This document shows, in pieces, positions 1-64,000 of a stretch of DNA of 64,000 nt; position 1 is the stretch's first letter; each line of letters begins with the position of its first letter. The notes beneath the pieces are model-generated. The model had not been told where the DNA came from. It did no database searches and saw only the letters and a list, made by a program, of their open reading frames with translations. The position numbers and the translations under genes were made by a program. Source of the stretch: Mesorhizobium loti (lineage in GTDB: Bacteria; Pseudomonadota; Alphaproteobacteria; Rhizobiales; Rhizobiaceae); assembly GCF_013170705.1 (NCBI RefSeq), contig NZ_CP033334.1, positions 2,953,501-3,017,500 of the forward strand, read 5' to 3'.

Positions 1-527
1 TGGCCGTCGCGAGACAAGCCTCCGCCGGTGACAACGCAGTGCAGATGCGGATGATGAAGCAGGTTTTGGCCCCAGGTGTGCAACACGGCGAAGAAGCCGA
101 TCTCGGCGCCCAGGTGTTTGGGATCGGCGGCGATGGTGCGCAGCGTCTCGGCGGTGGCGCGGAAGAGAAGACTGTAGACGAGTGCCTTGTTCTGATAGGC
201 AATGGCGGCAATGGGCTCCGGCAGCGTGAAGACGACGTGAAAGTATTGCGTGTCGAGAAGCTCGGCGCGACGATCCTCCAGCCATTGTGCGCGGGCCAGC
301 GATTGGCAGCGGGGGCAATGCCTGTCGCGGCAGCTGTTGAAGGCGATGCGTCGGTGGCCGCATTGATCACATGCTTCGACGTGCCCGCCGAGCGCGGCGG
401 TCCGGCACAGTTCAATCGCCGTCATGACACGGCGCTGGGCGGTCGACAGCGACGCATCATGCTGTGCGCGATAGGCCTCGCCGTAGCGGCGGAAGATATC
501 CGCCACTTCCGGCCCCGAGCGGGCCAT
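1..527 (-). CDS. IS91-family transposase, N-terminal part (runs off window)
   Basis: Reading leftward from ATG at 527 the frame is open to the window edge. The protein has the N-terminal zinc-binding domain of IS91-type rolling-circle transposases: paired cysteines in 'ELCRTAALGGHVEACDQCGH' and then 'CRDRHCPRC', followed by 'FHVVFTLP' and an 'HTWGQNLLHHPHLHC' block that supplies the HUH-type histidines of the Y2/Y1 nuclease. The catalytic tyrosines lie beyond the edge. It starts 6 bases after the stop of the integrase at 534-1415, so the two are read as one transcript. Integrase plus IS91 transposase pairs are a common module in Rhizobiales. Family call is firm; completeness unknown. Confidence 0.85.
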   Translation of the reverse strand, partial: MARSGPEVADIFRRYGEAYRAQHDASLSTAQRRVMTAIELCRTAALGGHVEACDQCGHRRIAFNSCRDRHCPRCQSLARAQWLEDRRAELLDTQYFHVVFTLPEPIAAIAYQNKALVYSLLFRATAETLRTIAADPKHLGAEIGFFAVLHTWGQNLLHHPHLHCVVTGGGLSRDG

Positions 528-533
528 TGCCGC

Positions 534-1415
534 TCAGAAGTATTGCGGTTTGGCGGGTGGCGACAGGATGGGCGCTGGACGCGGTAAGAGCTCGAAGGGG
601 CTCGACGTGGCGCAGACCTTGTTGGTGGCAATCCGCAGGTAATGGGCGGTGGTCGCGAGGCTGCGGTGACCGAGCAGCAGTTGAATGGTGCGCACGTCGG
701 CGCCGGCCTCCAATAGATGGACGGCGAAGGCGTGCCGCAAACTATGGGGCGTGACCGGTTTGGACAATTCGGAGAGGTCGCGCGCTTTCGCGCAGGCTTG
801 TCCCACCGCACTCCTGGTGATCGGCTGGCTGGCGCGATCGCCGGGGAAGAGCCACGCCTTTGGCCGCCGCATCTTCCAATAGTCGCGCAGGATCTCCAGC
901 AGCTTGGGCGACAGCATCACATAGCGGTCCTTCTGACCTTTGCCCTGTTCGATGCGGATGACCATTCTCTGGCTGTCGATGTTCGTGGGCTTCAGCTGCA
1001 CCGCCTCCGAGATGCGCAAGCCGGCGGCATAGCAAGTGGTCAGGATGGCGTTGTGTTTGAGGTCGAGGACGCAACCGAGGAACCGCTGAACTTCGTCGGG
1101 ACTGAGGACGATCGGCAGCTTCTGCGGCTTCTTGGGAAGCGGCAGGACCTCTTCAGGCGCCCAATCCCGCTCGAGCGTCACCTTGTAAAGAAACCGCAGC
1201 GCCGCAATGGCGGTGTGGATCGAGCCGGGCGATAGCTTCTTCTCATTGGTCAGATAGACCTGATAGGTCCGAATGTCCTCTCGCCCGAGCAAGTCCGGCG
1301 ACTTGCCGAAGTGGCGGGCAAACAGCGAGACCTGCTGAAGGTAGGAGAGCTGGGTATTGAGCGAAAGGTTGCGCACCTCCATGTCCTCGCTCATGCGCTG
1401 GCGAAGTTGGGTCAT
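534..1415 (-). CDS. Tyrosine recombinase linked to IS91-type transposase
   Basis: A 293-residue phage-integrase family protein. An N-terminal SAM-like DNA-binding domain ('LSLNTQLSYLQQVSLFARHF') precedes the catalytic domain, with the first arginine in 'CYAAGLRISEA', the 'HSLRH' box, 'LLGH' and the nucleophile tyrosine in 'TTAHYLRI'. The start at 1415 was chosen because AAGGAG lies 7 bases upstream; an earlier in-frame ATG at 1457 has no such site. The stop is 6 bases before the IS91 transposase start, so the pair forms one unit. It probably assists movement of the IS91-type element (inference). Confidence 0.85.
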   Translation of the reverse strand: MTQLRQRMSEDMEVRNLSLNTQLSYLQQVSLFARHFGKSPDLLGREDIRTYQVYLTNEKKLSPGSIHTAIAALRFLYKVTLERDWAPEEVLPLPKKPQKLPIVLSPDEVQRFLGCVLDLKHNAILTTCYAAGLRISEAVQLKPTNIDSQRMVIRIEQGKGQKDRYVMLSPKLLEILRDYWKMRRPKAWLFPGDRASQPITRSAVGQACAKARDLSELSKPVTPHSLRHAFAVHLLEAGADVRTIQLLLGHRSLATTAHYLRIATNKVCATSSPFELLPRPAPILSPPAKPQYF

Positions 1416-1547
1416 CACAAGCTCCTTTGTCCGATGGAATGGGCTGCAAGCAGCCACTCCATGCTGACGCAGTCGGAGCTTGTTGTGGACACATGACCAG
1501 CGCGACAGACGACGCGATCAACACCACGCCGGTGGCACACCTCCTTG

Positions 1548-1569
1548 CCGCTCCGCAATCGCGGAGCGG
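1548..1569. repeat. Perfect 9-bp hairpin between integrase module and RIT element
   Basis: CCGCTCCGC, loop AATC, GCGGAGCGG. It lies upstream of the integrase gene and 16 bases outside the left end of the RIT element. IS91-type elements carry hairpins near their ends, so it may mark a terminus of that element; a terminator is less likely because no T run follows. Confidence 0.4.
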
Positions 1570-1584
1570 GTTAGTCCAACACCT

Positions 1585-1612
1585 GTTATGTTGCGGCCAG
1601 ATTTATGTTGCG
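1585..1612 (+). repeat. RIT left terminal inverted repeat
   Basis: 28 bases identical to the reverse complement of 4943-4970. Contains two direct TTATGTTGCG copies 7 bases apart, a likely recombinase-binding array. Confidence 0.85.
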
Positions 1613-1691
1613 GTTGCAGGGGATGAGCCAAGGCTCTCGGTGACTTCCTTGGCCCAAGCCGCCACATAAGAAGAACGGCGATGGTAGTTGC

Positions 1692-2687
1692 CTACAATGC
1701 TTTCAGGAATGCCATCAATGACGGCAGGGATCGTTGCCGTGGGGGCTCTTTCAAGCCGCTAATATCAACCTTGGCCAACGCCTTGGCCTTCATATCCAGA
1801 TCCACCTCGGCGTAGATGTGCGTGGTGTCCAACGACACATGGCCCAGCCAAGCGCGGATCGTGTTGATATCGACACCTGCACGCAGGAGGTGGACGGCTG
1901 TTGTGTGCCGAATCGTATGGGGGCTGACGCGCTTCGTGGCCAGGGTCGGAACGGTTTTGCTTGCCATGGCAGCATATTGCGTCACGACGCGGTGTATTCC
2001 GAACCGCGTCAGAGGCTCCTTCATCCGCCCCAGAAAGACCGCATCGCTATTATCCCGATCGGTCGCGAGGCCGGCCAGCGATGTTGCCGTCGCTGGCCAC
2101 AATGGGCAGATCCGGATCTTGTTTCCCTTGCCATGAAGGCGCACTGAAGGAGACGCGCCCAGTTGAAGATTACCGACCGTCAATTTTGCTGCCTCATCCG
2201 CGCGAGCACCGCTGTTGTACAGGAATAGCAGCAGAGCATGGTCGCGCGCGCCCAGAGTCGTACGCCTGTCGGGTTGACCGAGAAGCGCATCCATCTCGGC
2301 CTTTTCGAGATATCCAATCGCGGCCTTTGCCGTCTTCTTGAATGGTATTGCCCTTATCTCGGAACACCAGGCCAGGTGGACCGGCGAACGCATGCCGATG
2401 AAGCGTGCCAGTGAATGAATGGTCGCAAGCCGTTGATTGCGGGTCGCATCGCTGCATCGGCGATCACGTTCCAGGTGGTCCAGGAACTTGCGGGCGATGT
2501 CCGGCGTCAGATCTTCGACGGTCATGCGATCGATGGCGCAGCCTTCCTGTTTGCTGGCAAACGGCAGCAACAGGGCCAGCGTGTCGCGGTAGCTGGCTTG
2601 GGTGTTGCGGGAAAGATTGCGCTCGGCGACCAGATGTTCCAGTAGAAACCGACGGATCCACGGGCCAAGGAGGTTTTTATCCTTCAT
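1692..2687 (-). CDS. Tyrosine recombinase, third gene of RIT trio
   Basis: About 331 residues. N-terminal core-binding domain ('AERNLSRNTQASYRDTLALL'), then the catalytic arginine in 'LYNSGARADEAAKL', 'HTIRH', 'WLGHVSLDTTHIY' with the nucleophile tyrosine. The start at 2687 (MKDKNLLGPW) is preferred over 2714 because the shorter form begins just inside the stop of the preceding recombinase gene (2677), an 11-base overlap that implies translational coupling. All catalytic residues are present, so the enzyme is probably active. In the trio this is the promoter-distal gene. Confidence 0.85.
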   Translation of the reverse strand: MKDKNLLGPWIRRFLLEHLVAERNLSRNTQASYRDTLALLLPFASKQEGCAIDRMTVEDLTPDIARKFLDHLERDRRCSDATRNQRLATIHSLARFIGMRSPVHLAWCSEIRAIPFKKTAKAAIGYLEKAEMDALLGQPDRRTTLGARDHALLLFLYNSGARADEAAKLTVGNLQLGASPSVRLHGKGNKIRICPLWPATATSLAGLATDRDNSDAVFLGRMKEPLTRFGIHRVVTQYAAMASKTVPTLATKRVSPHTIRHTTAVHLLRAGVDINTIRAWLGHVSLDTTHIYAEVDLDMKAKALAKVDISGLKEPPRQRSLPSLMAFLKAL

Positions 2688-3621
2688 GGCCGGCCCCCAT
2701 CGCGTACTGTGCAAAGCGCTCGCTGGCCGCCTGGAGGAGATCCGGCGTCATCTGCAAATAGCGCTGGGTTGAACGTATATCGATGTGGCCAAGGTAGGTT
2801 GCGAGTTGCGGGAGCAATCGTTGCACGTTTTGGCCGGAGCGATACCAGGCAATCACCCGGTGCACGGCCGCCGTGTGACGAATATCGTGCAGCCGTGGCG
2901 GCCGCAGCTCGCCGATAGGGCAACTGATTCCGGCAGCTCGACGGACGTGCTGGAACCAGGAAATGACCCGCACGTAATGCCACGGCCGGCCATCGCGCGT
3001 GGTGAACAACGCAGATTCTTCCCCGCGCGGCAAAGGTAGAAGGTGCCGGCGTTCGATATGCGCAGCCAGCTCGCAGTTGAGCTTTGGTCCGATCGGCACG
3101 AGACGCGTTTTGAAGAACTTCGTGTCGCGGACGGTGATGATCTGCTCGGTCAGATTCACGTCGTGCAAGACCAAGCGAAGCGCCTCGCCGATGCGCATGC
3201 CGCTACCGTAAAGCAGCAGGAGAAGGGTACGATAAATTGTCGGCACCTGGGGGCTGTGCCCATCCTTCAGGATCGAGGTCGCGGCCAGCAGCCGACGCAG
3301 CTCTTCCGTCGAATAGACGTACGGTGTTTGTTGCGGCGGCAGCTTCGGCAATGATGTCGGCAGTGGCGAGAACGTCGCATAGCCGCGGCTGACGGCGAAG
3401 CGATAAAATCCGCTCAGGACCTTGTAGCGCAGCATCCATGTGGCACTGAGCGAACCGCTGCCTTGGAGAAAGATGGCGACCGCCTCGGGGGTAATCTCGC
3501 TGATCTCGCGATTGCCCATCACGCGGCAGAACCGGCGCAGCAACACCTCGGCGGACCCGAAACGCATGCCCAATGACCGCTGCTTGGCCAGATAGTTGTC
3601 GATGACATCGGCCAGCATCAT
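2677..3621 (-). CDS. Tyrosine recombinase, second gene of RIT trio
   Basis: 314 residues. The catalytic arginine is in 'LYGSGMRIGEALRL', followed by 'LHDIRHTAAVHRV', 'YLGHIDIRSTQRYL' with the active tyrosine. An insertion between the HxxR box and the LGH motif ('IAWYRSGQNVQRLLPQLATY') is longer than in XerC/D. The start codon overlaps the stop of the upstream recombinase by 4 bases (ATGA at 3618-3621), so the trio is one polycistronic unit. Confidence 0.85.
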   Translation of the reverse strand: MMLADVIDNYLAKQRSLGMRFGSAEVLLRRFCRVMGNREISEITPEAVAIFLQGSGSLSATWMLRYKVLSGFYRFAVSRGYATFSPLPTSLPKLPPQQTPYVYSTEELRRLLAATSILKDGHSPQVPTIYRTLLLLLYGSGMRIGEALRLVLHDVNLTEQIITVRDTKFFKTRLVPIGPKLNCELAAHIERRHLLPLPRGEESALFTTRDGRPWHYVRVISWFQHVRRAAGISCPIGELRPPRLHDIRHTAAVHRVIAWYRSGQNVQRLLPQLATYLGHIDIRSTQRYLQMTPDLLQAASERFAQYAMGAGHEG

Positions 3622-4844
3622 TGGAGTTCTCCCAGGTCGAATGCAGCAACCTCGCGAAGGGCCTTGATGTTCACCTTGGCGTAGATACTGGTTGTCGCCG
3701 CGCTACTGTGTCCCAAATGATCTCCGATCTCCTTTATCGACAGACCTTCGGCAAGAAGCCGAGAGGCGCAGGCATGGCGCAGTGCATGCCCTCCGCGATG
3801 AGCCGCTTCGATTCCAAGCGCGACAAATCTGCGGTTCGCGACATCATAGATGCTCCCCGCCTTCAACGGCCGACGGGGTGCTTGCATGCAAAGGAAGATC
3901 TCTGGGCACGATGACGGCGGCCGCACCGTGTCGATGTAGCGGGCGAGCGCCTCAGCAACAGACGAAACAAGTGGATAGATCTGCAGCTGGCGGCGCTTCA
4001 GACGGAAAAGCCTGAGCGTCCGACCGGACCAGTCGATCTGATCGAGGCGCAATGCCACTACTTCCCCGCTGCGCATTCCATAGACCGCAAGCAGCAGTAG
4101 GATTGCACGATCGCGGATGTCTCGCGGCTTGTCGGTCTCGGCATCGGCCAACATGCGCTGCACGTCTGACCAGTCCGGGGCGTACGGCAGAGACTCCTGT
4201 CGATAGAGCCGGGGACGGCAAATCGATCCGGCTAGACTGTCTGCGCACATTCCCCGCTTTCCTGCGTAGCGCAGAAATCCGCGCAGAGCCGAAGCGGTAT
4301 TGGCGACCGACACGCGGGACCATCGTCCCGTTGCCTGGGTAACGAAATAAGCGTCTATGTCGCCGGCCTGAAGATTGCCAAGATGCCGATTTGTCTCGTC
4401 ACACCAGCGCAGGAACCTACCGATCACACGGGTCCATTGCTCGAGTGTCGATGGTGTGAATCCGCGCTCATCGCGCATCCATCTCACATAATCGTCGAGT
4501 TGGTTCTGATACTCAAACCCGGCACTCGGTTCACGCCACCAGCCGAGAAATCGAAGCCAAGGTCGTCCGATATCGACTACTCTTCGCGCCGCTGTGACCG
4601 CTCCGTGGGCCTGTTGCCTCTCAATGGCAATCCGTCGAAGTGCCTCGATGTCGATGCCTTCCGAAGCGGCATCCGGGCCGAGACGCGTGGCAATCCACAA
4701 CAGCTCGTTGCGCTTTATCGTCAGCGAAGCGGGAGTCGCCCCGCATTCAGCACAGTGGCGAAGGTAACGGTCCCGCTCTTCGGCAAACGGCGTGTCATCA
4801 TGGTAGTGGCCGGCCGAATGGCCGGCATCAGTCGTCAGATCCAT
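3618..4844 (-). CDS. Tyrosine recombinase, first gene of RIT trio
   Basis: 408 residues, the longest of the three. An N-terminal extension of about 120 residues is followed by a core-binding domain ('YVRWMRDERGFTPSTLEQW') and a catalytic domain with 'AVYGMRSGEVVALRL', 'HALRHACASRLL', 'HLGHSSAATTSIY'. A GGAGG site 6 bases before ATG 4844 sets the start. It is the promoter-proximal gene of the trio; its promoter must lie in the 100 bases between 4844 and the right inverted repeat, which also hold the inward TTATGTTGCG copy (4887-4896), so a recombinase bound there could control its own transcription (inference). Confidence 0.85.
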   Translation of the reverse strand: MDLTTDAGHSAGHYHDDTPFAEERDRYLRHCAECGATPASLTIKRNELLWIATRLGPDAASEGIDIEALRRIAIERQQAHGAVTAARRVVDIGRPWLRFLGWWREPSAGFEYQNQLDDYVRWMRDERGFTPSTLEQWTRVIGRFLRWCDETNRHLGNLQAGDIDAYFVTQATGRWSRVSVANTASALRGFLRYAGKRGMCADSLAGSICRPRLYRQESLPYAPDWSDVQRMLADAETDKPRDIRDRAILLLLAVYGMRSGEVVALRLDQIDWSGRTLRLFRLKRRQLQIYPLVSSVAEALARYIDTVRPPSSCPEIFLCMQAPRRPLKAGSIYDVANRRFVALGIEAAHRGGHALRHACASRLLAEGLSIKEIGDHLGHSSAATTSIYAKVNIKALREVAAFDLGELQ

Positions 4845-4942
4845 CGCAAACCTCCATTGGAAAAGGCTTGCTACCCAGCCATTGAATTATGTTGCGTCAA
4901 GAACCCGAAGATGGCCAAGCGCCCGAGCAACAGCGAGGCTTG

Positions 4943-4970
4943 CGCAACATAAATCTGGCCGCAACATAAC
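4943..4970 (-). repeat. RIT right terminal inverted repeat
   Basis: Perfect 28-bp inverted match to 1585-1612. It abuts codons of the truncated istA gene, fixing the element boundary on this side. Confidence 0.85.
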
Positions 4971-5325
4971 GGCTGTAGCGATAGCCGTCCGGGTGGCGCG
5001 CGATGTATTCGTCCCACAGGATCTGCAGCGTCACGTGCTTGCGCTTCAGCTCGCGATGGATCTGCGCCCAGTCAGGCTCGACGCTGCGGCGGTGCCCCGT
5101 CTTTGTCCCGGCAGCCTTGTAGAGCGCGGCCTCCAGAACCGTATCGGTAATCTCCTCACCGAGTGGCCACACCAGCCCGGCAGCCTCGGCGCGCCGCAGC
5201 GTCTCGCGCACCGTCGAGGGCGCGGCCCCGACCCGGTACGAGATCGCCTTGTGGCCAAGGCCTTCTTCAAATCGGTATCGCAAAATCTCACGGACGCGCC
5301 GCATGGTCAGTCTCTCCGCCGGCAT
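4971..5325 (-). pseudogene. istA: IS21-family transposase istA, 5' fragment cut by RIT element
   Basis: ATG at 5325 (MPAERLTMRRVREILRY) opens a typical IstA N-terminus: a helix-turn-helix ('GHKAISYRVGAAPSTVRETL') and then 'ELKRKHVTLQILWDEYIA'. The frame ends at the RIT boundary after 'DGYRYS', where intact IstA continues 'RFCELY'. About 118 codons remain of a protein that is normally near 500; the DDE domain and istB are gone. Confidence 0.8.
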
Positions 5326-5403
5326 CTGGTTCCTTCCTCTGGACAATCCCAAGGGAACGAACCTGTAACCGGCAGAGCACCCGGCCCAAACACCGCCACG
5401 AGG

Positions 5404-5500
5404 GGGGCGGCTTCATCTCGGAATCAGGGGGCGACTATTTCTCGGAATGAGGGGGCGGCATCATTTCGGAATACGGGGGCGGCATGCCTCGGAATCAGCA
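5404..5500. repeat. IS21 terminal tandem repeats and element end
   Basis: Four roughly 24-bp tandem units with core TCTCGGAAT..GGGGGCG start near 5416, 5440, 5465 and 5488 upstream of istA. The outermost copy ends TCAGCA at 5500, i.e. TGCTGATTCCGA on the minus strand, the usual IS21-type terminus. Such multiple repeats are transposase binding sites in IS21 elements. The right boundary of the IS21 remnant is therefore 5500. Confidence 0.7.
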
Positions 5501-5922
5501 CAGCGCCCACAAACCGAGTGCACACGGGCAATTTGCAGGCCCGAATGGCCGCCTCTCCGCATGACTCCGTTCGGGAGTGCTTTCGGGATGCGAACTGGCG
5601 AGCCACCTCCCCACGCCCGAGTTTCTACGATGTTGTGCCGTACCTCTAGCTCTTCCAGGTCAAAGGACGCACTAGAAGGACAGCAATACTGACTTATTTG
5701 CTTGTGCTTCCCTGCTCACAGCACGGGAATCTCTGTTTACTTGCCAAACAAGTTCTGCATAAAAAAGAGGCAGGCGCCGATTCGGTAGCCTGCCTCTGTC
5801 TTTACGCGTACTCGCGGTCAATGTGGCGCCGAGTGGACGAACAAAGACCGCGAGTCCGCTCCCTAGCAGGTCGGTAGCTAGCGTCCTGAGGCTTCATTGG
5901 CAAGCCACAGGAGTAAAGACTA
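5501..5922. other. Intergenic stretch; no gene recognised apart from a terminator
   Basis: No convincing coding frame, tRNA or repeat was seen between the IS21 end and the YjzC-like gene. The only clear signal is the hairpin at 5766-5797. Confidence 0.5.
5766..5797. terminator. Bidirectional intrinsic terminator
   Basis: 10-bp perfect stem AGAGGCAGGC / GCCTGCCTCT with a 12-base loop. An A run precedes it and GTCTTT follows, so it can act on both strands. Confidence 0.7.
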
Positions 5923-6105
5923 ATGGCGAAGAATCCTCCCCTTCGGCCTGGTCAACCCGCTCCACGGTCAGGTCAGTACGAAATTACTGGCCCACGTGGC
6001 GGCAAGGGACCGGAAAGAACAGTGACTCGCAATGAGCCACTACCGCCGACTCCGTCAAAGGGATCCACTTACAAGCTTGTGGATCCGACCAAGCACGGAA
6101 AATAA
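5923..6105 (+). CDS. YjzC-like small protein
   Basis: 60 residues beginning MAKNPPLRPGQPAPRSGQYE and continuing with 'GPRGGKGPERTVTRNEPLPP' and 'YKLVDPTKH'. This is the pattern of the Bacillus YjzC family (G-Q-P-A-P-x-S-G-Q-Y, then GPRGG, then PLPPTP), whose function is unknown. AGGAG lies 8 bases before the ATG. The gene heads a small-protein operon with the 46-residue gene and the interrupted gene downstream; a GC hairpin lies between the first two. Confidence 0.75.
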   Translation: MAKNPPLRPGQPAPRSGQYEITGPRGGKGPERTVTRNEPLPPTPSKGSTYKLVDPTKHGK

Positions 6106-6110
6106 AATGA

Positions 6111-6130
6111 CGGCGGGCTTCGGCCCGCCG
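6111..6130 (+). terminator. GC-rich hairpin after the YjzC-like gene
   Basis: CGGCGGGC, loop TTCG, GCCCGCCG: 8-bp stem with a UUCG tetraloop, directly after the stop at 6105. The T run after it is poor (GTTTCACG), so it may be a weak terminator or an mRNA-stabilising hairpin. Confidence 0.55.
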
Positions 6131-6155
6131 GTTTCACGATTAGCGGAGGGACGAA

Positions 6156-6296
6156 ATGGTTAAGAAGATTGAAGTTGTTAAAAGGCCTGCAGGTGACGGG
6201 AAGACTCGCACTGGCGCAACCAACGAAACAAAATCTCTGAGTACCGATCACTACAAAGCGCGGCTGGGCGTGAAAAGCGGCGGGAAGAAGTCTTGA
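6156..6296 (+). CDS. 46-residue basic hypothetical protein
   Basis: MVKKIEVVKRPAGDGKTRTG to a C-terminus GVKSGGKKS. It is Lys/Gly-rich with no membrane segment. GGAGGG stands 5 bases before the ATG. The stop overlaps the TTG start of the next gene (TTGA at 6293-6296), indicating coupling. Family not recognised. Confidence 0.65.
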   Translation: MVKKIEVVKRPAGDGKTRTGATNETKSLSTDHYKARLGVKSGGKKS

Positions 6297-6658
6297 GCCT
6301 CAGCAATTTGGCCGATCTCTTCACAGTGATCGGCTTTCCTCTTGGCTTGGTTGGCGTCGGACTAGTTTTATACCAAATGCGAACCGACAAATTGTCAGCC
6401 TCTGCAGGAGCCGTGGCTACACTACACGAGAATATTCGCGTACGGATCGACATGTTGTCCCGCTTAGATCCGACTCTCGGCGATAGCGAAAACCCTGAAT
6501 GGGCCGGTGCCTTTCGCGACCTCCTAAACGATCTGGAAGTAGCTTGCGCCACCTACCTTGATAGCCAATTCAGCGGTAGGACTGGAAAGCTGGCCGAATT
6601 CCTCATTCACGACATGTTGAAGTTGTTCCAAGATGATGAGTCGCTACGGGAGCATCTA
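6293..6658 (+). pseudogene. Small membrane-anchored hypothetical gene, 5' part, split by IS5
   Basis: TTG start overlapping the preceding stop. The product has one N-terminal hydrophobic helix ('LADLFTVIGFPLGLVGVGLVLY') and then a soluble helical region. At codon 122 the IS5-family element enters. Removing the element and one copy of the TA duplication joins 6658 to 8166 in frame and gives a further 21 residues (RAAIHDPDTFANIRDFLALEK) to a stop at 8229-8231, so the original protein was 143 residues. As it stands it ends two codons into the IS (HLAGC). Function unknown. Confidence 0.75.
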
Positions 6659-7000
6659 GCAGGCTGTTGAAGAAGTGTCCCGTTTGGCTTTGAGGATGGC
6701 CTCATCGCCATTGTGATAGGCGAATGTGATCTCGATGGAGCCGTCGTCGAGTAGTTCGGCGGAGCCATCACCAGTGGCTTCGTCCATTTCGTCGAAGCCG
6801 GCCCATGTGAAGAATACCATCGAGGGACCGTAGTTGAGATCGAGGCTGGCTTGCAGAGCGCCAAAGGCGATCTCACCGGTGTTGTCGGCCCCGATGGTGA
6901 CCATGGCGGGACCGCAGAGGCTGAGATAGCCGCAATCCCACAGATCGGCCTCGACGATATGCCAGCGGTCAATCAGCTTGCAGTCCGCCGGCGCGCTCAT
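6656..7000 (-). CDS. IS5 accessory ORF, 114-residue hypothetical protein
   Basis: Begins MSAPADCKLIDRWHIVEADL, coupled to the transposase by an ATGA overlap. It is acidic, with 'DGSIEITFAYHNGDEAILKA' near the C-terminus. The stop codon TAG is completed by the target-site bases CTA (6656-6658), so the C-terminal residue is the last one encoded by the IS end. Function not known; it may be a passenger or transposition modulator. Confidence 0.65.
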   Translation of the reverse strand: MSAPADCKLIDRWHIVEADLWDCGYLSLCGPAMVTIGADNTGEIAFGALQASLDLNYGPSMVFFTWAGFDEMDEATGDGSAELLDDGSIEITFAYHNGDEAILKAKRDTSSTAC

Positions 7001-8163
7001 GTCGGCACCGCGATCAACTTGGGCAGCCGCACCAGATTGTAGGCGGCAGCCGCGAAGGTGAAGGCCCATCCGACACGGTCGCGACCGCGGAACTTCGTCT
7101 TCTCTTGACCTGCGATGACCTTGATCCAGCCGAACGCCTCCTCGATGCGTTTGCGGATGCGCTGGCTGACGACATAGCCGACGTGCCGGGTCGTGCGACG
7201 ATCTATAGCGGAACGGCGCCCGTTCGTGTTCTGCGCCACGTGTGGCGTCACCTTCATCGAGCGCAACTCGTTAATGAAGTCCTCCGCGTCATAGGCCTTG
7301 TCGGCGCCGAGGGTGATGGCTTGCGGTCGCTCGGCGCGGGGTTCGATCATGTGCAGAGCCGCCACTCGTTCGGCATGCCCGTCGGCCAGCGTCAGGCAGG
7401 CATCAACCAGAAGACCATGCCGGTTCTCCATCAGCCCGTGCCCCATGAAGCTGAGCTTGGCCTCCTTGCCTTTCCCCTTGCGGAACAGCCGAGCATCACG
7501 ATCAGTGGTCGAGGCATGCGTCTCGTTCGAGCGCTTCTGGCCATGGAAGTCCGCCTCCTCATTGCGCCCGCCACCCGACGGTGGCTCATCCAAGCCGTCC
7601 TTCCGCTTGAAGCTCTTCATCGACGCCCAGGCCTCGATCAAGGTGCCGTCGACTGAGAAGTGATCCGTGGAGAGAAGCTTCTTCACCTTGGGCTGCGCCA
7701 GGACAGCGTTCAAGAACTTCGCCGCGATGTCGCCCTCCAGCAGCCGGTCGCGGTTCTTCGAGAAGACCGAGTGATCCCAGGCCGCGTCGTCAACGCCGAT
7801 GCCGACGAACCAGCGGAACAGAAGATCGTATTCCAGCCGCTCCATCAAAAGCCGTTCAGAGCGGATCGAATAGAACGCCTGCAACAGCATTGCCCTGAGC
7901 AGCTTCTCCGGCGGGATCGAAGGTCGCCCGATCGGCGAATACAGCGCCGCGAAGTCCCGCTCTAACGCTGCCAGCGCCTCATTCACTATCCGACGGATCG
8001 CGCGCAGTGGATGATCGCGCCGAACCCGCGCCTCGAGATCAACGTAGCTGAACAACTCGCCAGTTCGATTGTCGCCGCCGCGCACGATTCACCCTCCGCA
8101 TTCTCGCGAAATGAGTGAATCACGGAGCTACCCCAACCGCGAGCCCCTTTTTCAACAGCCTGC
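6659..8163 (-). mobile_element. Complete IS5-family insertion sequence, 1505 bp
   Basis: Terminal inverted repeats GCAGGCTGTTGAA at 6659 and its complement ending at 8163, continuing imperfectly inward (GAAGTG versus AAAGGG). TA is duplicated on each side (6657-6658, 8164-8165). The flanks rejoin into an uninterrupted reading frame, so the insertion is precise and fairly recent. It carries a transposase and a downstream accessory ORF. Confidence 0.9.
6997..8085 (-). CDS. IS5-family DDE transposase
   Basis: 362 residues. N-terminal DUF772-like region ('HPLRAIRRIVNEALAALERD', 'GRPSIPPEKLLRAMLLQAFY'), then the DDE nuclease: first Asp in 'FSVDGTLIEAWASMKSF', second in 'LGADKAYDAEDF', and Glu in 'RKRIEEAFGWIK'. 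Full length with all three acidic residues, so probably functional. The stop overlaps the start of the accessory ORF by 4 bases (ATGA at 6997-7000). Confidence 0.9.
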   Translation of the reverse strand: MRGGDNRTGELFSYVDLEARVRRDHPLRAIRRIVNEALAALERDFAALYSPIGRPSIPPEKLLRAMLLQAFYSIRSERLLMERLEYDLLFRWFVGIGVDDAAWDHSVFSKNRDRLLEGDIAAKFLNAVLAQPKVKKLLSTDHFSVDGTLIEAWASMKSFKRKDGLDEPPSGGGRNEEADFHGQKRSNETHASTTDRDARLFRKGKGKEAKLSFMGHGLMENRHGLLVDACLTLADGHAERVAALHMIEPRAERPQAITLGADKAYDAEDFINELRSMKVTPHVAQNTNGRRSAIDRRTTRHVGYVVSQRIRKRIEEAFGWIKVIAGQEKTKFRGRDRVGWAFTFAAAAYNLVRLPKLIAVPT

Positions 8164-8165
8164 TA

Positions 8166-8231
8166 AGGGCTGCAATCCACGATCCAGATACATTTGCTAA
8201 CATCAGGGATTTTTTAGCTCTGGAGAAATAG
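8166..8231 (+). pseudogene. 3' exon-like remainder of the IS-interrupted small gene
   Basis: In frame with 6293-6658 once the IS5 element is excised; encodes the missing C-terminus ending 'DFLALEK'. See the 5' part. Confidence 0.7.
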
Positions 8232-8513
8232 ACCGAGGTGACCCCAGGGCCATCAGAGCTGGTATGCGACACCGAGCCGTCTACGAGATCCTCTTGCGTC
8301 GCTCTCTAGCGTTAACCCCAAGCGATCGGTGACGCCATATGCCACCTTCCGGCGCATCCAACCCAGTGTGCTGTTTGGCGCAGTCGGCTTTCACAAATAT
8401 TGAGGCCTAGCCGGCATGAAACCTTTTATTCACAAATTTCAAAAGCGACTGGTTTTTTTATTGCGACTGCCATTGCGTAGGTTCTATGTGTTTCGTTCTG
8501 CATGGGGGTGTAG
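8232..8513. other. Intergenic region before the helicase gene
   Basis: No gene seen. AT-richer than the neighbours near 8420-8470; probably holds the helicase promoter. Confidence 0.4.
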
Positions 8514-10871
8514 TTGTCTGACGTCGAAAAATCGGTCTTCCAGAGCGATCTGCCTCTGAGGGAGAAACTCGAGCGTGCCAGGATGGAGCTGCTCGACCTT
8601 TCCGCGCGCAATCGGCTTTTGAATGTGCCGCGGTTTTCCAAGAGCGCGAAGACGATCGACATCGTCGATGAGAAGTCGTCCGAGATTTATCGGTTGCTGG
8701 TGAACGAAGGCAAGGCCTTTACCTTCCTCGCCGGCAAGCCCGATAGACCGAAGGCAGGCCAAGAAGCCGCCGCGGATGACGAGATTGACTACTCGCCCAT
8801 TTCCCTGGCTCAGCCAGAGGACGATGGGGTCGACGATCGGGGGATCTCGACGCGACATTCAGACACCAAGCTGCAAACGCGGATGACTCCCACCGGCTTG
8901 CAACGCCGGCTTCTTGATCTCTACCACGATGCCAGGACGCTAGAAGAGGAGCAGGGCGTTAACGTCCTCTTTCTGGCGCTCGGAATGCTGAAGTGGGTTG
9001 ACCCGAGCAACAAGGAAAACATCCGTCAAGCACCGCTCATTTTGGTACCGGTTCGTCTCGAGCGAGGAACGGCCGGAGAGAAGTTCCGGTTACGCGCGAG
9101 GCCTGAGGATCAGAGCGCGAATCTCTCTCTCGAACTCTATCTCGATCGGATGCACAAGCTCGCCATGCCGAGCTTCGATGCTGGAGACGACTTCGACGCC
9201 TCAAAGTACCTCGATGCCGTGGCCGCAGCGATCTCAACCAAAGAAGGTTGGGAGGTGCTCCGGGACGACATGGTGCTGGGGTTCTTCTCGTTCGCGAAGT
9301 TTTTGATGTACCGGGACCTTGATCCCGAAATCTGGCCCGATGGCACTAAGATTATCGAACAGCCGAGGATCCGCTCGCTCCTTTCAGACGGCTTTGAAGC
9401 ACGCGAGCCGCTGATGTCTGATGATATCGCGATCGATCCGCACATTGCGCCTGCGGAGATGTTGCATATTGTCGACAGCGACAGTTCCCAGACGCTCGCG
9501 ATCCATGATGTCAGGAAGGGGCGCGACCTTGTGATCCAAGGTCCTCCCGGCACAGGCAAATCGCAGACGATTGCAAACGTTATCGCGTCGGCCGTGGCCG
9601 ACGGAAAAACCGTCCTTTTCGTAGCCGAAAAAATGGCCGCGCTGGAGGTCGTTAAGCGTCGCCTCGACAATGCCGGGGTAGGTGACGCTTGCCTGGAACT
9701 CCACAGCAACAAGGCGAACAAGCGCATGATGCTGGAGGAGCTGCGCCGCACCTGGCAGCTCGGATCGCCCCGAGGCCAATTTCCGTCCGCGCTCACCGAC
9801 CAGTTGTTGCAGGCGCGAGATAGACTCAATGCGCATGCCGACCGGATGCATGTACCGTTGGGCGCATCCGCCCTGACGCCGTACCAGGTGTTCGGCCAGT
9901 TAACCCGGCTCAGGCAGAGCGGGCAAAAACCCGTTGATATCGAACTCGCGGGTGCCACCGATTGGACGAGTGAGGGCGTCTCGTCACGCCGGAAGCTGCT
10001 CGACGAGGTCTCTCAGCGGATCAACGAAATCGGGCTACCCATCCACCATCCCTGGAGAGGGGTTGGCCTGGATGTCGTACTGCCGACCACCGTCGAACGG
10101 TTTATCCCACGGATATCATCCTTGCTGGATCAAGCGAAGGCCGTACAGGCCAAACTGATTGACATTGCCGCGCGGATCGAGGCCGAGCCTCCGCGAATTC
10201 TGAGCGACAGCGGCGAGATAGAAGATCGCGGGGAACTTCTTGCTTCCGCACCAGAGCTGCCCGCCGACGCGTTGGTCTCGCCGGCGTGGGACGACCAGCC
10301 GAAGGAAATCGCGTCGGTCCTTTGGACAGGATCGGATTTCGCCCGCAAATTCGAAGACGTTTCTCGGCATTTGGCGGCGACAGCGATCGATACCCCAATT
10401 GACGATCTCGAGACAGAGCTTGCGAAACTGCCATCTGAATTTCCGAAAGAAGGCTTTGTCCGCGCGCACCATCTGGCCGTTCTGCTCCCGCGATTGCGGG
10501 ATGAAGCGGAGCGGTTGAATCAGGAGCTGGGGTCAACGGTTGTACCGGACACGCTGGCAGGGCTCGTTAGACTAATCGTGACGGGGGAGAGAGTTGCGGC
10601 CGCCCCTGACGCAAGTCCAGAAGCGTTTGCTGCGACCGTGTGGGACTCTGGACTTGAGCAAGCAGCAGATCTTGCCGAGAGCGTCGCAACGCTTGAGGCG
10701 GTTCAAGCAGAACTGAAGGGCAAGGTTGTCGACGCTGCCTGGAACACGGACGTAGCACCGACAAGGCAGGCCCTCGCAACCCAAACCGGACTGCTGAAGG
10801 CATTGAGCGGCGACTACCGCCGCGCCAAAGCACTTGTGCAATCCCTTCTGGTTGATTCCAACGCGCCGTAG
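8514..10871 (+). pseudogene. SF1 helicase-nuclease, N-terminal 785 residues up to an amber codon
   Basis: TTG start with GGGG upstream. N-terminal DUF4011-like region ('LERARMELLDLSARNRLLNV'), then 'LFLALGMLKWVD' and a P-loop helicase core with Walker A 'IQGPPGTGKSQTIANVIA' near residue 345 and 'LFVAEKMAALEVVKRRL' (motif Ia). The frame stops at TAG 10869-10871, but codons continue in the same frame without another stop to 14081. The 1855-codon whole is the usual single protein of this family, so the TAG looks like a point mutation (from CAG or AAG). It would be a DNA-processing or defence helicase; Walker B and the nuclease are in the second half. Confidence 0.8.
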
Positions 10872-10880
10872 ACCGAGATC

Positions 10881-13800
10881 GTGCGTCTTCTAGACGTATT
10901 GATGAAGGGACAAGCGGCGGCCTCGAGGGTCCGTGATGGCGACACCTTTGGTCGTTCCGCCTTCGGAGCAGATTGGCGCCGGGAGAAATCGTCGTCGGCA
11001 CCGCTCCTGGCGCTAGTGGAATGGATGCGCACGCTGAGGGGGCTTGGCTCGGAACCGCGTCTTATCGCTGGGCGGATGGCCGAACGCTCCGAAGCGGGCG
11101 CGCGGGCGCTCCGGGTTCGCAAGGTGATCGATATCGGCCGGCCGATGATCGAGGGCTTCTGGAATGATCTCGGTCACCTCGCGCCGTCCATGCTGGGTGA
11201 CGTGGCTTCCGCAGAAAGAGCTTCACTGCAGCTGATGGAAGCGAAGGCGCGCTCCGTGGCACGAGCGGACGAAGCGTCTAGAGAGCTTCTGGCCATCGTG
11301 CCCGATCAGTTGTCGCATCGGCTGGAGCTCGTAAGACGCCTGGGCGCCCTACAGACGCTTGCTCAAGAGATCGATGCGGCTCACGCCCTTGGCACGTCAG
11401 CATTCGGTTCGTCTTGGCTCGGGCGAGGATCCAACTGGGCCGCGCTTACGCAGGCCGAGCTCTGGCTGAAAAATAATAGCGCACTTCGACACCTTGTCGC
11501 CCGTTTGCCTGACAGGGCCGAGATAGCGAAATCAGCTCGTGCAACGCGAGAAGCGACCCAAGCCGCGGCGCTGCAATTCAGGGCGGTTGCAAAGGATTTG
11601 AAAGCAGACGCTTCGTCGTTGTTTGGAGTAGGCGATTTCTCCGAGGTCGTGATATCCGAGTTGATTGCTCGATTGCAGGGCTGGGTCGAGCATCACGAAC
11701 AGCTCTCGAAATGGGTTGGGTACGAAGAACGATCCGACACTGCCCGAAAGGCCGGATTAGGGCAGTTGATAGACGGCCTGGCCAACGGCCAGATTCCAAC
11801 CGCATTTGCGCGGTCGGTTTTCGATATGGCCTATTACGAGAAAATGCTGACGGCGATGGCTTATAGAGAGCCGGAGCTAGGGAGGTTCGACGGCGAGCTT
11901 CATTCCAGAGCTGTCCGCGATTTTGCTGATTTGGACCGACAAAGGATCAAGGCTAGCGCCATCGAGGTCGTGACCGCACATCATCGGAAGATACCTCCAA
12001 GAGATGGCGGAGCTGGGCCTGTCGGATTGCTTCGATCTGAGATGGCTCGCAAGAGGGGCCATATGCCTGTCCGGCAGTTGATGCTCAAGGCAGGGCCTGC
12101 TGTCCAAGCGTTGAAGCCGGTATTCATGATGAGCCCGCTTTCGGTGGCACAGTTTTTGTCGCCCGGTCGGATGTCGTTCGACCTCCTGGTTATGGACGAA
12201 GCGTCTCAGATCCAGCCGGTGGATGCGCTCGGCGCAATTGCCAGGGCGAACCAGGTGGTTGTCGTTGGCGATGAACGGCAACTGCCGCCGACCACATTTT
12301 TCGCGAAGATGACGGGTTCGCAGTCTGAAGATGACGACGGAGAGGGTGCACAGGTCGCTGATATCGAGAGCATCCTCGGGCTTTTCACGGCTCGTGGTTT
12401 GCCGCAGCGGATGCTTCGCTGGCACTACCGCAGTCGCCATCAATCGCTGATCGCCGTGTCGAATAGCCAGTTCTACGAGAACCGGCTATTCATTGTGCCG
12501 AGCCCCTACACCCAGGAGGCCGGCATGGGGCTGCGATTCCATCACGTGCCGGACGGGGTGTTCGATTCAGGAGGGACCGGAACGAACCCGATCGAGGCGC
12601 GAGCTGTAGCAGAAGCGATCATCCGTCATGCGAAGTCGAATCCGCAGGAGTCTCTGGGCGTTGCGACTTTCTCTGTTAGCCAGCGTCGTGCAATTCAAGA
12701 TGAGCTTGAAGCGCTGCGGCGATTGAATACCGACACGGAAGACTTCTTCCACGCCCATCCGAGTGAGCCGTTTTTCGTCAAGAACCTGGAGAACGTTCAA
12801 GGTGACGAGCGGGATGTAATCATTATCTCGGTAGCGTACGCGAAGAATGCCCAGGGCCATATGGCCATGCGCTTCGGCCCACTCGGTTCGGAAGGCGGTG
12901 AGCGTCGCCTCAACGTTCTCATAAGCCGGGCCAAGCGTGCCTGTGAGGTGTACGCGTCGATAACAGATGAGGACATCGACCTTGAGCGCGGAAAGGGCAA
13001 GGGGGTGTTCGCCTTCAAGCTCTTTTTGCACTACGCGAGGACCGGGCGTATCTCGCTCGCCCAGACGACGACCCGGGAGATGGATTCAATCTTTGAAGAA
13101 CAGGTAGCCAACGCATTGATTGAACGAGGCTACCAGGTCCATGCGCAAGTCGGTATCGCGGGCTTCTTCATCGATCTGGCGGTTGCTGATCCGGAGCGGC
13201 CAGGGCGCTACCTACTAGGCATCGAATGCGACGGCGCTGAGTATCATTCGTCGCGCTCTGCCAGAGATCGGGATCGGCTGCGTCAGGCTGTCCTGGAAGA
13301 CCATGGCTGGATCATACATCGCATTTGGAGCGCTGATTGGTTCCAACGGCCGCGCGAACAGCTCGAGCGGACAGTGGCGGCGATTGATGCTGCGACAAGA
13401 GAACTCGCTGAACGAGCAGAGTTGGGAAACCAGAGAAGCCGTGCCGCAGCCGTACGAGTCGTAACCGTCGACCGAGGTAATGTTACCGAAATCGGCTTGG
13501 AAACCGCCAACGGAACCGCGGCACCAGATCGGACCTACTCGGAAGCCCATATACAGAGACCGCCCGGCCAGTTTGAACTTCACGAGACGCCCACCGGTCT
13601 TCTGGCTGGGCTGGTCGAGCAGGTCGTGGCTGCGGAGACGCCAATCCATCTCGATGAGGTGGTATCGCGTATTCGGCTTGCGTGGGGTCTGCAGCGGGCC
13701 GGCGGTAGGATTCAGGACGCGATTGAGCGCGGCCTTATTGTCGCCGAAGCACGGGGAGCGGTGGCACGGCGGGGCGACTTCTGCTTTAAGCCCGGCGCCC

Positions 13801-14081
13801 CCGTTAAGCTACGGGACCGCAGCGGTGTCATGTCCCCTGGATTGCGTAAGCCCGAAATGATCTCATCGGAAGAAGTTGCCCAAGGAGCCATTGAGGTGGT
13901 GAGATCCAATCTCGGCGCGACGGAGGACGAAATTGGACCGAGCATCGCGAGGATGCTGGGCTTCAAAGCCACAAGCGCTCAATTGAGGCAATTGATTTCA
14001 ACGGCGGTCGCCGCTGCTGTCGCCAAGGGATCGTTGCGGTACCAAGACGGGCTGCTGATAGACGGCGCAAACGCTCAGTAA
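10881..14081 (+). CDS. SF1 helicase-nuclease, C-terminal 1066 residues
   Basis: In the same frame as 8514-10871, resuming three codons after the amber stop; an apparent GTG start at 10881 has no good ribosome site. It holds helicase motif II 'LLVMDEASQIQP', III 'VVVGDERQLPPTTFF', IV 'RWHYRSRHQSLIAVSNSQFY', V 'LENVQGDERDVIIISV' and VI 'RLNVLISRAK'. A PD-(D/E)XK-like nuclease of the MTES_1575/Vsr type follows ('EQVANALIERGYQVHAQVGI', 'FIDLAVADP', 'LGIECDGAEYH'). The C-terminus matches a DUF3320-type domain ('IHLDEVVSRIRLAWGLQRAG'). Helicases of this build occur in defence islands and next to SbcCD-like genes. Without readthrough the split halves may be inactive, because Walker A and Walker B are separated. 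Confidence 0.8.
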   Translation: MRLLDVLMKGQAAASRVRDGDTFGRSAFGADWRREKSSSAPLLALVEWMRTLRGLGSEPRLIAGRMAERSEAGARALRVRKVIDIGRPMIEGFWNDLGHLAPSMLGDVASAERASLQLMEAKARSVARADEASRELLAIVPDQLSHRLELVRRLGALQTLAQEIDAAHALGTSAFGSSWLGRGSNWAALTQAELWLKNNSALRHLVARLPDRAEIAKSARATREATQAAALQFRAVAKDLKADASSLFGVGDFSEVVISELIARLQGWVEHHEQLSKWVGYEERSDTARKAGLGQLIDGLANGQIPTAFARSVFDMAYYEKMLTAMAYREPELGRFDGELHSRAVRDFADLDRQRIKASAIEVVTAHHRKIPPRDGGAGPVGLLRSEMARKRGHMPVRQLMLKAGPAVQALKPVFMMSPLSVAQFLSPGRMSFDLLVMDEASQIQPVDALGAIARANQVVVVGDERQLPPTTFFAKMTGSQSEDDDGEGAQVADIESILGLFTARGLPQRMLRWHYRSRHQSLIAVSNSQFYENRLFIVPSPYTQEAGMGLRFHHVPDGVFDSGGTGTNPIEARAVAEAIIRHAKSNPQESLGVATFSVSQRRAIQDELEALRRLNTDTEDFFHAHPSEPFFVKNLENVQGDERDVIIISVAYAKNAQGHMAMRFGPLGSEGGERRLNVLISRAKRACEVYASITDEDIDLERGKGKGVFAFKLFLHYARTGRISLAQTTTREMDSIFEEQVANALIERGYQVHAQVGIAGFFIDLAVADPERPGRYLLGIECDGAEYHSSRSARDRDRLRQAVLEDHGWIIHRIWSADWFQRPREQLERTVAAIDAATRELAERAELGNQRSRAAAVRVVTVDRGNVTEIGLETANGTAAPDRTYSEAHIQRPPGQFELHETPTGLLAGLVEQVVAAETPIHLDEVVSRIRLAWGLQRAGGRIQDAIERGLIVAEARGAVARRGDFCFKPGAPVKLRDRSGVMSPGLRKPEMISSEEVAQGAIEVVRSNLGATEDEIGPSIARMLGFKATSAQLRQLISTAVAAAVAKGSLRYQDGLLIDGANAQ

Positions 14082-14170
14082 GAAATCAGCGAAATGTGAG
14101 GGTGGGCTTAATCGCCCTCGCTAAATCAGAGCGAACCTGGGACGAACCCTGTCCCTTGGCTGGAGACTGA

Positions 14171-14248
14171 ATGGCATTTCGATTTGTTCACACGGCCGAC
14201 ACCCATCTCGATTCACCGCTGCGTTTGTTCAGCGAGTTGTTACGCTAG
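14171..14248 (+). pseudogene. Stub of an SbcD/YhaO-like exonuclease gene
   Basis: MAFRFVHTADTHLDSPLR is the start of metallophosphoesterase DNA-repair exonucleases (motif I D-x-H, normally HTADIHLDSPL). After about 18 codons the similarity ends and a stop follows at 14246-14248. It sits 89 bases after the helicase gene, so the ancestral locus probably paired the helicase with an SbcCD-like nuclease that has since been deleted (inference). Confidence 0.65.
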
Positions 14249-14482
14249 TTTCGATGAGTGAGTTGACGCCAGAGAATCCAAATTGCGAATCGCATTTTTT
14301 CAGCTGAACAACTAGACTTGCTCACCCGTAGGTGGGCCGGTAGAAGTAAATGATGCTGTTCTCGCCAATGGATGGTCCGCCGAAGATGGGTACGAATCTC
14401 CGTGTATACAGTACCCATCCGGTGAAGACCGTAGACGTGCGTATCCGGCGGCCATGAGCACCTGAGCACCGCGGTGCTGGGG
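14249..14482. other. Unassigned junction region
   Basis: No gene recognised. It lies between the truncated SbcD-like start and a 77-residue ORF on the other strand and is probably the scar of the deletion. Confidence 0.4.
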
Positions 14483-14716
14483 TCAAGCTTTCGATAGGGA
14501 GACGCGATGATATTCTTCGAGGAGGAGTTTGACCTCCTCGATACCTTCATCGGTGAAGGCCAAGATCCCGTCGTCATCGATGGCCCCGTACACCCAGATG
14601 ACGCCGTCCTCGGGCTCGAGACCGAGCGTCAGGTCCTGGATGAGCTCTTCGCTGACGCCGAGGTCCCTGGCGACACGGTCGACGGTGTAGACGTGATGCA
14701 CCTTATCGCGCTGCAT
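14483..14716 (-). CDS. 77-residue acidic hypothetical protein
   Basis: Starts MQRDKVHHVYTVDRVARDLG. A possible helix-turn-helix ('DRVARDLGVSEELIQDLTLG') is followed by an acidic tail ('DDDGILAFTDEGIEEVKLLLEE'). It overlaps the tail of the truncated IS110 gene. No ribosome site is obvious. It resembles small regulator-like proteins, but I do not recognise the family. Confidence 0.5.
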   Translation of the reverse strand: MQRDKVHHVYTVDRVARDLGVSEELIQDLTLGLEPEDGVIWVYGAIDDDGILAFTDEGIEEVKLLLEEYHRVSLSKA

Positions 14717-15437
14717 GATCAGGCCGCCGCTGGTTGGGAATGTCGCCGACGGCTGCCACGATACTCAGTGCCACCGTGACATCCACGCCGGTGATCGTCA
14801 TCAGCCGCTTGACCCGTGGTTCCTGGAGGGCCGTCTTTGCGAGGCTTTTGTCAACCTGTGCAAGTTCTCCGCCAAGGCGATCGAGTTCACCGGCATGGCG
14901 AAGGACAACACGGCGCTGATCCTCGGCGAGCGGCTGAGCCTCCAGCCAAGTCCTGCCGCGCTTTGAGAACAGGGTGCCTTTGTAGGGCGGGATCAGGTTG
15001 GCGTGCAGAACCGAATGGATCCGGTTCTTGAGACGGGTCATCTGGGAGACGAGCTGCGTTCGTTCCGCTACCACGCGACGACGCGTCTCGGTTTCCTCAT
15101 CCGGCATCCAGACTTCAGGCAGAAAGCCGCTCGCGTGGAGCTTGGCCAGCACAGCCGCGTCGATCTTGTCGGTCTTGACCTTGGCCCAGGCGATGGCCCG
15201 AACCAGGATCGGATTGGCTATGACCACCCTGCCCACAAAGGGCGAGAGCAACCGGACGATCGCGCTCGTATTGCCTGTCGCTTCGATGACGATCTCGTCA
15301 TCCGGCTTGAGCTTCGTGGCGAACTGCAACAGGCGGCTGCGTTCGAGATCGATCCTCCCGGCATCCCGGATTTTGCCTTTCTCCAAGATCGCCATTTGAG
15401 CGAATGATCGGTGGACATCAAGGGCAATGCTTCTCAT
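14703..15437 (-). pseudogene. IS110-family transposase, C-terminus missing
   Basis: AAAGGAG 6 bases before ATG 15437. The N-terminal DEDD/RuvC-like domain is intact (D in 'SIALDVHRSF', E in 'EIVIEATGNTSA', 'AKVKTDKIDAAVLAKL' with two Asp). The second domain begins ('RLMTITGVDVTVALSIVAAV') but similarity ends near 14745, after about 230 residues, and the frame runs out in unrelated sequence. The C-terminal serine-containing half is lost, so it should be inactive. Confidence 0.8.
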
Positions 15438-15679
15438 TCCCGGCTCCTTTCCAGGGTCAGCAACCATGGGAGTCGGCGGGCTTCACGACAACTACGGATC
15501 CGCGCTCGCAGCGCAACCGGGCAAGTCGAAGGGGGCGGCCCGATAACAACTCGAACTCTCAGTTCATCAGGTACTTCGGCCTGCCCGCCATGCGTGCTCC
15601 CGACACCCCAATCCCGGTAGGTGGACGGTAGTCGATCCATCCGTGCAAGAAAATACGGATTGGCGCGTCGCGCCTATTC
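15438..15679. other. Junction between IS110 and IS6 remnants
   Basis: No gene seen; IS110 upstream region and the join to the IS6 fragment. Confidence 0.35.
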
Positions 15680-15937
15680 ATGCCTGATAACAACCGGATC
15701 GAGCAGGGACATCGGCGGATCAAGCGCCGTGTTCGGCCGATGCTCGGCTTCAAATCTCCCGCAGCCGCAAGCATCATCCTCGACGGCATCGAAATGCTTC
15801 ACATGATGCGCAAACGACAGGCGAGATTCGCCTTCAACCCAAATCCGTCATTGGCCGAGCAGTTCGATATCCTCGCCGCCGCATAAGCACCGCCCGCCAT
15901 CTCTTCTTGCAGTTCAACAAAAATTTGCTACAGAACC
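15680..15937 (+). mobile_element. IS6-family remnant: transposase C-terminus and right end
   Basis: 15680-15886 encodes 'MPDNNRIEQGHRRIKRRVRP' through 'LAEQFDILAAA', the last 68 residues of an IS6/IS26-type transposase including the catalytic Glu region. The element end follows at about 15937: the minus strand reads GGTTCTGTAGCAAA, matching the IS6-type terminal repeat. The N-terminal two thirds are missing. Confidence 0.7.
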
Positions 15938-16142
15938 ACACCAGAACCGATGCTACTGCATCCCGCGCCTGTCAGCGCAGGAAATCCCATCCTACCGGTC
16001 GACCATGGATTTTTGCGCCCTAAAGTGCCGATTCCCTGATATCCAACGCCGAAGTTTTCCCGGCCAGTATTTGATTGCAAATCTCCTCGAGTGTGGACGT
16101 TGCAAACATTTAAGAAGCCTTTTCTAAAGAATTTACCGGTTC

Positions 16143-17828
16143 TCAATATCGATAAGCGGAATTCATCGAATCAATGGGGTTACCGCTCAAGAGCTGGCCG
16201 CCACTGCTGCGGATAACAGCACATGCGGCATTCAAGCCCGTTTGTACCGCGCCCTCGACCCACCCGCCGGTAAAGGAGCATCCACATCCTGCGAGATACA
16301 AGCCCGTGTCTTCTTCCGGTCTTTTTGCGGTAGCGAATTGGAAAAATAACCGTTCTGAATAGATGTCTTCACCAGGATAATTGAGCTTGAAGGCACCTAC
16401 TGAATATGGATCCATCAGCCAATCGTGCTGCAGGACATGACGTTCATAGTCACCGTTAGCCGGGACTAGATGACGGGCGAAATCAGGGGAAATGGTGGCC
16501 AGATCATCGACCAGACGCTGGCACCGTTCCTTTTTGTCCAGAATGGAAAGCATTTTGTTAGCATCATCTTCCCATGTATAACTTAACAGCACAACGCCCT
16601 TACCATCCGGATCATCTGGCTGATAGTCTAGGCAGTAAACCCCTCTGGCAAGGCCATCTGACAAGATGGTTGTCGGCGTGCCCTTTTTTAACCAGAACTT
16701 GTTTTCCGTCAGCATAAACAGCTTGGAAGAGCCGGTAAGGTGAGTTTCTCTGACCGCTCGCAAAACTTCGTTAGTAAGAAAGGTTCCATCCGCCGTGAGA
16801 CGATGGGCCAGCTCCATAGCTCGATTGCTGGTAGTGACGATGACGCGGTCAAAAGGCACGACCTGCCCTGCTGCGCATGTCACGAGAATCTGACCGCCCT
16901 GCTTGTAAATACGGCTTACATGACCGTAGCGGACACGCTGCCGCAAACTCACACCGTTAAGCTCCTGTTCAGCCAACCGGTTCACCAACAGGGAGATCCC
17001 TCCCATAATCATGCGCTGATCGTCCTCGTACCCGTTAATTACAAGACGCAGTATCTCAGTAAACGCGGCTTGGTACACAGGTAAAAAGCCTCCAGATCCA
17101 ATTCCCAGCGATCCGAAAAGCTCAAAATCTTCCGGCCTTTTCCAAGGTACGCGCCCTGGTGGCTGCGGTCCGGTAAAGATGGTGACGAGGGCCGAATAGA
17201 AGGAGATGTCGCGAAACGAATCTAGCCAGGCCTGCCATGCGTCACGAGCTTGGTCAAAGCGATGCGACCGAAGCAAAGTTGTGATCTTCGCCGGTGCGGG
17301 CAGTTGAATCCCTTCGTGCACGTAACCGTCGCTTATCAAAGCCTGCCATCCTTGATGAACGCGCCTGAACAGTGGCGGCGGAGACTCGCCGGCCTGCCAT
17401 AAATGACGCGCACCTCGATAGTGCACCTCGGTATCCACGATGCCCGGATCGGGGAAGGAAGCTGCGGTATCTATCCTCAATTTGTCCAGATAATGGAACA
17501 GGCAGGTTGCGCTGGAAGGAAAGCGCATAGCGCCCATCTCGGCAATGAGATGCGGTTCGCGCGGGTCGAAGATTTGTGACCAAGCCCGCCCACCCATACG
17601 ATCCCGCGCCTCAAATAGCACGATGTCCGTTATTCCGGCGCGCAAAAGTTCAGTCGCCGCCACCAAGCCACTGATGCCGGCGCCCACAATGCCAACCCGC
17701 GGGCGCCGGCTGTTTTGAGCAAAGCTCCCAATACCACCTTCAGACTCGCTCAACCGCAAGAACGGTCCATAATCATACAGAAGATCGATACTCGGCAATG
17801 AATTTCTTGCGATGGTATTGTTCAGCAT
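16143..17828 (-). CDS. iaaM: Tryptophan 2-monooxygenase (indole-3-acetamide synthesis)
   Basis: 561 residues, very similar along its whole length to what I recall of Pseudomonas savastanoi IaaM (about 557 residues). Landmarks: 'SIDLLYDYGPFL' near the N-terminus, FAD-binding 'VGIVGAGISGLVAATELLRA', 'EARDRMGGRAWS', 'AEMGAMRFP', 'PEDFELFGSLGIGSGGFLPV', 'RETHLTGSSKLF' and C-terminal 'GGWVEGAVQTGLNAACAV'. It oxidatively decarboxylates L-tryptophan to indole-3-acetamide, the first step of the IAM auxin route. GGAGAG lies upstream of ATG 17828. The usual partner iaaH is not in this window. The gene sits between IS6 and IS256 remnants and an AT-rich upstream region, which points to horizontal transfer. 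Confidence 0.92.
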   Translation of the reverse strand: MLNNTIARNSLPSIDLLYDYGPFLRLSESEGGIGSFAQNSRRPRVGIVGAGISGLVAATELLRAGITDIVLFEARDRMGGRAWSQIFDPREPHLIAEMGAMRFPSSATCLFHYLDKLRIDTAASFPDPGIVDTEVHYRGARHLWQAGESPPPLFRRVHQGWQALISDGYVHEGIQLPAPAKITTLLRSHRFDQARDAWQAWLDSFRDISFYSALVTIFTGPQPPGRVPWKRPEDFELFGSLGIGSGGFLPVYQAAFTEILRLVINGYEDDQRMIMGGISLLVNRLAEQELNGVSLRQRVRYGHVSRIYKQGGQILVTCAAGQVVPFDRVIVTTSNRAMELAHRLTADGTFLTNEVLRAVRETHLTGSSKLFMLTENKFWLKKGTPTTILSDGLARGVYCLDYQPDDPDGKGVVLLSYTWEDDANKMLSILDKKERCQRLVDDLATISPDFARHLVPANGDYERHVLQHDWLMDPYSVGAFKLNYPGEDIYSERLFFQFATAKRPEEDTGLYLAGCGCSFTGGWVEGAVQTGLNAACAVIRSSGGQLLSGNPIDSMNSAYRY

Positions 17829-18288
17829 ACCGCTCTCCGGTGATAGCTATATTTCTTGAGATCTAGTGTGGCTGCCCTCAGAGTGCCTCCTTCGTTAGAT
17901 TGGAACGCCGCGGCCTCAGCATAACAATTGCTGCGCATCGGAGACGCAAGTAACTGTGTATATTAGTAGAAAGCTTGCCAGATTCTGTACTTAGTAATAA
18001 CAATCACTGCGAACGCACCTCGCTAGTGGAAGACGATTTACGGATATTTATTTGGAGCATAATGGATTGCTCAGTCGTAATCCATCGCGTTCCTCTTATA
18101 TAGGGGAGTATCGCTCCCGTCACCGAGCATGTTACAAATACCCTGGCGCGATATCTTCTATTAGTGCTTGCTAATGATCCAAATTATCTATTTCTTTCTA
18201 TCACTCAATTCCCACTGATTGAATTAATATTGCGTTTCATATGTAATATAATATGAGCTATGCTGGAATTGGGGCGACGAGGCTGATC
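17829..18288. other. AT-rich intergenic region upstream of iaaM
   Basis: About 460 bases visibly richer in A+T than its surroundings, with no convincing gene. It should contain the iaaM promoter. I looked for a nod box, a sigma-54 site and a tts box on the iaaM strand and saw none that fit. Confidence 0.5.
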
Positions 18289-18468
18289 AAGCGGCGCACC
18301 AAGGGCTCGCTATCCTCGAAAACCGCCAGGCTGATGGTCTTCAAGCTGATCATGGCCGCGGCCAGGACGTGGCGACGATTGAAAGGACAAAATCAGTTGC
18401 CGAAACTCATCGCAGTTGCCAGGTTCCTGGACGGAATCGAGGTCATCGAAACGAAGCCGCAGAGCGCA
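18289..18468 (+). pseudogene. IS256-family transposase C-terminal piece, inverted
   Basis: The plus strand encodes 'KGSLSSKTARLMVFKLIMAA', 'TWRRLKGQNQLPKLI' and 'FLDGIEVIETKPQSA', the C-terminal end of IS256/Mutator-type transposases. The rest of the same transposase (18461-18851) is on the minus strand. This roughly 175-base piece has therefore been flipped in place, or comes from a second copy in opposite orientation. Confidence 0.7.
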
Positions 18469-18851
18469 CCGTGCGATGGCGAACGGTGGCAAAAACGCTC
18501 TCGATGGGATTGGAGGTTCGCAGATGATCCCAATGTTCGGCGGGGAAGTCGTAGAACGCCAGCAAGGCATTCTGATCTTTCGTCAGGCAGTTGACCGCCT
18601 TGGGGTATTTCGCGCCATATTTGTCGACAAAGACGGCAATCGCCACCTCGGCTGAAGCCGGTTGGGAGCGGAAAAGATTTCGCGCAGGTCCGTCTTCACG
18701 GCGGCCTGGACAGATTTCGGCACCTTGTTCAGTACATTGGCGGTCTTGTGCACCCAGCAGCGCTGTTGCTTGGTGCCGGGAAGCAGCTCGTCGAGAGCCT
18801 TCCAGAAGCCAAGTGCACCGTCGCCAACGGCGATCTCGGGCGCGATAGTCC
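18461..18851 (-). pseudogene. IS256-family transposase middle fragment
   Basis: Minus strand: 'APEIAVGDGALGFWKALDEL', 'QQRCWVHKTANVLNKVP', then after a 1-base deletion near 18660 'AEVAIAVFVDKYGAKYPKAV' and 'FPAEHWDHLRTSNPIES'. These include the second catalytic Asp region and the C/DH motif of the DDE domain. At 18852 the sequence switches to hxsB on the other strand; the preceding transposase codons are found at 24415-24476. Confidence 0.75.
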
Positions 18852-20178
18852 AGCCACGGCTTCCTGGACCGGTACGCCACCGACAACCTGTCCCCCGCCG
18901 ATGAGACCTTCCTGAACGAGGGAAATCACGGCTTCGACAAGGAGTTCGACCTTCACTGGACATCGTTCGCCTACAGGTGGGCGGGGCGCCAGTCGAGGCC
19001 GACGAGAATGAACTACGTCATCCTCGTGCCGACGCTCCGCTGCAATCTTGCCTGCGGCTATTGCTAGGTTTCCCGCGCTCCCGAAACGGCCGGCGGGTTC
19101 GATTGGTCGCCCGAAACCCTCGCTGGTGTCCTTTCGTTTCTCGACACTCTGGAAGGTCCCGACATCAAAATCGAATTCCAGGGTGGCGAGCCTCTGCTTC
19201 GGGTCGACATACTGGAAGCCGTCCGCGATTTCTGCCGGGAAAAGTTCTCCCAATGCCAGTTCGTCGTCTGCACCAACCTGCAGCGACTGGATACGCGCGA
19301 ATGGGCGTTCCTGGATGCCGACGACACCGTCATCAGCACGTCCCTTGACGGAGACCGGGTAACGCACGAGCGCCAGCGCACGCATGGAAGCGAGGTCACC
19401 GACGCCTTCTTTCGAAATCTCGAGGCGGCCGTTTCCCGCTATCCGAAGGGCAAGATCTCGGCATTGCCGACGGTGGACGTCGCCAACCCACCGGACTTCG
19501 AGGCGCTGCTGGACAACTATGAACGCTATGGGAGTCCGCTCGGTTTACCTTCGCCCGATAAACCACCAAGGAATCGCGCGAAAGCTTCAGCAGGGCGACA
19601 ATCTCCTTGCGCGTTGGAATCGCCTTCATTGCGAATTCATCGACCTGCTGATCGCTCGCAACCATCGCACTGGGCGCTTTATGGAGGAGTACTACTTCAG
19701 CCAATGCCTGAAGCGCGTCCTTCGCTTCGACGCCGATAACCACGTCGACATACGCAACCCGAACTTCTTCGCCTCCGACTATGTCGTGATAGATCACGAC
19801 GGGCGTTTCTATCCGACCGACGAAGCCCGAATGCTGTCCAGGATCGGCCGCATCGATCTCAGCATCGGCGATGTCGGGACGGGAATCGACTGGGCAAAGG
19901 TCGACGTTCTCAATTCCGGTGCATTCAACCACTTCGATCCGGATTGCATCCACTGCGCCTACCAACCGTTCTGCGGCACTGACGTGATCGATGATCTCTC
20001 CCGGTGTGGCCGGATCGACGTGCCGCGGCCTGAAACATGGTTCTGCGGCCGGCACTTGTCGCTCTTCGACAAAATCTTTGAGATTCTCTACCGAAACGAC
20101 GAGCCGACGCGCGCTTCGTTGGCCGCTTGGCTCGGCGTTGCCGGCTGGAACGGCAATATAGCGCCGGTCCACCCATGA
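18852..20178 (+). pseudogene. hxsB: Radical-SAM maturase HxsB, 3' part, with amber codon and frameshift
   Basis: Starts 'SHGFLDRYATDNLSPADETF', then the radical-SAM cluster motif C-x3-C-x2-C in 'LRCNLACGYC' (19035-19064). The next codon is TAG (19065-19067), where HxsB proteins have Gln ('YCQVSR'), then 'VSRAPETAGGFDWSPETL', 'IEFQGGEPLLR' and 'STSLDGDRVTHERQRT'. One extra G at 19530-19532 shifts frame at 'NYERYG/VRSVYLRPINHQG'. The C-terminus has a SPASM-like cysteine set ('CIHCAYQPFCGTD'). HxsB is one of two radical-SAM proteins of the His-Xaa-Ser system. The first 31 codons are on the opposite strand at 24470-24563. Confidence 0.8.
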
Positions 20179-20194
20179 TACCCTACGCATCAAG

Positions 20195-21279
20195 GTGGAA
20201 GCAAACGCTGACCGGCTTTTCGTGGTCGGGCTTCGGTCGTTTGAGCTCTCGCTCTGCGGGCAAGGGACTGAACAACTGAATCCTTTCGACGCTGCGCTGG
20301 AGCGCGTCGGCCCGAAAGGGGCTGATTACGTCAGCGAGGGCGGTCCGATACGAATCATTGGCATCGATCCTTCCAAGGTCGATGGAGACGTGTTGCTCGT
20401 GAACCCGCGGCGCGGAACTGCGGACCGCCTTATCCGTAGTGATTCGCGACACAACACCTTCCTAGTTACGGAGCGGTGCGACCAGGTTTGCCTAATGTGC
20501 TCCCAGCCGCCCAAGAGCCACCACGTCGACCTATTCCCGTATTTCGAGACTGCGGCATTGCTTGCGCCGGAAGGCGTGACGATCGGGATCTCCGGTGGGG
20601 GAGCCGACACTTTTCAAAACTCAACTGTTCCGATTTCTAGAAAGGGTGCTTTTGGCGCGCCCGGACCTTTCCTTCCACGTCCTGACCAATGGCCAGCATT
20701 TCGATCTGGATGACTGGGAGGCAATGAGTCGTATCGATCGGGGAAGGGTGGTCTGGGGGATCCCTCTCTATTCCTGCGATCCCGCTGTTCATGACGAGAT
20801 CGTCGGGAAGGCCGGCGCGCACGCCCAGCTGCTCGAGAACCTGGCGCTCATGTGCCGCCTGGGTGCCCAGGTAGAGCTCCGCACCGTTCTGATGCGTCCG
20901 AATGCGGATGGGCTGCCTCTACTGGCAAGGTTCATCATCTCCACTCTGCCGTTCATCCGGACATGGGCAGTGCAGATGGAGAACATCGGCTTCGGTCGAA
21001 TGAACTGGAGGACGCTCTTCTACGACAGTTCGGAAGGCTTCGATGTCGTCGGCCGTTCCATCGATCTGGTGCGGAGCCGGGGAATAGATGCCGGCTCTAC
21101 AATTTCCCGCTCTGCACGGTACCGGAGCCATACCGCCATCTGGCGCCGGCTACGATCTCCGACTGGAAGCGTGCCTACCGAGAGGAGTGTGACGGATGCT
21201 CGTTGAAGGCTCGGTGCGGGGGATTTTTCGAGTGGCATCCAGCTAACCACGGATACAGCAATTTGGGGCTATCCAATGA
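20195..21279 (+). pseudogene. hxsC: Radical-SAM maturase HxsC with frameshifts
   Basis: Begins near GTG 20195 (an ATG at 20175 overlapping the hxsB stop is the alternative). 'RHNTFLVTERCDQVCLMCSQ' carries the C-x3-C-x2-C radical-SAM motif, typical of HxsC together with 'SQPPKSHH'. An extra G near 20597-20601 interrupts 'GISGGEPTLFKTQLF'. The middle ('FHVLTNGQHFDLDDWEAM') is in a second frame. A missing C near 21093 returns to the first frame at 'RLYNFPLCTVPEPYRHLAPA', then 'CDGCSLKARCGGFFEW'. The last codons before hxsA may hold a third slip. Partner of HxsB in maturing the HxsA repeat protein; non-functional as it stands unless the indels are read errors. Confidence 0.8.
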
Positions 21280-21773
21280 AGAAGCGACTTTTCGCGATAC
21301 CGTTGCTACTCGCTGCGGGATTCTTGCCTGCCAATGCACAGGCGCTGCCGACCAAGCCAACGTTGGACGGCGATCTCGGAAACACGAAATCTCTGTTCGA
21401 TATTTTTAAGCTCGACCACCTATATACCTTGGCGGGACATCGCAGCCACAGCAGTCACAGTTCTCACTCGAGCCACAGGTCGTCGTCGGGCGGCTATTCT
21501 TACACCCCGCCAGCGCCGAGCCAAGCCGCTCCGCTGTATAACGCGCCGTCCACGCTTGCCCCGATCTATCAACCGCCCGCTATCGCGCCAGCGCCGTCAC
21601 CGCTGAAGACACTCCCAGGCAATTCCTACAAGTTCAGGGACATCGTCCAGGAGGTCCAGTTCGCGTTGCTCGCGTTCGGCTACTACAGCGAGGAGATAGA
21701 CGGCGAGATGAATCCGGAGCTGAGGGCCGGGCTACTGCGCATGCAGCGATATGTCTGTATATGGCGTGACTGA
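21276..21773 (+). CDS. hxsA: His-Xaa-Ser repeat protein HxsA, 3' truncated
   Basis: Signal peptide MKKRLFAIPLLLAAGFLPAN, then a mature chain with the diagnostic run 'HRSHSSHSSHSSHRSSSGG' (about residues 50-70), a Pro/Ala-rich linker, and a peptidoglycan-binding-like tail ('IVQEVQFALLAFGYYSEEID') that breaks off at 'LLRMQR'. The last codons come from a fused double-glycine peptide gene. HxsA is the presumed substrate of HxsB/HxsC in a system known only from genomics; its chemistry is undetermined. Follows hxsC directly. Confidence 0.8.
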   Translation: MKKRLFAIPLLLAAGFLPANAQALPTKPTLDGDLGNTKSLFDIFKLDHLYTLAGHRSHSSHSSHSSHRSSSGGYSYTPPAPSQAAPLYNAPSTLAPIYQPPAIAPAPSPLKTLPGNSYKFRDIVQEVQFALLAFGYYSEEIDGEMNPELRAGLLRMQRYVCIWRD

Positions 21774-22068
21774 GCTAACTCGGGAAGAGGCATCCTCAAC
21801 TTCTGGCGGGTGGCTTCTCTGGTTATTGTTTGGAGCTTTTAGTGTCGCAGTTATAATCGCTGTCATTCTAGAACTAACGACGAAGAAGTCATGGGCCTAC
21901 TACTGGTCACTATCTGGGCTAGGGAAAAGTATCTTACTTTCCCCTGACGTATCCAGCTACCTGGAGAGACTATCCACGGCCAGAACGATCTTTGGTCGTC
22001 TTTGTCGGTTTTGTCGAGTTCGTGACACTGTGTTGTTCGCCCCGATCTGCCGCCGCGCTCACAACTAA
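21751..22068 (+). CDS. Double-glycine-leader peptide 1, fused to the end of hxsA
   Basis: Reads MSVYGVTELTREEASSTSGG followed by a hydrophobic stretch ('WLLWLLFGAFSVAVIIAVIL'), i.e. a leader ending Gly-Gly and a membrane-active core, like class II bacteriocin precursors. It overlaps the last codons of truncated hxsA in another frame, and its own first codons and ribosome site appear lost. The long tail after residue 50 is probably not native. The leader is shared with the two peptides downstream. Confidence 0.55.
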   Translation: MSVYGVTELTREEASSTSGGWLLWLLFGAFSVAVIIAVILELTTKKSWAYYWSLSGLGKSILLSPDVSSYLERLSTARTIFGRLCRFCRVRDTVLFAPICRRAHN

Positions 22069-22093
22069 GCCGTTTTGCGGTTTCCTGTGCAGT

Positions 22094-22109
22094 TGGCACG
22101 ACCTTTGAT
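22094..22109 (+). promoter_or_regulatory. Sigma-54-type promoter upstream of peptide 2
   Basis: TGGCAC-N5-TTGAT, one base off the -24/-12 consensus (TGGCAC-N5-TTGCW). About 82 bases before ATG 22191. The surrounding CTGTGCAGTTGGCACGA is nearly repeated at 26420-26436. Confidence 0.65.
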
Positions 22110-22190
22110 GATCTCGTTGTGCGGCGGCACACGCTGCTACGGTGCATTATTGCTTCATCCTGTGATTTCGAGCTCTAGGAAAGGAGAAAA

Positions 22191-22355
22191 ATGAAGACCA
22201 ATATGCAAGCCTATGGTGTGACCGAGTTAACGCGCGAAGAAGCATGTGCAACGTCCGGAGGGTGGTGGTTCTGGGCAGCGGTGGCAGGATTTGGCGCAGT
22301 TGCTGCGTTAGGACTGGCTATAGCAGCCTTGGAAAGATATCTTAAGCATCATTAA
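22191..22355 (+). CDS. Double-glycine-leader peptide 2 (bacteriocin-like), 54 residues
   Basis: AGGAG site directly upstream. Leader MKTNMQAYGVTELTREEACA ends 'TSGG' at residues 21-24; the core of 30 residues is 'WWFWAAVAGFGAVAALGLAI' plus a basic end 'RYLKHH'. This is the form of class II/GG-leader precursors processed by C39 peptidase transporters. A C39 domain and an HlyD-type protein lie just downstream, supporting export by that route. The best preserved of three related peptide genes. Confidence 0.7.
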   Translation: MKTNMQAYGVTELTREEACATSGGWWFWAAVAGFGAVAALGLAIAALERYLKHH

Positions 22356-22608
22356 GGCGATCGACAATATTCGCAACTACCTGGGGTTGATCTCGGTCAC
22401 CTCCGGGCAGCTGTCGCCTGGTTTGTCGGCGGCGTGATGTACGGCCGACGCACTCTCAGTTGGGTTGGGAACAAGCTACAGAACGCCTTTTTGGCCTCTA
22501 TTTGCGTGGTCGGCATGGGTATTGCCGCCATTAGGCGCGGGGGAGTGCTGCCAAGCGGCAGGATGATCGCCGACATTCATCGTTGAATTTTTTTAAAAAA
22601 GAAAAACG
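22356..22608. other. Intergenic stretch between peptide genes
   Basis: No intact gene recognised; likely decayed sequence. Confidence 0.35.
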
Positions 22609-23958
22609 ATGAATACCGACATATCAGTATACGGCTTAACCGAGTCAACTCGAGAAGCGGCATCATCAACTTCCGGTGGTCTTTGGTTCATATCCTCAGT
22701 TTCTGCTGTAGTATTTCGTTGGTGTAGTACGCGCCGAAGACATGCTGGACAATTGGCAGCATCATGGATCAATATCACTGTAACCAGCGAGATCGGCATC
22801 ATTATCTCACTTATTCCTGAACTCGCCAACTACACCGCAGAGAGCATCCTCTCTCGCCGATCAGGGCGATCTTTGGCCATCTACAAAGTGGTTGTGCTCT
22901 CTGTGGTTGCGGCATTGTTGTCGCTGCCACTTATTACCATATCGGTGTCTGTCCAAAGTGCCGGTATCATTCGCCCCACCGTCGAGAAGACGCCCTTGGT
23001 CGCGCCCGTCTCCGGACGCATCTCCCGCATCCTTGCCGCTGAAAACGATCTGGTTGCCCAGGGGCAAGAGATCCTCGCCCTCGATGATGGGGTGGTTGAG
23101 GAAAAGCTCAGGGCGCTTACAGGCGATATTCGCGCAAAGAGCGATTTTGCCCGTGACCTCGAAACCCTGATCTCCTCCGGCACGCAAGCCAAGGACCCGA
23201 TCCGCCTCTTGACCGAGACCGCCACGGCCGAGCGCGCCCATTTCCTGAACCTTGTGCGGGAGAACCAGTATGACCGCGGTCATGCGGCTGCGGAACTTCA
23301 GCGTGCCAAGCGACTGCTCTCCGCTGCTGTAGCACCGGCAAAGGCCGTTGAGGAAAAGGCCTTCGCACTTCAGAACGTTGAGATCCAGGGCGAGATCCTC
23401 GCCCGGCGCAAATTCGCCGAATGGAACCAGCAGCTGTCCGACGTTAACCTGCGCCTTGAGGAACTCACGGCCGCCTTGCATCAGCTTGAGAGCGAACGGG
23501 ACCTGACTCTCATTCGAGCCCCCGTATCAGGCGCTCTCGAGCAATTCTCGGGCCTCACTTCCAGCAGCTACGTCCAGGCCGGGCAAACCGTCGCTTGGGT
23601 TTCGCCGGATGGTGAACTGGTGGCGGAAATCTTCGTTTCTCCCAACGACATCGGCTTTGTGCGCCCCGGCCAGTCGGTGCGTCTGCAAGTGGATGCCTTC
23701 AACTACAATCAATGGGGTGTCATTGACGCGACGGTGCTCGACGTGGCGCACGACTTCACGCTGCACGACGGGAGCCCGGCCTTCAAGGTCCGCTGCGCGC
23801 TCTCTCGCCGCCATCTCGCCCTCAAGCGCGGGGTCATCGGTAACCTGAAGAAAGGCATGACCGTGCGGGCCCGCTTCCTCCTGGGCGACCGCACTGTCCT
23901 GGAACTCCTGTACAACGAGGTCGACGATTGGCTCAATCCGCTCCTGGCGAGCCACTGA
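22609..23958 (+). CDS. HlyD-family export protein with a GG-leader peptide fused at its N-terminus
   Basis: 449 residues. Residues 1-24 (MNTDISVYGLTESTREAASS then TSGG) copy the leader of the neighbouring peptides. After about residue 60 a typical membrane-fusion protein begins ('IPELANYTAESILSRR'): one transmembrane helix ('VVVLSVVAALLSLPLITISV'), the biotinyl/lipoyl-like hairpin ('EKTPLVAPVSGRISRILAAE'), a coiled-coil arm ('AAAELQRAKRLLSAAVAP') and the second half hairpin ('LTLIRAPVSGALEQFSGL'). It would link the inner-membrane C39 ABC exporter to the outer membrane. The fusion probably arose by a small deletion between a third peptide gene and hlyD; the native start should lie near 22800. 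Confidence 0.8.
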   Translation: MNTDISVYGLTESTREAASSTSGGLWFISSVSAVVFRWCSTRRRHAGQLAASWINITVTSEIGIIISLIPELANYTAESILSRRSGRSLAIYKVVVLSVVAALLSLPLITISVSVQSAGIIRPTVEKTPLVAPVSGRISRILAAENDLVAQGQEILALDDGVVEEKLRALTGDIRAKSDFARDLETLISSGTQAKDPIRLLTETATAERAHFLNLVRENQYDRGHAAAELQRAKRLLSAAVAPAKAVEEKAFALQNVEIQGEILARRKFAEWNQQLSDVNLRLEELTAALHQLESERDLTLIRAPVSGALEQFSGLTSSSYVQAGQTVAWVSPDGELVAEIFVSPNDIGFVRPGQSVRLQVDAFNYNQWGVIDATVLDVAHDFTLHDGSPAFKVRCALSRRHLALKRGVIGNLKKGMTVRARFLLGDRTVLELLYNEVDDWLNPLLASH

Positions 23959-23990
23959 TTCTCCATTTTCCAAACAGTCAGCGAGCCTCT

Positions 23991-24414
23991 ATGTCGAGCA
24001 AGATCATCAAGTTCAAGCAGCGCGACATCACCGATTGCGGTGCCGCCAGCCTTGCTTCTGTCGCGGCCTTCTATGGCTACAAGCTGCCATTGTCGCGTAT
24101 CCGACAGTATGCCTCGACCGGCCGCTCCGGCACCACTGTGCTGGGCCTCATGGAAGCGGCCCGGAAGCTGGGCTTCGTTGCCAAGGGGGTAAAGGGTGGC
24201 TTCGACAGCCTATACAAGATCCCCAAGCCCGCCATCGCGCACGTCGTCGTCAGCGAGGTTCTGCATCACTTCGTCGTAGTCCAGGAGATCAACGCCAGGT
24301 GGGTCATCGTCATGGACCCAGCCTATGGTGAAATCCGCAAGCTGGCGCACGAGGAATTCAAAAAGCAATGGACTGGCGCCCTGGTGCTCCTGGTTCCCGC
24401 AGACACCTTCAAGC
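23991..24414 (+). pseudogene. C39 peptidase domain of a bacteriocin-type ABC exporter, truncated
   Basis: MSSKIIKFKQRDITDCGAAS: the catalytic Cys lies in 'DITDCGAAS', the His region in 'AIAHVVVSEVLHHFVVVQEI' and the Asp in 'VIVMDPAYGEIRKL'. About 140 residues, i.e. only the peptidase domain; the membrane and ATPase domains are absent because an IS256 fragment begins near 24415. It would cleave GG leaders such as those at 21751, 22191 and 22609. Confidence 0.8.
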
Positions 24415-24476
24415 GCCGCGACGAGACAGCGCACAGAGCTGGTGCGAGCTGCTGGTCGACGTCAAGCGGCGTGGCT
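24415..24476 (+). pseudogene. IS256-family transposase fragment beyond the inversion
   Basis: The plus strand encodes 'DSAQSWCELLVDVKRRG', the codons that directly precede 'WTIAPEIAVGDG' at 18851. The join is at CGTGGCT (24470-24476). On its left it is fused to the C39 peptidase gene. Confidence 0.7.
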
Positions 24477-24563
24477 TGCAGACTTGAAGAACTCGCCTGC
24501 GTCGTCGGAGAACAGCACCGAACCGTCCGACATCTCGCGGAACTTCAATGGCCATACGTTCAT
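24470..24563 (-). pseudogene. hxsB: HxsB, 5' part, separated by inversion
   Basis: ATG at 24563 overlaps the stop of the HxsD-like gene (ATGA). It encodes MNVWPLKFREMSDGSVLFSD and 'DAGEFFKSASH', the usual HxsB N-terminus, then is cut at AGCCACG. Joining this to 18852 gives '...FFKSASHGFLDRYATD...' without a break. Confidence 0.75.
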
Positions 24564-24796
24564 CGGCGTGTCACCGCGGCGACCAGCGCTTCACGCGTGG
24601 ACAAGGTTTCCGCGTATATTTTCTCGCGGTAGACGGCGTACAAAATATCTTTTCGAAGCTGGTCTTCAATACCGGCTGATGAGTCTATTGATATCGTACC
24701 GCCTTTCCACTCAAGGCGGCAGTTTGGGTAGAGGGCCTGCAGCCGAAGCATCGCGGCATCGGCGTATTTCTCGAACTGCGGCGGGATCTTCACCAC
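24560..24796 (-). CDS. hxsD: HxsD-like protein of the His-Xaa-Ser system
   Basis: 78 residues from GTG 24796. The C-terminal half ('EDQLRKDILYAVYREKIYAE' then 'TLSTREALVAA') resembles the end of HxsD (pattern ...LLNDYxLRExIxxETxxxRExLxA). Position supports this: its stop overlaps the start of hxsB (ATGA at 24560-24563). The N-terminal half is less familiar, so the call rests partly on context. Confidence 0.5.
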   Translation of the reverse strand: MVKIPPQFEKYADAAMLRLQALYPNCRLEWKGGTISIDSSAGIEDQLRKDILYAVYREKIYAETLSTREALVAAVTRR

Positions 24797-24806
24797 ACAT
24801 TCGCAT

Positions 24807-24960
24807 TCAGTAGTGTTCGAAAATTTCGTTCATGTCCCCACCCAGATCGATAATGCGCGGAGAGACATGAACAATCAACGCATATTTGCTTTTCTTTCTG
24901 TCTTTCCACTCTATCCACTCGCTAAAATACTGTATCGTCTCTCCGGCTTCGATTTGTCCT
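24807..24960 (-). CDS. Short ORF upstream of hxsD-like gene
   Basis: The C-terminal part of an open frame ending 'YFSEWIEWKDRKKSKYALIV' and 'GGDMNEIFEHY'. It looks coding and stops 10 bases before hxsD, but no start codon is convincing; the start given is approximate and the gene may be 5' damaged. Family unknown. Confidence 0.4.
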
Positions 24961-25017
24961 GCGTTCAGACATGGGACCAATCTTCGCCGAGCTGCACCCA
25001 ACCGTGCTCGCGGCGCG

Positions 25018-26101
25018 TCAACGATCCTTGTCCGCCCTGGAAGCCGCGTTCTTCCGATCCTTGAGAAGTCGCGAACGAAGCTGGCGGGCCTCGACGACAA
25101 ACTCATACGGGAGCACCTCAAACACTTCCTTGAGGCTGACCGGATCGTTGCGCGGCCACAGATAATAAGGATCGACGATTTCAATGATTTTTACCAAGCG
25201 AGCCCACTGGATCGGCTTCGGCGAATCGAGCAGCCGACCGCGATGCAGTAGCGCAGACGTTTCAAGGCGACGTTGACGGAGCGCCACAAGAGCGGCATCG
25301 CATACGGCCGGCAGAGTTTCGGCTGCGAGCTGGTCAAGCCAAGGTACAACCACAGCCGAAGGAATGACCGCGGCTACCTGAGCCGCCAAGACTCGGTCCT
25401 TTGAGCGCTGCGAGTTCGCCAGCGGAGCGAGCAGCGCTGCCAGTCTGTCGCCCCCCAGATGTACGCGAAGGCGCCGCTCGAGCTGCAGGCGAAGGGAAGG
25501 CTTCGCGTCCGGGTAGCGGTTCAGGAGTTCCGGGGCGGCGCTATCCGGGTCGATCTCAAGCATCAGGTCGGCGGCAGCTGGTACCTTGTGGCGCGTGAGC
25601 AAGCGTTGCGCGGCGAAATAGGCCTCTTCCGGATCCTCGCTTCGCAAATAGCCAATGGCCCCGATCGCGTTGCCGCGGTCAAATCCCGAGTGGCGGTAGG
25701 CCGCGCGCAGCAGCTCGTCTCGGGCCCGGCCGTCGCCCGCCTCGGCAAGCAGTCGCAACAGCCCGCCATCGACGATCAGGTGTCCATTCGCTCGCGAGCG
25801 CCGCAGGAAGCTGACGACCGCAGCCCTGCCCTCTGGATGGTCGATGAGTGGACGCAGGTAACCTTGGTGCGACCATGATGAACTCCCAATGTCCTGCTCT
25901 GGCAGCCAGTCAATAACGGCGCGCCGGGCATCTGCATCACGTTTCGCGGAAATGGCCTATTGCCTCTACGAGCGCTGCGCTCGAGGACGGCATTATTCCG
26001 ATTACCTGTTGTGGCCACTGATCGAGCAGGAAGTTGTGAGCAGACTGACCGGCGAGTGTAAAGCAGATGGTTCGCGAAGTTGCCTCGAAGACCAGCGACA
26101 T
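25018..26101 (-). pseudogene. HEAT-repeat-like protein, frameshifted
   Basis: ATG 26101 opens MSLVFEATSRTICFTLAGQS and 'SSAALVEAIGHFRE'; one extra A near 25945-25948 shifts the frame to 'RDADARRAVIDWLPEQDIGS'. The rest is open to 25018. About 360 residues of repeated helical units ('GGLLRLLAEAGDGRARDELL', 'NAIGAIGYLRSEDPEEAYFA', 'AAQVAAVIPSAVVVPWLDQL'), resembling HEAT/ARM repeats. Same strand and direction as the HxsD-like gene and the hxsB start, so it was probably the first gene of the Hxs operon. Role unknown; perhaps a scaffold. Confidence 0.6.
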
Positions 26102-26428
26102 CGCCGGCTATTTGATTGGCTGGTTATTCATTTCCCCTCGGACCTCGTCCCATATCGGCGACGCCGCCGAGCGAGCGCTGCCGCGACTGCGTTTCCACCG
26201 TTTGTTCGATCAGTCCCACGGAGATTGCTTCCAACCTTCATGAACGGCATCCACGAGCGCTGCGGCTAAATCTAGGATATCGATCTCGCTCATCGGGGTC
26301 GAGAGCGCGCCAGAGCAATTCGGCGTCATCAGAAAACCCCGTTCCAGCATTCACGGTCGGCGCCACCACCACCTTAGCCGCTGAACGAGAATGCATAATG
26401 GCCTTTTTTCTGAAGCTTCCTGCGCAGT

Positions 26429-26444
26429 TGGCACGAGTCTTGAT
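26429..26444 (+). promoter_or_regulatory. Second sigma-54-type promoter
   Basis: TGGCAC-N5-TTGAT, with the flank TTCCTGCGCAGTTGGCACGA nearly identical to that at 22081-22101. 78 bases before ATG 26522. It points away from the HEAT-like gene. Confidence 0.65.
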
Positions 26445-26521
26445 GTTCCCATTGCCCGGCGGCGATCTGCCTTCCGACAGTCGACCTTGACTGATCTGCA
26501 TGTTCTATAAGGGAGAAAACG

Positions 26522-26605
26522 ATGAATACGGCGGACTACTCTTTGAAGGTAACCGGCACGATTACGCCCGAGACGCTGACTGCGCTAAGGATAGAGGCCA
26601 GATGA
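26522..26605 (+). CDS. 27-residue ORF under the sigma-54 promoter
   Basis: GGGAGAAAACG then ATG; MNTADYSLKVTGTITPETLT and seven more residues. The start MNT and the promoter resemble those of the GG-peptides, but there is no Gly-Gly core; it may be a truncated leader peptide. Small size makes this tentative. Confidence 0.35.
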   Translation: MNTADYSLKVTGTITPETLTALRIEAR

Positions 26606-26635
26606 CATGTTGGTCGCAATAGAACGTGGGCAGGT

Positions 26636-26911
26636 CTATTGCGAAACCGTGAACCCACACTGCTTCTGTTCTATCTCAATCTGCTTCGTAATGCGAATGT
26701 CGTCCTGCGCGTAGGAAATTGCCGGCCTGAGTATGCAGAAGCTGACCGTCCGCTTGCGTGCCCATTTCCGCCGTTCTAGACCCTGTCTCCGAACGTTCGC
26801 GAACGAGGTTAGCTGCGGTCGGCTGTGTGGCGTCGCGGGAGCATACGGGACGATACGGGAAGCTTTCAGATTTTCGCCCACGAAAAACTCAACAAAATCA
26901 ACGATTTTCAT
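26636..26911 (-). CDS. 91-residue hypothetical protein
   Basis: GGAGGGCGA before ATG 26911 gives a good start. Begins MKIVDFVEFFVGENLKASRI and ends 'KQCGFTVSQ'. No membrane helix or known motif. Between the decayed Hxs region and xfp. Tentative. Confidence 0.4.
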   Translation of the reverse strand: MKIVDFVEFFVGENLKASRIVPYAPATPHSRPQLTSFANVRRQGLERRKWARKRTVSFCILRPAISYAQDDIRITKQIEIEQKQCGFTVSQ

Positions 26912-27312
26912 TCGCCCTCCGGGCCCACCATAACCATTGATTTTGTTGTTGAAAATTGCCCGCTTCCGTCGGCATTCTGAATGCCCTCCGGTACGCGTTG
27001 CGGGCGGTGCGCGCGCAGCCCTCCGCACGAGCGGAACACCTGGCCACACCCTAACCTTGATTGGGCTCCGTCAGATGTCGTCCAGGAGCTAAGCCGGCCG
27101 CTGGTCATCCGGTTTGCGGTGGATCAAAGCGTGCCCGTTCCGGCGCTACTACAGATGTCGCGAACAACATCTATCGCAAGTCCTTCAGTGTGTGCGGCCG
27201 ATTGCCCTGAACCAAAGAGCGCGGGAAGCGTTTGTGCTCATTCACTGCAGGTCGATGGCACGGGCCCATGTCGCGGTACGGTGAGATGCACCAAGAGGCA
27301 ATGGAGCCAGAC
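26912..27312. other. Upstream region of xfp
   Basis: No gene supported. A weak FixK-like site TTGCG-GTGG-ATCAA lies at 27113-27126 (two mismatches), about 190 bases before the phosphoketolase start. Confidence 0.4.
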
Positions 27313-29736
27313 ATGACCCAACACACCTCTCCAGTCGTCCAATCCAGCCAGCTTTCCGAGCAGGAATTGCATGACATCGACGCCTATTGGCGTGCTGCCA
27401 ACTATCTGACGATCGGCCAGATCTACCTGCTCGACAATCCGTTGCTGCGCGAACCGTTGCGGCTGGAGCACGTCAAGCCGCGATTGCTCGGCCATTGGGG
27501 AACGTCGCCGGGATTGAGTTTCATCTACGCGCATCTCAACCGTGTCATCCGCCTCACGGACACGAATGTCATCTACATCTGCGGTCCCGGACACGGCGGT
27601 CCGGCGATGGTGGCAAACACCTACCTGGAGGGGACTTACAGCGAATCCAATCCCGACATTGCGATGGACGAGCAAGGGATGCGCAAACTGTTCCGACAGT
27701 TCTCGTTCCCCGGCGGCGTCCCGAGCCATGCAGCACCCGATGTGCCCGGTTCTATCCATGAGGGCGGCGAGTTGGGCTATTCGCTTTCGCACGCCTATGG
27801 CGCCGCCTTCGACAATCCCGACCTTGTGGTCGCCTGCGTCGTTGGTGACGGCGAGGCTGAAACTGGGCCGCTTTCCGCCGCCTGGCATTCCAACAAATTC
27901 CTCAACCCGGCGCGCGACGGGGCGGTCCTGCCGATCCTGCATCTGAACGGCTACAAGATCGCCAATCCAACGATCCTTGCCCGAATTCCCGAAGACGAAT
28001 TGCGCGCGCTGTTTATCGGCTACGGCTACGAACCGCTGTTCGTGGAAGGGCACGATCCGGCGCTGATGCATCAGCGGATGGCGAGCGTGCTCGAGGATGC
28101 GTTCGATCGGATCAAGGCTATCCAGCATGCCGCGCGCAACGGCTCCGCCGCGACGGCGTTACGACCAAAGTGGCCGATGATCGTGTTGCGCAGCCCCAAG
28201 GGCTGGACCGGTCCGAAAGAGGTCGACGGGCTGAAGACCGAGGGCTTCTGGCGCTCGCACCAGGTTCCCTTGTCAGGCCTCGCGGAAAACCCAGCGCATC
28301 TGAAGATGCTTGAGGAATGGCTGAAAAGCTACCGACCGGAAGAATTGTTCGACACCGCCGGCGCTCCTGTCGCCTCGATCCGCGCCACGGCACCCCAGGC
28401 GACGAAACGAATGAGTGCAAACCCGCACGCCAATGGCGGCCTGCTGCGCAGGTCTCTCGAACTGCCCGGGTTGCAAGATCACGCCATTGCGCTTGAGCGC
28501 CCCGGCGCCGTCAAGGCCGAGTCCACGCGGGTCATGGGCAGTTTCCTGCGCGATGTCATGCAGTTGAACGAGGCCATGAAGAACTTCCGGATCGTGGGCC
28601 CGGATGAGACTGCCTCGAACCGTCTTCAGGACGTGTTCGAAGTGACCGAGCGCGGCTGGATGGAAAAGATTCTGCCCGAAGACGTTCACCTCGGGCGCGA
28701 GGGCAGGGTTCTCGAAATCCTCTCCGAGCACACCTGCCAGGGTTGGCTCGAAGGCTACCTGCTCACCGGGCGCCACGGTCTCTTTTCCTGCTACGAGGCG
28801 TTCATCCACATCGTCGATTCCATGTTCAACCAGCATGCGAAATGGCTCGATGCCTGCCGCGCCGTCCCTTGGCGGCGGCCGATCGCATCGCTGAACTATC
28901 TGTTGTCCAGCCATGTCTGGCATCAGGAGCACAATGGCTTCAGCCATCAGGATCCGGGATTCATCGACGTGGCCCTCAACAAGAAGGCCGACATCGTGCG
29001 GGTCTACCTGCCCCCGGACGCCAACACCTTGCTGTGCGTGACCGAGCATGTGCTGCAGACCTGGAACCGCATCAACGTCATCGTCGCCGGCAAGCCGCCA
29101 TCCTGGCAGTGGCTGTCGATGGACAAGGCAATCGTTCACTGCCGGGCAGGAATCGGCATCTGGGACTGGGCGTCAACGGACGATGGGGCTGAGCCCGACG
29201 TCGTGATGGCTTGTGCGGGCGATGTCCCGACCCTCGAAACGCTGGCGGCAGTGCAGATCCTCAGGCAACTGGTTCCCGATCTCAGGATCAGAGTGGTCAA
29301 TATCGTCGATCTGATGACTCTTCAGCCAAAGGAATATCATCCGCACGGGCTGTCGGATCGCGAGTTCGATGCGCTGTTCACAGCCGACAAGCCGGTCATC
29401 TTTGCCTATCATGGCTATCCCTGGACGATCCATCGCCTGACCTATCGACGCACCAACCACGACAACATCCATGTGCGCGGCTACAATGAGGAGGGCACGA
29501 CAACCACGCCCTTCGACATGACCGTACTGAACGGTCTCGACCGCTTTCATATCGTCCAAAGCGTCGTCGATTGGGTTCCACGACTAAAGAGCGTGCGGGT
29601 CGGCATCAAGCAGGCCATGGACAGCAAACTGCTTGAACACCGCGCCTATATTCGCGCCCATGGGCAGGATATGCCGGAAATCCTTGACTGGAAGTGGGAA
29701 CAGGATGCCGATGCGGGGCCGAAGCGTCCGGATTGA
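27313..29736 (+). CDS. xfp: Xylulose-5-phosphate/fructose-6-phosphate phosphoketolase
   Basis: 807 residues from ATG 27313, chosen for the GGAG 6 bases upstream; an ATG at 27301 and a longer form exist. Thiamine-diphosphate enzyme splitting X5P (or F6P) with phosphate to acetyl phosphate plus a sugar phosphate. Signatures: '[17 protein letters not shown]', '[18 protein letters not shown]', '[18 protein letters not shown]', ThDP site '[20 protein letters not shown]', '[20 protein letters not shown]' and 'WRQEHNG'-type '[18 protein letters not shown]'. Acetate kinase follows 51 bases later, so the pair turns pentose phosphate into acetate and ATP, useful when respiration is limited. Confidence 0.95.
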
Positions 29737-29787
29737 GCGGACGCCCGCCCGCAAGCGCATGGGAACGGCAACATATCGGATGGCTTC

Positions 29788-31005
29788 ATGACCGATGCGA
29801 TCCTTGTCCTGAACGGCGGGTCTTCGAGCCTCAAGTTCGCCGTCTTCGAGCGACGCGACGAGCTCCCGCTGCTGCTGCGCGGCAATGTCTCCTCTATCGG
29901 TCAACAACCGCGGCTGCGTGTCGATGCCGCGGCCGGCAGGTCCAAGATCGACAAGAGCTTGGGCGAAGCACCGATCGATATTAGCACGGCGTTCGCGGCG
30001 GTTGCATCCGTGCTCGTCGACAACGATCTCCCGCGCCGCATCGACAGGGTAGGGCACAGGATCGTTCATGGCGGTCGTGATTTCACCGAAGCGACGCTGC
30101 TCGACGAACGCACGATCAAGGCATTGCGCTTGCTCGAGCCGCTGGCGCCCATCCACCAGCGGATCAATCTCGACATTGTCGCGCTGGCTGCTGAGCTCTT
30201 GCCGCGGGCCCTCCAGATCGGGTGCTTTGACACAGCGTTTCATTCGACCAGGCCGGAGCTTGCCAAAATCTACGGGCTGCCGCGCGCCCTGACTGACGCG
30301 GGCATCGTTTCCTACGGCTTTCATGGGCTGTCCTACAGCCACATCGCTGCGAAGCTGCGTGACCGCTACGGCGCGCGCGCCGGCGGTCGGGCGATCGTCG
30401 CCCATCTCGGTAGCGGCGCCAGCCTGTGCGCCATGGACGCCGGACGAAGCATCGCCACGACGATGGGGTTTTCGACCCTGGACGGCCTGGTAATGAGCAC
30501 ACGTTGCGGCGCGCTCGACCCAGGGGTCATCCTTCACTTGCTGCAGGAGCGGAGGTTGTCTCAGGACGAACTGGCCACGCTTCTCTACGAGCAATCAGGC
30601 CTGCTCGGAGTGTCTGGAATATCGGGTGATATGCGGACGCTGATCGACTCGGACGATTCCGCCGCCGCCGAGGCCGTCGATCTCTTCCTTTATCGGATCG
30701 GACGCGAGATAGGATCGCTGGCCGCTGCGATGGGAGGACTGGACACGCTGGTGCTGACGGCCGGCATTGGCGAAAACGCGCCGTTGGTCCGCGAAAGGAT
30801 TTGCCTTGCCGCAGCCTGGCTTGGAGTCGGTCTCGACGAGAAACGAAACCGAGAGGGCGAGGAAGTGGTCAGCAACGCGACTTCCCGCGTCGATGTCCTT
30901 GTCATTCCAGCGGATGAAGAAAGCGCCGTGGCCGCGGAGATGCTCGTCCTTCGATCTGCCGAGCCCACAGCGGCTCGGAAGGGGCCAAGGCAGCTAAGCG
31001 GCTGA
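29788..31005 (+). CDS. ackA: Acetate kinase
   Basis: 405 residues. N-terminal 'ILVLNGGSSSLKFAVF' (phosphate-binding motif with Asn), 'RVGHRIVHGG', 'CFDTAFHSTRPELAKIYGLP', 'FHGLSYSHI' with the catalytic His, 'VAHLGSGASLCAMDAGRS' and 'TAGIGENAPLVRE'. Converts acetyl phosphate and ADP to acetate and ATP. Cotranscribed with xfp. The 3' end overlaps the convergent GNAT gene by 12 bases. Confidence 0.95.
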   Translation: MTDAILVLNGGSSSLKFAVFERRDELPLLLRGNVSSIGQQPRLRVDAAAGRSKIDKSLGEAPIDISTAFAAVASVLVDNDLPRRIDRVGHRIVHGGRDFTEATLLDERTIKALRLLEPLAPIHQRINLDIVALAAELLPRALQIGCFDTAFHSTRPELAKIYGLPRALTDAGIVSYGFHGLSYSHIAAKLRDRYGARAGGRAIVAHLGSGASLCAMDAGRSIATTMGFSTLDGLVMSTRCGALDPGVILHLLQERRLSQDELATLLYEQSGLLGVSGISGDMRTLIDSDDSAAAEAVDLFLYRIGREIGSLAAAMGGLDTLVLTAGIGENAPLVRERICLAAAWLGVGLDEKRNREGEEVVSNATSRVDVLVIPADEESAVAAEMLVLRSAEPTAARKGPRQLSG

Positions 31006-31515
31006 TCGCGCCCCCAGCTCCCGCCTAACCAGGACCAGCGTCGCATCGTCGGGATCGGTCGTGACGGTGAAACCCATGTCGCGCTCGACCTCGATCGCGG
31101 CGCGGTTCTCACGGCTCTCGATCGACTCGATGGCTTCGAGGCCGAGGTCTTCGGCATATTTCGCAATATAGGCGAGTAACTCCCAGCCAACGCCCAGATG
31201 CTTGCGATCCGCGCGGATGCAGATCGCGACCTCACCGGTTCGGTCGGCTCGATCGCTTGCCAGCGTCGCAACGGCGATCAGCATCCCGTCGGTCGAGAAG
31301 GCCAGAAAATTATGGATATGCGCGTCGTCTGAACGCGTCATCGCCACCAGCCGTTCATGCGAAACTTCCTTCATGCCGCCGAGGAAGCGGAAGCGCAGGT
31401 CTTCCGGAGTCACATGGGTGAAGAACTCCGCCAGGGTTGGCTCGTCCTCGGGCCGAGCAAGGCGGACTTCGAAACGAAATCCAGTACGTGTGGTAATTGC
31501 GCTGTTCGTGGACAT
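30994..31515 (-). CDS. GNAT-family N-acetyltransferase
   Basis: 173 residues. 'RLARPEDEPTLAEFFTHVTP' and 'EDLRFRFLGGMKEVSHERL' lead into the acetyl-CoA-binding segment ('EVAICIRADRKHLGVGWELL'; R-x-x-x-G-x-G/A type). It closely resembles the C-terminal GNAT domain of the Pat-type protein at 40296-42977 ('SPDDLRLRFLSPRK'), so the two are likely paralogous modules. It might acetylate a metabolic enzyme; target unknown. Confidence 0.8.
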   Translation of the reverse strand: MSTNSAITTRTGFRFEVRLARPEDEPTLAEFFTHVTPEDLRFRFLGGMKEVSHERLVAMTRSDDAHIHNFLAFSTDGMLIAVATLASDRADRTGEVAICIRADRKHLGVGWELLAYIAKYAEDLGLEAIESIESRENRAAIEVERDMGFTVTTDPDDATLVLVRRELGARSAA

Positions 31516-31620
31516 GGTTTGAACTCTAATCCTGGGTTGTTCTGAATGGCCAGATGCCGCGGAACCGAGTGGATATGGCTTCCTTTGGATATCTCCGTGC
31601 CACCGTTCGACGATGTCTGG

Positions 31621-32268
31621 TCATTCGCTCATGCAATGGAGCGCGTCGTGCTTGACGATTTCGATGCTGCGCAGGTTGAGAAGGCGGATGACGCCCTTGT
31701 CCTTCAGCCGGGTGAAGACCCGCGACACGGTCTCGATGGTCAGGCCGAGATAGTCGCCGATGTCCATGCGCGACATTGGCAGCTCGACCTGCCGCAATCC
31801 GCCCTGCCGCTCCGCCATGTCGACCAGGAAGGCGGCGACACGTTCGATGGCGTTCTGTCTTCCAAGGACCAGGAGGTGCTCCTGTGCGCGCGTCAGACCC
31901 TTGAGCGCCAACGGCAGCAACTGCCGGGACATGTCCGCCCCGGCAGCCAGGCGGAAGACGCGGACGCCGGTGGCGTTGATCGCCTCGGCGAAGAAATGAT
32001 GCGTCGAGTCGGCTTCGAAGCCGAAAGTCTCGCCGGCGAGGTGAAAGGCGCTGATCTGCCGGCGACCGTCGGCAAGCAGGCGGTAGATGCGCACGGCGCC
32101 GAACTCGACCTGATAGAAAGCACTGGCCTTCCCGCCCTGGGCATAGATTTCCGCGCCGGCGGGGAAAAAGCTCACCGGCTGCAGCGGCGCCGGGTCGAAT
32201 GCGTCCGGCAGGCTTGGTTGAACAGAATGCGACTGCAGTGAAATTCTGGAGACGGTGTAAGCGTGCAT
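31621..32268 (-). CDS. Crp/Fnr-family regulator, FixK-like
   Basis: 215 residues from ATG 32268 (longer in-frame start at 32301 possible). Cyclic-nucleotide-binding-type beta barrel ('PAGAEIYAQGGKASAFYQVE', 'GAVRIYRLLADGRRQISAFH') and C-terminal helix-turn-helix 'MSRMDIGDYLGLTIETVSRV' with the E-x-x-S-R recognition residues that read TTGAT half sites. No cysteine cluster in the N-terminus, so it is of the FixK type and not an oxygen-sensing FNR/FnrN. A perfect TTGAT-N4-ATCAA box lies 102 bases upstream, suggesting autoregulation or control by another FixK. Likely master regulator of the boxes across 32-61 kb (inference). Confidence 0.85.
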   Translation of the reverse strand: MHAYTVSRISLQSHSVQPSLPDAFDPAPLQPVSFFPAGAEIYAQGGKASAFYQVEFGAVRIYRLLADGRRQISAFHLAGETFGFEADSTHHFFAEAINATGVRVFRLAAGADMSRQLLPLALKGLTRAQEHLLVLGRQNAIERVAAFLVDMAERQGGLRQVELPMSRMDIGDYLGLTIETVSRVFTRLKDKGVIRLLNLRSIEIVKHDALHCMSE

Positions 32269-32680
32269 GGCTGTTTTCCCGGTTGTTCCGTGACACAGCA
32301 ATCGCGCGAATCCGCGGGGCGCGAAATTCGGTTATATCCCTACGGGAAACTACCTAGCCGCGCGGATTGTTGATCCACATCAAGTGGCCAGGCGCGCCGG
32401 TCGCTTAAGTCCTCCTTTGATTTGGCAATAGCAACGGGGGTCGTTTCGTTGCGCCGAAAAGGCCGGTGGGCAGCGATGTATCTTCCGCAATTCATGGTCG
32501 GAATCTGTTTGACGTCGGGCATCGTGGCTCTATCTGGGTCGCTGCACCAATGCCTGCTCTTATCTTGTCCTCTCCGCCCATGTCGCATCGCGCTTCCAGG
32601 GCCATCTCGAACAAGGACCGACCGACTTGCGCCCCGAAACCGGCCAGGGCGCAAATCGGATTTGGTCTACTGGCAGGTCG
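32269..32680. other. Intergenic region with a FixK box
   Basis: Contains the FixK-type site at 32370-32383; no convincing gene otherwise. Confidence 0.45.
32370..32383. promoter_or_regulatory. FixK/FNR box, perfect
   Basis: TTGATCCACATCAA, upstream of the FixK-like gene (start 32268). Confidence 0.8.
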
Positions 32681-33277
32681 TCAGGCGATGTCCACCGGCT
32701 CGGCTTTGCGTTTTCGCCCCGTGATCATGGCCCGTACCAGGTTTTCGCGATGACGAAGGCTTGCCAGCGCGACGCCGCCTATATGAAAAAGGACCAGCAC
32801 AAGTAGGCCGTGCGCGCTCAGGCTGTGCGCCGTTTCGACCCACGAGACGCCGAAATAGGCGTCCGTCGTCATCAGCCAACCGGTCAGTGCGGTTGACCCC
32901 ATCGCCGCGATCAGCACGACAACCATTGCACCGCCGGCCGGGTTGTGGCCGATGTAGCGGGCTTCGCGACCGCTCAGTATTGCATAGAGATAGCGCAGCA
33001 CCGTCGCCGGGTCGCGCACGAATTGAGAGAACCGCGCATAGGGCGTGCCCAGAAAGCCCCATAAGAGCCGCATTGCGACCAGCGCGGCAGCGGTGTAGCC
33101 GGCCCAATGGTGAATGCCCTCGGAGGAATGGGAGGTGAGCCAGGCCGTGACGAAGCTGAGCACAAGCGCCCAGTGGAAACTCCGCACGACCCGGTCCCAG
33201 ACGCGCACCATCTCCGGCGATGCTTGCGCGTCCGCGGCTATGGAAATGTTTGGATCAGTTTTCGCCGGCTTCGGCAT
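32681..33277 (-). CDS. Cytochrome b561-type membrane protein
   Basis: About 198 residues. 'VWDRVVRSFHWALVLSFVTA' has the first heme His; further helices 'HWAGYTAAALVAMRLLWGFL', 'GGAMVVVLIAAMGSTALTGW' and 'SLSAHGLLVLVLFHIGGVAL' supply other His ligands, as in the b-type cytochromes of Ni/Fe-hydrogenase and COG3658 proteins. Its start lies inside the end of the PepSY gene (overlap 33255-33277), so the pair is coupled. Likely passes electrons from the quinone pool to a periplasmic partner. Confidence 0.8.
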   Translation of the reverse strand: MPKPAKTDPNISIAADAQASPEMVRVWDRVVRSFHWALVLSFVTAWLTSHSSEGIHHWAGYTAAALVAMRLLWGFLGTPYARFSQFVRDPATVLRYLYAILSGREARYIGHNPAGGAMVVVLIAAMGSTALTGWLMTTDAYFGVSWVETAHSLSAHGLLVLVLFHIGGVALASLRHRENLVRAMITGRKRKAEPVDIA

Positions 33278-33533
33278 TGTCGAGCTTTTCAAGGGTCTCG
33301 GCATTGTAAGCCAGATTCACTTTCTTGCCGGCCTTGTCGACCGCGTAGACCTCGTAACAACCCTTCTCGACCTTGATCTGGCGGACGGTGAGGCCTTCGC
33401 CGGTCAATTGCGCCTCGAGCGTTGCCTTGGGCTTGAATTGTGATTTCGGGGCGGTGCTGCAGCTGCCGCTGGCGGCGAGCGCCGGTCCCGCGATCATGCC
33501 AGCGAGAGCGGCGAGGACGAGTGTGCGATACAT
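33255..33533 (-). CDS. Secreted PepSY-domain protein
   Basis: 92 residues with signal peptide MYRTLVLAALAGMIAGPALA and a PepSY-like fold ('AQLTGEGLTVRQIKVEKGCY', 'EVYAVDKAGKKVNLAYNAET'). Periplasmic, often found with small b-type cytochromes, as here. Confidence 0.7.
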   Translation of the reverse strand: MYRTLVLAALAGMIAGPALAASGSCSTAPKSQFKPKATLEAQLTGEGLTVRQIKVEKGCYEVYAVDKAGKKVNLAYNAETLEKLDNAEAGEN

Positions 33534-33698
33534 GATGGCTCCATTCGGGATTGGGCGCCGAAGTTGCGCCTGCGGGTGGGACTTCGATCGGTCTTGTCAG
33601 ACGGCGATTTCACCGTCATTGGTCGAAATAGCGCGTTCAACCTGACAACTGGCTGACAGTTGGGCCGGGGCCGCAGATCGGGCTCGCGCCGGCCGGTT

Positions 33699-33712
33699 TG
33701 ATCTGGCGCAAA
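33699..33712. promoter_or_regulatory. FixK-like box variant
   Basis: TTGATCTGGCGCAA: TTGAT-N4 with CGCAA in place of ATCAA, 79 bases before the cupredoxin start. The same variant occurs at 40230 and 45087. Confidence 0.4.
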
Positions 33713-33790
33713 GACGGCGGGTGATTCAGCGAACAGGATGACCGCCAGGATGTAGAGCGCTTCTGCTGCCGTCCCTGAAAGAGGATCACC

Positions 33791-34288
33791 ATGGAAACCA
33801 TATCGAGGAGAGTGGCGCTTGGGCTTGTGGCCGCAACGCTGATGGCGGGCAGTGCTGGCGCTGCCCAGGCTGCCGAACTTGTTCAGGTTTCGCTGTGGGA
33901 CAAGGGCGCGAGTACGGAGATGCCGATGGGTCTTGCTTATGCAATGCCAGGACTCGATCTCTCCAAGGCCACCATGGGCATCAAGGCTTCCCCCGGAGCG
34001 GTGAAGGCCGGGAAGGTCACATTCAATGTGAAGAATGACTCCAAGGACACCGTTCACGAAATGATCGTGATGTACCTTGCCGATCCCCGCAAGCCACTTC
34101 CTTACGTTGAGGCCGAGAACCGGGTCGACGAAGACAAGGCCGGCGACAAGGGCGAAGTTTCCGAGCTTGATCCCGGTAAATCGGGCACGTTGACTGTCGA
34201 ACTGAAGGCCGGAAAATACCTGCTCATCTGTAACGTGCCAGGTCACTTTGGAGCCGGCATGTGGACCGAGTTCACCGTCGATCCATAA
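33791..34288 (+). CDS. Secreted cupredoxin-like copper protein
   Basis: 165 residues. Signal peptide 'RRVALGLVAATLMAGSAGAA', mature chain ending in the blue-copper ligand loop 'CNVPGHFGAGM' (Cys, His, Met), with the first His in 'SKDTVHEMIVMYLADP'. The spacing fits plastocyanin/azurin-type cupredoxins. A periplasmic electron carrier or copper-binding protein. Confidence 0.8.
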   Translation: METISRRVALGLVAATLMAGSAGAAQAAELVQVSLWDKGASTEMPMGLAYAMPGLDLSKATMGIKASPGAVKAGKVTFNVKNDSKDTVHEMIVMYLADPRKPLPYVEAENRVDEDKAGDKGEVSELDPGKSGTLTVELKAGKYLLICNVPGHFGAGMWTEFTVDP

Positions 34289-34438
34289 ACCCCTGCACAA
34301 GGCAGCGCTGGGAGGCAGTGACCTGTCGCAGGTTTCGAAAGCCTGCCGGGATCGCATCCCATCGCCTGATGTCGGGCATGGCGAAAGGAGTGGATCGTAA
34401 TCCGCTCCGTTCGTTTGCGGGGCAACATGGAGCGCGTC

Positions 34439-35422
34439 ATGAGAGCAATGGTGCTCGAAAGCATAGGCACTCGCTTGAGACTGGTCGACAGATCCGACCC
34501 CTTACCGGGGGTGGGCGAGATCAGGTTGAAGGTCGAGGCATGCGCTGTCTGTCGAACCGATCTGCATGTCATTGATGGCGATCTGCGTCATCCAAAACTG
34601 CCGCTGACTCCCGGTCACGAAATCGTCGGCATGGTCGATTCCGTGGGCAAGGGCGTGGCGCGTTCAAGGATCGGGCGCAGGGTTGGCGTCCCTTGGCTTG
34701 GACACACCTGCGGACATTGTCCCTACTGCATCGCTGACAGTGAAAATCTTTGCGATCAGCCAGATTTCACCGGCTACACACGCGATGGCGGCTTTGCCAG
34801 CCTTGTCATTGCCGACGCGCAATTCGCCTTCGATCTGGACCAGGATGCCGATCCCGTATCGCTGGCGCCGTTGCTCTGCGCCGGCCTGATCGGCTGGAGA
34901 TGCCTGAAGAAAGCCGGTGACGGCAAGCGGCTCGGGATCTACGGCTTCGGCGCCGCCGCGCATATCGTCGCCCAGATCGCGATCTGGCAAGGCCGTGAGA
35001 TTTTCGCTGTCACCCGGCCCGGTGATGAGCAAGCACAGGATTTCGCGCGCTCGCTTGGAGCGAGTTGGGCGGGCGGTTCGGATCAACCTCCGCCCAGGCA
35101 GCTCGATGCCGCGATCATCTTCGCTCCTGTGGGCGACCTGGTGCCGATCGCGCTTGGTGCCGTCCGCAAGGGCGGCCGGGTGGTTTGTGGCGGCATCCAC
35201 ATGAGCGACGTTCCGGCGATGGCCTACGAATTGCTCTGGGGAGAGCGTGAACTGGTGTCGGTTGCAAACCTGACGCGCCGCGACGCCGAAGAGTTCTTTC
35301 CCATTGCCAAGCGCGCGCAGGTACGCACCCACACCAAGGTCTACCCGCTGGAACAGGCCAATCAGGCATTGGACGATCTGAGGCAAGGCAGATTGAACGG
35401 CGCCGCCGTCCTGGTGCCGTGA
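34439..35422 (+). CDS. Zinc-dependent alcohol dehydrogenase
   Basis: 327 residues from ATG 34439 (GGAG 6 bases upstream; the frame is open further upstream). Catalytic zinc: Cys in 'CAVCRTDLHV' and 'GHEIVG'; structural zinc four cysteines in 'TCGHCPYCIADSENLC'. Nucleotide fold 'GKRLGIYGFGAAAHIVAQIA'. The class resembles AdhA-type enzymes (short 'CxVCRTDLHV' form). Probably interconverts short alcohols and aldehydes with NAD(H). Confidence 0.85.
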   Translation: MRAMVLESIGTRLRLVDRSDPLPGVGEIRLKVEACAVCRTDLHVIDGDLRHPKLPLTPGHEIVGMVDSVGKGVARSRIGRRVGVPWLGHTCGHCPYCIADSENLCDQPDFTGYTRDGGFASLVIADAQFAFDLDQDADPVSLAPLLCAGLIGWRCLKKAGDGKRLGIYGFGAAAHIVAQIAIWQGREIFAVTRPGDEQAQDFARSLGASWAGGSDQPPPRQLDAAIIFAPVGDLVPIALGAVRKGGRVVCGGIHMSDVPAMAYELLWGERELVSVANLTRRDAEEFFPIAKRAQVRTHTKVYPLEQANQALDDLRQGRLNGAAVLVP

Positions 35423-35436
35423 TTGACGCTTGAGGA

Positions 35437-36027
35437 TTATCTGGCTCGCTCGCCGAGATCTCGGATCTGGCTGATCCACTTCGCCCTGGTCGCATCGCTG
35501 GCGCCGGCGACCATGCCGAACAAGGTCTCACGCACCGGACTGATGCCGACAAGATGCAGGATGCTCCGCTTCATGCCGGCGATGCCGTGTCCAAGAAACC
35601 ATAGCCGGTAAAGAGCGGAAGGCATGCCCATCGTCACCACAACGCGCGCGGTGCGGCCGCGAAGCAATGTCTTGGTGAAGCCGCCGCCCTTGTCCGGATA
35701 GGCAAAAGCGGTTCCCGGCCGCATGACCTGTTCCAGAAATGCCTTGAGCATGGCCGGCATAGTCCCAAGCCACAGCGGAAAAACAAAGACAATGTGCTCC
35801 GCCCAGACAATCGCTTCGGCTGCGTCCTTCAACTCGTAGGGAATCGAACCGTGCTCGAACTCCTGCATTGTTCGCAGCATTGGAAAATCGATCGCCGCCA
35901 GATCGACCCGGCGGACGGCGTGCCCCGCCTTCTCCGCGCCCTCGCCATAGGCCCTGGCGAGACCGCGGCAGAGCCGGTCCGGGGATGGGTCGGGATGGCC
36001 GACCACAATCAAGATGCGTCGCGACAC
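35437..36027 (-). CDS. Flavodoxin-fold NAD(P)H-quinone oxidoreductase-like protein
   Basis: 196 residues. 'RILIVVGHPDPSPDRLCRGL' is the FMN/FAD phosphate loop of the NQO/MdaB type, 'HIVFVFPLWLGTMPAMLKAF' the flavin-adjacent segment, 'MRPGTAFAYPDKGGGF' the active-site loop. Likely a two-electron quinone or nitro-reductase. Convergent with the alcohol dehydrogenase. Confidence 0.8.
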   Translation of the reverse strand: MSRRILIVVGHPDPSPDRLCRGLARAYGEGAEKAGHAVRRVDLAAIDFPMLRTMQEFEHGSIPYELKDAAEAIVWAEHIVFVFPLWLGTMPAMLKAFLEQVMRPGTAFAYPDKGGGFTKTLLRGRTARVVVTMGMPSALYRLWFLGHGIAGMKRSILHLVGISPVRETLFGMVAGASDATRAKWISQIRDLGERAR

Positions 36028-36059
36028 AGTCTACTCCCAGCGAGCCTGAGGTTGTCGCT

Positions 36060-36446
36060 TCAGGGGCGCTCCACCCTCGCCACCTGGTAGGTATGCATGG
36101 CGCCGTTGCGCTCGATCGACACATACTCGCCAGTCACGAACCGTTCGTCGCCGAGATGAAAGCCGATTTCATCATCGCGGTCGCCTTCGGCGTAGTCGAA
36201 ATACCACTGCCCGCCGGGCTTGCGCCTCAACCGGCCGATCAAATCCTCCTCGCCGGTGCGAAAGCGGCGAACGCGGCAAGAGGCTCTGTGCGATTTCCAC
36301 TCTTCCGCATCGATCCGCCCTTCGCCAGTCAACGGAGCCAACACGTCGTAGCCCTCTTCGCGGTCGCCTTCCGGGTGGCCCTTTTCACGGGCTAGCAGCA
36401 GCCGGACATTGCGGAATTTCGGGGTGAGGTCTTTCAAACTGGTCAT
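36060..36446 (-). CDS. Conserved hypothetical protein, 128 residues
   Basis: Begins MTSLKDLTPKFRNVRLLLAR; charged, no membrane segment; 'GYDVLAPLTGEGRIDAEEWK' and 'GHLGDERF'-like 'GFHLGDERFVTGEYVSIERN'. A perfect FixK box lies 49 bases upstream of the start, so it belongs to the low-oxygen set. Not a family I can assign a function to. Confidence 0.65.
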   Translation of the reverse strand: MTSLKDLTPKFRNVRLLLAREKGHPEGDREEGYDVLAPLTGEGRIDAEEWKSHRASCRVRRFRTGEEDLIGRLRRKPGGQWYFDYAEGDRDDEIGFHLGDERFVTGEYVSIERNGAMHTYQVARVERP

Positions 36447-36494
36447 GGCGAACTCCTTTACGGAGTTTCATAGAGCGGTGGCGGGACCTGGCCC

Positions 36495-36508
36495 TTGATC
36501 CGCATCAA
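36495..36508. promoter_or_regulatory. FixK/FNR box, perfect
   Basis: TTGATCCGCATCAA, 49 bases upstream of the gene starting at 36446. Confidence 0.8.
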
Positions 36509-36531
36509 AAGAAAGCCCGAGCGCAGCACTT

Positions 36532-37785
36532 CTATCCAGGACCGGGCAACAGCAGGGCGCAGATGCCCATGGCCGCGGCGATCAGTGTTGTGACGGCCAG
36601 TGGCAACCAGAACCTGACCGGACCAGCAAATACCGCGAGCGACAGGCGACCGATCGCGTTTGCTGCCAGCGCCGCGAGCACGGCCTGGCCCACGGTCTCG
36701 ACCGACACGGAATGCTTGACCAGGCGCAGCGCGCCAAGCACCGAGACATCGACATCGAATGCGCCGGCCAGCGCCGAACTCGCCAGCAGACCGCGCCCAC
36801 CGAATTGAGCGGCCAGCCCCGCACTTGCGGTCGCGACGACGGCAAAGAGCAAGGCGAAGAGCAGCAACGGGCCCAGTTCGAATGGATTGCGCGCGGTCGC
36901 GCTGCCTTCACCGTTCCCGCTGTCACGAAACAGCAGCAATGCGCCGCAGACGGCGAAGGCAAGCGCCGCGGCGATAGCCGGAATGACGACCGACGCGAGC
37001 ACGCTTGGCTCGACGATCAGAACCACGGCGCAGACGCGGAGCACCGAAACCACTGCGGCCAGGGATGCCGCCCCGGCGAGCGGCAGCGGATTGCTTGCCG
37101 ACGCGGCATTGCGGGCAAGCGCCAAGGTCACCGCTGTGGAAGAGACGATTGCACCGGTCAGCGAACTGACCAGCAGCCCTCGCGTATTTCCCAGAATGCG
37201 AACAGCCACGTAGCCGGCGAACGAAATCGAGGCCATCAGCACCGTCAGGAACCAGATTTCCCAAGGATTGAAACCGCCCCACGGGTCCATTGTCCGGTTT
37301 GGCAGCAAGGGCAAGACGATCGCCGTCATCACCGCAAGGATCAGCGCCGACCGGAGTTCGACCCAGGTCAGTCGCTTCAAAAGACCGTGCAGGACCTCGC
37401 GGCTGGCCAGGATTGCCGCCAGCGCCGCCCCTCCGGCGGCGGCGGCACGATAATCGCCGGCGACGGAAAGCGCGCCAAGGGCAAAAACGCCCAGGCCCGC
37501 GATCACGCTGGTGACACTGAAATCCTCGTCATGGGCAGCCTCGCGCGCCTTGTACCAGGCAAGGATTGCCGCAAAGGCGATGAAGCCGCCGACCAGCACT
37601 GATACGGAGCCTAGTGCATTCGCCAGCGCCGCGAGCACGCCACCAAGCAGGCCGGATATGCCGAATGTCCGGATGCCAGCTGTGCGACTGCGATCGGGGG
37701 CATCCCGCTCCTGCCAACCACGCTCCAAGCCGACAAGAAGACCTATTGCGAGGGCCAGTCCAAGCCGGGTGATGAGCGGATCCAT
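36532..37785 (-). CDS. MgtC/DUF4010-family membrane protein
   Basis: About 417 residues from ATG 37785. The N-terminal MgtC/SapB-like part has 'LGLALAIGLLVGLERGWQER' and 'RTAGIRTFGISGLLGGVLAA'; the C-terminal DUF4010 part has several helices ('LAAVVSVLRVCAVVLIVEPS', 'GPLLLFALLFAVVATASAGL'). About a dozen membrane spans overall. Function of this group is unclear (magnesium or stress related). Starts 14 bases after the trxC stop, so the two are cotranscribed. Confidence 0.8.
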   Translation of the reverse strand: MDPLITRLGLALAIGLLVGLERGWQERDAPDRSRTAGIRTFGISGLLGGVLAALANALGSVSVLVGGFIAFAAILAWYKAREAAHDEDFSVTSVIAGLGVFALGALSVAGDYRAAAAGGAALAAILASREVLHGLLKRLTWVELRSALILAVMTAIVLPLLPNRTMDPWGGFNPWEIWFLTVLMASISFAGYVAVRILGNTRGLLVSSLTGAIVSSTAVTLALARNAASASNPLPLAGAASLAAVVSVLRVCAVVLIVEPSVLASVVIPAIAAALAFAVCGALLLFRDSGNGEGSATARNPFELGPLLLFALLFAVVATASAGLAAQFGGRGLLASSALAGAFDVDVSVLGALRLVKHSVSVETVGQAVLAALAANAIGRLSLAVFAGPVRFWLPLAVTTLIAAAMGICALLLPGPG

Positions 37786-37798
37786 TGGCGCGACGACT

Positions 37799-38254
37799 TC
37801 AGGCGGCGACCGTTGGTAGACGGTCACGAACCCACCTGACAATCTGGCCTGCCGTCATTGCGCCGGATGTGCGCGCGACTTCGCGCCCGCCATGGAACAG
37901 GATCATGGTCGGGATGCCACGGATGCCGAGCCTGGCCGCGACGGCCTGCGCATTGTCGGAGTTGAGTTTGATCAGGCGAACATGCGGTTCCAGTTCACTT
38001 GCCGCCGCTTCATAGGCCGGCGCCATCATCTTGCAGGGGCCGCACCAAGGTGCCCAGATGTCGACAACAACGGGCAGGCTGGTGCGTGCGATCTGACGAT
38101 CGAAACCAGCGGCGTCGACATCTTCGGGATGCCCCGAAAACAGCCTGGTCCCGCACTTTCCGCATTTTGCCTCAATGGCATTGCAGGCGGGCGGCAGGCG
38201 GTTGACCCCACCACATTTGCCGCAAACCACCATATCTTGCTGTGTCATGGCCAT
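37799..38254 (-). CDS. trxC: Thioredoxin 2 (zinc-binding)
   Basis: 151 residues. N-terminal zinc finger with two CxxC pairs ('VVCGKCGG' and 'EAKCGKCGTRLF'), then the thioredoxin domain with active site 'WAPWCGPCKMM' and cis-Pro 'RGIPTMILF'. Cytosolic disulfide reductase linked to oxidative and metal stress. Lies between the metal P-type ATPase (22 bases away) and the MgtC-like gene in one operon. Confidence 0.9.
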   Translation of the reverse strand: MAMTQQDMVVCGKCGGVNRLPPACNAIEAKCGKCGTRLFSGHPEDVDAAGFDRQIARTSLPVVVDIWAPWCGPCKMMAPAYEAAASELEPHVRLIKLNSDNAQAVAARLGIRGIPTMILFHGGREVARTSGAMTAGQIVRWVRDRLPTVAA

Positions 38255-38275
38255 TCACCGATTTGTTCTGGACCA

Positions 38276-40129
38276 CTATGCGCGCCACAGATGCCCGTCG
38301 CCAAGGGTGCGCAACGCGTTCAGGATAACCGCCACGTCGATCCCTTCCTGAAGCAGCGCTCCGGCAACCGGGGTGATCTGCCCCATGGCCGCCGCGATCA
38401 TTGCCAGCCCGGACAGCGCCAGCCCAGCGATGATGCTTTGCAAGGCGATCGATCGCGTACGCCGTGCAATCCGGACCGCATCGGCGACGGGCTGCAGCCT
38501 GTCGGTCAGGACAATGACGTCCGCCGCCTCGGAGGAGGCGGTCGCACCTCGTGCGCCCATCGCTACGCCGACCGTTGCCGCCGCAAGCGCGGGGGCATCG
38601 TTGATGCCGTCGCCGACCATCATCGTCGGTGCCGAGGCTTTCTCGGCTGTGACCGTCGCGACTTTTTCGGCAGGGGTCGCATCGGCGACCAGGGCGTCGA
38701 GGTCGAGCAAGGCGGAGGTGCGCTTGGCCGCGGCGCCGTCGTCGCCCGTGAGCATGACCATGCGCGTTATGCCGGCAGAGCGCAGTCTGCCGAGTGTATC
38801 GTGCGCATCAAGACGCAGGGCGTCGCCGAACGTGAACACACCGGCAAGCCGTCCGCCGAGTGCCACAAAAACCCTGAGTACGGGCTCATCCCGGTATTTT
38901 TCTTCGCCGCTTTCCGCCCAGCCGGGCAACGGCTTGTCGGCGAGCACGAGCGCCCGCGATCCCGCCACGATCGCCATGTCGTCGACCCGGCCCTTCAGGC
39001 CGGCACCGCGATGCTCGTGGACATCACGCGGATGCGAAAGCACCAACTGCCTGCCGCGCGCCGCCCGGATGATCGAGTCGGCGAGCACGTGGTGCGATGC
39101 CTGTTCCAGGGATGCCAAGAGCCGCAGCAAATGGTTCGCGTCACGGCCGGGCGCAGCTTCGATTTCGATGAGTTCGGCGCCGCCGATGGTCAAGGTTCCG
39201 GTCTTGTCGAAGATCGCGGTTCGGACTTGCGCAAGCGCCTCCAGCGCCGTGCTGCCTTTCATCAGGATGCCGGCACGCGCGGCGCGCGATACGCCACCGA
39301 TGAAGGCAACGGGCGCGGCGAGGATGAGCGGGCAGGGCGTTGCGACGACCAGCACCGCAAGCGCTCTGATTGGGTCGCCGGAAACATACCAGGCGGCACC
39401 GGAAACCAGCAATGTGACCGGCAGAAGGAACAGGGCAAAGCGGTCGGCCATGCGAATGAACGGGGATTTAGCGGTCTGCGCTGCAGCGACCATGCGCACG
39501 ATCGCGGCATAAGTGCTTTGTTCCGCGAGGGCGGAAGCCCGCATGTTGAAGGTCTCGCCGGCGTTGACGGTGCCGCTGCGCAGCATATCCCCTGCGCTCC
39601 GCCGTTCCGGCAGCGGTTCTCCGCTAACCGCCGACTCGTCGAGAGCGGCCGAAGCATCGAGCAGGATGCCATCGACTGGGAGTAGCTCGCCCGCCCGGAC
39701 CAGAAGCTCGTCACCGACAGCCACGTCTTCGACGGAGATTGTCTCTGTCCCCAGTGTTGATGTTCGGTGGGCGACACGCGGCGATCGGTCCGTCAATGCC
39801 TTGAGGTTCCGTTCCGCGCGGCCACGAGCGAAATCCTCAAGCACGGTGCCGCCTGCATACATGATCGCGACCACCACTGCCGCCAGAGGCTCGCCGAGCA
39901 AGAGCGCAGCGGACATCGACACCAGCGCAATCGCATCGACGCCAAAGCGGCCGATCCAGAAATCACGGAGGATAGAGATGGCGAGAGCCGCCACCACGGG
40001 CAAGGTCGCCACCGTCCAGATCGTGTTGGCGTCAAGAGGGCCGAACCCGGTTCGCCACGCTCCGATTCCAATGGCGAGACCCAGGATGGCAATGACCAGC
40101 AATGCGCGTCGCAAGGTGGACTCGTTCAT
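38276..40129 (-). CDS. P1B-type heavy-metal ATPase with TPC motif
   Basis: 617 residues from ATG 40129 (AAAGG 6 bases upstream). Actuator 'LDESAVSGEPLPERR', membrane motif 'VVATPCPLILAAPVAFIGG', phosphorylation site 'IFDKTGTLTIGG', 'LTGDDGAAAKRTS', 'MMVGDGINDAPALAAATVGV'. The metal-site motif is TPC rather than CPC or SPC, and the usual HP dipeptide reads HV ('ASHHVLADSI'). No N-terminal metal-binding domain. The substrate is therefore not predictable as Cu or Zn/Cd. First gene of the operon with trxC and the MgtC-like gene. Confidence 0.85.
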   Translation of the reverse strand: MNESTLRRALLVIAILGLAIGIGAWRTGFGPLDANTIWTVATLPVVAALAISILRDFWIGRFGVDAIALVSMSAALLLGEPLAAVVVAIMYAGGTVLEDFARGRAERNLKALTDRSPRVAHRTSTLGTETISVEDVAVGDELLVRAGELLPVDGILLDASAALDESAVSGEPLPERRSAGDMLRSGTVNAGETFNMRASALAEQSTYAAIVRMVAAAQTAKSPFIRMADRFALFLLPVTLLVSGAAWYVSGDPIRALAVLVVATPCPLILAAPVAFIGGVSRAARAGILMKGSTALEALAQVRTAIFDKTGTLTIGGAELIEIEAAPGRDANHLLRLLASLEQASHHVLADSIIRAARGRQLVLSHPRDVHEHRGAGLKGRVDDMAIVAGSRALVLADKPLPGWAESGEEKYRDEPVLRVFVALGGRLAGVFTFGDALRLDAHDTLGRLRSAGITRMVMLTGDDGAAAKRTSALLDLDALVADATPAEKVATVTAEKASAPTMMVGDGINDAPALAAATVGVAMGARGATASSEAADVIVLTDRLQPVADAVRIARRTRSIALQSIIAGLALSGLAMIAAAMGQITPVAGALLQEGIDVAVILNALRTLGDGHLWRA

Positions 40130-40229
40130 GCGATGCCTTTCGATTTGATCGATGCTCGCCAATTATCACCAGCGCTGACGGGGCGCGTCGAACTCGGGCA
40201 ACAGCTAATAGCGAGAACCGGAGAACGCT

Positions 40230-40243
40230 TTGATCCAACGCAA
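40230..40243. promoter_or_regulatory. FixK-like box variant
   Basis: TTGATCCAACGCAA, 53 bases before GTG 40296. Same CGCAA variant as at 33699. Confidence 0.4.
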
Positions 40244-40295
40244 CGAACGGGCAAGATCGACGGGCGATCATCGCTACGAACAGGAGGCATGAGGG

Positions 40296-42977
40296 GTGAC
40301 GATCCGAAATCTCGAACATGCGTTCGCCCCGAAGTCCGTTGCTGTCTTCGGTGCGTCGGTGCGCGAAGGCTCCGTCGGCCGTGTCGTTTTCGACAACATC
40401 GTCAGCGGTGGCTTCGAGGGCGACATCTGGCCGGTCAACCCGAAATATTCCGAGGTCGCCGATCGGCAATGCTATGCCAAAGCGGCCGATCTGCCTGATG
40501 TCCCAGACCTTGGTGTCATCGTCACGCCGCCTGAGACAGTTCCCGGCATCGTGCGCGACCTCGCTGAAAAGGGCACGCGGGCGGCGGTCGTGATCACAGC
40601 CGGGCTGACGCGCGAAAATGGCCTGCGCCAGGCGATGCTCGATGCTGCCAAGCCCACGCTCTTCCGCATCATCGGACCGAATACGGTCGGGCTGATGATC
40701 CCGCTGATGAAGCTTAATGCCGGATTTGCGCATATGGCCGCCAAGCCCGGCAACATCGCGCTGCTGTCTCAATCCGGCGCCATTGCCACGTCGCTGATCG
40801 ATTGGGCGGCCGACAACAATGTCGGGTTCTCCCAGATCGTCTCCCTTGGCGACATGGCGGATGTCGACGTCGGAGATTGTCTCGACATGCTGGCGGGCGA
40901 TGCGCGCACCCGCGCTATCGTCATGTATCTCGAAACAATTCCCAATCCGCGCAAATTCATCTCGGCCGCTCGGGCGGCGGCGCGGATCAAGCCGGTGATC
41001 GCAATAAAATCGGGTCGGCACGAGCAATCGGCCAAAGCGGCCGCGACCCATACCGGCGCACTATCGGGGGCCGACCGTGTTGTCGATGCGGCATTGCTGA
41101 GGGCAGGCATCCTGCGCGTCAAAGGCCTGACCGAGCTGTTTGATGCCGCCGAGACGATCGCCCGCTTCAGTCCCCTCAAGAGAGCCCGTGTTGCCATCGT
41201 CACCAACGGCGGTGGGGCAGGGGTATTGGCCATCGATCAACTCATCGACTGTAAAGGAGAATTGGCAGCGCTTTCTCCTGCCACCATCGAACGCCTGAAT
41301 ACCATGTTGCCGTCGACATGGTCGCATGCCAATCCGGTCGACATCATTGGTGACGCCCCGCCGGAGCGCTACAGGGCCGCTGTCCAAGCAGTTGCCGCCG
41401 ACCCCGGCACGGACGTCATGCTGGTGATGAACTGTCCGACCGGGTTGAGCTCACCGCTTGCCGCGGCAAGTGCGGTGGCGGTACTCGCAAGGGAAGGGAT
41501 GATCGCCGGCAAGCCAGTCCTCACCTGCTGGCTCGGGGAACACACTGCCCGCGCCGGGCGACGTGTTCTTCAGGATGCCGGCATTGCCAGCTTCGAGACG
41601 CCAGCGGATGCCGCAACGGCCGTCTCCTACCTCAGCGAGTGGTCGCGTGCCCAGCGGGCATTGATGCGCACCCCGTCGAGCCGCGGCGAGGACATTACGA
41701 GCCACCGAGAAGCCGTGCTCGCCATATTCAGGCAGGCCGCGGGGGAAGGGCGGCGAATGCTGACCGAGCCCGAAGCCAAGGCAGCAATTTCCGCCTATGG
41801 CATACCGGTGCCCGAGACGATCGTCGCCAGATCTCCTGTCGAAGCGGAGGCGGCCGCCAGCCGGCTCCTCAAGACGTCCGGGCAGGTCGCCGTCAAACTG
41901 TTGTCCAAGGCGATCTCGCACAAGTCGGACATTGGCGGCGTGGTGCTCAACATTGCCGATGCCGCCGCCGCGGGGGAAGCCGCATGCGCCATCGAGGCGC
42001 GCGTGCGCAAGCACGCACCGCAAGCCGATATTGAAGGCTATGCCGTTCAGCCGATGGTGGTGCGAAAACAGGCGCAGGAACTCATCCTCGGCATGAGCCA
42101 GGATGCGATCTTCGGGCCTGCCATCCTGTTTGGAGCAGGCGGCGTCTCCGTCGAGGTGATGGATGACACGGCGATAGCATTGCCGCCGCTCGACGACGTT
42201 CTCGCCGGTGACCTGATCGGGCAAACGCGGATCGGCCGCCTGCTGGCCGGATTCCGCGATCGCAAGCCTGCTGATCGGCAGGCGATCATCACGGCGCTGA
42301 ACGGCCTGTCACAGATGATCGTCGACTTTCCGTGCCTTGTTTCAATGGACATCAATCCGTTGCTCGCCGATTCCGCCGGCGTGATCGCGCTCGATGCCCG
42401 TATCGAGATCGAGCCGGAACGCGTGGAGGAGCCGGGGCCGAATCGGGCGCTTGCCATCCGGCCCTATCCGTCGGGTTGGGAAAGACAGTTTTCGGCCGAC
42501 GGCATGCGTTACCATATCCGGCCGATCAAGCCGGCCGACATCGCGCTCTATCCGGATTTCCTCACCCGGATTTCGCCTGACGATCTGCGCCTGCGTTTTC
42601 TGTCGCCGCGCAAGAGCTTCTCCGACCAGATGTTGAAGCGGCTTACCCAGCTCGATTATGACCGCAACATGGCTTTCGTCGCATTGGACACGAGCACTGG
42701 CGCGCTGGCGGGCATCAGCCGGCTATCCTGCGACCCCGACCACGTCGACGCCGAATACGCATTGTTGGTGCGGACGGACTTGCAGGGACATGGCCTGGGT
42801 TGGGAATTGCTCAGCCAGATCGTCGACTATGCAAGAGCGGATGGGATCCGCCGCATCGAAGGCGTCGTGCTGAGCGAAAACAGCAAGATGCTGGCCATGT
42901 GCCGCGAGTTTGGCTTCTCGATCAGGCATCTTCCGAACGAGCCCGGCCTTGTCGAGGCCAAGCTCGAACTCGGTTGA
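40296..42977 (+). CDS. Acyl-CoA synthetase (ADP-forming)-like protein with C-terminal GNAT domain (Pat type)
   Basis: 893 residues; GTG start with AGGAGG 8 bases upstream. CoA-binding domain ('APKSVAVFGASVREGSVGRV'), ligase domain ('LLSQSGAIATSLIDWAADNN', 'ATHTGALSGADRVVDAALLR'), ATP-grasp ('EAKAAISAYGIPVPETIVAR', 'KLLSKAISHKSDIGGVVLNI') and GNAT ('TRISPDDLRLRFLSPRKSFS', 'LVRTDLQGHGLGWELLSQIV'). Same build as Pat/YfiQ lysine acetyltransferases, which modify acetyl-CoA synthetase and other enzymes. The swivelling-domain His in 'ATHTGALSG' is present, so ligase activity cannot be ruled out. Confidence 0.85.
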   Translation: MTIRNLEHAFAPKSVAVFGASVREGSVGRVVFDNIVSGGFEGDIWPVNPKYSEVADRQCYAKAADLPDVPDLGVIVTPPETVPGIVRDLAEKGTRAAVVITAGLTRENGLRQAMLDAAKPTLFRIIGPNTVGLMIPLMKLNAGFAHMAAKPGNIALLSQSGAIATSLIDWAADNNVGFSQIVSLGDMADVDVGDCLDMLAGDARTRAIVMYLETIPNPRKFISAARAAARIKPVIAIKSGRHEQSAKAAATHTGALSGADRVVDAALLRAGILRVKGLTELFDAAETIARFSPLKRARVAIVTNGGGAGVLAIDQLIDCKGELAALSPATIERLNTMLPSTWSHANPVDIIGDAPPERYRAAVQAVAADPGTDVMLVMNCPTGLSSPLAAASAVAVLAREGMIAGKPVLTCWLGEHTARAGRRVLQDAGIASFETPADAATAVSYLSEWSRAQRALMRTPSSRGEDITSHREAVLAIFRQAAGEGRRMLTEPEAKAAISAYGIPVPETIVARSPVEAEAAASRLLKTSGQVAVKLLSKAISHKSDIGGVVLNIADAAAAGEAACAIEARVRKHAPQADIEGYAVQPMVVRKQAQELILGMSQDAIFGPAILFGAGGVSVEVMDDTAIALPPLDDVLAGDLIGQTRIGRLLAGFRDRKPADRQAIITALNGLSQMIVDFPCLVSMDINPLLADSAGVIALDARIEIEPERVEEPGPNRALAIRPYPSGWERQFSADGMRYHIRPIKPADIALYPDFLTRISPDDLRLRFLSPRKSFSDQMLKRLTQLDYDRNMAFVALDTSTGALAGISRLSCDPDHVDAEYALLVRTDLQGHGLGWELLSQIVDYARADGIRRIEGVVLSENSKMLAMCREFGFSIRHLPNEPGLVEAKLELG

Positions 42978-42997
42978 GATTGATCGTCCGCACCAAG

Positions 42998-44551
42998 TCA
43001 GGACGCTGTGCGCAGGATCTCGGAAGCATCGTGCGCGCAACATCTCCTCAATTCGGCGACGATGTCGACGAGCTGCCGATCGGAGTCGGTCCTGCGCCAA
43101 CTGGCCTGGCTGGCATTGCGCTGCAATTGACGCGACAGGATATCGACCGTGGCGTCCGAGGGGCCGCCCTTGCGTTCATTGACCCGCTGCCAAAGGATGA
43201 GCGGATTCGCCTCCAGCCAGACGCCGGAGAATGCGATACCTCGGTCACGCGCCGCCTTTTCAATCCGCTCACGATCGGCCGGTCTGTCGAAAACCGCATC
43301 GGCGACAACCGAGCCCCCCTCGGAAAGGATCAGTCCGGCGCGCCATGCCATTTCGTTGTAGACCCGTTCGGACACCTCAGGTCGATAGGCCTTGTCCGGC
43401 AGCCTGGTCTCGGCAGCCACGCCGTGCATTGCCTTGCGGATACGGTCGCTTTCGACAATGCGAGCGCCGGGCGGCGCTCCAACGTAGGCAGCGAGCGCCT
43501 CGGCAATGGTCGTCTTGCCTGAACCACTGAGGCCACCGATGGCAACGAGCCGCGGTTCTGTCTCCTGGAGAAATGTCAGGGCCAGTTCGAAATAGGATCT
43601 CGCCTCGGCAATCAGCTTGTCGCTGTCGGCGCTGCCTTCCTCGACCTGTGTCGCGGTGACATGGGCGCGCACGGCAGCCCGCACGGCCATGAAAAAGGGC
43701 AGCAGGATGAAGCCGTCTTCATCGTCGGCCTCGTCGAGGTAGCGGTTCATCACGAGATTGGCGAGCTGGGGGAAGCCGCGATGCCAAAGGTCCATCAACA
43801 GGAAGGCAAGGTCGTACAGAACATCGATGCTGGCAATCTGGTCATTGAATTCGATGCAATCGAAGAGGCGAGGCTCGCCATCGAAAAGGCAGATGTTGCG
43901 CAGGTGCAGATCGCCATGGCACCGGCGGATCTTGCCCGCGGCCTCCCGGCGGTCCAGCAATCCGGCATGCCGGGCAAGCGCTGTGCGGAAGGCGCCGGCA
44001 AACGTCTCAATCTCCTGTTTCGCAAAAACATGGCTGGTGCCAAAGCCGGCCTCGTTGATGTCGAGCACGCCCATCAAATTGAACGAGCCTGTGCCATTGT
44101 GGACCTCCGGCGCCGTGCGGTGATATCCTACGATCATCCGTGCGACGTCGGTCATCAGCGCCGGCGTCAGTTCTCCCGCAGTTGCCATTCGATCGAGAAG
44201 CTTCGACTGATCGAAGCGGATCATCTCGATCGCCGCGTCGAGCATTTGGCCGGTGCCGTCAAAAGTCAACTTGTCGTCGGCTTCCCGCGTGATGCGCCGC
44301 ACCCTCAGATAGAGGCCGGGAGCGGTTTTCGAGTTGAGTTCCAGCTCTTTCTCGCAAGCGGCCAGCCTGAGGCCTGGCGTCGAGAAATCGACATAGGGCA
44401 GCTTGACCGCCCGCTTCATCTTGTAGGCGCGCTGGCCAACGAGGAAGATGCGTGAAATGTGAGTCTCGATCGCCTCGACGGGCCCAATCGCGCCATGGGT
44501 AGCAGGATGAAGCAGAAACGCGGCAGCGGCTTGCTGGTCGTCGACGATCAT
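42998..44551 (-). CDS. Two-domain protein: phosphotransferase-like plus P-loop kinase
   Basis: About 517 residues from ATG 44551 (GGAAGG upstream). The N-terminal half is an aminoglycoside-phosphotransferase-like fold ('CHGDLHLRNICLFDGEPRLF' with the Brenner-type HGDLH and 'DCIEFNDQ'). The C-terminal half is a zeta-toxin/gluconokinase-like P-loop ('LVAIGGLSGSGKTTIAEALA'). This pairing is a conserved uncharacterised family, often in stress or USP clusters. Convergent with the Pat-type gene. Confidence 0.8.
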   Translation of the reverse strand: MIVDDQQAAAAFLLHPATHGAIGPVEAIETHISRIFLVGQRAYKMKRAVKLPYVDFSTPGLRLAACEKELELNSKTAPGLYLRVRRITREADDKLTFDGTGQMLDAAIEMIRFDQSKLLDRMATAGELTPALMTDVARMIVGYHRTAPEVHNGTGSFNLMGVLDINEAGFGTSHVFAKQEIETFAGAFRTALARHAGLLDRREAAGKIRRCHGDLHLRNICLFDGEPRLFDCIEFNDQIASIDVLYDLAFLLMDLWHRGFPQLANLVMNRYLDEADDEDGFILLPFFMAVRAAVRAHVTATQVEEGSADSDKLIAEARSYFELALTFLQETEPRLVAIGGLSGSGKTTIAEALAAYVGAPPGARIVESDRIRKAMHGVAAETRLPDKAYRPEVSERVYNEMAWRAGLILSEGGSVVADAVFDRPADRERIEKAARDRGIAFSGVWLEANPLILWQRVNERKGGPSDATVDILSRQLQRNASQASWRRTDSDRQLVDIVAELRRCCAHDASEILRTAS

Positions 44552-44600
44552 GGCCGGCCTTCCCAGTGTGTCTTGGGAAATTCGTTTCCGTGATCCGCGC

Positions 44601-44999
44601 TCATTGCTGCAATGTCTGGACATAACCTGCCAACTCATGGATGCGTTCCCTGGTGACGATCTCGCCTGCGTTCGGGCCATATTTCTTCACGTCGGCAGGC
44701 AGGAATTGGCTGCCCCATACTGGCATGTCACGCTCGCCATGCGCCGGCACCATGGCGCGACCGTCGATCACGGCATAAACGCGCCAGTAAGGGAATTCGC
44801 CGCCATTGCGCCTGGAGATGCGTGTCAGGTCGCTCGGACGCTTCAGCAGTTCGTCGCCCAACGGGCCATCGCCCTTGCCTTCGGGACCATGACAGACCGC
44901 GCATGAGTTCATGTATTCGGCCTTGCCGTCGCCGAGTTCCTGGGCGCCGGCCGCATTGAAGACGAATCCTGCCAGAGCCGCCGCGACCAGGAATTTCAT
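44601..44999 (-). CDS. Periplasmic c-type cytochrome
   Basis: 132 residues. Signal peptide MKFLVAAALAGFVFNAAGAQ, heme site 'CAVCHGPEG' and distal Met region 'MPVWGSQF'. Class I mono-heme cytochrome. A perfect FixK box is 54 bases upstream. Confidence 0.85.
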   Translation of the reverse strand: MKFLVAAALAGFVFNAAGAQELGDGKAEYMNSCAVCHGPEGKGDGPLGDELLKRPSDLTRISRRNGGEFPYWRVYAVIDGRAMVPAHGERDMPVWGSQFLPADVKKYGPNAGEIVTRERIHELAGYVQTLQQ

Positions 45000-45052
45000 A
45001 TGCGTTTCCCCGATTGATCGGTTGAAACCTACAGCCCTGGTTTAGCGGTGCG

Positions 45053-45066
45053 TTGATGCGGATCAA
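45053..45066. promoter_or_regulatory. FixK/FNR box, perfect, in a divergent promoter
   Basis: TTGATGCGGATCAA between cytochrome c (start 44999) and the universal stress protein gene (start 45174); could serve both. A variant TTGATTCAGCGCAA follows at 45087-45100. Confidence 0.8.
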
Positions 45067-45173
45067 ATGCCCCGCGGTCATGGTGTTTGATTCAGCGCAA
45101 TGACCACGACGATCGCCCTCGCTAGTGACTGAAACCACGACTGACCCTTCAATCGAAATCAGGAGTTGCCGCC

Positions 45174-46010
45174 GTGACTTTCAGGACACTGCTTACGGTT
45201 ACCGGGCCGAACCAGGGTGAAGGCGATCTAAAGCTCGCCGCCTCGCTGTGCGAACAGATCGGTGCCCATCTCTCCGTGCTCGTTCTCGAGCTTGCCGCGC
45301 CGCCCTCGGGCGGCGAGTATGCCGCCGTCGTCTCACCAGCCTGGCTGGAGGAACGTCAGGTCGAGCTGAAGAGGCTCGAGAAACGAATTTCCGACGTCGC
45401 CGGCTTTCTTTCCCAGACCGCCGTATCGGCCGATCTGAGCGACGACTATCCCGACATGGGATGGGCAGACGACGTCATCGGAAGGCGTGCCCGCTACGCG
45501 GATCTGACCATTCTCGGGCCGGATTTGCTGGCAAGCCATACGCTCAAGGACAAAGTCATCGAGGGCACGCTGTTCTCGTCGGGAAAGCCCATTCTGCTCG
45601 TTCCCGAGGGCTCGCGCCCGACGCTGAAGCCGAAACGCGTCCTCGTTGCATGGGACGCTCGCCTTGAGTCATCGCGCGCCGTCCGCGAGTCGATCGATAT
45701 GCTGAAAGGCGCCGAAGATGTGCGCCTTGTCATCGTCGATCCCATTGAGAATGAGTTCCATCATGGCGAAGAGCCGGGCGCAGATGCCGCAGCCTATCTT
45801 GCCCGGCACGGCGTGAAGGTTACGGTCGACCGGCTGCCGAGTTCGAACCATTCGGTTGCCGACGTGCTGCGCCAGCATGCCGGCGATGTTGCGGCCGAGC
45901 TGATGGTCATGGGCGCCTACGGTCATTCCCGGTTGCGCGAGCGGATTTTCGGCGGGGTCACCAAATCGATGCTTGCGGGTCAATCGCTGCCGGTCTTGAT
46001 GGCGCGATAG
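45174..46010 (+). CDS. Universal stress protein, tandem UspA domains
   Basis: 278 residues; GTG start after AGGAG. The first UspA domain is degenerate ('LLTVTGPNQGEGDLKLAASL'); the second has the ATP-binding pattern G-x2-G-x9-G-S/T ('VMGAYGHSRLRERIFGGVTK'). One of three such proteins in the window (others at 49305 and 54871), all with FixK-type boxes nearby. Confidence 0.88.
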   Translation: MTFRTLLTVTGPNQGEGDLKLAASLCEQIGAHLSVLVLELAAPPSGGEYAAVVSPAWLEERQVELKRLEKRISDVAGFLSQTAVSADLSDDYPDMGWADDVIGRRARYADLTILGPDLLASHTLKDKVIEGTLFSSGKPILLVPEGSRPTLKPKRVLVAWDARLESSRAVRESIDMLKGAEDVRLVIVDPIENEFHHGEEPGADAAAYLARHGVKVTVDRLPSSNHSVADVLRQHAGDVAAELMVMGAYGHSRLRERIFGGVTKSMLAGQSLPVLMAR

Positions 46011-46028
46011 CAATTCAACGGTAAAGAA

Positions 46029-46059
46029 AAAGGGCCGGTGCAGATTGCGCCGGCCCTTT
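46029..46059. terminator. Bidirectional intrinsic terminator
   Basis: 10-bp perfect stem AAAGGGCCGG / CCGGCCCTTT with an A run before and CCTTTC after. It serves the convergent stress-protein and FMN-binding genes. Confidence 0.75.
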
Positions 46060-46091
46060 CCTTTCATTTCTCGCAAGACCTGATGGGGCGA

Positions 46092-46538
46092 CTACTCGCT
46101 CGCTTCTCGTCCGGATACCTGCTCGATCAGGATCCGAAAGAAGACGTGCGGTGCACTGTCGGCTGTGGGAGGAACGACCGGCTTGAGTGCGCCAGGCTCC
46201 CACCAGTCCGTGTGCTTGCTCAACACCGACCAGGCATGATCCCGCTCAAGCTTATGGCCGATCCGGTCAGGCAGCTCTTCGTATCGGCCGTCGGCAATGA
46301 CACTTTTCCATCCTCGCCCCTGGCCATGTTCATCGACCTGGACGGACACCAGCGGATTGGCCCGCATCCATTCGATCTTTTTCCCCGGCATGGAAAACGC
46401 GTAAAGATGAGCGTCCGAATGGGCGTAGTGGAAGGGCACGATATAGGGCTGCCCGTCCTTCGCGCATGCCAGGCGGCCAATGCGATTGGCCGTCAGCAAT
46501 TTGGTGCATTCCAAAGCAGAAAGCGTGCGGATCTGCAT
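46092..46538 (-). CDS. Pyridoxamine-phosphate-oxidase-like FMN-binding protein
   Basis: 148 residues from ATG 46538 (AAAAGGAG upstream). 'LLTANRIGRLACAKDGQPYI' and 'VPFHYAHSDAHLYAFSMPGK' form the split-barrel flavin fold of the NimA/PNPOx group. Likely an FMN reductase or heme/F420-type stress protein. Last gene of the DUF2267-PRTase operon, 20 bases after the PRTase stop. Confidence 0.75.
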   Translation of the reverse strand: MQIRTLSALECTKLLTANRIGRLACAKDGQPYIVPFHYAHSDAHLYAFSMPGKKIEWMRANPLVSVQVDEHGQGRGWKSVIADGRYEELPDRIGHKLERDHAWSVLSKHTDWWEPGALKPVVPPTADSAPHVFFRILIEQVSGREASE

Positions 46539-46557
46539 CAATGCGATCTCCTTTTCT

Positions 46558-47244
46558 TCACGACTTTTGAACCAGGCCGGAAACGTGCCGCTGGCCAGTT
46601 TTGTACAGCTGGGCAGCCGCGTCCATAGCGCAGACAACGTCGTTGTCAGAGAGCTGCGGGAACCGCAGATAATGGTGGCCCAAGGCCCGGAACTGTCCTG
46701 GCTGACTAAGGCAGACCACACGGTCCGCTTCCTGTTCCAGCGCTGCGATCGTTTCTTGCGGTGAAACGGGAATTGCCACGATGATTTCCCTCGGTGACCG
46801 GCGCTTGAGGGCGCGGATCGCGATTTTCATGGTCGTACCGGTCGCGGCGCCGTCATCGACGATGATCGCGGTCTTTCCCGCGATCGACATCGGTTTGGTC
46901 TTGCCTCGATAGGCAATGCGCCGGCGTTCGAGTTCAGGACGCTCATTTGCTATCAAGACACCTAGCTCACCTTCGCCGAGCTCATAGGTCTCGACGATCT
47001 CTCGGTTCAGCACGACCTCCCCAGGGGTGCCATCGACGATTGCGGCAACAGCCAGCTCGGGATTGCCCGGGGCGCCGACCTTGCGGACGATCAGCAGGTC
47101 AAGAGGAGCGTTGAGGGCTTTGGCCACTTCCACCGCGACGGGCACGCCGCCACGCGGCAATGCCAATACGATGGGCTGGTGCAGTTGAAGCCTGCTCAGT
47201 TCCAGGCCAAGCTTCGCTCCAGCGTCTTCCCGGTCGCGGAACAT
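46558..47244 (-). CDS. Phosphoribosyltransferase-family protein
   Basis: 228 residues. The PRPP-binding loop is 'AIIVDDGAATGTTM', with 'IVLALPRGGVPVAVEVAKAL' near the N-terminus and 'LIVRKVGAPGNPELAVAAIV'. Members of this group occur with dienelactone hydrolase or USP genes; substrate unknown. Starts 3 bases after the DUF2267 gene. Confidence 0.85.
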   Translation of the reverse strand: MFRDREDAGAKLGLELSRLQLHQPIVLALPRGGVPVAVEVAKALNAPLDLLIVRKVGAPGNPELAVAAIVDGTPGEVVLNREIVETYELGEGELGVLIANERPELERRRIAYRGKTKPMSIAGKTAIIVDDGAATGTTMKIAIRALKRRSPREIIVAIPVSPQETIAALEQEADRVVCLSQPGQFRALGHHYLRFPQLSDNDVVCAMDAAAQLYKTGQRHVSGLVQKS

Positions 47245-47247
47245 CGG

Positions 47248-47682
47248 TCAATCCACCGGCCACAGTGTTCGCAGCGACTTCTTCATCGAGTTTCTGACCT
47301 GCACGATCTCACCATGCGAAATGTGACGGTCCAGAAGCTTGAAAACGGCACTGATCGCGACATCGAAATCGATTTCCTCATCATAGCCGAAACTGTTTCT
47401 GACGCTGATAATGAAGTCGCGCTTCGTGCGCTCATGCGCAGTTGTTGACGGATTCCAGCCTTCGAAATAGATGCCGCGGAGCAAAACAGGCAGTTGCGCC
47501 GAGAGATCGGCCATTTCGGCCGGCGACAGCCAATCCCGCACCGTGTGCAGGACAGATCTCAGGAGACGGCACGCGCTCGGCTCGCTCCAGCAGAGATCCT
47601 TGGCGAGCTCCTTGACCCATTGTTGTGCCTGCTGGCCAGCGTGCGTGAAGCCAGCGAAGGACGTGTGGGAAATATGACCCAT
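47248..47682 (-). CDS. DUF2267-family protein
   Basis: 144 residues from ATG 47682 (GAGGAG upstream). Two helical repeats ('AQQWVKELAKDLCWSEPSAC', 'RLLRSVLHTVRDWLSPAEMA', 'LPVLLRGIYFEGWNP'), the DUF2267 signature. First gene of a three-gene operon with PRTase and FMN-binding protein. A near-perfect FixK box is 57 bases upstream. Confidence 0.85.
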   Translation of the reverse strand: MGHISHTSFAGFTHAGQQAQQWVKELAKDLCWSEPSACRLLRSVLHTVRDWLSPAEMADLSAQLPVLLRGIYFEGWNPSTTAHERTKRDFIISVRNSFGYDEEIDFDVAISAVFKLLDRHISHGEIVQVRNSMKKSLRTLWPVD

Positions 47683-47738
47683 GGCGATGCTCCTCGACGA
47701 TTTGAACTCCATTCTCAGGCATCGAAAGGCTTTGAGCA

Positions 47739-47752
47739 TTGAGCAGGATCAA
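47739..47752. promoter_or_regulatory. FixK/FNR box, one mismatch
   Basis: TTGAGCAGGATCAA upstream of the DUF2267 operon. Confidence 0.6.
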
Positions 47753-47890
47753 ATCGGTCACAGGTGCATCGCCTCGTTTTTCCACCGCCGCCTCGATCAG
47801 ATCGAGGAAGCGGCGCACCGGCTGGCGAAGTGGATGAAGAGCGTTTGAGCCGAAGGCGGCTTTAGCCGCCCGGGATCAGCCGCCCGATTT

Positions 47891-49167
47891 TCAGCCGCCC
47901 GACTTGGGGACCAGGAGCGGAATGATGCGGTCGGTCTTGGCGACCGAAGGTTGGCCGGAACTGGCATAGGGAATGCCGAGCGCATCCCAGGTCTCGACCA
48001 GCGCATCCTGCAGTTCGGCGATCAGCGCATCGGAATGGAACGGCGTCGGCGTGATGCGCAGCCGCTCGGTGCCGCGCGGCACGGTCGGGTAGTTGATCGG
48101 CTGGATGTAGATGCCGTGGACGCCAAGCAGCCGGTCGCTCGCCATCTTGCAAAGCTCCGGATCGCCAACCAGCACCGGCACGATATGGGTCGCCGATTCC
48201 ATCACCGGCAGGCCGGCGGCCGCCAGGATGTGTTTGGTTCGGCTCGCCTGCTGCTGCTGCGCGTCGCGCTCGGCCTGCGAACGCTTGAGATGGCGGATGG
48301 AGGCGGTGGTGGCGGCGGCGATCGCCGGCGGCAGCGCCGTGGTGAAGATGAAACCCGGCGCATAGGAGCGAACCGCGTCGATCACCGCGCTGGTGCCGGT
48401 GATGTAGCCGCCCAGCGTGCCGAACGCCTTGGCCAGCGTGCCCTGGATGATGTCGATGCGGTCGGCAAGGCCTTCGCGCTCGGTGATGCCGCCGCCGCGC
48501 GGTCCGTACATGCCCACGGCATGGACCTCGTCGATATAGGTCATGGCGTTGTAGCGCTCGGCGAGTTCGACGATCTCCCGGATCGGCGCGATGTCGCCGT
48601 CCATCGAATAGACGCTTTCGAAGACGATCAGCTTGGCGCGCTCGCGCCCCGCGGCCTGCAGCAGGCTTTCCAGATGCGCGACGTCATTGTGGCGGAAGAT
48701 CTTCTTTTCCGCGCCCGAGCGCCGCACGCCCTCGATCATCGAGGCGTGGTTCAACTCGTCCGAGATGATCAGGCAGTTGGGCAAAAGCCGGGCAATGGTC
48801 GAGATCGAGGCTTCGTTGGAGACGAAGCCGGAGGTGAAGACCAGCGCTGCCTCCTTGCCGTGCAGGTCGGCGAGTTCCTGCTCGAGTTCGACCAGCGGGT
48901 TGGAGGTACCGGAGATGTTGCGGGTGCCGCCGGCGCCCGAACCCATCTTGCCGGCCGCGTTCTGGAAGGCGGCGATGACATCCGCGTGCTGGCCATGCCG
49001 AGATAGTCGTTGGAGCACCAGACGGTGATTTCCTCGGCGCGGCCGTTGGAGCGCCAGATGGCGCGCGGAAACTTGCCCGCGATACGCTCGAGATCGGCGA
49101 AGACACGATAGCGACGCTCCGCATGGAGCTGGTCGATCGCTTCTTCGAAGAACCGCTGGTAGTTCAT
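47891..49167 (-). pseudogene. hemA: 5-aminolevulinate synthase with a single-base frameshift
   Basis: ATG 49167 gives [20 protein letters not shown] to '[10 protein letters not shown]', the ALAS N-terminus. One G is missing on the coding strand near 48993 (ATGGCC where ATGGGCC is expected). The rest is in the next frame: '[20 protein letters not shown]', '[20 protein letters not shown]', '[16 protein letters not shown]' and the PLP-lysine site '[13 protein letters not shown]'. Whole length 1277 bases, one short of a 426-codon frame. The enzyme condenses glycine and succinyl-CoA, the first step of heme synthesis. A FixK-type box lies 97 bases upstream, as is usual for rhizobial hemA. If the indel is real the gene is dead and another hemA copy must exist. 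Confidence 0.85.
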
Positions 49168-49263
49168 GTCCGAATTTCCTTGTTGCTCGCGGTTGCGCTG
49201 CGGGCATCAGCGACACCGAACTTGGCAATGGTTGGACGTAACCCTTTGTGGGAAGGGACGACC

Positions 49264-49277
49264 TTGATTCATGTCAA
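49264..49277. promoter_or_regulatory. FixK/FNR box, one mismatch, upstream of hemA
   Basis: TTGATTCATGTCAA; also 28 bases beyond the 3' end of the stress-protein gene at 49305. Confidence 0.6.
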
Positions 49278-49304
49278 AATCACGACTCCGAGGCTCCACC
49301 TTAC

Positions 49305-50129
49305 TCAGTTCGATATGAACCGATGCAATGATCCTCCGCGCAGTACGGAACGCGTCACGCCGCCAAAGGTCATCTCCAGTACCCGGCTATGACCGTAGCC
49401 ACCGAGAACGATGAGATCGGCCGCAATATCCTTTCCGATCTGGAGCAGGATTTCCGCCGGTTCGGAGCGGCGCGCATCCAAGATTTCCGATCGCGCTTTC
49501 ACCCCGTGGCGCGTCAAAAAGCGTTCGACATCCGCTGCATTTTCCCTAGGCCTCGTATCCCCATTGTCCACGGTGGCGATCACGACCTCCCTGGCGGTGA
49601 TCAGGAAAGGCATGGCGTCGACGACGGCACGTCGCGCTTCCCGCGTGTCATTCCACGCGATCAGGATGCTTTCGGCCTTGATCGACGCCAATGGGTCCGA
49701 TGCCACGAGTATCGGACGGCCAGCCGCAAGGATGAGGCTTGCCGGATCCACCACACGATGACGGTCGGCCACCAGATCGGCCGTCGGCGAGCCAGTGAGG
49801 ATCAAGTCGGCCGCCCGCGCATTGAGCGCAAGTTGGCGTGTGGGATTGCCTATTTCTCCGCGCCACGAGGCACGATTGCTGCCGTTGACTATGCTCAGGA
49901 ATTCCTCTCTCAGGCAGTCGAGGCGACCTTCTATCTCCTCCACCTGGCACCACAACGCCTTGGTCGCGGCCTGGTCATCAGTGCCGGCTGGCAGGGCGAA
50001 ATGCGGCTCGGCGGCACAAAAGCCGATCAAATCAGCATCTTGCCGTTGAGCAAGATTCCATGCCATCGCGATGCGCGGCGCCGCGATCGCGTCCACGTCC
50101 AGTTGAACCATAATCGTCTTGAAAGCCAT
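49305..50129 (-). CDS. Universal stress protein, tandem UspA domains
   Basis: 274 residues. N-terminal 'MAFKTIMVQLDVDAIAAPRI'; C-terminal ATP-binding loop 'VLGGYGHSRVLEMTFGGVTR'. Closest in the window to the protein at 54871-55680: both share 'ILIAWNDTREARRAVVDAMP' versus 'VLVAWKDTREARRAMADALP'. Confidence 0.88.
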   Translation of the reverse strand: MAFKTIMVQLDVDAIAAPRIAMAWNLAQRQDADLIGFCAAEPHFALPAGTDDQAATKALWCQVEEIEGRLDCLREEFLSIVNGSNRASWRGEIGNPTRQLALNARAADLILTGSPTADLVADRHRVVDPASLILAAGRPILVASDPLASIKAESILIAWNDTREARRAVVDAMPFLITAREVVIATVDNGDTRPRENAADVERFLTRHGVKARSEILDARRSEPAEILLQIGKDIAADLIVLGGYGHSRVLEMTFGGVTRSVLRGGSLHRFISN

Positions 50130-50184
50130 CGCGTCGTTCCATCTGGGGTTGACGCGACTTGGCCATCAAATGGAGGGAGGCACC

Positions 50185-50198
50185 TTGATGCGGGTCAA
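50185..50198. promoter_or_regulatory. FixK/FNR box, one mismatch
   Basis: TTGATGCGGGTCAA, 56 bases upstream of the stress-protein start at 50129. Confidence 0.6.
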
Positions 50199-50255
50199 AC
50201 GCGCAACGAAACCGGTTGGTACCGGCACGCTCCTACAGTCCGCAAGGCCATAGGG

Positions 50256-50269
50256 TTGATCCTGATCAA
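50256..50269. promoter_or_regulatory. FixK/FNR box, perfect
   Basis: TTGATCCTGATCAA, 62 bases upstream of the phasin start at 50331. Confidence 0.8.
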
Positions 50270-50330
50270 GGACACGACGACGAATGGCGTCAACGTCGCG
50301 CTGTGGAGATTCAGAACGGAGTAGTCGATA

Positions 50331-50714
50331 ATGCACACCCAGCCCGAACCCTCCGCATTCGGCACACAATTGGTGCCGATTGCGGAAAATGGCCAGAAGT
50401 TCTTCCTTGCTGTCGCGTCTCTTCAAGTACACGCCTTCAAGGCGATGATGCGCTATAGCGTCGAAACGCTGGCATTTCTGAAGCATCGTTGCGAACAGGA
50501 CGTCAAGCTGGCCGACGATCTCATCACCGGTCCGGAGTTCAATGACGCTTTCGACATCTTTGCTGCTTTCCTGCAGAATGCGACATCGCAATATGTCAGC
50601 GAAGCCGGTAAGGTCGCCACACTGACCTCCAGGCTCACTTCGGAAACTGCCAAGCGGCTCCGTGAGGAAGCCAGAACCGCGATCGAGGACGCCGCGGCGA
50701 AGACAGTCGCGTAG
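50331..50714 (+). CDS. Phasin-family protein
   Basis: 127 residues, alpha-helical and without cysteine clusters: 'AFKAMMRYSVETLAFLKHRC' and 'DAFDIFAAFLQNATSQYVSE', the phasin_2 pattern. Coats polyhydroxyalkanoate granules, a carbon store in rhizobia at low oxygen. Followed 22 bases later by a cytochrome c gene. Confidence 0.8.
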   Translation: MHTQPEPSAFGTQLVPIAENGQKFFLAVASLQVHAFKAMMRYSVETLAFLKHRCEQDVKLADDLITGPEFNDAFDIFAAFLQNATSQYVSEAGKVATLTSRLTSETAKRLREEARTAIEDAAAKTVA

Positions 50715-50736
50715 ATCGGCAATGCGGAGGTCAAAC

Positions 50737-51078
50737 ATGACCATCTTTTACGGGGGTCGTCGTCTGCCGGCTTCTGTCCTTGCACTGATGCTGCTCGGAC
50801 ATGTGCATCCAGCCCTGGCCGATAGCCTGACGGATCATGGAAAGGCGTTGGTGGAAGTCAATTGCGCCCGCTGCCACGCCATTGGGAAAACCGACAAGAG
50901 CAGTCATCCTGACGCCCCGGCGTTTCGGACCTTGTCAAAGCGCTATCCGATCACCGATCTCGAGGAGGCCCTCGCTGAGGGGATTTCGACTGGCCACCCG
51001 GACATGCCCGAGTGGATCGCCAGCCCCGACCAGATCGACGCAATTATCGCTTACATCAGCACCTTGCAGCAACCGTGA
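50737..51078 (+). CDS. Small periplasmic c-type cytochrome
   Basis: 113 residues from ATG 50737 with GGAGG 7 bases upstream. Signal sequence 'LPASVLALMLLGHVHPALAD', heme site 'CARCHAIG', distal Met in 'GHPDMPEW'. Likely in one operon with phasin under the FixK box at 50256. Confidence 0.85.
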   Translation: MTIFYGGRRLPASVLALMLLGHVHPALADSLTDHGKALVEVNCARCHAIGKTDKSSHPDAPAFRTLSKRYPITDLEEALAEGISTGHPDMPEWIASPDQIDAIIAYISTLQQP

Positions 51079-51114
51079 TCGGGGCCGTGGGCGCGGCAGC
51101 CCACCGAACCTGAT

Positions 51115-51178
51115 GCCTCCATTGCACAATGGAGGCAGTCGATCTGGTGGCTGTTAACGCGCCAGCAAACCGGCGCGT
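51115..51178. terminator. Two consecutive hairpins between convergent genes
   Basis: First: GCCTCCATTG, loop CA, CAATGGAGGC (51115-51136), a perfect 10-bp stem. Second: ACGCGCC / GGCGCGT (51157-51178). No strong T run follows, but the position between two converging genes suggests transcription termination. Confidence 0.55.
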
Positions 51179-51184
51179 ACCAAG

Positions 51185-51571
51185 CTAGGGCAACATCCTG
51201 TCAGCTGCACGGAAGTACGACCGGGCATGCGCCACGATCTGGGCCTCCGTGGGATGATCGGCAGGCTCGACGCCGATGATGCGATCCTTCAAGTGGGAAT
51301 GGTGGTCGCGTATATGCCTTGCCAACTCGTCTTTTGCCGATCCTGGACCAACGATCAGCCATTCCTTCGCCGGCTGCAGCGCCGCGACGATGTCCTGGTA
51401 GAAGGACTGGTTTTCCGGTGCACGCTTGCCGTCGACGGTGCCTGCCTTGTTGTGGGTCTGATGATGCGCAAGCGTGGTGGCAAGCCTGAGGCTCTCGGCC
51501 GCTTCACGATTGAAGAAAAACACCTTGGCTTCGCGATGGTCCAGCCAGGCAACGGCATGTTGGGTCTGCAT
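51185..51571 (-). CDS. eRF1-domain-like ('translational machinery') protein
   Basis: 128 residues: 'HAVAWLDHREAKVFFFNREA', 'QPAKEWLIVGPGSAKDELAR', 'HHSHLKDRIIGVEPADHPTE'. This is a small family resembling the C-terminal domain of eukaryotic release factor 1. Found among stress genes in alphaproteobacteria; role unknown. Confidence 0.7.
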   Translation of the reverse strand: MQTQHAVAWLDHREAKVFFFNREAAESLRLATTLAHHQTHNKAGTVDGKRAPENQSFYQDIVAALQPAKEWLIVGPGSAKDELARHIRDHHSHLKDRIIGVEPADHPTEAQIVAHARSYFRAADRMLP

Positions 51572-51631
51572 ATTGATACATCCTTGAGGCTATGGTTGAG
51601 GAATGAGCGCGATCAACCCGATGAGACGTCC

Positions 51632-51880
51632 TCACGCGGGCTGGGACTCCAGCGTTGCCAGGACCGAGCCGGGTTCGATGACGGTGTTCGCAGTGGCGAC
51701 AATCGTCGCGCGGCCACTTGCAGGCGCGACAATCTCGTGCAGCGCGTCTTCAACGCGAACTTCGGCTATGCGCTCTCCGGCCTTGATTGTGTCGCCGCTC
51801 GTAATGAACCAGCGCTCCAGGATACCCTCCGGCAACATGCTGGACGCCCACAGGGCTTCATCGACCTTGATATAGTGCAT
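51632..51880 (-). CDS. Lipoyl/biotinyl-domain-like protein without the acceptor lysine
   Basis: 82 residues from ATG 51880. Beta-hairpin fold of lipoyl domains ('ERWFITSGDTIKAGERIAEV', 'IVAPASGRATIVATANTVIE'), but the turn that normally carries D-K-A/M-K-M reads 'VRVEDALHEIVAP' with no lysine, so it should not be lipoylated or biotinylated. A perfect FixK box is 50 bases upstream. Confidence 0.7.
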   Translation of the reverse strand: MHYIKVDEALWASSMLPEGILERWFITSGDTIKAGERIAEVRVEDALHEIVAPASGRATIVATANTVIEPGSVLATLESQPA

Positions 51881-51930
51881 CGCGATTCTCCCTATGCCGC
51901 CGAATGATACGCGCTTGCGCAGCATGGTCC

Positions 51931-51944
51931 TTGATCCCGATCAA
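51931..51944. promoter_or_regulatory. FixK/FNR box, perfect
   Basis: TTGATCCCGATCAA upstream of the lipoyl-like gene. A one-mismatch site TTGACGGCGATCAA follows at 51982-51995 and may serve the genes to the right. Confidence 0.8.
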
Positions 51945-52246
51945 TCGGCGCCCGACGCAAAGTGCTGCAATCGCGCGGCGTTTGACGGCGATCAAATTCT
52001 GATACGGCATCCGGCCTTAAGGTGTCCGGCCGTCGACGGAGTGAGGTCATGAAGCATTTCAGGAAGAGGCAGCCGTCGCGATGAGCGCCCGATCAGGTAT
52101 CAGCGCTGCATTCGCGATCGAACGGGATGTACGCGCCGTGCAGGTGATCGGCACCGATGACGATATGGCGTCCGCCGCAAGAACTGTTAGCCACATCAGT
52201 CCGACCCGCGGCAACGCGCATGCCTGTCCGGCGATTCCAGAAAATG

Positions 52247-52516
52247 ATGCAGATCAATGCGCAACGCACCGTTTACGAAGATTTTGATGCGATGTGGAAT
52301 CCTATCCTAAGCGCACCGTATGGTCGCGGCCTTGAACTCGCCGTCTTCGACGAGGAGGGGGCGCATGCGCTGGTATTTCCCTGCATAAAAAGCCGCGAAG
52401 GTTGGAAAAATGCCGCCACCGGCGTCCGTGTCGACATCCATCCGACCCACTGGCGCGAGTGGGAAGATGAGAAGGTTCAGGCCAGAGCAGGCAACCCTTT
52501 CGAAGGTTCTCCCTAG
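52247..52516 (+). CDS. 89-residue hypothetical protein
   Basis: MQINAQRTVYEDFDAMWNPI ... 'VDIHPTHWREWEDEK'. Soluble and Trp-rich, no known family. An ATG one codon earlier (52244) is equally possible, and an overlapping ORF from 52081 is less convincing. Ends 4 bases into fixJ on the other strand. Confidence 0.5.
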   Translation: MQINAQRTVYEDFDAMWNPILSAPYGRGLELAVFDEEGAHALVFPCIKSREGWKNAATGVRVDIHPTHWREWEDEKVQARAGNPFEGSP

Positions 52517-53127
52517 GGGCGGGATTCCACGATCAGCGCCATGCGCACGAGATGTGACAGACTGCTTGCGCCCATCTTGCTCATGACATTGGCCCGGTGG
52601 ATTTCGACCGTGCGCGGACTGATCCCCAGATCATAGGCGATCGTCTTGTTGGGCAGCCCCGAAACAAGTCCATCCAGCACCTGCCGCTCGCGCTCCGACA
52701 AGTTCGACAGACGCCCGCGGATCTCCGCGGACTGGGGATGCGCTGCATTGACCTGGTTGCGGTTGGCCAGCGCGGAGCGGATCGCTTCGATCAGCATTTC
52801 GTCGTCGAACGGCTTCTCGATGAAATCGGAGGCCCCTTCCTTCATTGCCTGCACGGCGAGCGCCACATCGGCATGACCAGTCATGACAATAACCGGAATC
52901 CTGTGCCCGCTCGCCCTAAGCTGACGCAGGAGCTCGATGCCGTCTATGCCCGGCATGCGCACGTCGGTGACAATGCAGCCGTCGATGTTGCCGGTCGCCG
53001 TAGACAGAAAAGCTGTGGCCGATTCGTGCAGGCGCACAGCGAAGTCTGCTGTGGCCAGAAGAAAACCGAGCGATTTGCGGACGTCGACATCGTCGTCGAC
53101 CACATGCACCAGATCACTGTCGGCCAT
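52513..53127 (-). CDS. fixJ: FixJ-type response regulator
   Basis: 204 residues. Receiver domain with acidic pocket '[20 protein letters not shown]', phospho-Asp in '[14 protein letters not shown]' and Lys in '[10 protein letters not shown]'; LuxR-type output '[20 protein letters not shown]' and '[20 protein letters not shown]'. Start overlaps the end of fixL by 14 bases. In rhizobia FixJ~P activates fixK and nifA. Confidence 0.88.
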
Positions 53128-54703
53128 TTGTGATCTCTTCCTTCTCTACGATGCGCAAGGTGAAGCGGAACGCGGTTCCGCCGGCTGGCATCACCTCGGC
53201 CCATATATGGCCACCGTGCGATTCAACGATGGTGCGGCAAATGGAAAGGCCCACACCCATGCCTTGCTTCTTGGTCGTTACAAACGGCTGGAAGAGCTGG
53301 GCCGAAACCTCCGGCGCAAGACCCGTGCCTGTATCGATCACGCTTACCTCGGCCATCCCATCATCCCGGGCAATGGTTGTGACTTTCAATTCGCGGCGCG
53401 GCGCTTCGTGCATGGCCTCCACCGCGTTGCGCATCAGGTTGAGCAGAACCTGCTGAATCTGGATGCGGTCGGTCAAGACCAGTTCGGCGGCAGGGTCAAG
53501 CTTGTAGCTGACGAGAAGATTCATCTCTCTCGCGCCAACCAAGGCCAGCGATGCGGCTTCCTCGATCAGCGTCGGCAGCCGTTCGACCTGGCGCTCGCTT
53601 TCGCCCCTGGCGACAAAATCCCTCAGGTGACGGATAACGTCGCCTGCCCGCAATGCCTGCTCGGCTGCCTTTTCGACGGCATCTCGAAGCATGGGCGCAT
53701 TCTCGTCCTGGCTTTTCTCAAGCAGTCGACGACTGCCTTTGAGGTAGTTCGTGATCGCCGTCAGCGGCTGGTTGATCTCATGGGCAAGCGTCGAGGCCAT
53801 TTCGCCAAGTGCTGTAAAGCGCGCCATGTGGAGGAGCTCCTGCTGCTGCTCCTGGATTCTTGCCTCCGCCCGGTGGCGCTCGGTCAGGTCGCGGCAGAAG
53901 CCGGTAAAGAAACGCCCGGTACCCGGATGCATCTCGCCGACGGAAAGCTCCATCGGAAAAGTCGATCCATCCTTGCGGGCCCCGGTAACAGTGCGGCCGA
54001 GCCCGATGATCCGGCGCTCTCCCGTCGTCAGGTAGCGAAGCAGATAGGCATCATGCTCGTCGCGGTAGGGCGAGGGCATCAGCATTTTCACGTTTTGACC
54101 AATGACTTCGCTTGACTGGTAGCCGAACAGCGTTTCGGCAGCGGTGCTGAAGGATTGAATCCCACCCTGTTCGTCGATGACGACCATCGCGTCCGGCACT
54201 GTTGCCAGGATCGATCGCAAATGGTCCTCACGCAGCCGAAGTGCTGCGTTTGCAAAGGACAGGTCGCTGACATCCGTGCCTTGAATGAAGATCGCGGTGA
54301 TACGGCCGTCGTCGGCCTTGACCGGCTGATAGACGAAATCAAGGATGCGCTCCTCGACCGGCCCGCCGGCTGTGTTGCGAAGCCCAACCTTCACCCCGTG
54401 GCCGACATAGGGCTCGCCGGTCGTGTGCACATGGTCGAGATGTTCGAAAAACTCATTGCCTTCAAGCTCGGGAAAGGCGTCGCGCACCGACTTTCCAACC
54501 ACTTGCCTGTGGCCGATCAGCCTTTGGTAGGCGGCATTGGTCAGCTCGAAAATGTGACCCGGCTCGCGCAGGAGTGCTATAAAGCCCGGGGCCTGATCGA
54601 ACATCTGCGACAACAGTGATTTCAGTGTCGTTCCCCCGGGCGACAGACTGAGCGCTTCGTCTTTGATCACCTGAGGTTCCTGGGTTCGAGACGGTGCTGC
54701 CAA
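53114..54703 (-). CDS. fixL: FixL-type oxygen-sensing histidine kinase
   Basis: 529 residues, no transmembrane helix (soluble FixL type). An N-terminal PAS ('[20 protein letters not shown]') is followed by the heme PAS: '[20 protein letters not shown]' contains the proximal heme His in the FixL 'RHDxY' position, and '[20 protein letters not shown]' has the oxygen-contacting Arg. Then the H-box '[20 protein letters not shown]', N-box '[12 protein letters not shown]', G-boxes '[12 protein letters not shown]' and '[18 protein letters not shown]'. Oxygen release from heme switches the kinase on and feeds fixJ just downstream. A FixK-like box lies 91 bases upstream. Confidence 0.88.
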
Positions 54704-54793
54704 GGCTAACTATCACTTCTCGCCGCACGCGCAAAACGGATCGAGCCGCCGACTTCGAGCCCAGATGCAGTTGGCGGATGCAATTGGCGGTCT

Positions 54794-54807
54794 TTGACGC
54801 GCATCAA
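54794..54807. promoter_or_regulatory. FixK/FNR box, one mismatch, divergent promoter
   Basis: TTGACGCGCATCAA between fixL (start 54703) and the stress-protein/ATPase operon (start 54871). Confidence 0.6.
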
Positions 54808-54870
54808 GGCATTAGACGCGGACGAATGCAATTCATCACGCATTCCAGCATTCAGCGAAAGGCGTCCGCA

Positions 54871-55680
54871 ATGTCTTACAAGTCAATCATCGTCAACCTC
54901 GCCATCGATGCGCCTCCCGCACCTATTGTAAAGGCGGGGGTTGAGCTCGCGGAGCGGTTCGGAGCCCGTCTTGTCGGCCTGGCGGCCGCGGATGTTCCGC
55001 CCCTGGTCGCGACCGGCGAAGGCATGGTCTACGAAGGCGAGATCATGCAGATCCAGCGGACGGAGATAGAAAAGCGGCTTGCCGAACTGCGTGCCGAGTT
55101 CGAGAGGCTGGTTCCCGCGTCGATCTCTAGCGAATGGGGCCAAGCTGTTTGCAGCCCGACCCGGTTCCTCAGCGTTTCGGCCAGAACGGCCGATCTGATC
55201 GTTACCGGCCAGGCAGGTGACAATGTGTTTCGCGCCGTGGATGTCGGCAGCCTGACACTGGGTGCCGGGCGTCCGGTTCTGGTCGCCGCAACCAACGTCG
55301 AGCACGTCCTTGCAAGAACCGTTCTGGTGGCGTGGAAGGACACCAGGGAGGCACGGCGGGCGATGGCTGACGCTTTGCCTTTCCTGGCAAAAGCCAGCGA
55401 AGTCGTGATTGTCACGATTGACACCGACCGCGACGACGGCATTCGTGACAGCCTCGCCGATGTCGCGGTCTTTCTCGAACACCATGGCATCAAGGCGCGA
55501 ACCGAACTGCTCGCCGGCGAGGCCGACGGCGACCGGTTGCCGACATTCGCACGCTCGATCCATGCCGACATGATCGTCTCTGGCGCTTATGGCCATAGCC
55601 GCTTGCGGGAATGGGCGTTCGGCGGCGTTACCCGCACGCTGATCGAAGAGAGCGGCATCAATCGCTTCATGTCGTACTGA
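54871..55680 (+). CDS. Universal stress protein, tandem UspA domains
   Basis: 269 residues from ATG 54871 (AAAGG upstream). 'MSYKSIIVNLAIDAPPAPIV' and C-terminal ATP loop 'VSGAYGHSRLREWAFGGVTR'. The stop and the next start overlap by one base (TGATG at 55678-55682), so it is translated together with the cation ATPase. Confidence 0.88.
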   Translation: MSYKSIIVNLAIDAPPAPIVKAGVELAERFGARLVGLAAADVPPLVATGEGMVYEGEIMQIQRTEIEKRLAELRAEFERLVPASISSEWGQAVCSPTRFLSVSARTADLIVTGQAGDNVFRAVDVGSLTLGAGRPVLVAATNVEHVLARTVLVAWKDTREARRAMADALPFLAKASEVVIVTIDTDRDDGIRDSLADVAVFLEHHGIKARTELLAGEADGDRLPTFARSIHADMIVSGAYGHSRLREWAFGGVTRTLIEESGINRFMSY

Positions 55681-58307
55681 TGATAGGCGACGCCGGCCAG
55701 CGATCCGTCTCACCGGAGGACGGTGCCTATTGGTCGATCGAGACCAATGACCTCCTGCGACGCCTTGAGACGTCTGCCTCGGGCCTGGCTGCTTCCGAGG
55801 CGGCATCGAGGCTCGCAAAATTCGGTCGAAACTCACTGGCGTCGACGTCAAGCGCGTCGACCCTGGCAGTTTTTGCCCGCCAGTTCCGCAGCCCGCTGGT
55901 GCTGATCCTTATTTTCGCGGCCAGCGTATCGGCCTTCGTGGGAGAGGGCCAGGAAGCTGCGATCATCGGCGCGATCGTGCTGGCAAGCTGCATCCTGAGC
56001 TTCACCCAGGAGTATGGCGCGTCGCGGGCGACCGAAGCACTGAAAGAGCGTATTTCGCGCAAGGCAATAGTGTTGCGTGACGGCGCCGAGTGCTCGGTCG
56101 CCGCCGAGGATATTGTGCCGGGCGACGTGATCCGGCTTTCGGCCGGAAATCTCATCCCTGCCGACGGTATCATTCTGGATGCGCGCGATTTCAATGTCAG
56201 CGAGGCCGTGCTGACCGGTGAAACCTTTCCCACCGTGAAGGCCCCGGGGCGGTCGGTGCCCGAGGCTTCCGTAGCACAGCGCAGCAATGCCGTTTTCACG
56301 GGCACTTCGGTTCGCAGCGGTACCGCAACCATGCTTGCGGCGGCGACCGGTGCCCGCACGGAATTCGCATCGATCGCCGCGGCACTGGAGCGGAAGATCC
56401 CGGAAACGGGATTTGCCCGGGGCATAAGACAGTTCGGCTATCTGATGACCGAAATCATGCTGGCGATTGTCATCATGGTGTTCTTCGCCAATCTGATGCT
56501 CCATCGACCGCTGATTGAATCGTTGCTGTTCTCGCTGGCACTCGCCGTAGGCCTTACGCCCGAACTCCTTCCGGCCATCATCAGCGTGACGCTAGCCAGG
56601 GGCGCCCGCGCCATGGCCGCCAATGGGGTCATCGTGCGCCGTCTCGATGCCATCGAGAATCTGGGCAGCATGGATTTGCTGTGCACCGACAAGACGGGGA
56701 CGCTGACGGAAGGCGTTATCCACCTGGATGGCTGGCTCGATGTCGATGGCAGTCCGTCAACCGACATTCTGCTCTGGGCACGTCTCAACGCGACCCTGCA
56801 GACAGGACTGAAGAACCCGCTGGACGAAGCAATCGCCGGCGCGCCGGGCGAGAGCGCATCATTGGCGGCCTTCACGAAAGTCGACGAAATCCCCTATGAT
56901 TTCATTCGCAAGCGACTATCCGTTGTCGTGCGGACCAAGGACGCCCAGGACCTTCTGATTACCAAAGGCGCCGTACAAAATGTCCTCGAAACCTGCAGCT
57001 TCGTCCGAACGGCCAAGGGGCTGGAACCCCTCAATGAAATGTACCGTGCGGCAATCGACGAAAAATTCCGACGCTGGAGCGCGGACGGCTACCGCGTTCT
57101 GGGCCTGGCAATCCGTCGGTTTGAGAGCCAGAAAACGTTCAGCAGGAAAGACGAGATCGATCTCGCCTTCGCGGGCTTCCTGCTTTTCCTCGACCCGCCA
57201 AAGGAGGGCGTCAAGGAGACGCTTGCCGAGCTCGCCCACCGCGGCATCGCGGTAAAGGTCATTTCGGGTGACAACCGCTACGTTGCCGCGCATCTCGCGC
57301 AGGCGATCGGCTTGTGCGCTGACAGGATCATGACCGGCGAGGATCTGTCGAAATTGACGAAGAGTGCGCTCTTCGCGGGCGTGCAGCACACCGATCTCTT
57401 CGTCGAGATCGACCCCAACCAGAAGGAGCGCATCGTTCAGGCCTTGCGGAGCAGGGGCCATGTCGTTGGCTATCTCGGCGATGGTATCAATGACGCCCCA
57501 GCCCTCCATGAGGCCGACATCGGCATCTCTGTCGACAGCGCTGTCGATGTGGCGCGCGAGGCGGCTGATATCATCCTACTCAAACAGGATCTGGGCGTGC
57601 TGGTGCGCGGCGTCGACGATGGCCGCAAGACCTTCGCCAACACGATGAAGTACATTTCCATCACCACCAGCGCCAACTTTGGCAACATGATCAGCATGGC
57701 CGTCGCCTCGCTTTTTCTGCCTTTCCTGCCGCTGCTGGCAACGCAGATCCTGCTCAACAACTTGCTTTCCAGCATACCCTCACTTGCGATTGCTACGGAC
57801 AATGTCGATGCCGAGCAGATGCGGCGACCCGGCCGCTGGGATATCGGGTTCGTGCGGCGATTCATGGTCAGTTTTGGATTGGTCAGTTCACTGTTCGATT
57901 TCGCGACCTTTGCCTTTCTGTTACTTGTTGCGCACGCGGGACCTGCAGCCTTCCAGACCGGCTGGTTCGTCGAGTCTCTGATGACCCAGCTGGCGATTGT
58001 GCTCATCGTACGCACGCACAAAGCGTTCTGGGCGAGCCGTCCAAGCCCGTTGCTTGTCTGGCTTACACTTGCTGTGGCGATTGTCGCGATTGTCTTGCCC
58101 TATGTCCCCTTTGCGGGATGGTTCGGTTTTGTGCCGCTGCCATTTCGGGCACTTGCCGGACTCGTCGCGATCACAGGGCTTTACATTGTCGTTTCAGAAG
58201 CAACCAAACGCTGGTTCTTCTCGCATGGCAGCCGCTTCTCGCGCCGGCACGGCGCAGGGCAGGGCATCGACGGGAAGGCCATGTCGCGTTCAGCCCTGGC
58301 GCAATGA
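55680..58307 (+). CDS. P-type cation ATPase, MgtA-like
   Basis: 875 residues. N-terminal cation-ATPase domain ('DLLRRLETSASGLAASEAAS', 'SRLAKFGRNSL'), actuator 'VLTGETFPTVKAPG', phosphorylation site 'LCTDKTGTLTEGVI', 'GDGINDAPALHEADIGISVD', membrane motif 'AVGLTPELLPAIISVTLARG' typical of P3B magnesium ATPases, and a C-terminal six-helix region. Likely imports Mg2+ or another divalent cation. Coupled to a universal stress protein gene. Confidence 0.88.
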   Translation: MIGDAGQRSVSPEDGAYWSIETNDLLRRLETSASGLAASEAASRLAKFGRNSLASTSSASTLAVFARQFRSPLVLILIFAASVSAFVGEGQEAAIIGAIVLASCILSFTQEYGASRATEALKERISRKAIVLRDGAECSVAAEDIVPGDVIRLSAGNLIPADGIILDARDFNVSEAVLTGETFPTVKAPGRSVPEASVAQRSNAVFTGTSVRSGTATMLAAATGARTEFASIAAALERKIPETGFARGIRQFGYLMTEIMLAIVIMVFFANLMLHRPLIESLLFSLALAVGLTPELLPAIISVTLARGARAMAANGVIVRRLDAIENLGSMDLLCTDKTGTLTEGVIHLDGWLDVDGSPSTDILLWARLNATLQTGLKNPLDEAIAGAPGESASLAAFTKVDEIPYDFIRKRLSVVVRTKDAQDLLITKGAVQNVLETCSFVRTAKGLEPLNEMYRAAIDEKFRRWSADGYRVLGLAIRRFESQKTFSRKDEIDLAFAGFLLFLDPPKEGVKETLAELAHRGIAVKVISGDNRYVAAHLAQAIGLCADRIMTGEDLSKLTKSALFAGVQHTDLFVEIDPNQKERIVQALRSRGHVVGYLGDGINDAPALHEADIGISVDSAVDVAREAADIILLKQDLGVLVRGVDDGRKTFANTMKYISITTSANFGNMISMAVASLFLPFLPLLATQILLNNLLSSIPSLAIATDNVDAEQMRRPGRWDIGFVRRFMVSFGLVSSLFDFATFAFLLLVAHAGPAAFQTGWFVESLMTQLAIVLIVRTHKAFWASRPSPLLVWLTLAVAIVAIVLPYVPFAGWFGFVPLPFRALAGLVAITGLYIVVSEATKRWFFSHGSRFSRRHGAGQGIDGKAMSRSALAQ

Positions 58308-58335
58308 ATATGCTGCACGAGGGTGGTCTACGGCG

Positions 58336-58791
58336 ATGATCAAAAGGAGTGCGGGCATCCTGCCCTACCGCAGATCGAATAACGACCTGCAGGTGCTGCT
58401 TGTCCATCCAGGCGGCCCGTTCTGGCAAAGACGCGATCTTGGCGCCTGGTCGATTGCCAAAGGCGAGCATGACGAAAGCGAGCTGCCCGAGGCAGCGGCA
58501 CGGCGCGAATTCACGGAAGAGACAGGCTGGGAGCCCAACGGAGCCCTGCTCACTCTGGGTGAGTTGTGCCAGCGAGGAGGCAAACTCATCACGGCATTCG
58601 CGTTCGAAGGCGACTTCGATACGGCGACGTTGCGCAGCAACCTGTTTGAGATGGAATGGCCGCCACGAAGCGGCCGGGTACAATCGTTTGCCGAGGTCGA
58701 CCGTGGTGAATGGCTCGATTTGGCACTGGCCAGAGACAAGCTGGTTGTCGGTCAACGGCCTTTTCTCGACCGCCTCGCCGCTTCGGTTTAG
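58336..58791 (+). CDS. NUDIX hydrolase
   Basis: 151 residues from ATG 58336. Complete Nudix box G-x5-E-x7-RE-U-x-EE-x-G-U: 'GEHDESELPEAAARREFTEE' then TGW. Begins MIKRSAGILPYRRSNNDLQV. Hydrolyses a nucleoside-diphosphate derivative; substrate unknown. Follows the ATPase by 28 bases. Confidence 0.88.
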   Translation: MIKRSAGILPYRRSNNDLQVLLVHPGGPFWQRRDLGAWSIAKGEHDESELPEAAARREFTEETGWEPNGALLTLGELCQRGGKLITAFAFEGDFDTATLRSNLFEMEWPPRSGRVQSFAEVDRGEWLDLALARDKLVVGQRPFLDRLAASV

Positions 58792-58812
58792 TGCGTGTCA
58801 GCTGATCGCCTG

Positions 58813-58826
58813 TTGATCGAGATCAA
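58813..58826. promoter_or_regulatory. FixK/FNR box, perfect
   Basis: TTGATCGAGATCAA, 53 bases upstream of ATG 58879. Confidence 0.8.
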
Positions 58827-58878
58827 CGCCGCCTGCCGCCAACATGCCAATGATGGCCAGTAGGCAGGAGTGACCACC

Positions 58879-59148
58879 ATGACCTTTCTCGATTACCTGA
58901 TTTCAGTCGACGCCAGAACCACCTTGATGGACCGCATGATGCGGAAGCTCGGCGTCGATAGACAATTGAAAGTCGTAGCCGACCATGCTGCCGTCACCAG
59001 CCGGGCCGTGGATCGCTGCCGTTCCTGCGGGCATCAGGAAGAATGCTCGGTCTGGCTCGATGAAAACCAGCAAGCGGATAACCCGCCAGACTATTGCCGC
59101 AATGGCGACCTGATCGCTCGACTGCAGCACGCGGCCGGCCAACGGTAG
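58879..59148 (+). CDS. DUF6455-like small cysteine-bearing protein
   Basis: 89 residues; AGGAG 8 bases upstream (a GTG at 58870 is the alternative). 'DRCRSCGHQEECSVWLDENQ' and 'PPDYCRNGDLIARL' give the cysteine pattern C-x2-C-x5-C ... C of this family, common in low-oxygen regulons of Rhizobiales. Possibly a metal or Fe-S binder (inference). Confidence 0.65.
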   Translation: MTFLDYLISVDARTTLMDRMMRKLGVDRQLKVVADHAAVTSRAVDRCRSCGHQEECSVWLDENQQADNPPDYCRNGDLIARLQHAAGQR

Positions 59149-59191
59149 CCATTCGAGTACTCAGCCTGGACGATGTCGTGCTGTCCGTGAT

Positions 59192-59205
59192 TTGACGAGA
59201 GTCAA
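59192..59205. promoter_or_regulatory. FixK-like palindrome, two symmetrical mismatches
   Basis: TTGACGAGAGTCAA, 52 bases before the TTG start of the LysE-type gene. A perfect palindrome in its arms but with GAC/GTC rather than GAT/ATC. Confidence 0.45.
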
Positions 59206-59257
59206 CGCAAACCAAGTTTTGCAGTTGATAGGTTTGCATCCCACGGGACCGGGCAGT

Positions 59258-59806
59258 TTGGACACGATATTTTTTCTGGAAGCATTCCTGCTCTTTGTCG
59301 CGCCAGGACCAACCAACGCTCTTTTGATGGCGGGGTCGGTCAAGCGAGAGAAAGCGGTCAAGCTCTTGGCCGCTCAGGCATGCGGATACGGGATCGCATC
59401 CGCATGCTGGTTTTCGCTGCGTCCCTTCGCGTCGCCCGACGCCATTCAAATACTCAGGCTGGCAGCAGCCGGATGGCTCGTGGTTCTTGGCCTGAGTCTG
59501 ATAATCAGCGCACGGATCAACGTTTCCAAAAATGGCGACGCCATTTCTGTTGCGGCGACCAGTGCTCTCAATCCGAAGGCCTTCATTTATTGCCTGGCTA
59601 TCGTGCCGATGAACACCGAACCGCGCGCGCTGGGGATGTTCTGGATTGCGCTCCTGGTAATGACAGCCGCCACCGGATCGGTGTGGCTTTTGCTGGGTCG
59701 GCGCCTCAGCGGAGGCAAAACAACGGTAGAAAGAGTTGTGGGCGCGGCGCTTATTGCCTTTGCCCTGTTACTGCTTCGACCGTTGATACCCCTGGTCGCG
59801 ACCTAA
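59258..59806 (+). CDS. LysE/RhtB-family exporter
   Basis: About 182 residues if it starts at TTG 59258 (LDTIFFLEAFLLFVAPGPTN); an upstream TTG at 59192 falls inside the FixK-like palindrome and is less likely. The motif 'FVAPGPTNALLMAG' is diagnostic; five to six membrane helices ('WLVVLGLSLIISARI', 'MFWIALLVMTAATGSVWLLL'). Probably exports an amino acid or small metabolite. Confidence 0.75.
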   Translation: MDTIFFLEAFLLFVAPGPTNALLMAGSVKREKAVKLLAAQACGYGIASACWFSLRPFASPDAIQILRLAAAGWLVVLGLSLIISARINVSKNGDAISVAATSALNPKAFIYCLAIVPMNTEPRALGMFWIALLVMTAATGSVWLLLGRRLSGGKTTVERVVGAALIAFALLLLRPLIPLVAT

Positions 59807-59907
59807 AGCGCGGCGAAGCCTTGGGCGAGGACTGGCAACTCACTCAGCCAAAGGCACCTGGCTTCGATCAATGTCGTGTACCGGCAATCTGGCTAGTATT
59901 GCCCTAG

Positions 59908-60606
59908 CTACGAAACAAGGACGACCGACACAGGATCGGCGCAGAAGAGATTATCCTTGACAACATTGACACCGGCGACGTTTTCGGCGGCGACTATCGC
60001 TGCCTGGCGCTCGCGTTCGTCGAAAATGGCGCCGCTCAGCGTCACCACGCCCTCGTCCACCATTACGTTGATCAAATCGTTGCCGGCCCATTTCCGCCTC
60101 GCAAGCTCGGCGGCGATGTTGTGGCGGATCTGTTCGTCATCGATGACCGTAGCGGCGCCATCCGGAAGGACGCCGAGCAATGCCCGCAGAAGATCAGAGC
60201 GGGTGACGATGCCCACGACTTTCCCGCCGTCGATGACCGGAATGCGTTTAACATGGTGACGCGTCATGAGCTCGACGATTTTTGCGAGCGATGCCGCAGG
60301 GGATGCCGTGACGACATCTTGCGACATCACCTCCTCAACCCGTCGGCCATTGGCGCGGACATATTCGTCGGCGGCCTTCCCAGGGCTGACGAGAAACTCC
60401 AGCCACCGCGAGCGCTTGCGCTCCGTGCCCAGTTCTCCCCGGCGCAGGAAATCGCCCTCGCTGACGATCCCCACCAGCCTGCCGTCGTTGCGAATGACGG
60501 GGAGGCCGCTGACCTTTTTGGAAAGCATCAACCCGGCAGCCTCGGCGATCGATGCGGACGGGTCGATGCCGACGACTGGCTTGCTCATGATGGCTTCGGC
60601 TTGCAT
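59908..60606 (-). CDS. CBS-domain pair with BON domain
   Basis: 232 residues from ATG 60606 (GGGAGAG upstream). Two CBS motifs ('AIMSKPVVGIDPSASIAEAA' to 'GIVSEGDFLRR', and 'VMSQDVVTASPAASLAKIVE' to 'GIVTRSDLLRA'), then a BON domain ('VMVDEGVVTLSGAIFDERER'). Binds adenosyl nucleotides and may act at the membrane; typical in stress clusters. Confidence 0.85.
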   Translation of the reverse strand: MQAEAIMSKPVVGIDPSASIAEAAGLMLSKKVSGLPVIRNDGRLVGIVSEGDFLRRGELGTERKRSRWLEFLVSPGKAADEYVRANGRRVEEVMSQDVVTASPAASLAKIVELMTRHHVKRIPVIDGGKVVGIVTRSDLLRALLGVLPDGAATVIDDEQIRHNIAAELARRKWAGNDLINVMVDEGVVTLSGAIFDERERQAAIVAAENVAGVNVVKDNLFCADPVSVVLVS

Positions 60607-60665
60607 GTTCGCTCTCCCGAGTTTTCCAACCTCCGGCTTCTTAGATTTCACCCGCACGAAGCGCC

Positions 60666-60679
60666 TTGATCTGAATCAT
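60666..60679. promoter_or_regulatory. FixK/FNR box, one mismatch
   Basis: TTGATCTGAATCAT, 60 bases upstream of the CBS-BON gene. Confidence 0.55.
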
Positions 60680-60737
60680 TTTTCCGTCGAGGCAAATGGT
60701 CCAAAGCTGGAGCCGTGAATTACGGGGCGCGAACCGG

Positions 60738-61205
60738 TCAACCAGTGATCGCGGCCTTGGCGACGTTCACGCCAAGTTCGTAGACAAGCAGTCCACCATA
60801 GTAGGCCGTCGCAGTGACCAGAAATGCTCCGCAAACTTCGATCAGAGGAATGGCGATCGTTACAACCCGCATGTCACGGTTCCGCAGCCAAAGCGCGAGC
60901 CGCACGATTCCCCAGATCAGAAAAGCAAAGGCTGTGATCCCTCCCAGGCTTTCATGGATCTCCGCGACATCGCTGCTGAATCCGGCCGCTTCGGCATGAT
61001 CCAGCGCAAGACCTCCGAAGAACCAGGTCCCCATAGCGAACATTCCGGCAGCCAGGGCCACAAAAGTAGAGATCGTGCCGGCTCCCGATCTCCTGGTGAC
61101 GGCGCTGCCGCCAACGAGCGCCACAAGGTCGATAGCCACGAGCAGGTAGATCAGAACAATGGGAAAATGAACAAGCATGGGGTGGATATGTTGAATGGGG
61201 ATCAC
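60738..61205 (-). CDS. DUF2231-family membrane protein
   Basis: 155 residues; GTG start after GGAGAG. 'IHPMLVHFPIVLIYLLVAID' is the DUF2231 signature; four membrane helices in all ('GTISTFVALAAGMFAMGTWF', 'GITAFAFLIWGIVRLALWL'). Conserved His residues hint at heme or metal binding. Confidence 0.8.
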   Translation of the reverse strand: MIPIQHIHPMLVHFPIVLIYLLVAIDLVALVGGSAVTRRSGAGTISTFVALAAGMFAMGTWFFGGLALDHAEAAGFSSDVAEIHESLGGITAFAFLIWGIVRLALWLRNRDMRVVTIAIPLIEVCGAFLVTATAYYGGLLVYELGVNVAKAAITG

Positions 61206-61325
61206 GAAACTCTCCAGAAATTGGCAGGGGACTTTGGATAATTTGCCGGCTTTGCAGCGAGCCGTGGCCCACGACATTGGCAAGCGTCATGTGCCGTGGT
61301 GGGCCATGCACAGCGAAGGGAAGAC

Positions 61326-61559
61326 CTAGTCGTTGTCGTCGGCTTCATCGCCCTGTTGGTCGTCGCATGCATCGCCGCCACCCTTGATGGCTTTCGGGGT
61401 GGAGGCGTCCAGCATGGGGATGGCCTGCAGGTCGATCGGGCCTGACGGGGCAACAGACGATGGCGCCCCACAAAATCCTTCGTCCGATTCAGCGGCCGCC
61501 GGCAGGACAAAGATCGTGAGGCTTGCAAGTGCCGCAAGAACAAGCATGGAATTGCGCAT
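61326..61559 (-). CDS. Small secreted acidic protein, 77 residues
   Basis: Signal peptide 'LVLAALASLTIFVLPAAAES', acidic C-terminal tail 'GDEADDND', two cysteines. Family not recognised. Divergent from the PepSY operon. Confidence 0.55.
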   Translation of the reverse strand: MRNSMLVLAALASLTIFVLPAAAESDEGFCGAPSSVAPSGPIDLQAIPMLDASTPKAIKGGGDACDDQQGDEADDND

Positions 61560-61686
61560 GGTCTCGTATCCTTCTCAGCGCGGCCATGATTGGACGCGAT
61601 AATGCCCTGATATGAACCTTTTGCTTGCTGTAGGCTGAGGATAACTGACAGCAAATTGAAAGCTGCAACGTGCGACATGCCTGCCG

Positions 61687-62013
61687 ATGAAAAGACAATG
61701 GAAGCGTTTGGCGGTGCTGGGTCTCGCGGGACTTGTCCTGGCAATGCCTCTCGCTGTCCGTGCCGACGAGGACGATGACGGCGACCATGACCGGGCGCGG
61801 GATTTGTACGAGCGCGGCGAAATCAAGGGCCTTGCCAACATACTGGACGTTGTCCGCGCCACAGCTCCCGGCGATGTTGTTGCGGTCGATCTCATCCGCA
61901 AGGCCGACAGATGGGTCTACCGGTTTCAGGTCGTCGGTGCCGATGGCCGGCGAAAGACCGTCGACGTCGACGCCGGCGCCGGTGTGATCATGCGCGACGG
62001 GGAGGGCGACTGA
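61687..62013 (+). CDS. Secreted PepSY-like protein preceding a two-component system
   Basis: 108 residues. Signal peptide 'RLAVLGLAGLVLAMPLAVRA', acidic linker, then a PepSY-like region ('ILDVVRATAPGDVVAVDLIR', 'WVYRFQVVGADGRRKTVDVD'). The stop overlaps the next start by one base. PepSY proteins often sit with PhoP/PhoQ-type systems and may modulate the sensor. Confidence 0.75.
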   Translation: MKRQWKRLAVLGLAGLVLAMPLAVRADEDDDGDHDRARDLYERGEIKGLANILDVVRATAPGDVVAVDLIRKADRWVYRFQVVGADGRRKTVDVDAGAGVIMRDGEGD

Positions 62014-62678
62014 TGAAGATCCTCTTGGCCGAAGACGAGCCCCGTATCGCCGCCGATATCGCGACCGTCCTCAAGGCGTCCGGAATGGCGGTCGATATCG
62101 TGAAGGATGGTGAAGCTGCCTGGTTCGCAGGCGATGTCGAGAATTATGACGCCGCGATTCTGGATCTCGGATTGCCCAAGCTCGATGGTCTGACGGTCTT
62201 GAAGCGTTGGCGGGCCAATGAGCGCAGGTTTCCGGTTCTCATCCTGACCGCAAGAGGCATGTGGACCGAACGCGTCGACGGCATCAATTCCGGTGCCGAC
62301 GACTATCTTCCCAAGCCTTTTGAAATGGAAGAACTGCTCGCCCGGTTACGGGCAATCCTGCGTCGCTCGGCGGGACAGGCAGCACCCGTGCTGAAGTCTG
62401 GTCCTTTGCTCCTGGACACGCGCCAGATGCGCATCTCGCTCCGTGGCATTCCTATTTCTCTTTCGCCTCTGGAATACCGGCTGCTGGCGTTTCTGATGCA
62501 CCACGCCGGAAGGGTCGTGGCGCCTACCGAGCTTGCCGAGCACTTGTACGATTCAGGCAACGACCGCGATCCGAACACGATCGAGGTCATAGTCGCGCGG
62601 TTGCGACGGAAGCTCGGAGGCGACATCATCGAAACGCGCCGCGGATTCGGGTATTTGATACCTGACGATTCCCGCTGA
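62013..62678 (+). CDS. OmpR/PhoP-type response regulator
   Basis: 221 residues. Receiver with 'ILLAEDEPRIAADIATVLKA', phospho-Asp in 'AILDLGLPKLDG', Lys in 'DDYLPKPFEMEEL'; winged-helix output 'LSPLEYRLLAFLMHHAGRVV' and 'NTIEVIVARLRRKLGGDIIE'. One-base overlaps with both neighbours. Confidence 0.9.
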   Translation: MKILLAEDEPRIAADIATVLKASGMAVDIVKDGEAAWFAGDVENYDAAILDLGLPKLDGLTVLKRWRANERRFPVLILTARGMWTERVDGINSGADDYLPKPFEMEELLARLRAILRRSAGQAAPVLKSGPLLLDTRQMRISLRGIPISLSPLEYRLLAFLMHHAGRVVAPTELAEHLYDSGNDRDPNTIEVIVARLRRKLGGDIIETRRGFGYLIPDDSR

Positions 62679-64000
62679 TGGGCAACTCGATCCGCTTCAG
62701 GCTCTGGTTGGCGGCAACGATCTCGATCCTGGTTGCTCTTGCCATCGCCGGTATCGGACTGCGCTATCTATTCGAACTGAATGTCGAGCGGCGCGTCGTC
62801 AGTGAGCTGACCGTCGACCTGAACGACCTTATCGGAGCGACCAGTTTCACCGCCGATGGCCGGCTTTCGGTCCAGGCGGGCTTGGCTGACCCGCGTTTCG
62901 CCATCCCCTTTTCCGGTCACTACTGGCAAGTACTGGATACCGGCTCGGGCAGCCTGGTCCGGTCGCGTTCGTTGTGGGATGCGACACTTGTCCTGCCTGA
63001 GCGCGCAACTGCTGGCGTGCTCAGAGAGATCAAGGAATTCAAAGGGCCGCAAGGGGAACTCACCATCGCCGTCGAGCGCACCATCATCGACGCCAGCGGC
63101 CGCTCGTTTCGGGCCATCGTGGCCGAAGACCACCAAACCGTGAAAGAATCCGTCGACGGGTATGTCCGCGACCTGGCGCCTGCCCTGATCTTGCTCGCCA
63201 TTGCGCTCATGGCTGCCTTCTTCATTCAGATCACCGTTGGTCTAGCGCCTCTGGAGACCTTGCGGGCCGCCGTCGGAAGCGTGATTGCTCAGCGAACTGC
63301 ACGCCTCGAGGTGACCGCACCAAGCGAGGTGCAGCCGCTCGCGGACGAAATCAATCGTCTTCTCGATGCCCAGGAGAGGGCACTGGCGCGCGCCCGGTCG
63401 CGCGCCACCGATCTGGCGCACGGTCTCAAGACGCCTCTGCAAGTGCTGTCGGCGGACATCCGCGCTTTGCGAAAGAAAGGCGAGACGGAACTGGCCAACG
63501 AGATTGAGAAGAGCGCTGGGGCGATCCGGCGCCATGTCGAGCGGGAGCTCGCGCGCGCCCGACTCGCGCCAGGCGTCTCTGGCAAGGCATCCTGCCGGGT
63601 CTCGGACGTTGCGACTGGTATCATTGCCGTCGTCAAACGGACGCCAAGCGGCAAGCAGCTTTCATTCAATATGGACGTCACGGCAGAACTGGCGGCGCCA
63701 ATTGACGAGGGTGACTTGTCAGAGATCCTCGGCAATCTAATCGAAAACGCTGCGCGCTACGCAAAGTCGTCAGTCCGTGTCGATGCATCCGCCACGGCTG
63801 CCGAGGTGATCGTTACCGTCGCCGACGATGGCCCAGGTATACCAGATGCCGATCGCGAATCCGCCTTGTCGCGCGGCGTCCAACTCGACAGCAAGGGCGG
63901 CAGCAGCGGCCTTGGCCTGGCAATCGTTTCCGACATCGTCGAAGCTTACGGCGGACGCCTTGCCATGGCCAACGCCGATCCGGGCCTGGTCGTGACCATT
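62678..64000 (+). CDS. Sensor histidine kinase, C-terminus beyond window
   Basis: Open to the edge, 441 codons seen. Two membrane helices ('LWLAATISILVALAIAGIGL' and 'LAPALILLAIALMAAFFIQI') frame a periplasmic sensor of about 140 residues; HAMP-like linker; H-box 'RATDLAHGLKTPLQVLSADI' (His in DLAHGLKTPL), N-box 'EILGNLIENAARYAK', G-boxes 'VTVADDGPGIPDADRE' and 'GGSSGLGLAIVSDIVEAYGG'. PhoQ-like architecture; pairs with the upstream regulator. Confidence 0.88.
   Translation, partial: MGNSIRFRLWLAATISILVALAIAGIGLRYLFELNVERRVVSELTVDLNDLIGATSFTADGRLSVQAGLADPRFAIPFSGHYWQVLDTGSGSLVRSRSLWDATLVLPERATAGVLREIKEFKGPQGELTIAVERTIIDASGRSFRAIVAEDHQTVKESVDGYVRDLAPALILLAIALMAAFFIQITVGLAPLETLRAAVGSVIAQRTARLEVTAPSEVQPLADEINRLLDAQERALARARSRATDLAHGLKTPLQVLSADIRALRKKGETELANEIEKSAGAIRRHVERELARARLAPGVSGKASCRVSDVATGIIAVVKRTPSGKQLSFNMDVTAELAAPIDEGDLSEILGNLIENAARYAKSSVRVDASATAAEVIVTVADDGPGIPDADRESALSRGVQLDSKGGSSGLGLAIVSDIVEAYGGRLAMANADPGLVVTI

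Follow-up and report, generated by a model that had tools for sequence, protein, structure and literature searches.

A scrambled hxs locus in Mesorhizobium loti probably records two overlapping, repeat-free inversions

The window, a stretch of 64,000 nucleotides from Mesorhizobium loti, contains a locus in which pieces of a His-Xaa-Ser (hxs) cluster, a GG-peptide/hlyD/C39 exporter unit, and an IS256 remnant are interleaved. It is probable (about 0.78) that this decaying genomic-island locus was brought into its present order by two overlapping inversions that used no repeats. Its segments, which were assigned by comparison with loci (L) and genomes (G) of relatives, are listed below.

15941-18253: amine-oxidase flank, adjoining the right (3') end of the IS256 remnant
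18255-18297, minus strand: right (3') end of the IS256 remnant, matched by six of the seven fetched IS256 copies
18294-18467, plus strand: IS256 segment of 174 bp inverted in place, with GCGC at both ends
18465-18846, minus strand: middle part of the IS256 transposase (Transposase_mut), ~82-90% identical to IS256 copies
18847-21746, plus strand: fragment F3, containing hxsB from codon 28, hxsC, and hxsA to about codon 157
21276-21746, plus strand: hxsA without its C-terminal end, fused to GG-peptide sequence (join at 21746)
21747-24427, plus strand: part of fragment F1, containing GG-leader peptide genes, hlyD, and the N-terminal part of the C39 peptidase/ABC transporter
24428-24482, plus strand: rest of F1, an internal IS256 fragment ancestrally joined to 18846
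24481-25938, minus strand: part of fragment F2, containing hxsB codons 1-28, the hxsD-position ORF, and the C-terminal remnant of a large P-loop/HEAT-like protein
25939-26411, no strand: part of F2, made up of partly deleted remnants of other loci
26412-26529, plus strand: end of F2, with the upstream region and the start (codons MNT) of the GG-peptide gene that resumes at 21747
26530-26934, plus strand: C-terminal end of hxsA and downstream sequence

Positions 17900-25800 of the window were searched in 146 genomes of the genus (own genome included), 94 of which gave some match. Fragment 18847-21746 adjoined the part extending rightward from 24481 in seven genomes among the matches listed (G139, G048, G117, G101, G111, G091, and G023), with a relative orientation opposite to that in the window. 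This is the uninverted state, for which the earlier note had suggested a search of relatives, and the two hxsB pieces lie side by side there. Furthermore, HxsB was unbroken across codon 28 in 19 of the 21 named hxs loci, the matches in the other two lacking that part of the protein. The two IS256 pieces, ending at 18846 and spanning 24428-24482, were adjoined in six of the seven fetched IS256 copies (within 7 bp in L033); in the seventh, L030, neither side of this IS-IS point was matched. Among the matches listed, none from another genome overran the joins of the window by more than ~17 bases, a weak overrun. The breakpoints of this inversion are located at 18846/18847 and 24480-24482. The same 5.6-kb inversion had been proposed from the sequence alone, with hxsB codons 1-31 placed on the minus strand at 24470-24563 and the later codons on the plus strand from 18852, and with the IS256 pieces placed at 24440-24476 (plus) and from 18851 (minus). 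The inversion and both split genes are real, but it is only one of two overlapping inversions; hxsB is broken at codon 28, with pieces that end at ~24481 (minus) and start at 18847 (plus), and the IS256 pieces have limits of 24428-24482 (plus) and 18846 leftwards (minus).

A second pair of joins was recognized from the other ends of these fragments. F3 was 93.2% identical to positions 8874-11777 of the M. tamadayense locus L027, where its homologue is contiguous with both the hxsB start and the hxsA end. The F2 part 24481-25938 was 95.7% identical to L027 11774-13230, and the neighboring large P-loop protein is encoded in L027 by an intact 1518-aa ORF. The segment 26530-26934 was 96.6% identical to L027 8874-8470, which directly follows the homologue of 21746. 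In the seven genomes with uninverted hxsB, hxs homology likewise ended at window position 21746 and resumed at 26530, this adjacency extending over at least the first 69 bp. The HxsA end was found in 18 of 21 hxs loci, and the other matches did not contain that part. The exporter part of F1 (21747-24427) was 91.7% identical to L028 and 89.9% to L029, and in these two relatives (G068 and G070, respectively), on which this adjacency is based, it is directly preceded by the homologue of 26412-26529. Since 21746 and 26530 adjoin in the hxs relatives, and 26412-26529 and 21747 adjoin in L028 and L029, the joins 21746/21747 and 26529/26530 are a second reciprocal pair, which is absent from the earlier note. 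One member fuses hxsA (about codon 157) to the GG-peptide gene after its codon 3, and the other fuses the GG-peptide start to the hxsA end. In total, four genes are split by joins, i.e., hxsB, hxsA, the GG-peptide gene, and the IS256 transposase, and all four breakpoints are intragenic.

Four adjacencies that relatives keep are lost in the window: hxsB start to rest, hxsA to its C-terminal end, GG-peptide start to rest, and one IS256 piece to the other. They were obtained from separate homologues, namely hxs clusters, GG-peptide clusters, and IS256 copies, and they formed a single linear walk that uses all three pieces in the order left flank, F1 reversed, F2 reversed, F3, and right flank; the link from the GG-peptide start through the spacer to hxs was read from the window itself. 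The computed reversal distance from this ancestral order to the window was 2, with one shortest path composed of inversions of ~4949 bp and ~5636 bp. The starting order would have consisted of an IS256 remnant fused to C39, hlyD, and the GG-peptide genes on the minus strand, then a junk spacer, the large P-loop remnant, the hxsD-position ORF, hxsB, hxsC, and hxsA on the plus strand. A first inversion of ~4.9 kb, with breaks in the GG-peptide gene (after codon 3) and hxsA (codon 157), would have reversed the hxs cluster and created two chimeras. A second inversion (~5.6 kb), which broke IS256 and hxsB (codon 28), would then have led to the present order. The timing of these steps is presumptive. 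The 174-bp in-place inversion inside the IS256 remnant counts as a third local event.

The spacer in F2 is itself composite. Positions 25939-25992 matched L027 14358-14411, and ~1.1 kb of L027 is absent at 25938/25939. Positions 25994-26051 and 26048-26357 matched at separate places in other genomes, and the pieces composing 25994-26357 sit ~2.3 kb apart in G073. To the right of the locus, the flank at ~27-46 kb matched G098, G117, and G114 with no strand flips along the syntenic contigs, as evaluated among 12 relatives at 70-89% identity, a level at which small inversions would escape.

The hxs cluster carries further lesions. The claim that flipping the 5.6-kb segment restores both reading frames holds locally, but hxsB is interrupted by an in-frame stop that closely follows the radical-SAM cysteine motif and by a later frameshift, and hxsC is frameshifted several times. 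The stop and frameshifts indicate that the cluster is dead independently of the inversions, and presumably no function survives. The intact L027 proteins exceeded the family cut-offs for HxsB (TIGR03978, 395.3 against 370 bits), HxsC (TIGR03977, 313.5 against 267.9 bits), and HxsA (TIGR03979, 145.6 against 121.65 bits), whereas the window copies of HxsA and HxsB fell below them, with 108.2 bits for HxsA (TIGR03979, cut-off 121.65) and 24.9 bits for a 70-aa piece of HxsB (cut-off 370). By these features, the window hxsB and hxsC are classed as pseudogenes of the hxs family. The HxsD family model gave no match for the 78-aa window ORF, the 188-aa L027 ORF, or the 80-aa L094 ORF, and the HxsD label is given by position only. 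Raw branch counts over hxsB, hxsC, and hxsA were 42 replacement and 62 silent changes for the window and 27 replacement and 52 silent changes for L027, which suggest mostly constrained evolution followed by late decay. Among the named loci, the hxsDBCA cluster of M. tamadayense DSM 28320 (L082) is the closest intact relative, with 93-97% DNA identity. It shares with the window the hxsD-position ORF, hxsB, hxsC, hxsA, and the large upstream P-loop protein; that cluster is intact and colinear, whereas the window cluster is inverted in two parts, split, and frameshifted.

The exporter unit was not part of the hxs operon. In the fetched flanks of hxs loci (9 kb at most, shorter at contig ends), hlyD/C39 was found in none of 21, the GG-peptide/hlyD/C39 unit is separate from hxs in G068 and G070, and hlyD/C39 occurs again at 6.40 Mb of the own chromosome. 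The proposal that the HEAT-like gene, hxsDBCA, the GG-peptide genes, hlyD, and C39 had formed one ancestral operon is rejected on this basis, and the apparent continuity from hxsA to the GG-peptide in the window is itself a join of the second inversion. Positions 22817-24427 were 99.0% identical to chromosomal positions 6403619-6405227, a copy in which the frames of hlyD (393 aa) and of the C39 peptidase/ABC transporter (718 aa) are both open. Further left in the unit, positions 21747-22816 were closer to L028 than to the 6.40-Mb copy, which suggests that gene conversion may have taken place between the two copies. In a plasmid search, the HlyD/C39 part was present in all of the best 20 records listed, and no record covered 80% of 18.2-26.6 kb. 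The hlyD/C39 homologue is common to the window, the 6.40-Mb copy, and plasmids, as in the GG-peptide/HlyD/C39 ABC exporter units of rhizobial genomes and megaplasmids; in the window, unlike in the other units, C39 is reduced to its N-terminal part and joined to IS256, and the GG-peptide gene is split.

The IS256 remnant was identified by a Transposase_mut match (PF00872, 18583-18849, E 1.9e-11) together with a conserved right element end at 18255, where IS256 homology stops in four aligned copies and their outer flanks differ. It falls short of a complete element, which would have two ends and a single open transposase frame: its 5' part is absent, a search of the own genome found no copy of that part, and the rest is composed of four pieces in alternating orientation. 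The segment 18294-18467 was opposite to the orientation of its neighbors in all seven fetched copies (over 132 bp in L041), and the ends of this 174-bp inversion share 3-4 bp. C39 joins internal IS256 sequence at 24427/24428, with no shared bases and no IS end at the join. A simple insertion of IS256 into C39, by which the transporter had been thought to be cut, is therefore rejected; C39 is instead fused to an internal IS fragment, and the join is read as a fusion or deletion.

The four inversion joins share 0, 2, 0, and 0-2 bp; the last range refers to the GG-peptide side of the 26529 join, where 0 bases are shared relative to L028 and 2 relative to L029. As read from the alignment, the hxsB scar carries a duplication of up to 4 bp. 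No direct or inverted repeats of at least 14 nt pairing the breakpoints were found. In the own genome, two Ku genes scored over the cut-off, and two matches to LigD-type ligases of nonhomologous end joining (NHEJ) also scored over it, each ~1.5 kb or less from one Ku gene; a third ligase match was below the cut-off. The joins with 0-2 shared bases, the lack of a long repeat, and the Ku and LigD genes fit end joining, and both features expected of NHEJ are present, i.e., little or no join homology and an encoded Ku and LigD. These features are consistent with end joining without proving it, and the 0-2 shared bases are likewise compatible with alternative end joining or template switching. The breaks would most likely have been double-strand breaks wrongly re-joined by Ku/LigD; illegitimate end joining is the most likely cause of the scrambling of this decaying island locus. 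A study of R. etli reports that an induced break was repaired mainly by homologous recombination (74%) and by end joining in 23% of the repaired derivatives (PMC10932983). Such Ku/LigD NHEJ in rhizobia resembles the window in its 0-2 shared bases, few duplicated bases, and Ku and LigD-type genes, but the R. etli breaks were induced, whereas the window would hold two natural inversions with a putative repair pathway. Judging from partial sources, Mesorhizobium systems with site-specific recombinases likewise rearrange genome regions by large exchanges, but they are unlike the window joins, which share no core sequence.

The same arrangement could have been generated in one event, in which four simultaneous double-strand breaks within ~8 kb (six with the in-place IS256 inversion) were followed by Ku/LigD re-ligation of three fragments, all of them kept, in a new order and orientation. 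Such a small bacterial chromothripsis-like scramble is formally equal to two inversions, and it would account for four breakpoints that are each used once, nearly without loss, and for the in-place inversion and deletions beside them. The order is, however, fully explained by two ordinary inversions, the joins are not dated to one moment, and both the C39/IS256 fusion and the deletions close by may predate them. We regard this single shattering as unlikely. If true, it would be a bacterial counterpart of chromothripsis that is readable through the ancestral adjacencies in relatives.

It is very improbable that the joins were made by the assembler. Positions 22817-24427 are repeated at 99% at 6.40 Mb, a type of repeat able to mislead assembly, but the end of this repeat coincides with the C39/IS256 join (24427) only. 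Positions 18200-18851 are single copy and hxs was not found a second time in the own genome, which places the four inversion joins away from the ends of high-identity repeats. The genome is also a single contig with 100% completeness and 0.08% contamination.

The earlier note had ascribed a single inversion, splitting one large operon, to recombination between AGCCACG (18852-18858) and CGTGGCT (24470-24476), an account that now has hardly any probability. This 7-bp inverted match does exist, set 5-6 bp inward from either end of the 5.6-kb segment, and relatives do have the hxsB pieces next to each other. The homology of both parents, however, extends past it, by 5 bp for hxsB (to 18847) and by 6 bp for IS256 (to 24482), which indicates that the repeat travelled within the segment and is not the exchange site. 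Recombination at the repeat thus fails at the base level, and the pattern of repeat-mediated or invertase inversion, in which the exchange falls within inverted repeats that match at the two breakpoints, was not observed. Among random breakpoint pairs of the region (17,680 trials), 1.45% had an inverted match of at least 7 bp lying no more than 20 bp inside both ends, and 7.3% had one when 20 bp on either side were allowed. The match is at most weakly notable, though its position could hint at a pairing step. This account also leaves the second join pair unexplained, and hlyD/C39 is missing from 21 of 21 hxs flanks; the inversion itself stands, and the mechanism and operon claim are refuted. 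A phase switch, in which a programmed and reversible inversion would control hxs or the peptide exporter, might be suggested by the inverted coding segment and the short inverted match near both ends, but it is rejected as very improbable because the exchange is not at the repeat, long inverted repeats are lacking, the genes carry other lesions, the five neighboring ORFs scanned contain one IS110 transposase and no other recombinase, and no match elsewhere runs across the joins beyond the weak overrun of ~17 bases among the matches listed.

The locus resembles a well-resolved scar left by DNA rearrangement without repeats, and not a working switch. Bacterial inversions are usually attributed to inverted repeats, insertion sequences, or invertases. 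Rearrangement of the repeat-free, end-joining-like kind is an already known class, and what is unusual here is the readable history. Neither this locus nor a similar scramble was found in the titles and abstract openings of literature on hxs, end-joining, intragenic, and micro-inversions, Mesorhizobium islands, and bacterial chromothripsis. The locus preserves, within a rhizobial genomic island, a clean record of a natural rearrangement without repeats, which can be undone on paper to one order backed by independent relatives. Gene neighborhoods at such sites may be products of rearrangement, as exemplified here by a false hxs-exporter operon.

Window 22817-24427 shares 99.0% identity with an open hlyD/C39 copy elsewhere in the same genome (6403619-6405227), whereas the adjoining 21747-22816 resembles the GG-peptide/hlyD/C39 locus of a relative (L028) and not that copy at 6.40 Mb. 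This contrast makes 22817-24427 look like a gene-conversion tract, which would end at the join between C39 and IS256. The features in and around the locus are as follows.

14706-15467, IS110-type transposase, left of the locus
15941-18253, flavin amine oxidase block, left of the locus, after the transposase
22609-23958, ORF of 449 aa with a GG-leader at its start (MNTDISVYGLTE...), continuing into hlyD
24807-25938, C-terminal remnant of a P-loop/HEAT-like protein
27232-31005, genes for phosphoketolase and acetate kinase, both intact, right of the scar

The HlyD ORF at 6.40 Mb has 393 aa as against 449 aa in the window, where the longer frame is probably a GG-peptide/hlyD fusion. The complete P-loop/HEAT-like protein, of 1518 aa, is encoded immediately upstream of hxsD in Mesorhizobium tamadayense (L027, 12310-16866); it was present in one of the 21 hxs loci and matched only AAA_22 in Pfam, weakly and below the cut-off.

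Within the spacer, 25994-26051 and 26048-26357 are fused with a 4-bp overlap and their counterparts lie approximately 2.3 kb apart in another genome of the genus (G073), which makes this a probable microhomology deletion. Short intergenic repeats common to the genus occupy 26650-26935. A search with 25900-27300 matched 142 of the 146 genomes, where many of the matches listed rest solely on these repeats.

On the left, the amine oxidase block showed 95-96% identity to three other genomes, in which the flank beyond it differs. This block and the IS110-type transposase are further island fragments.
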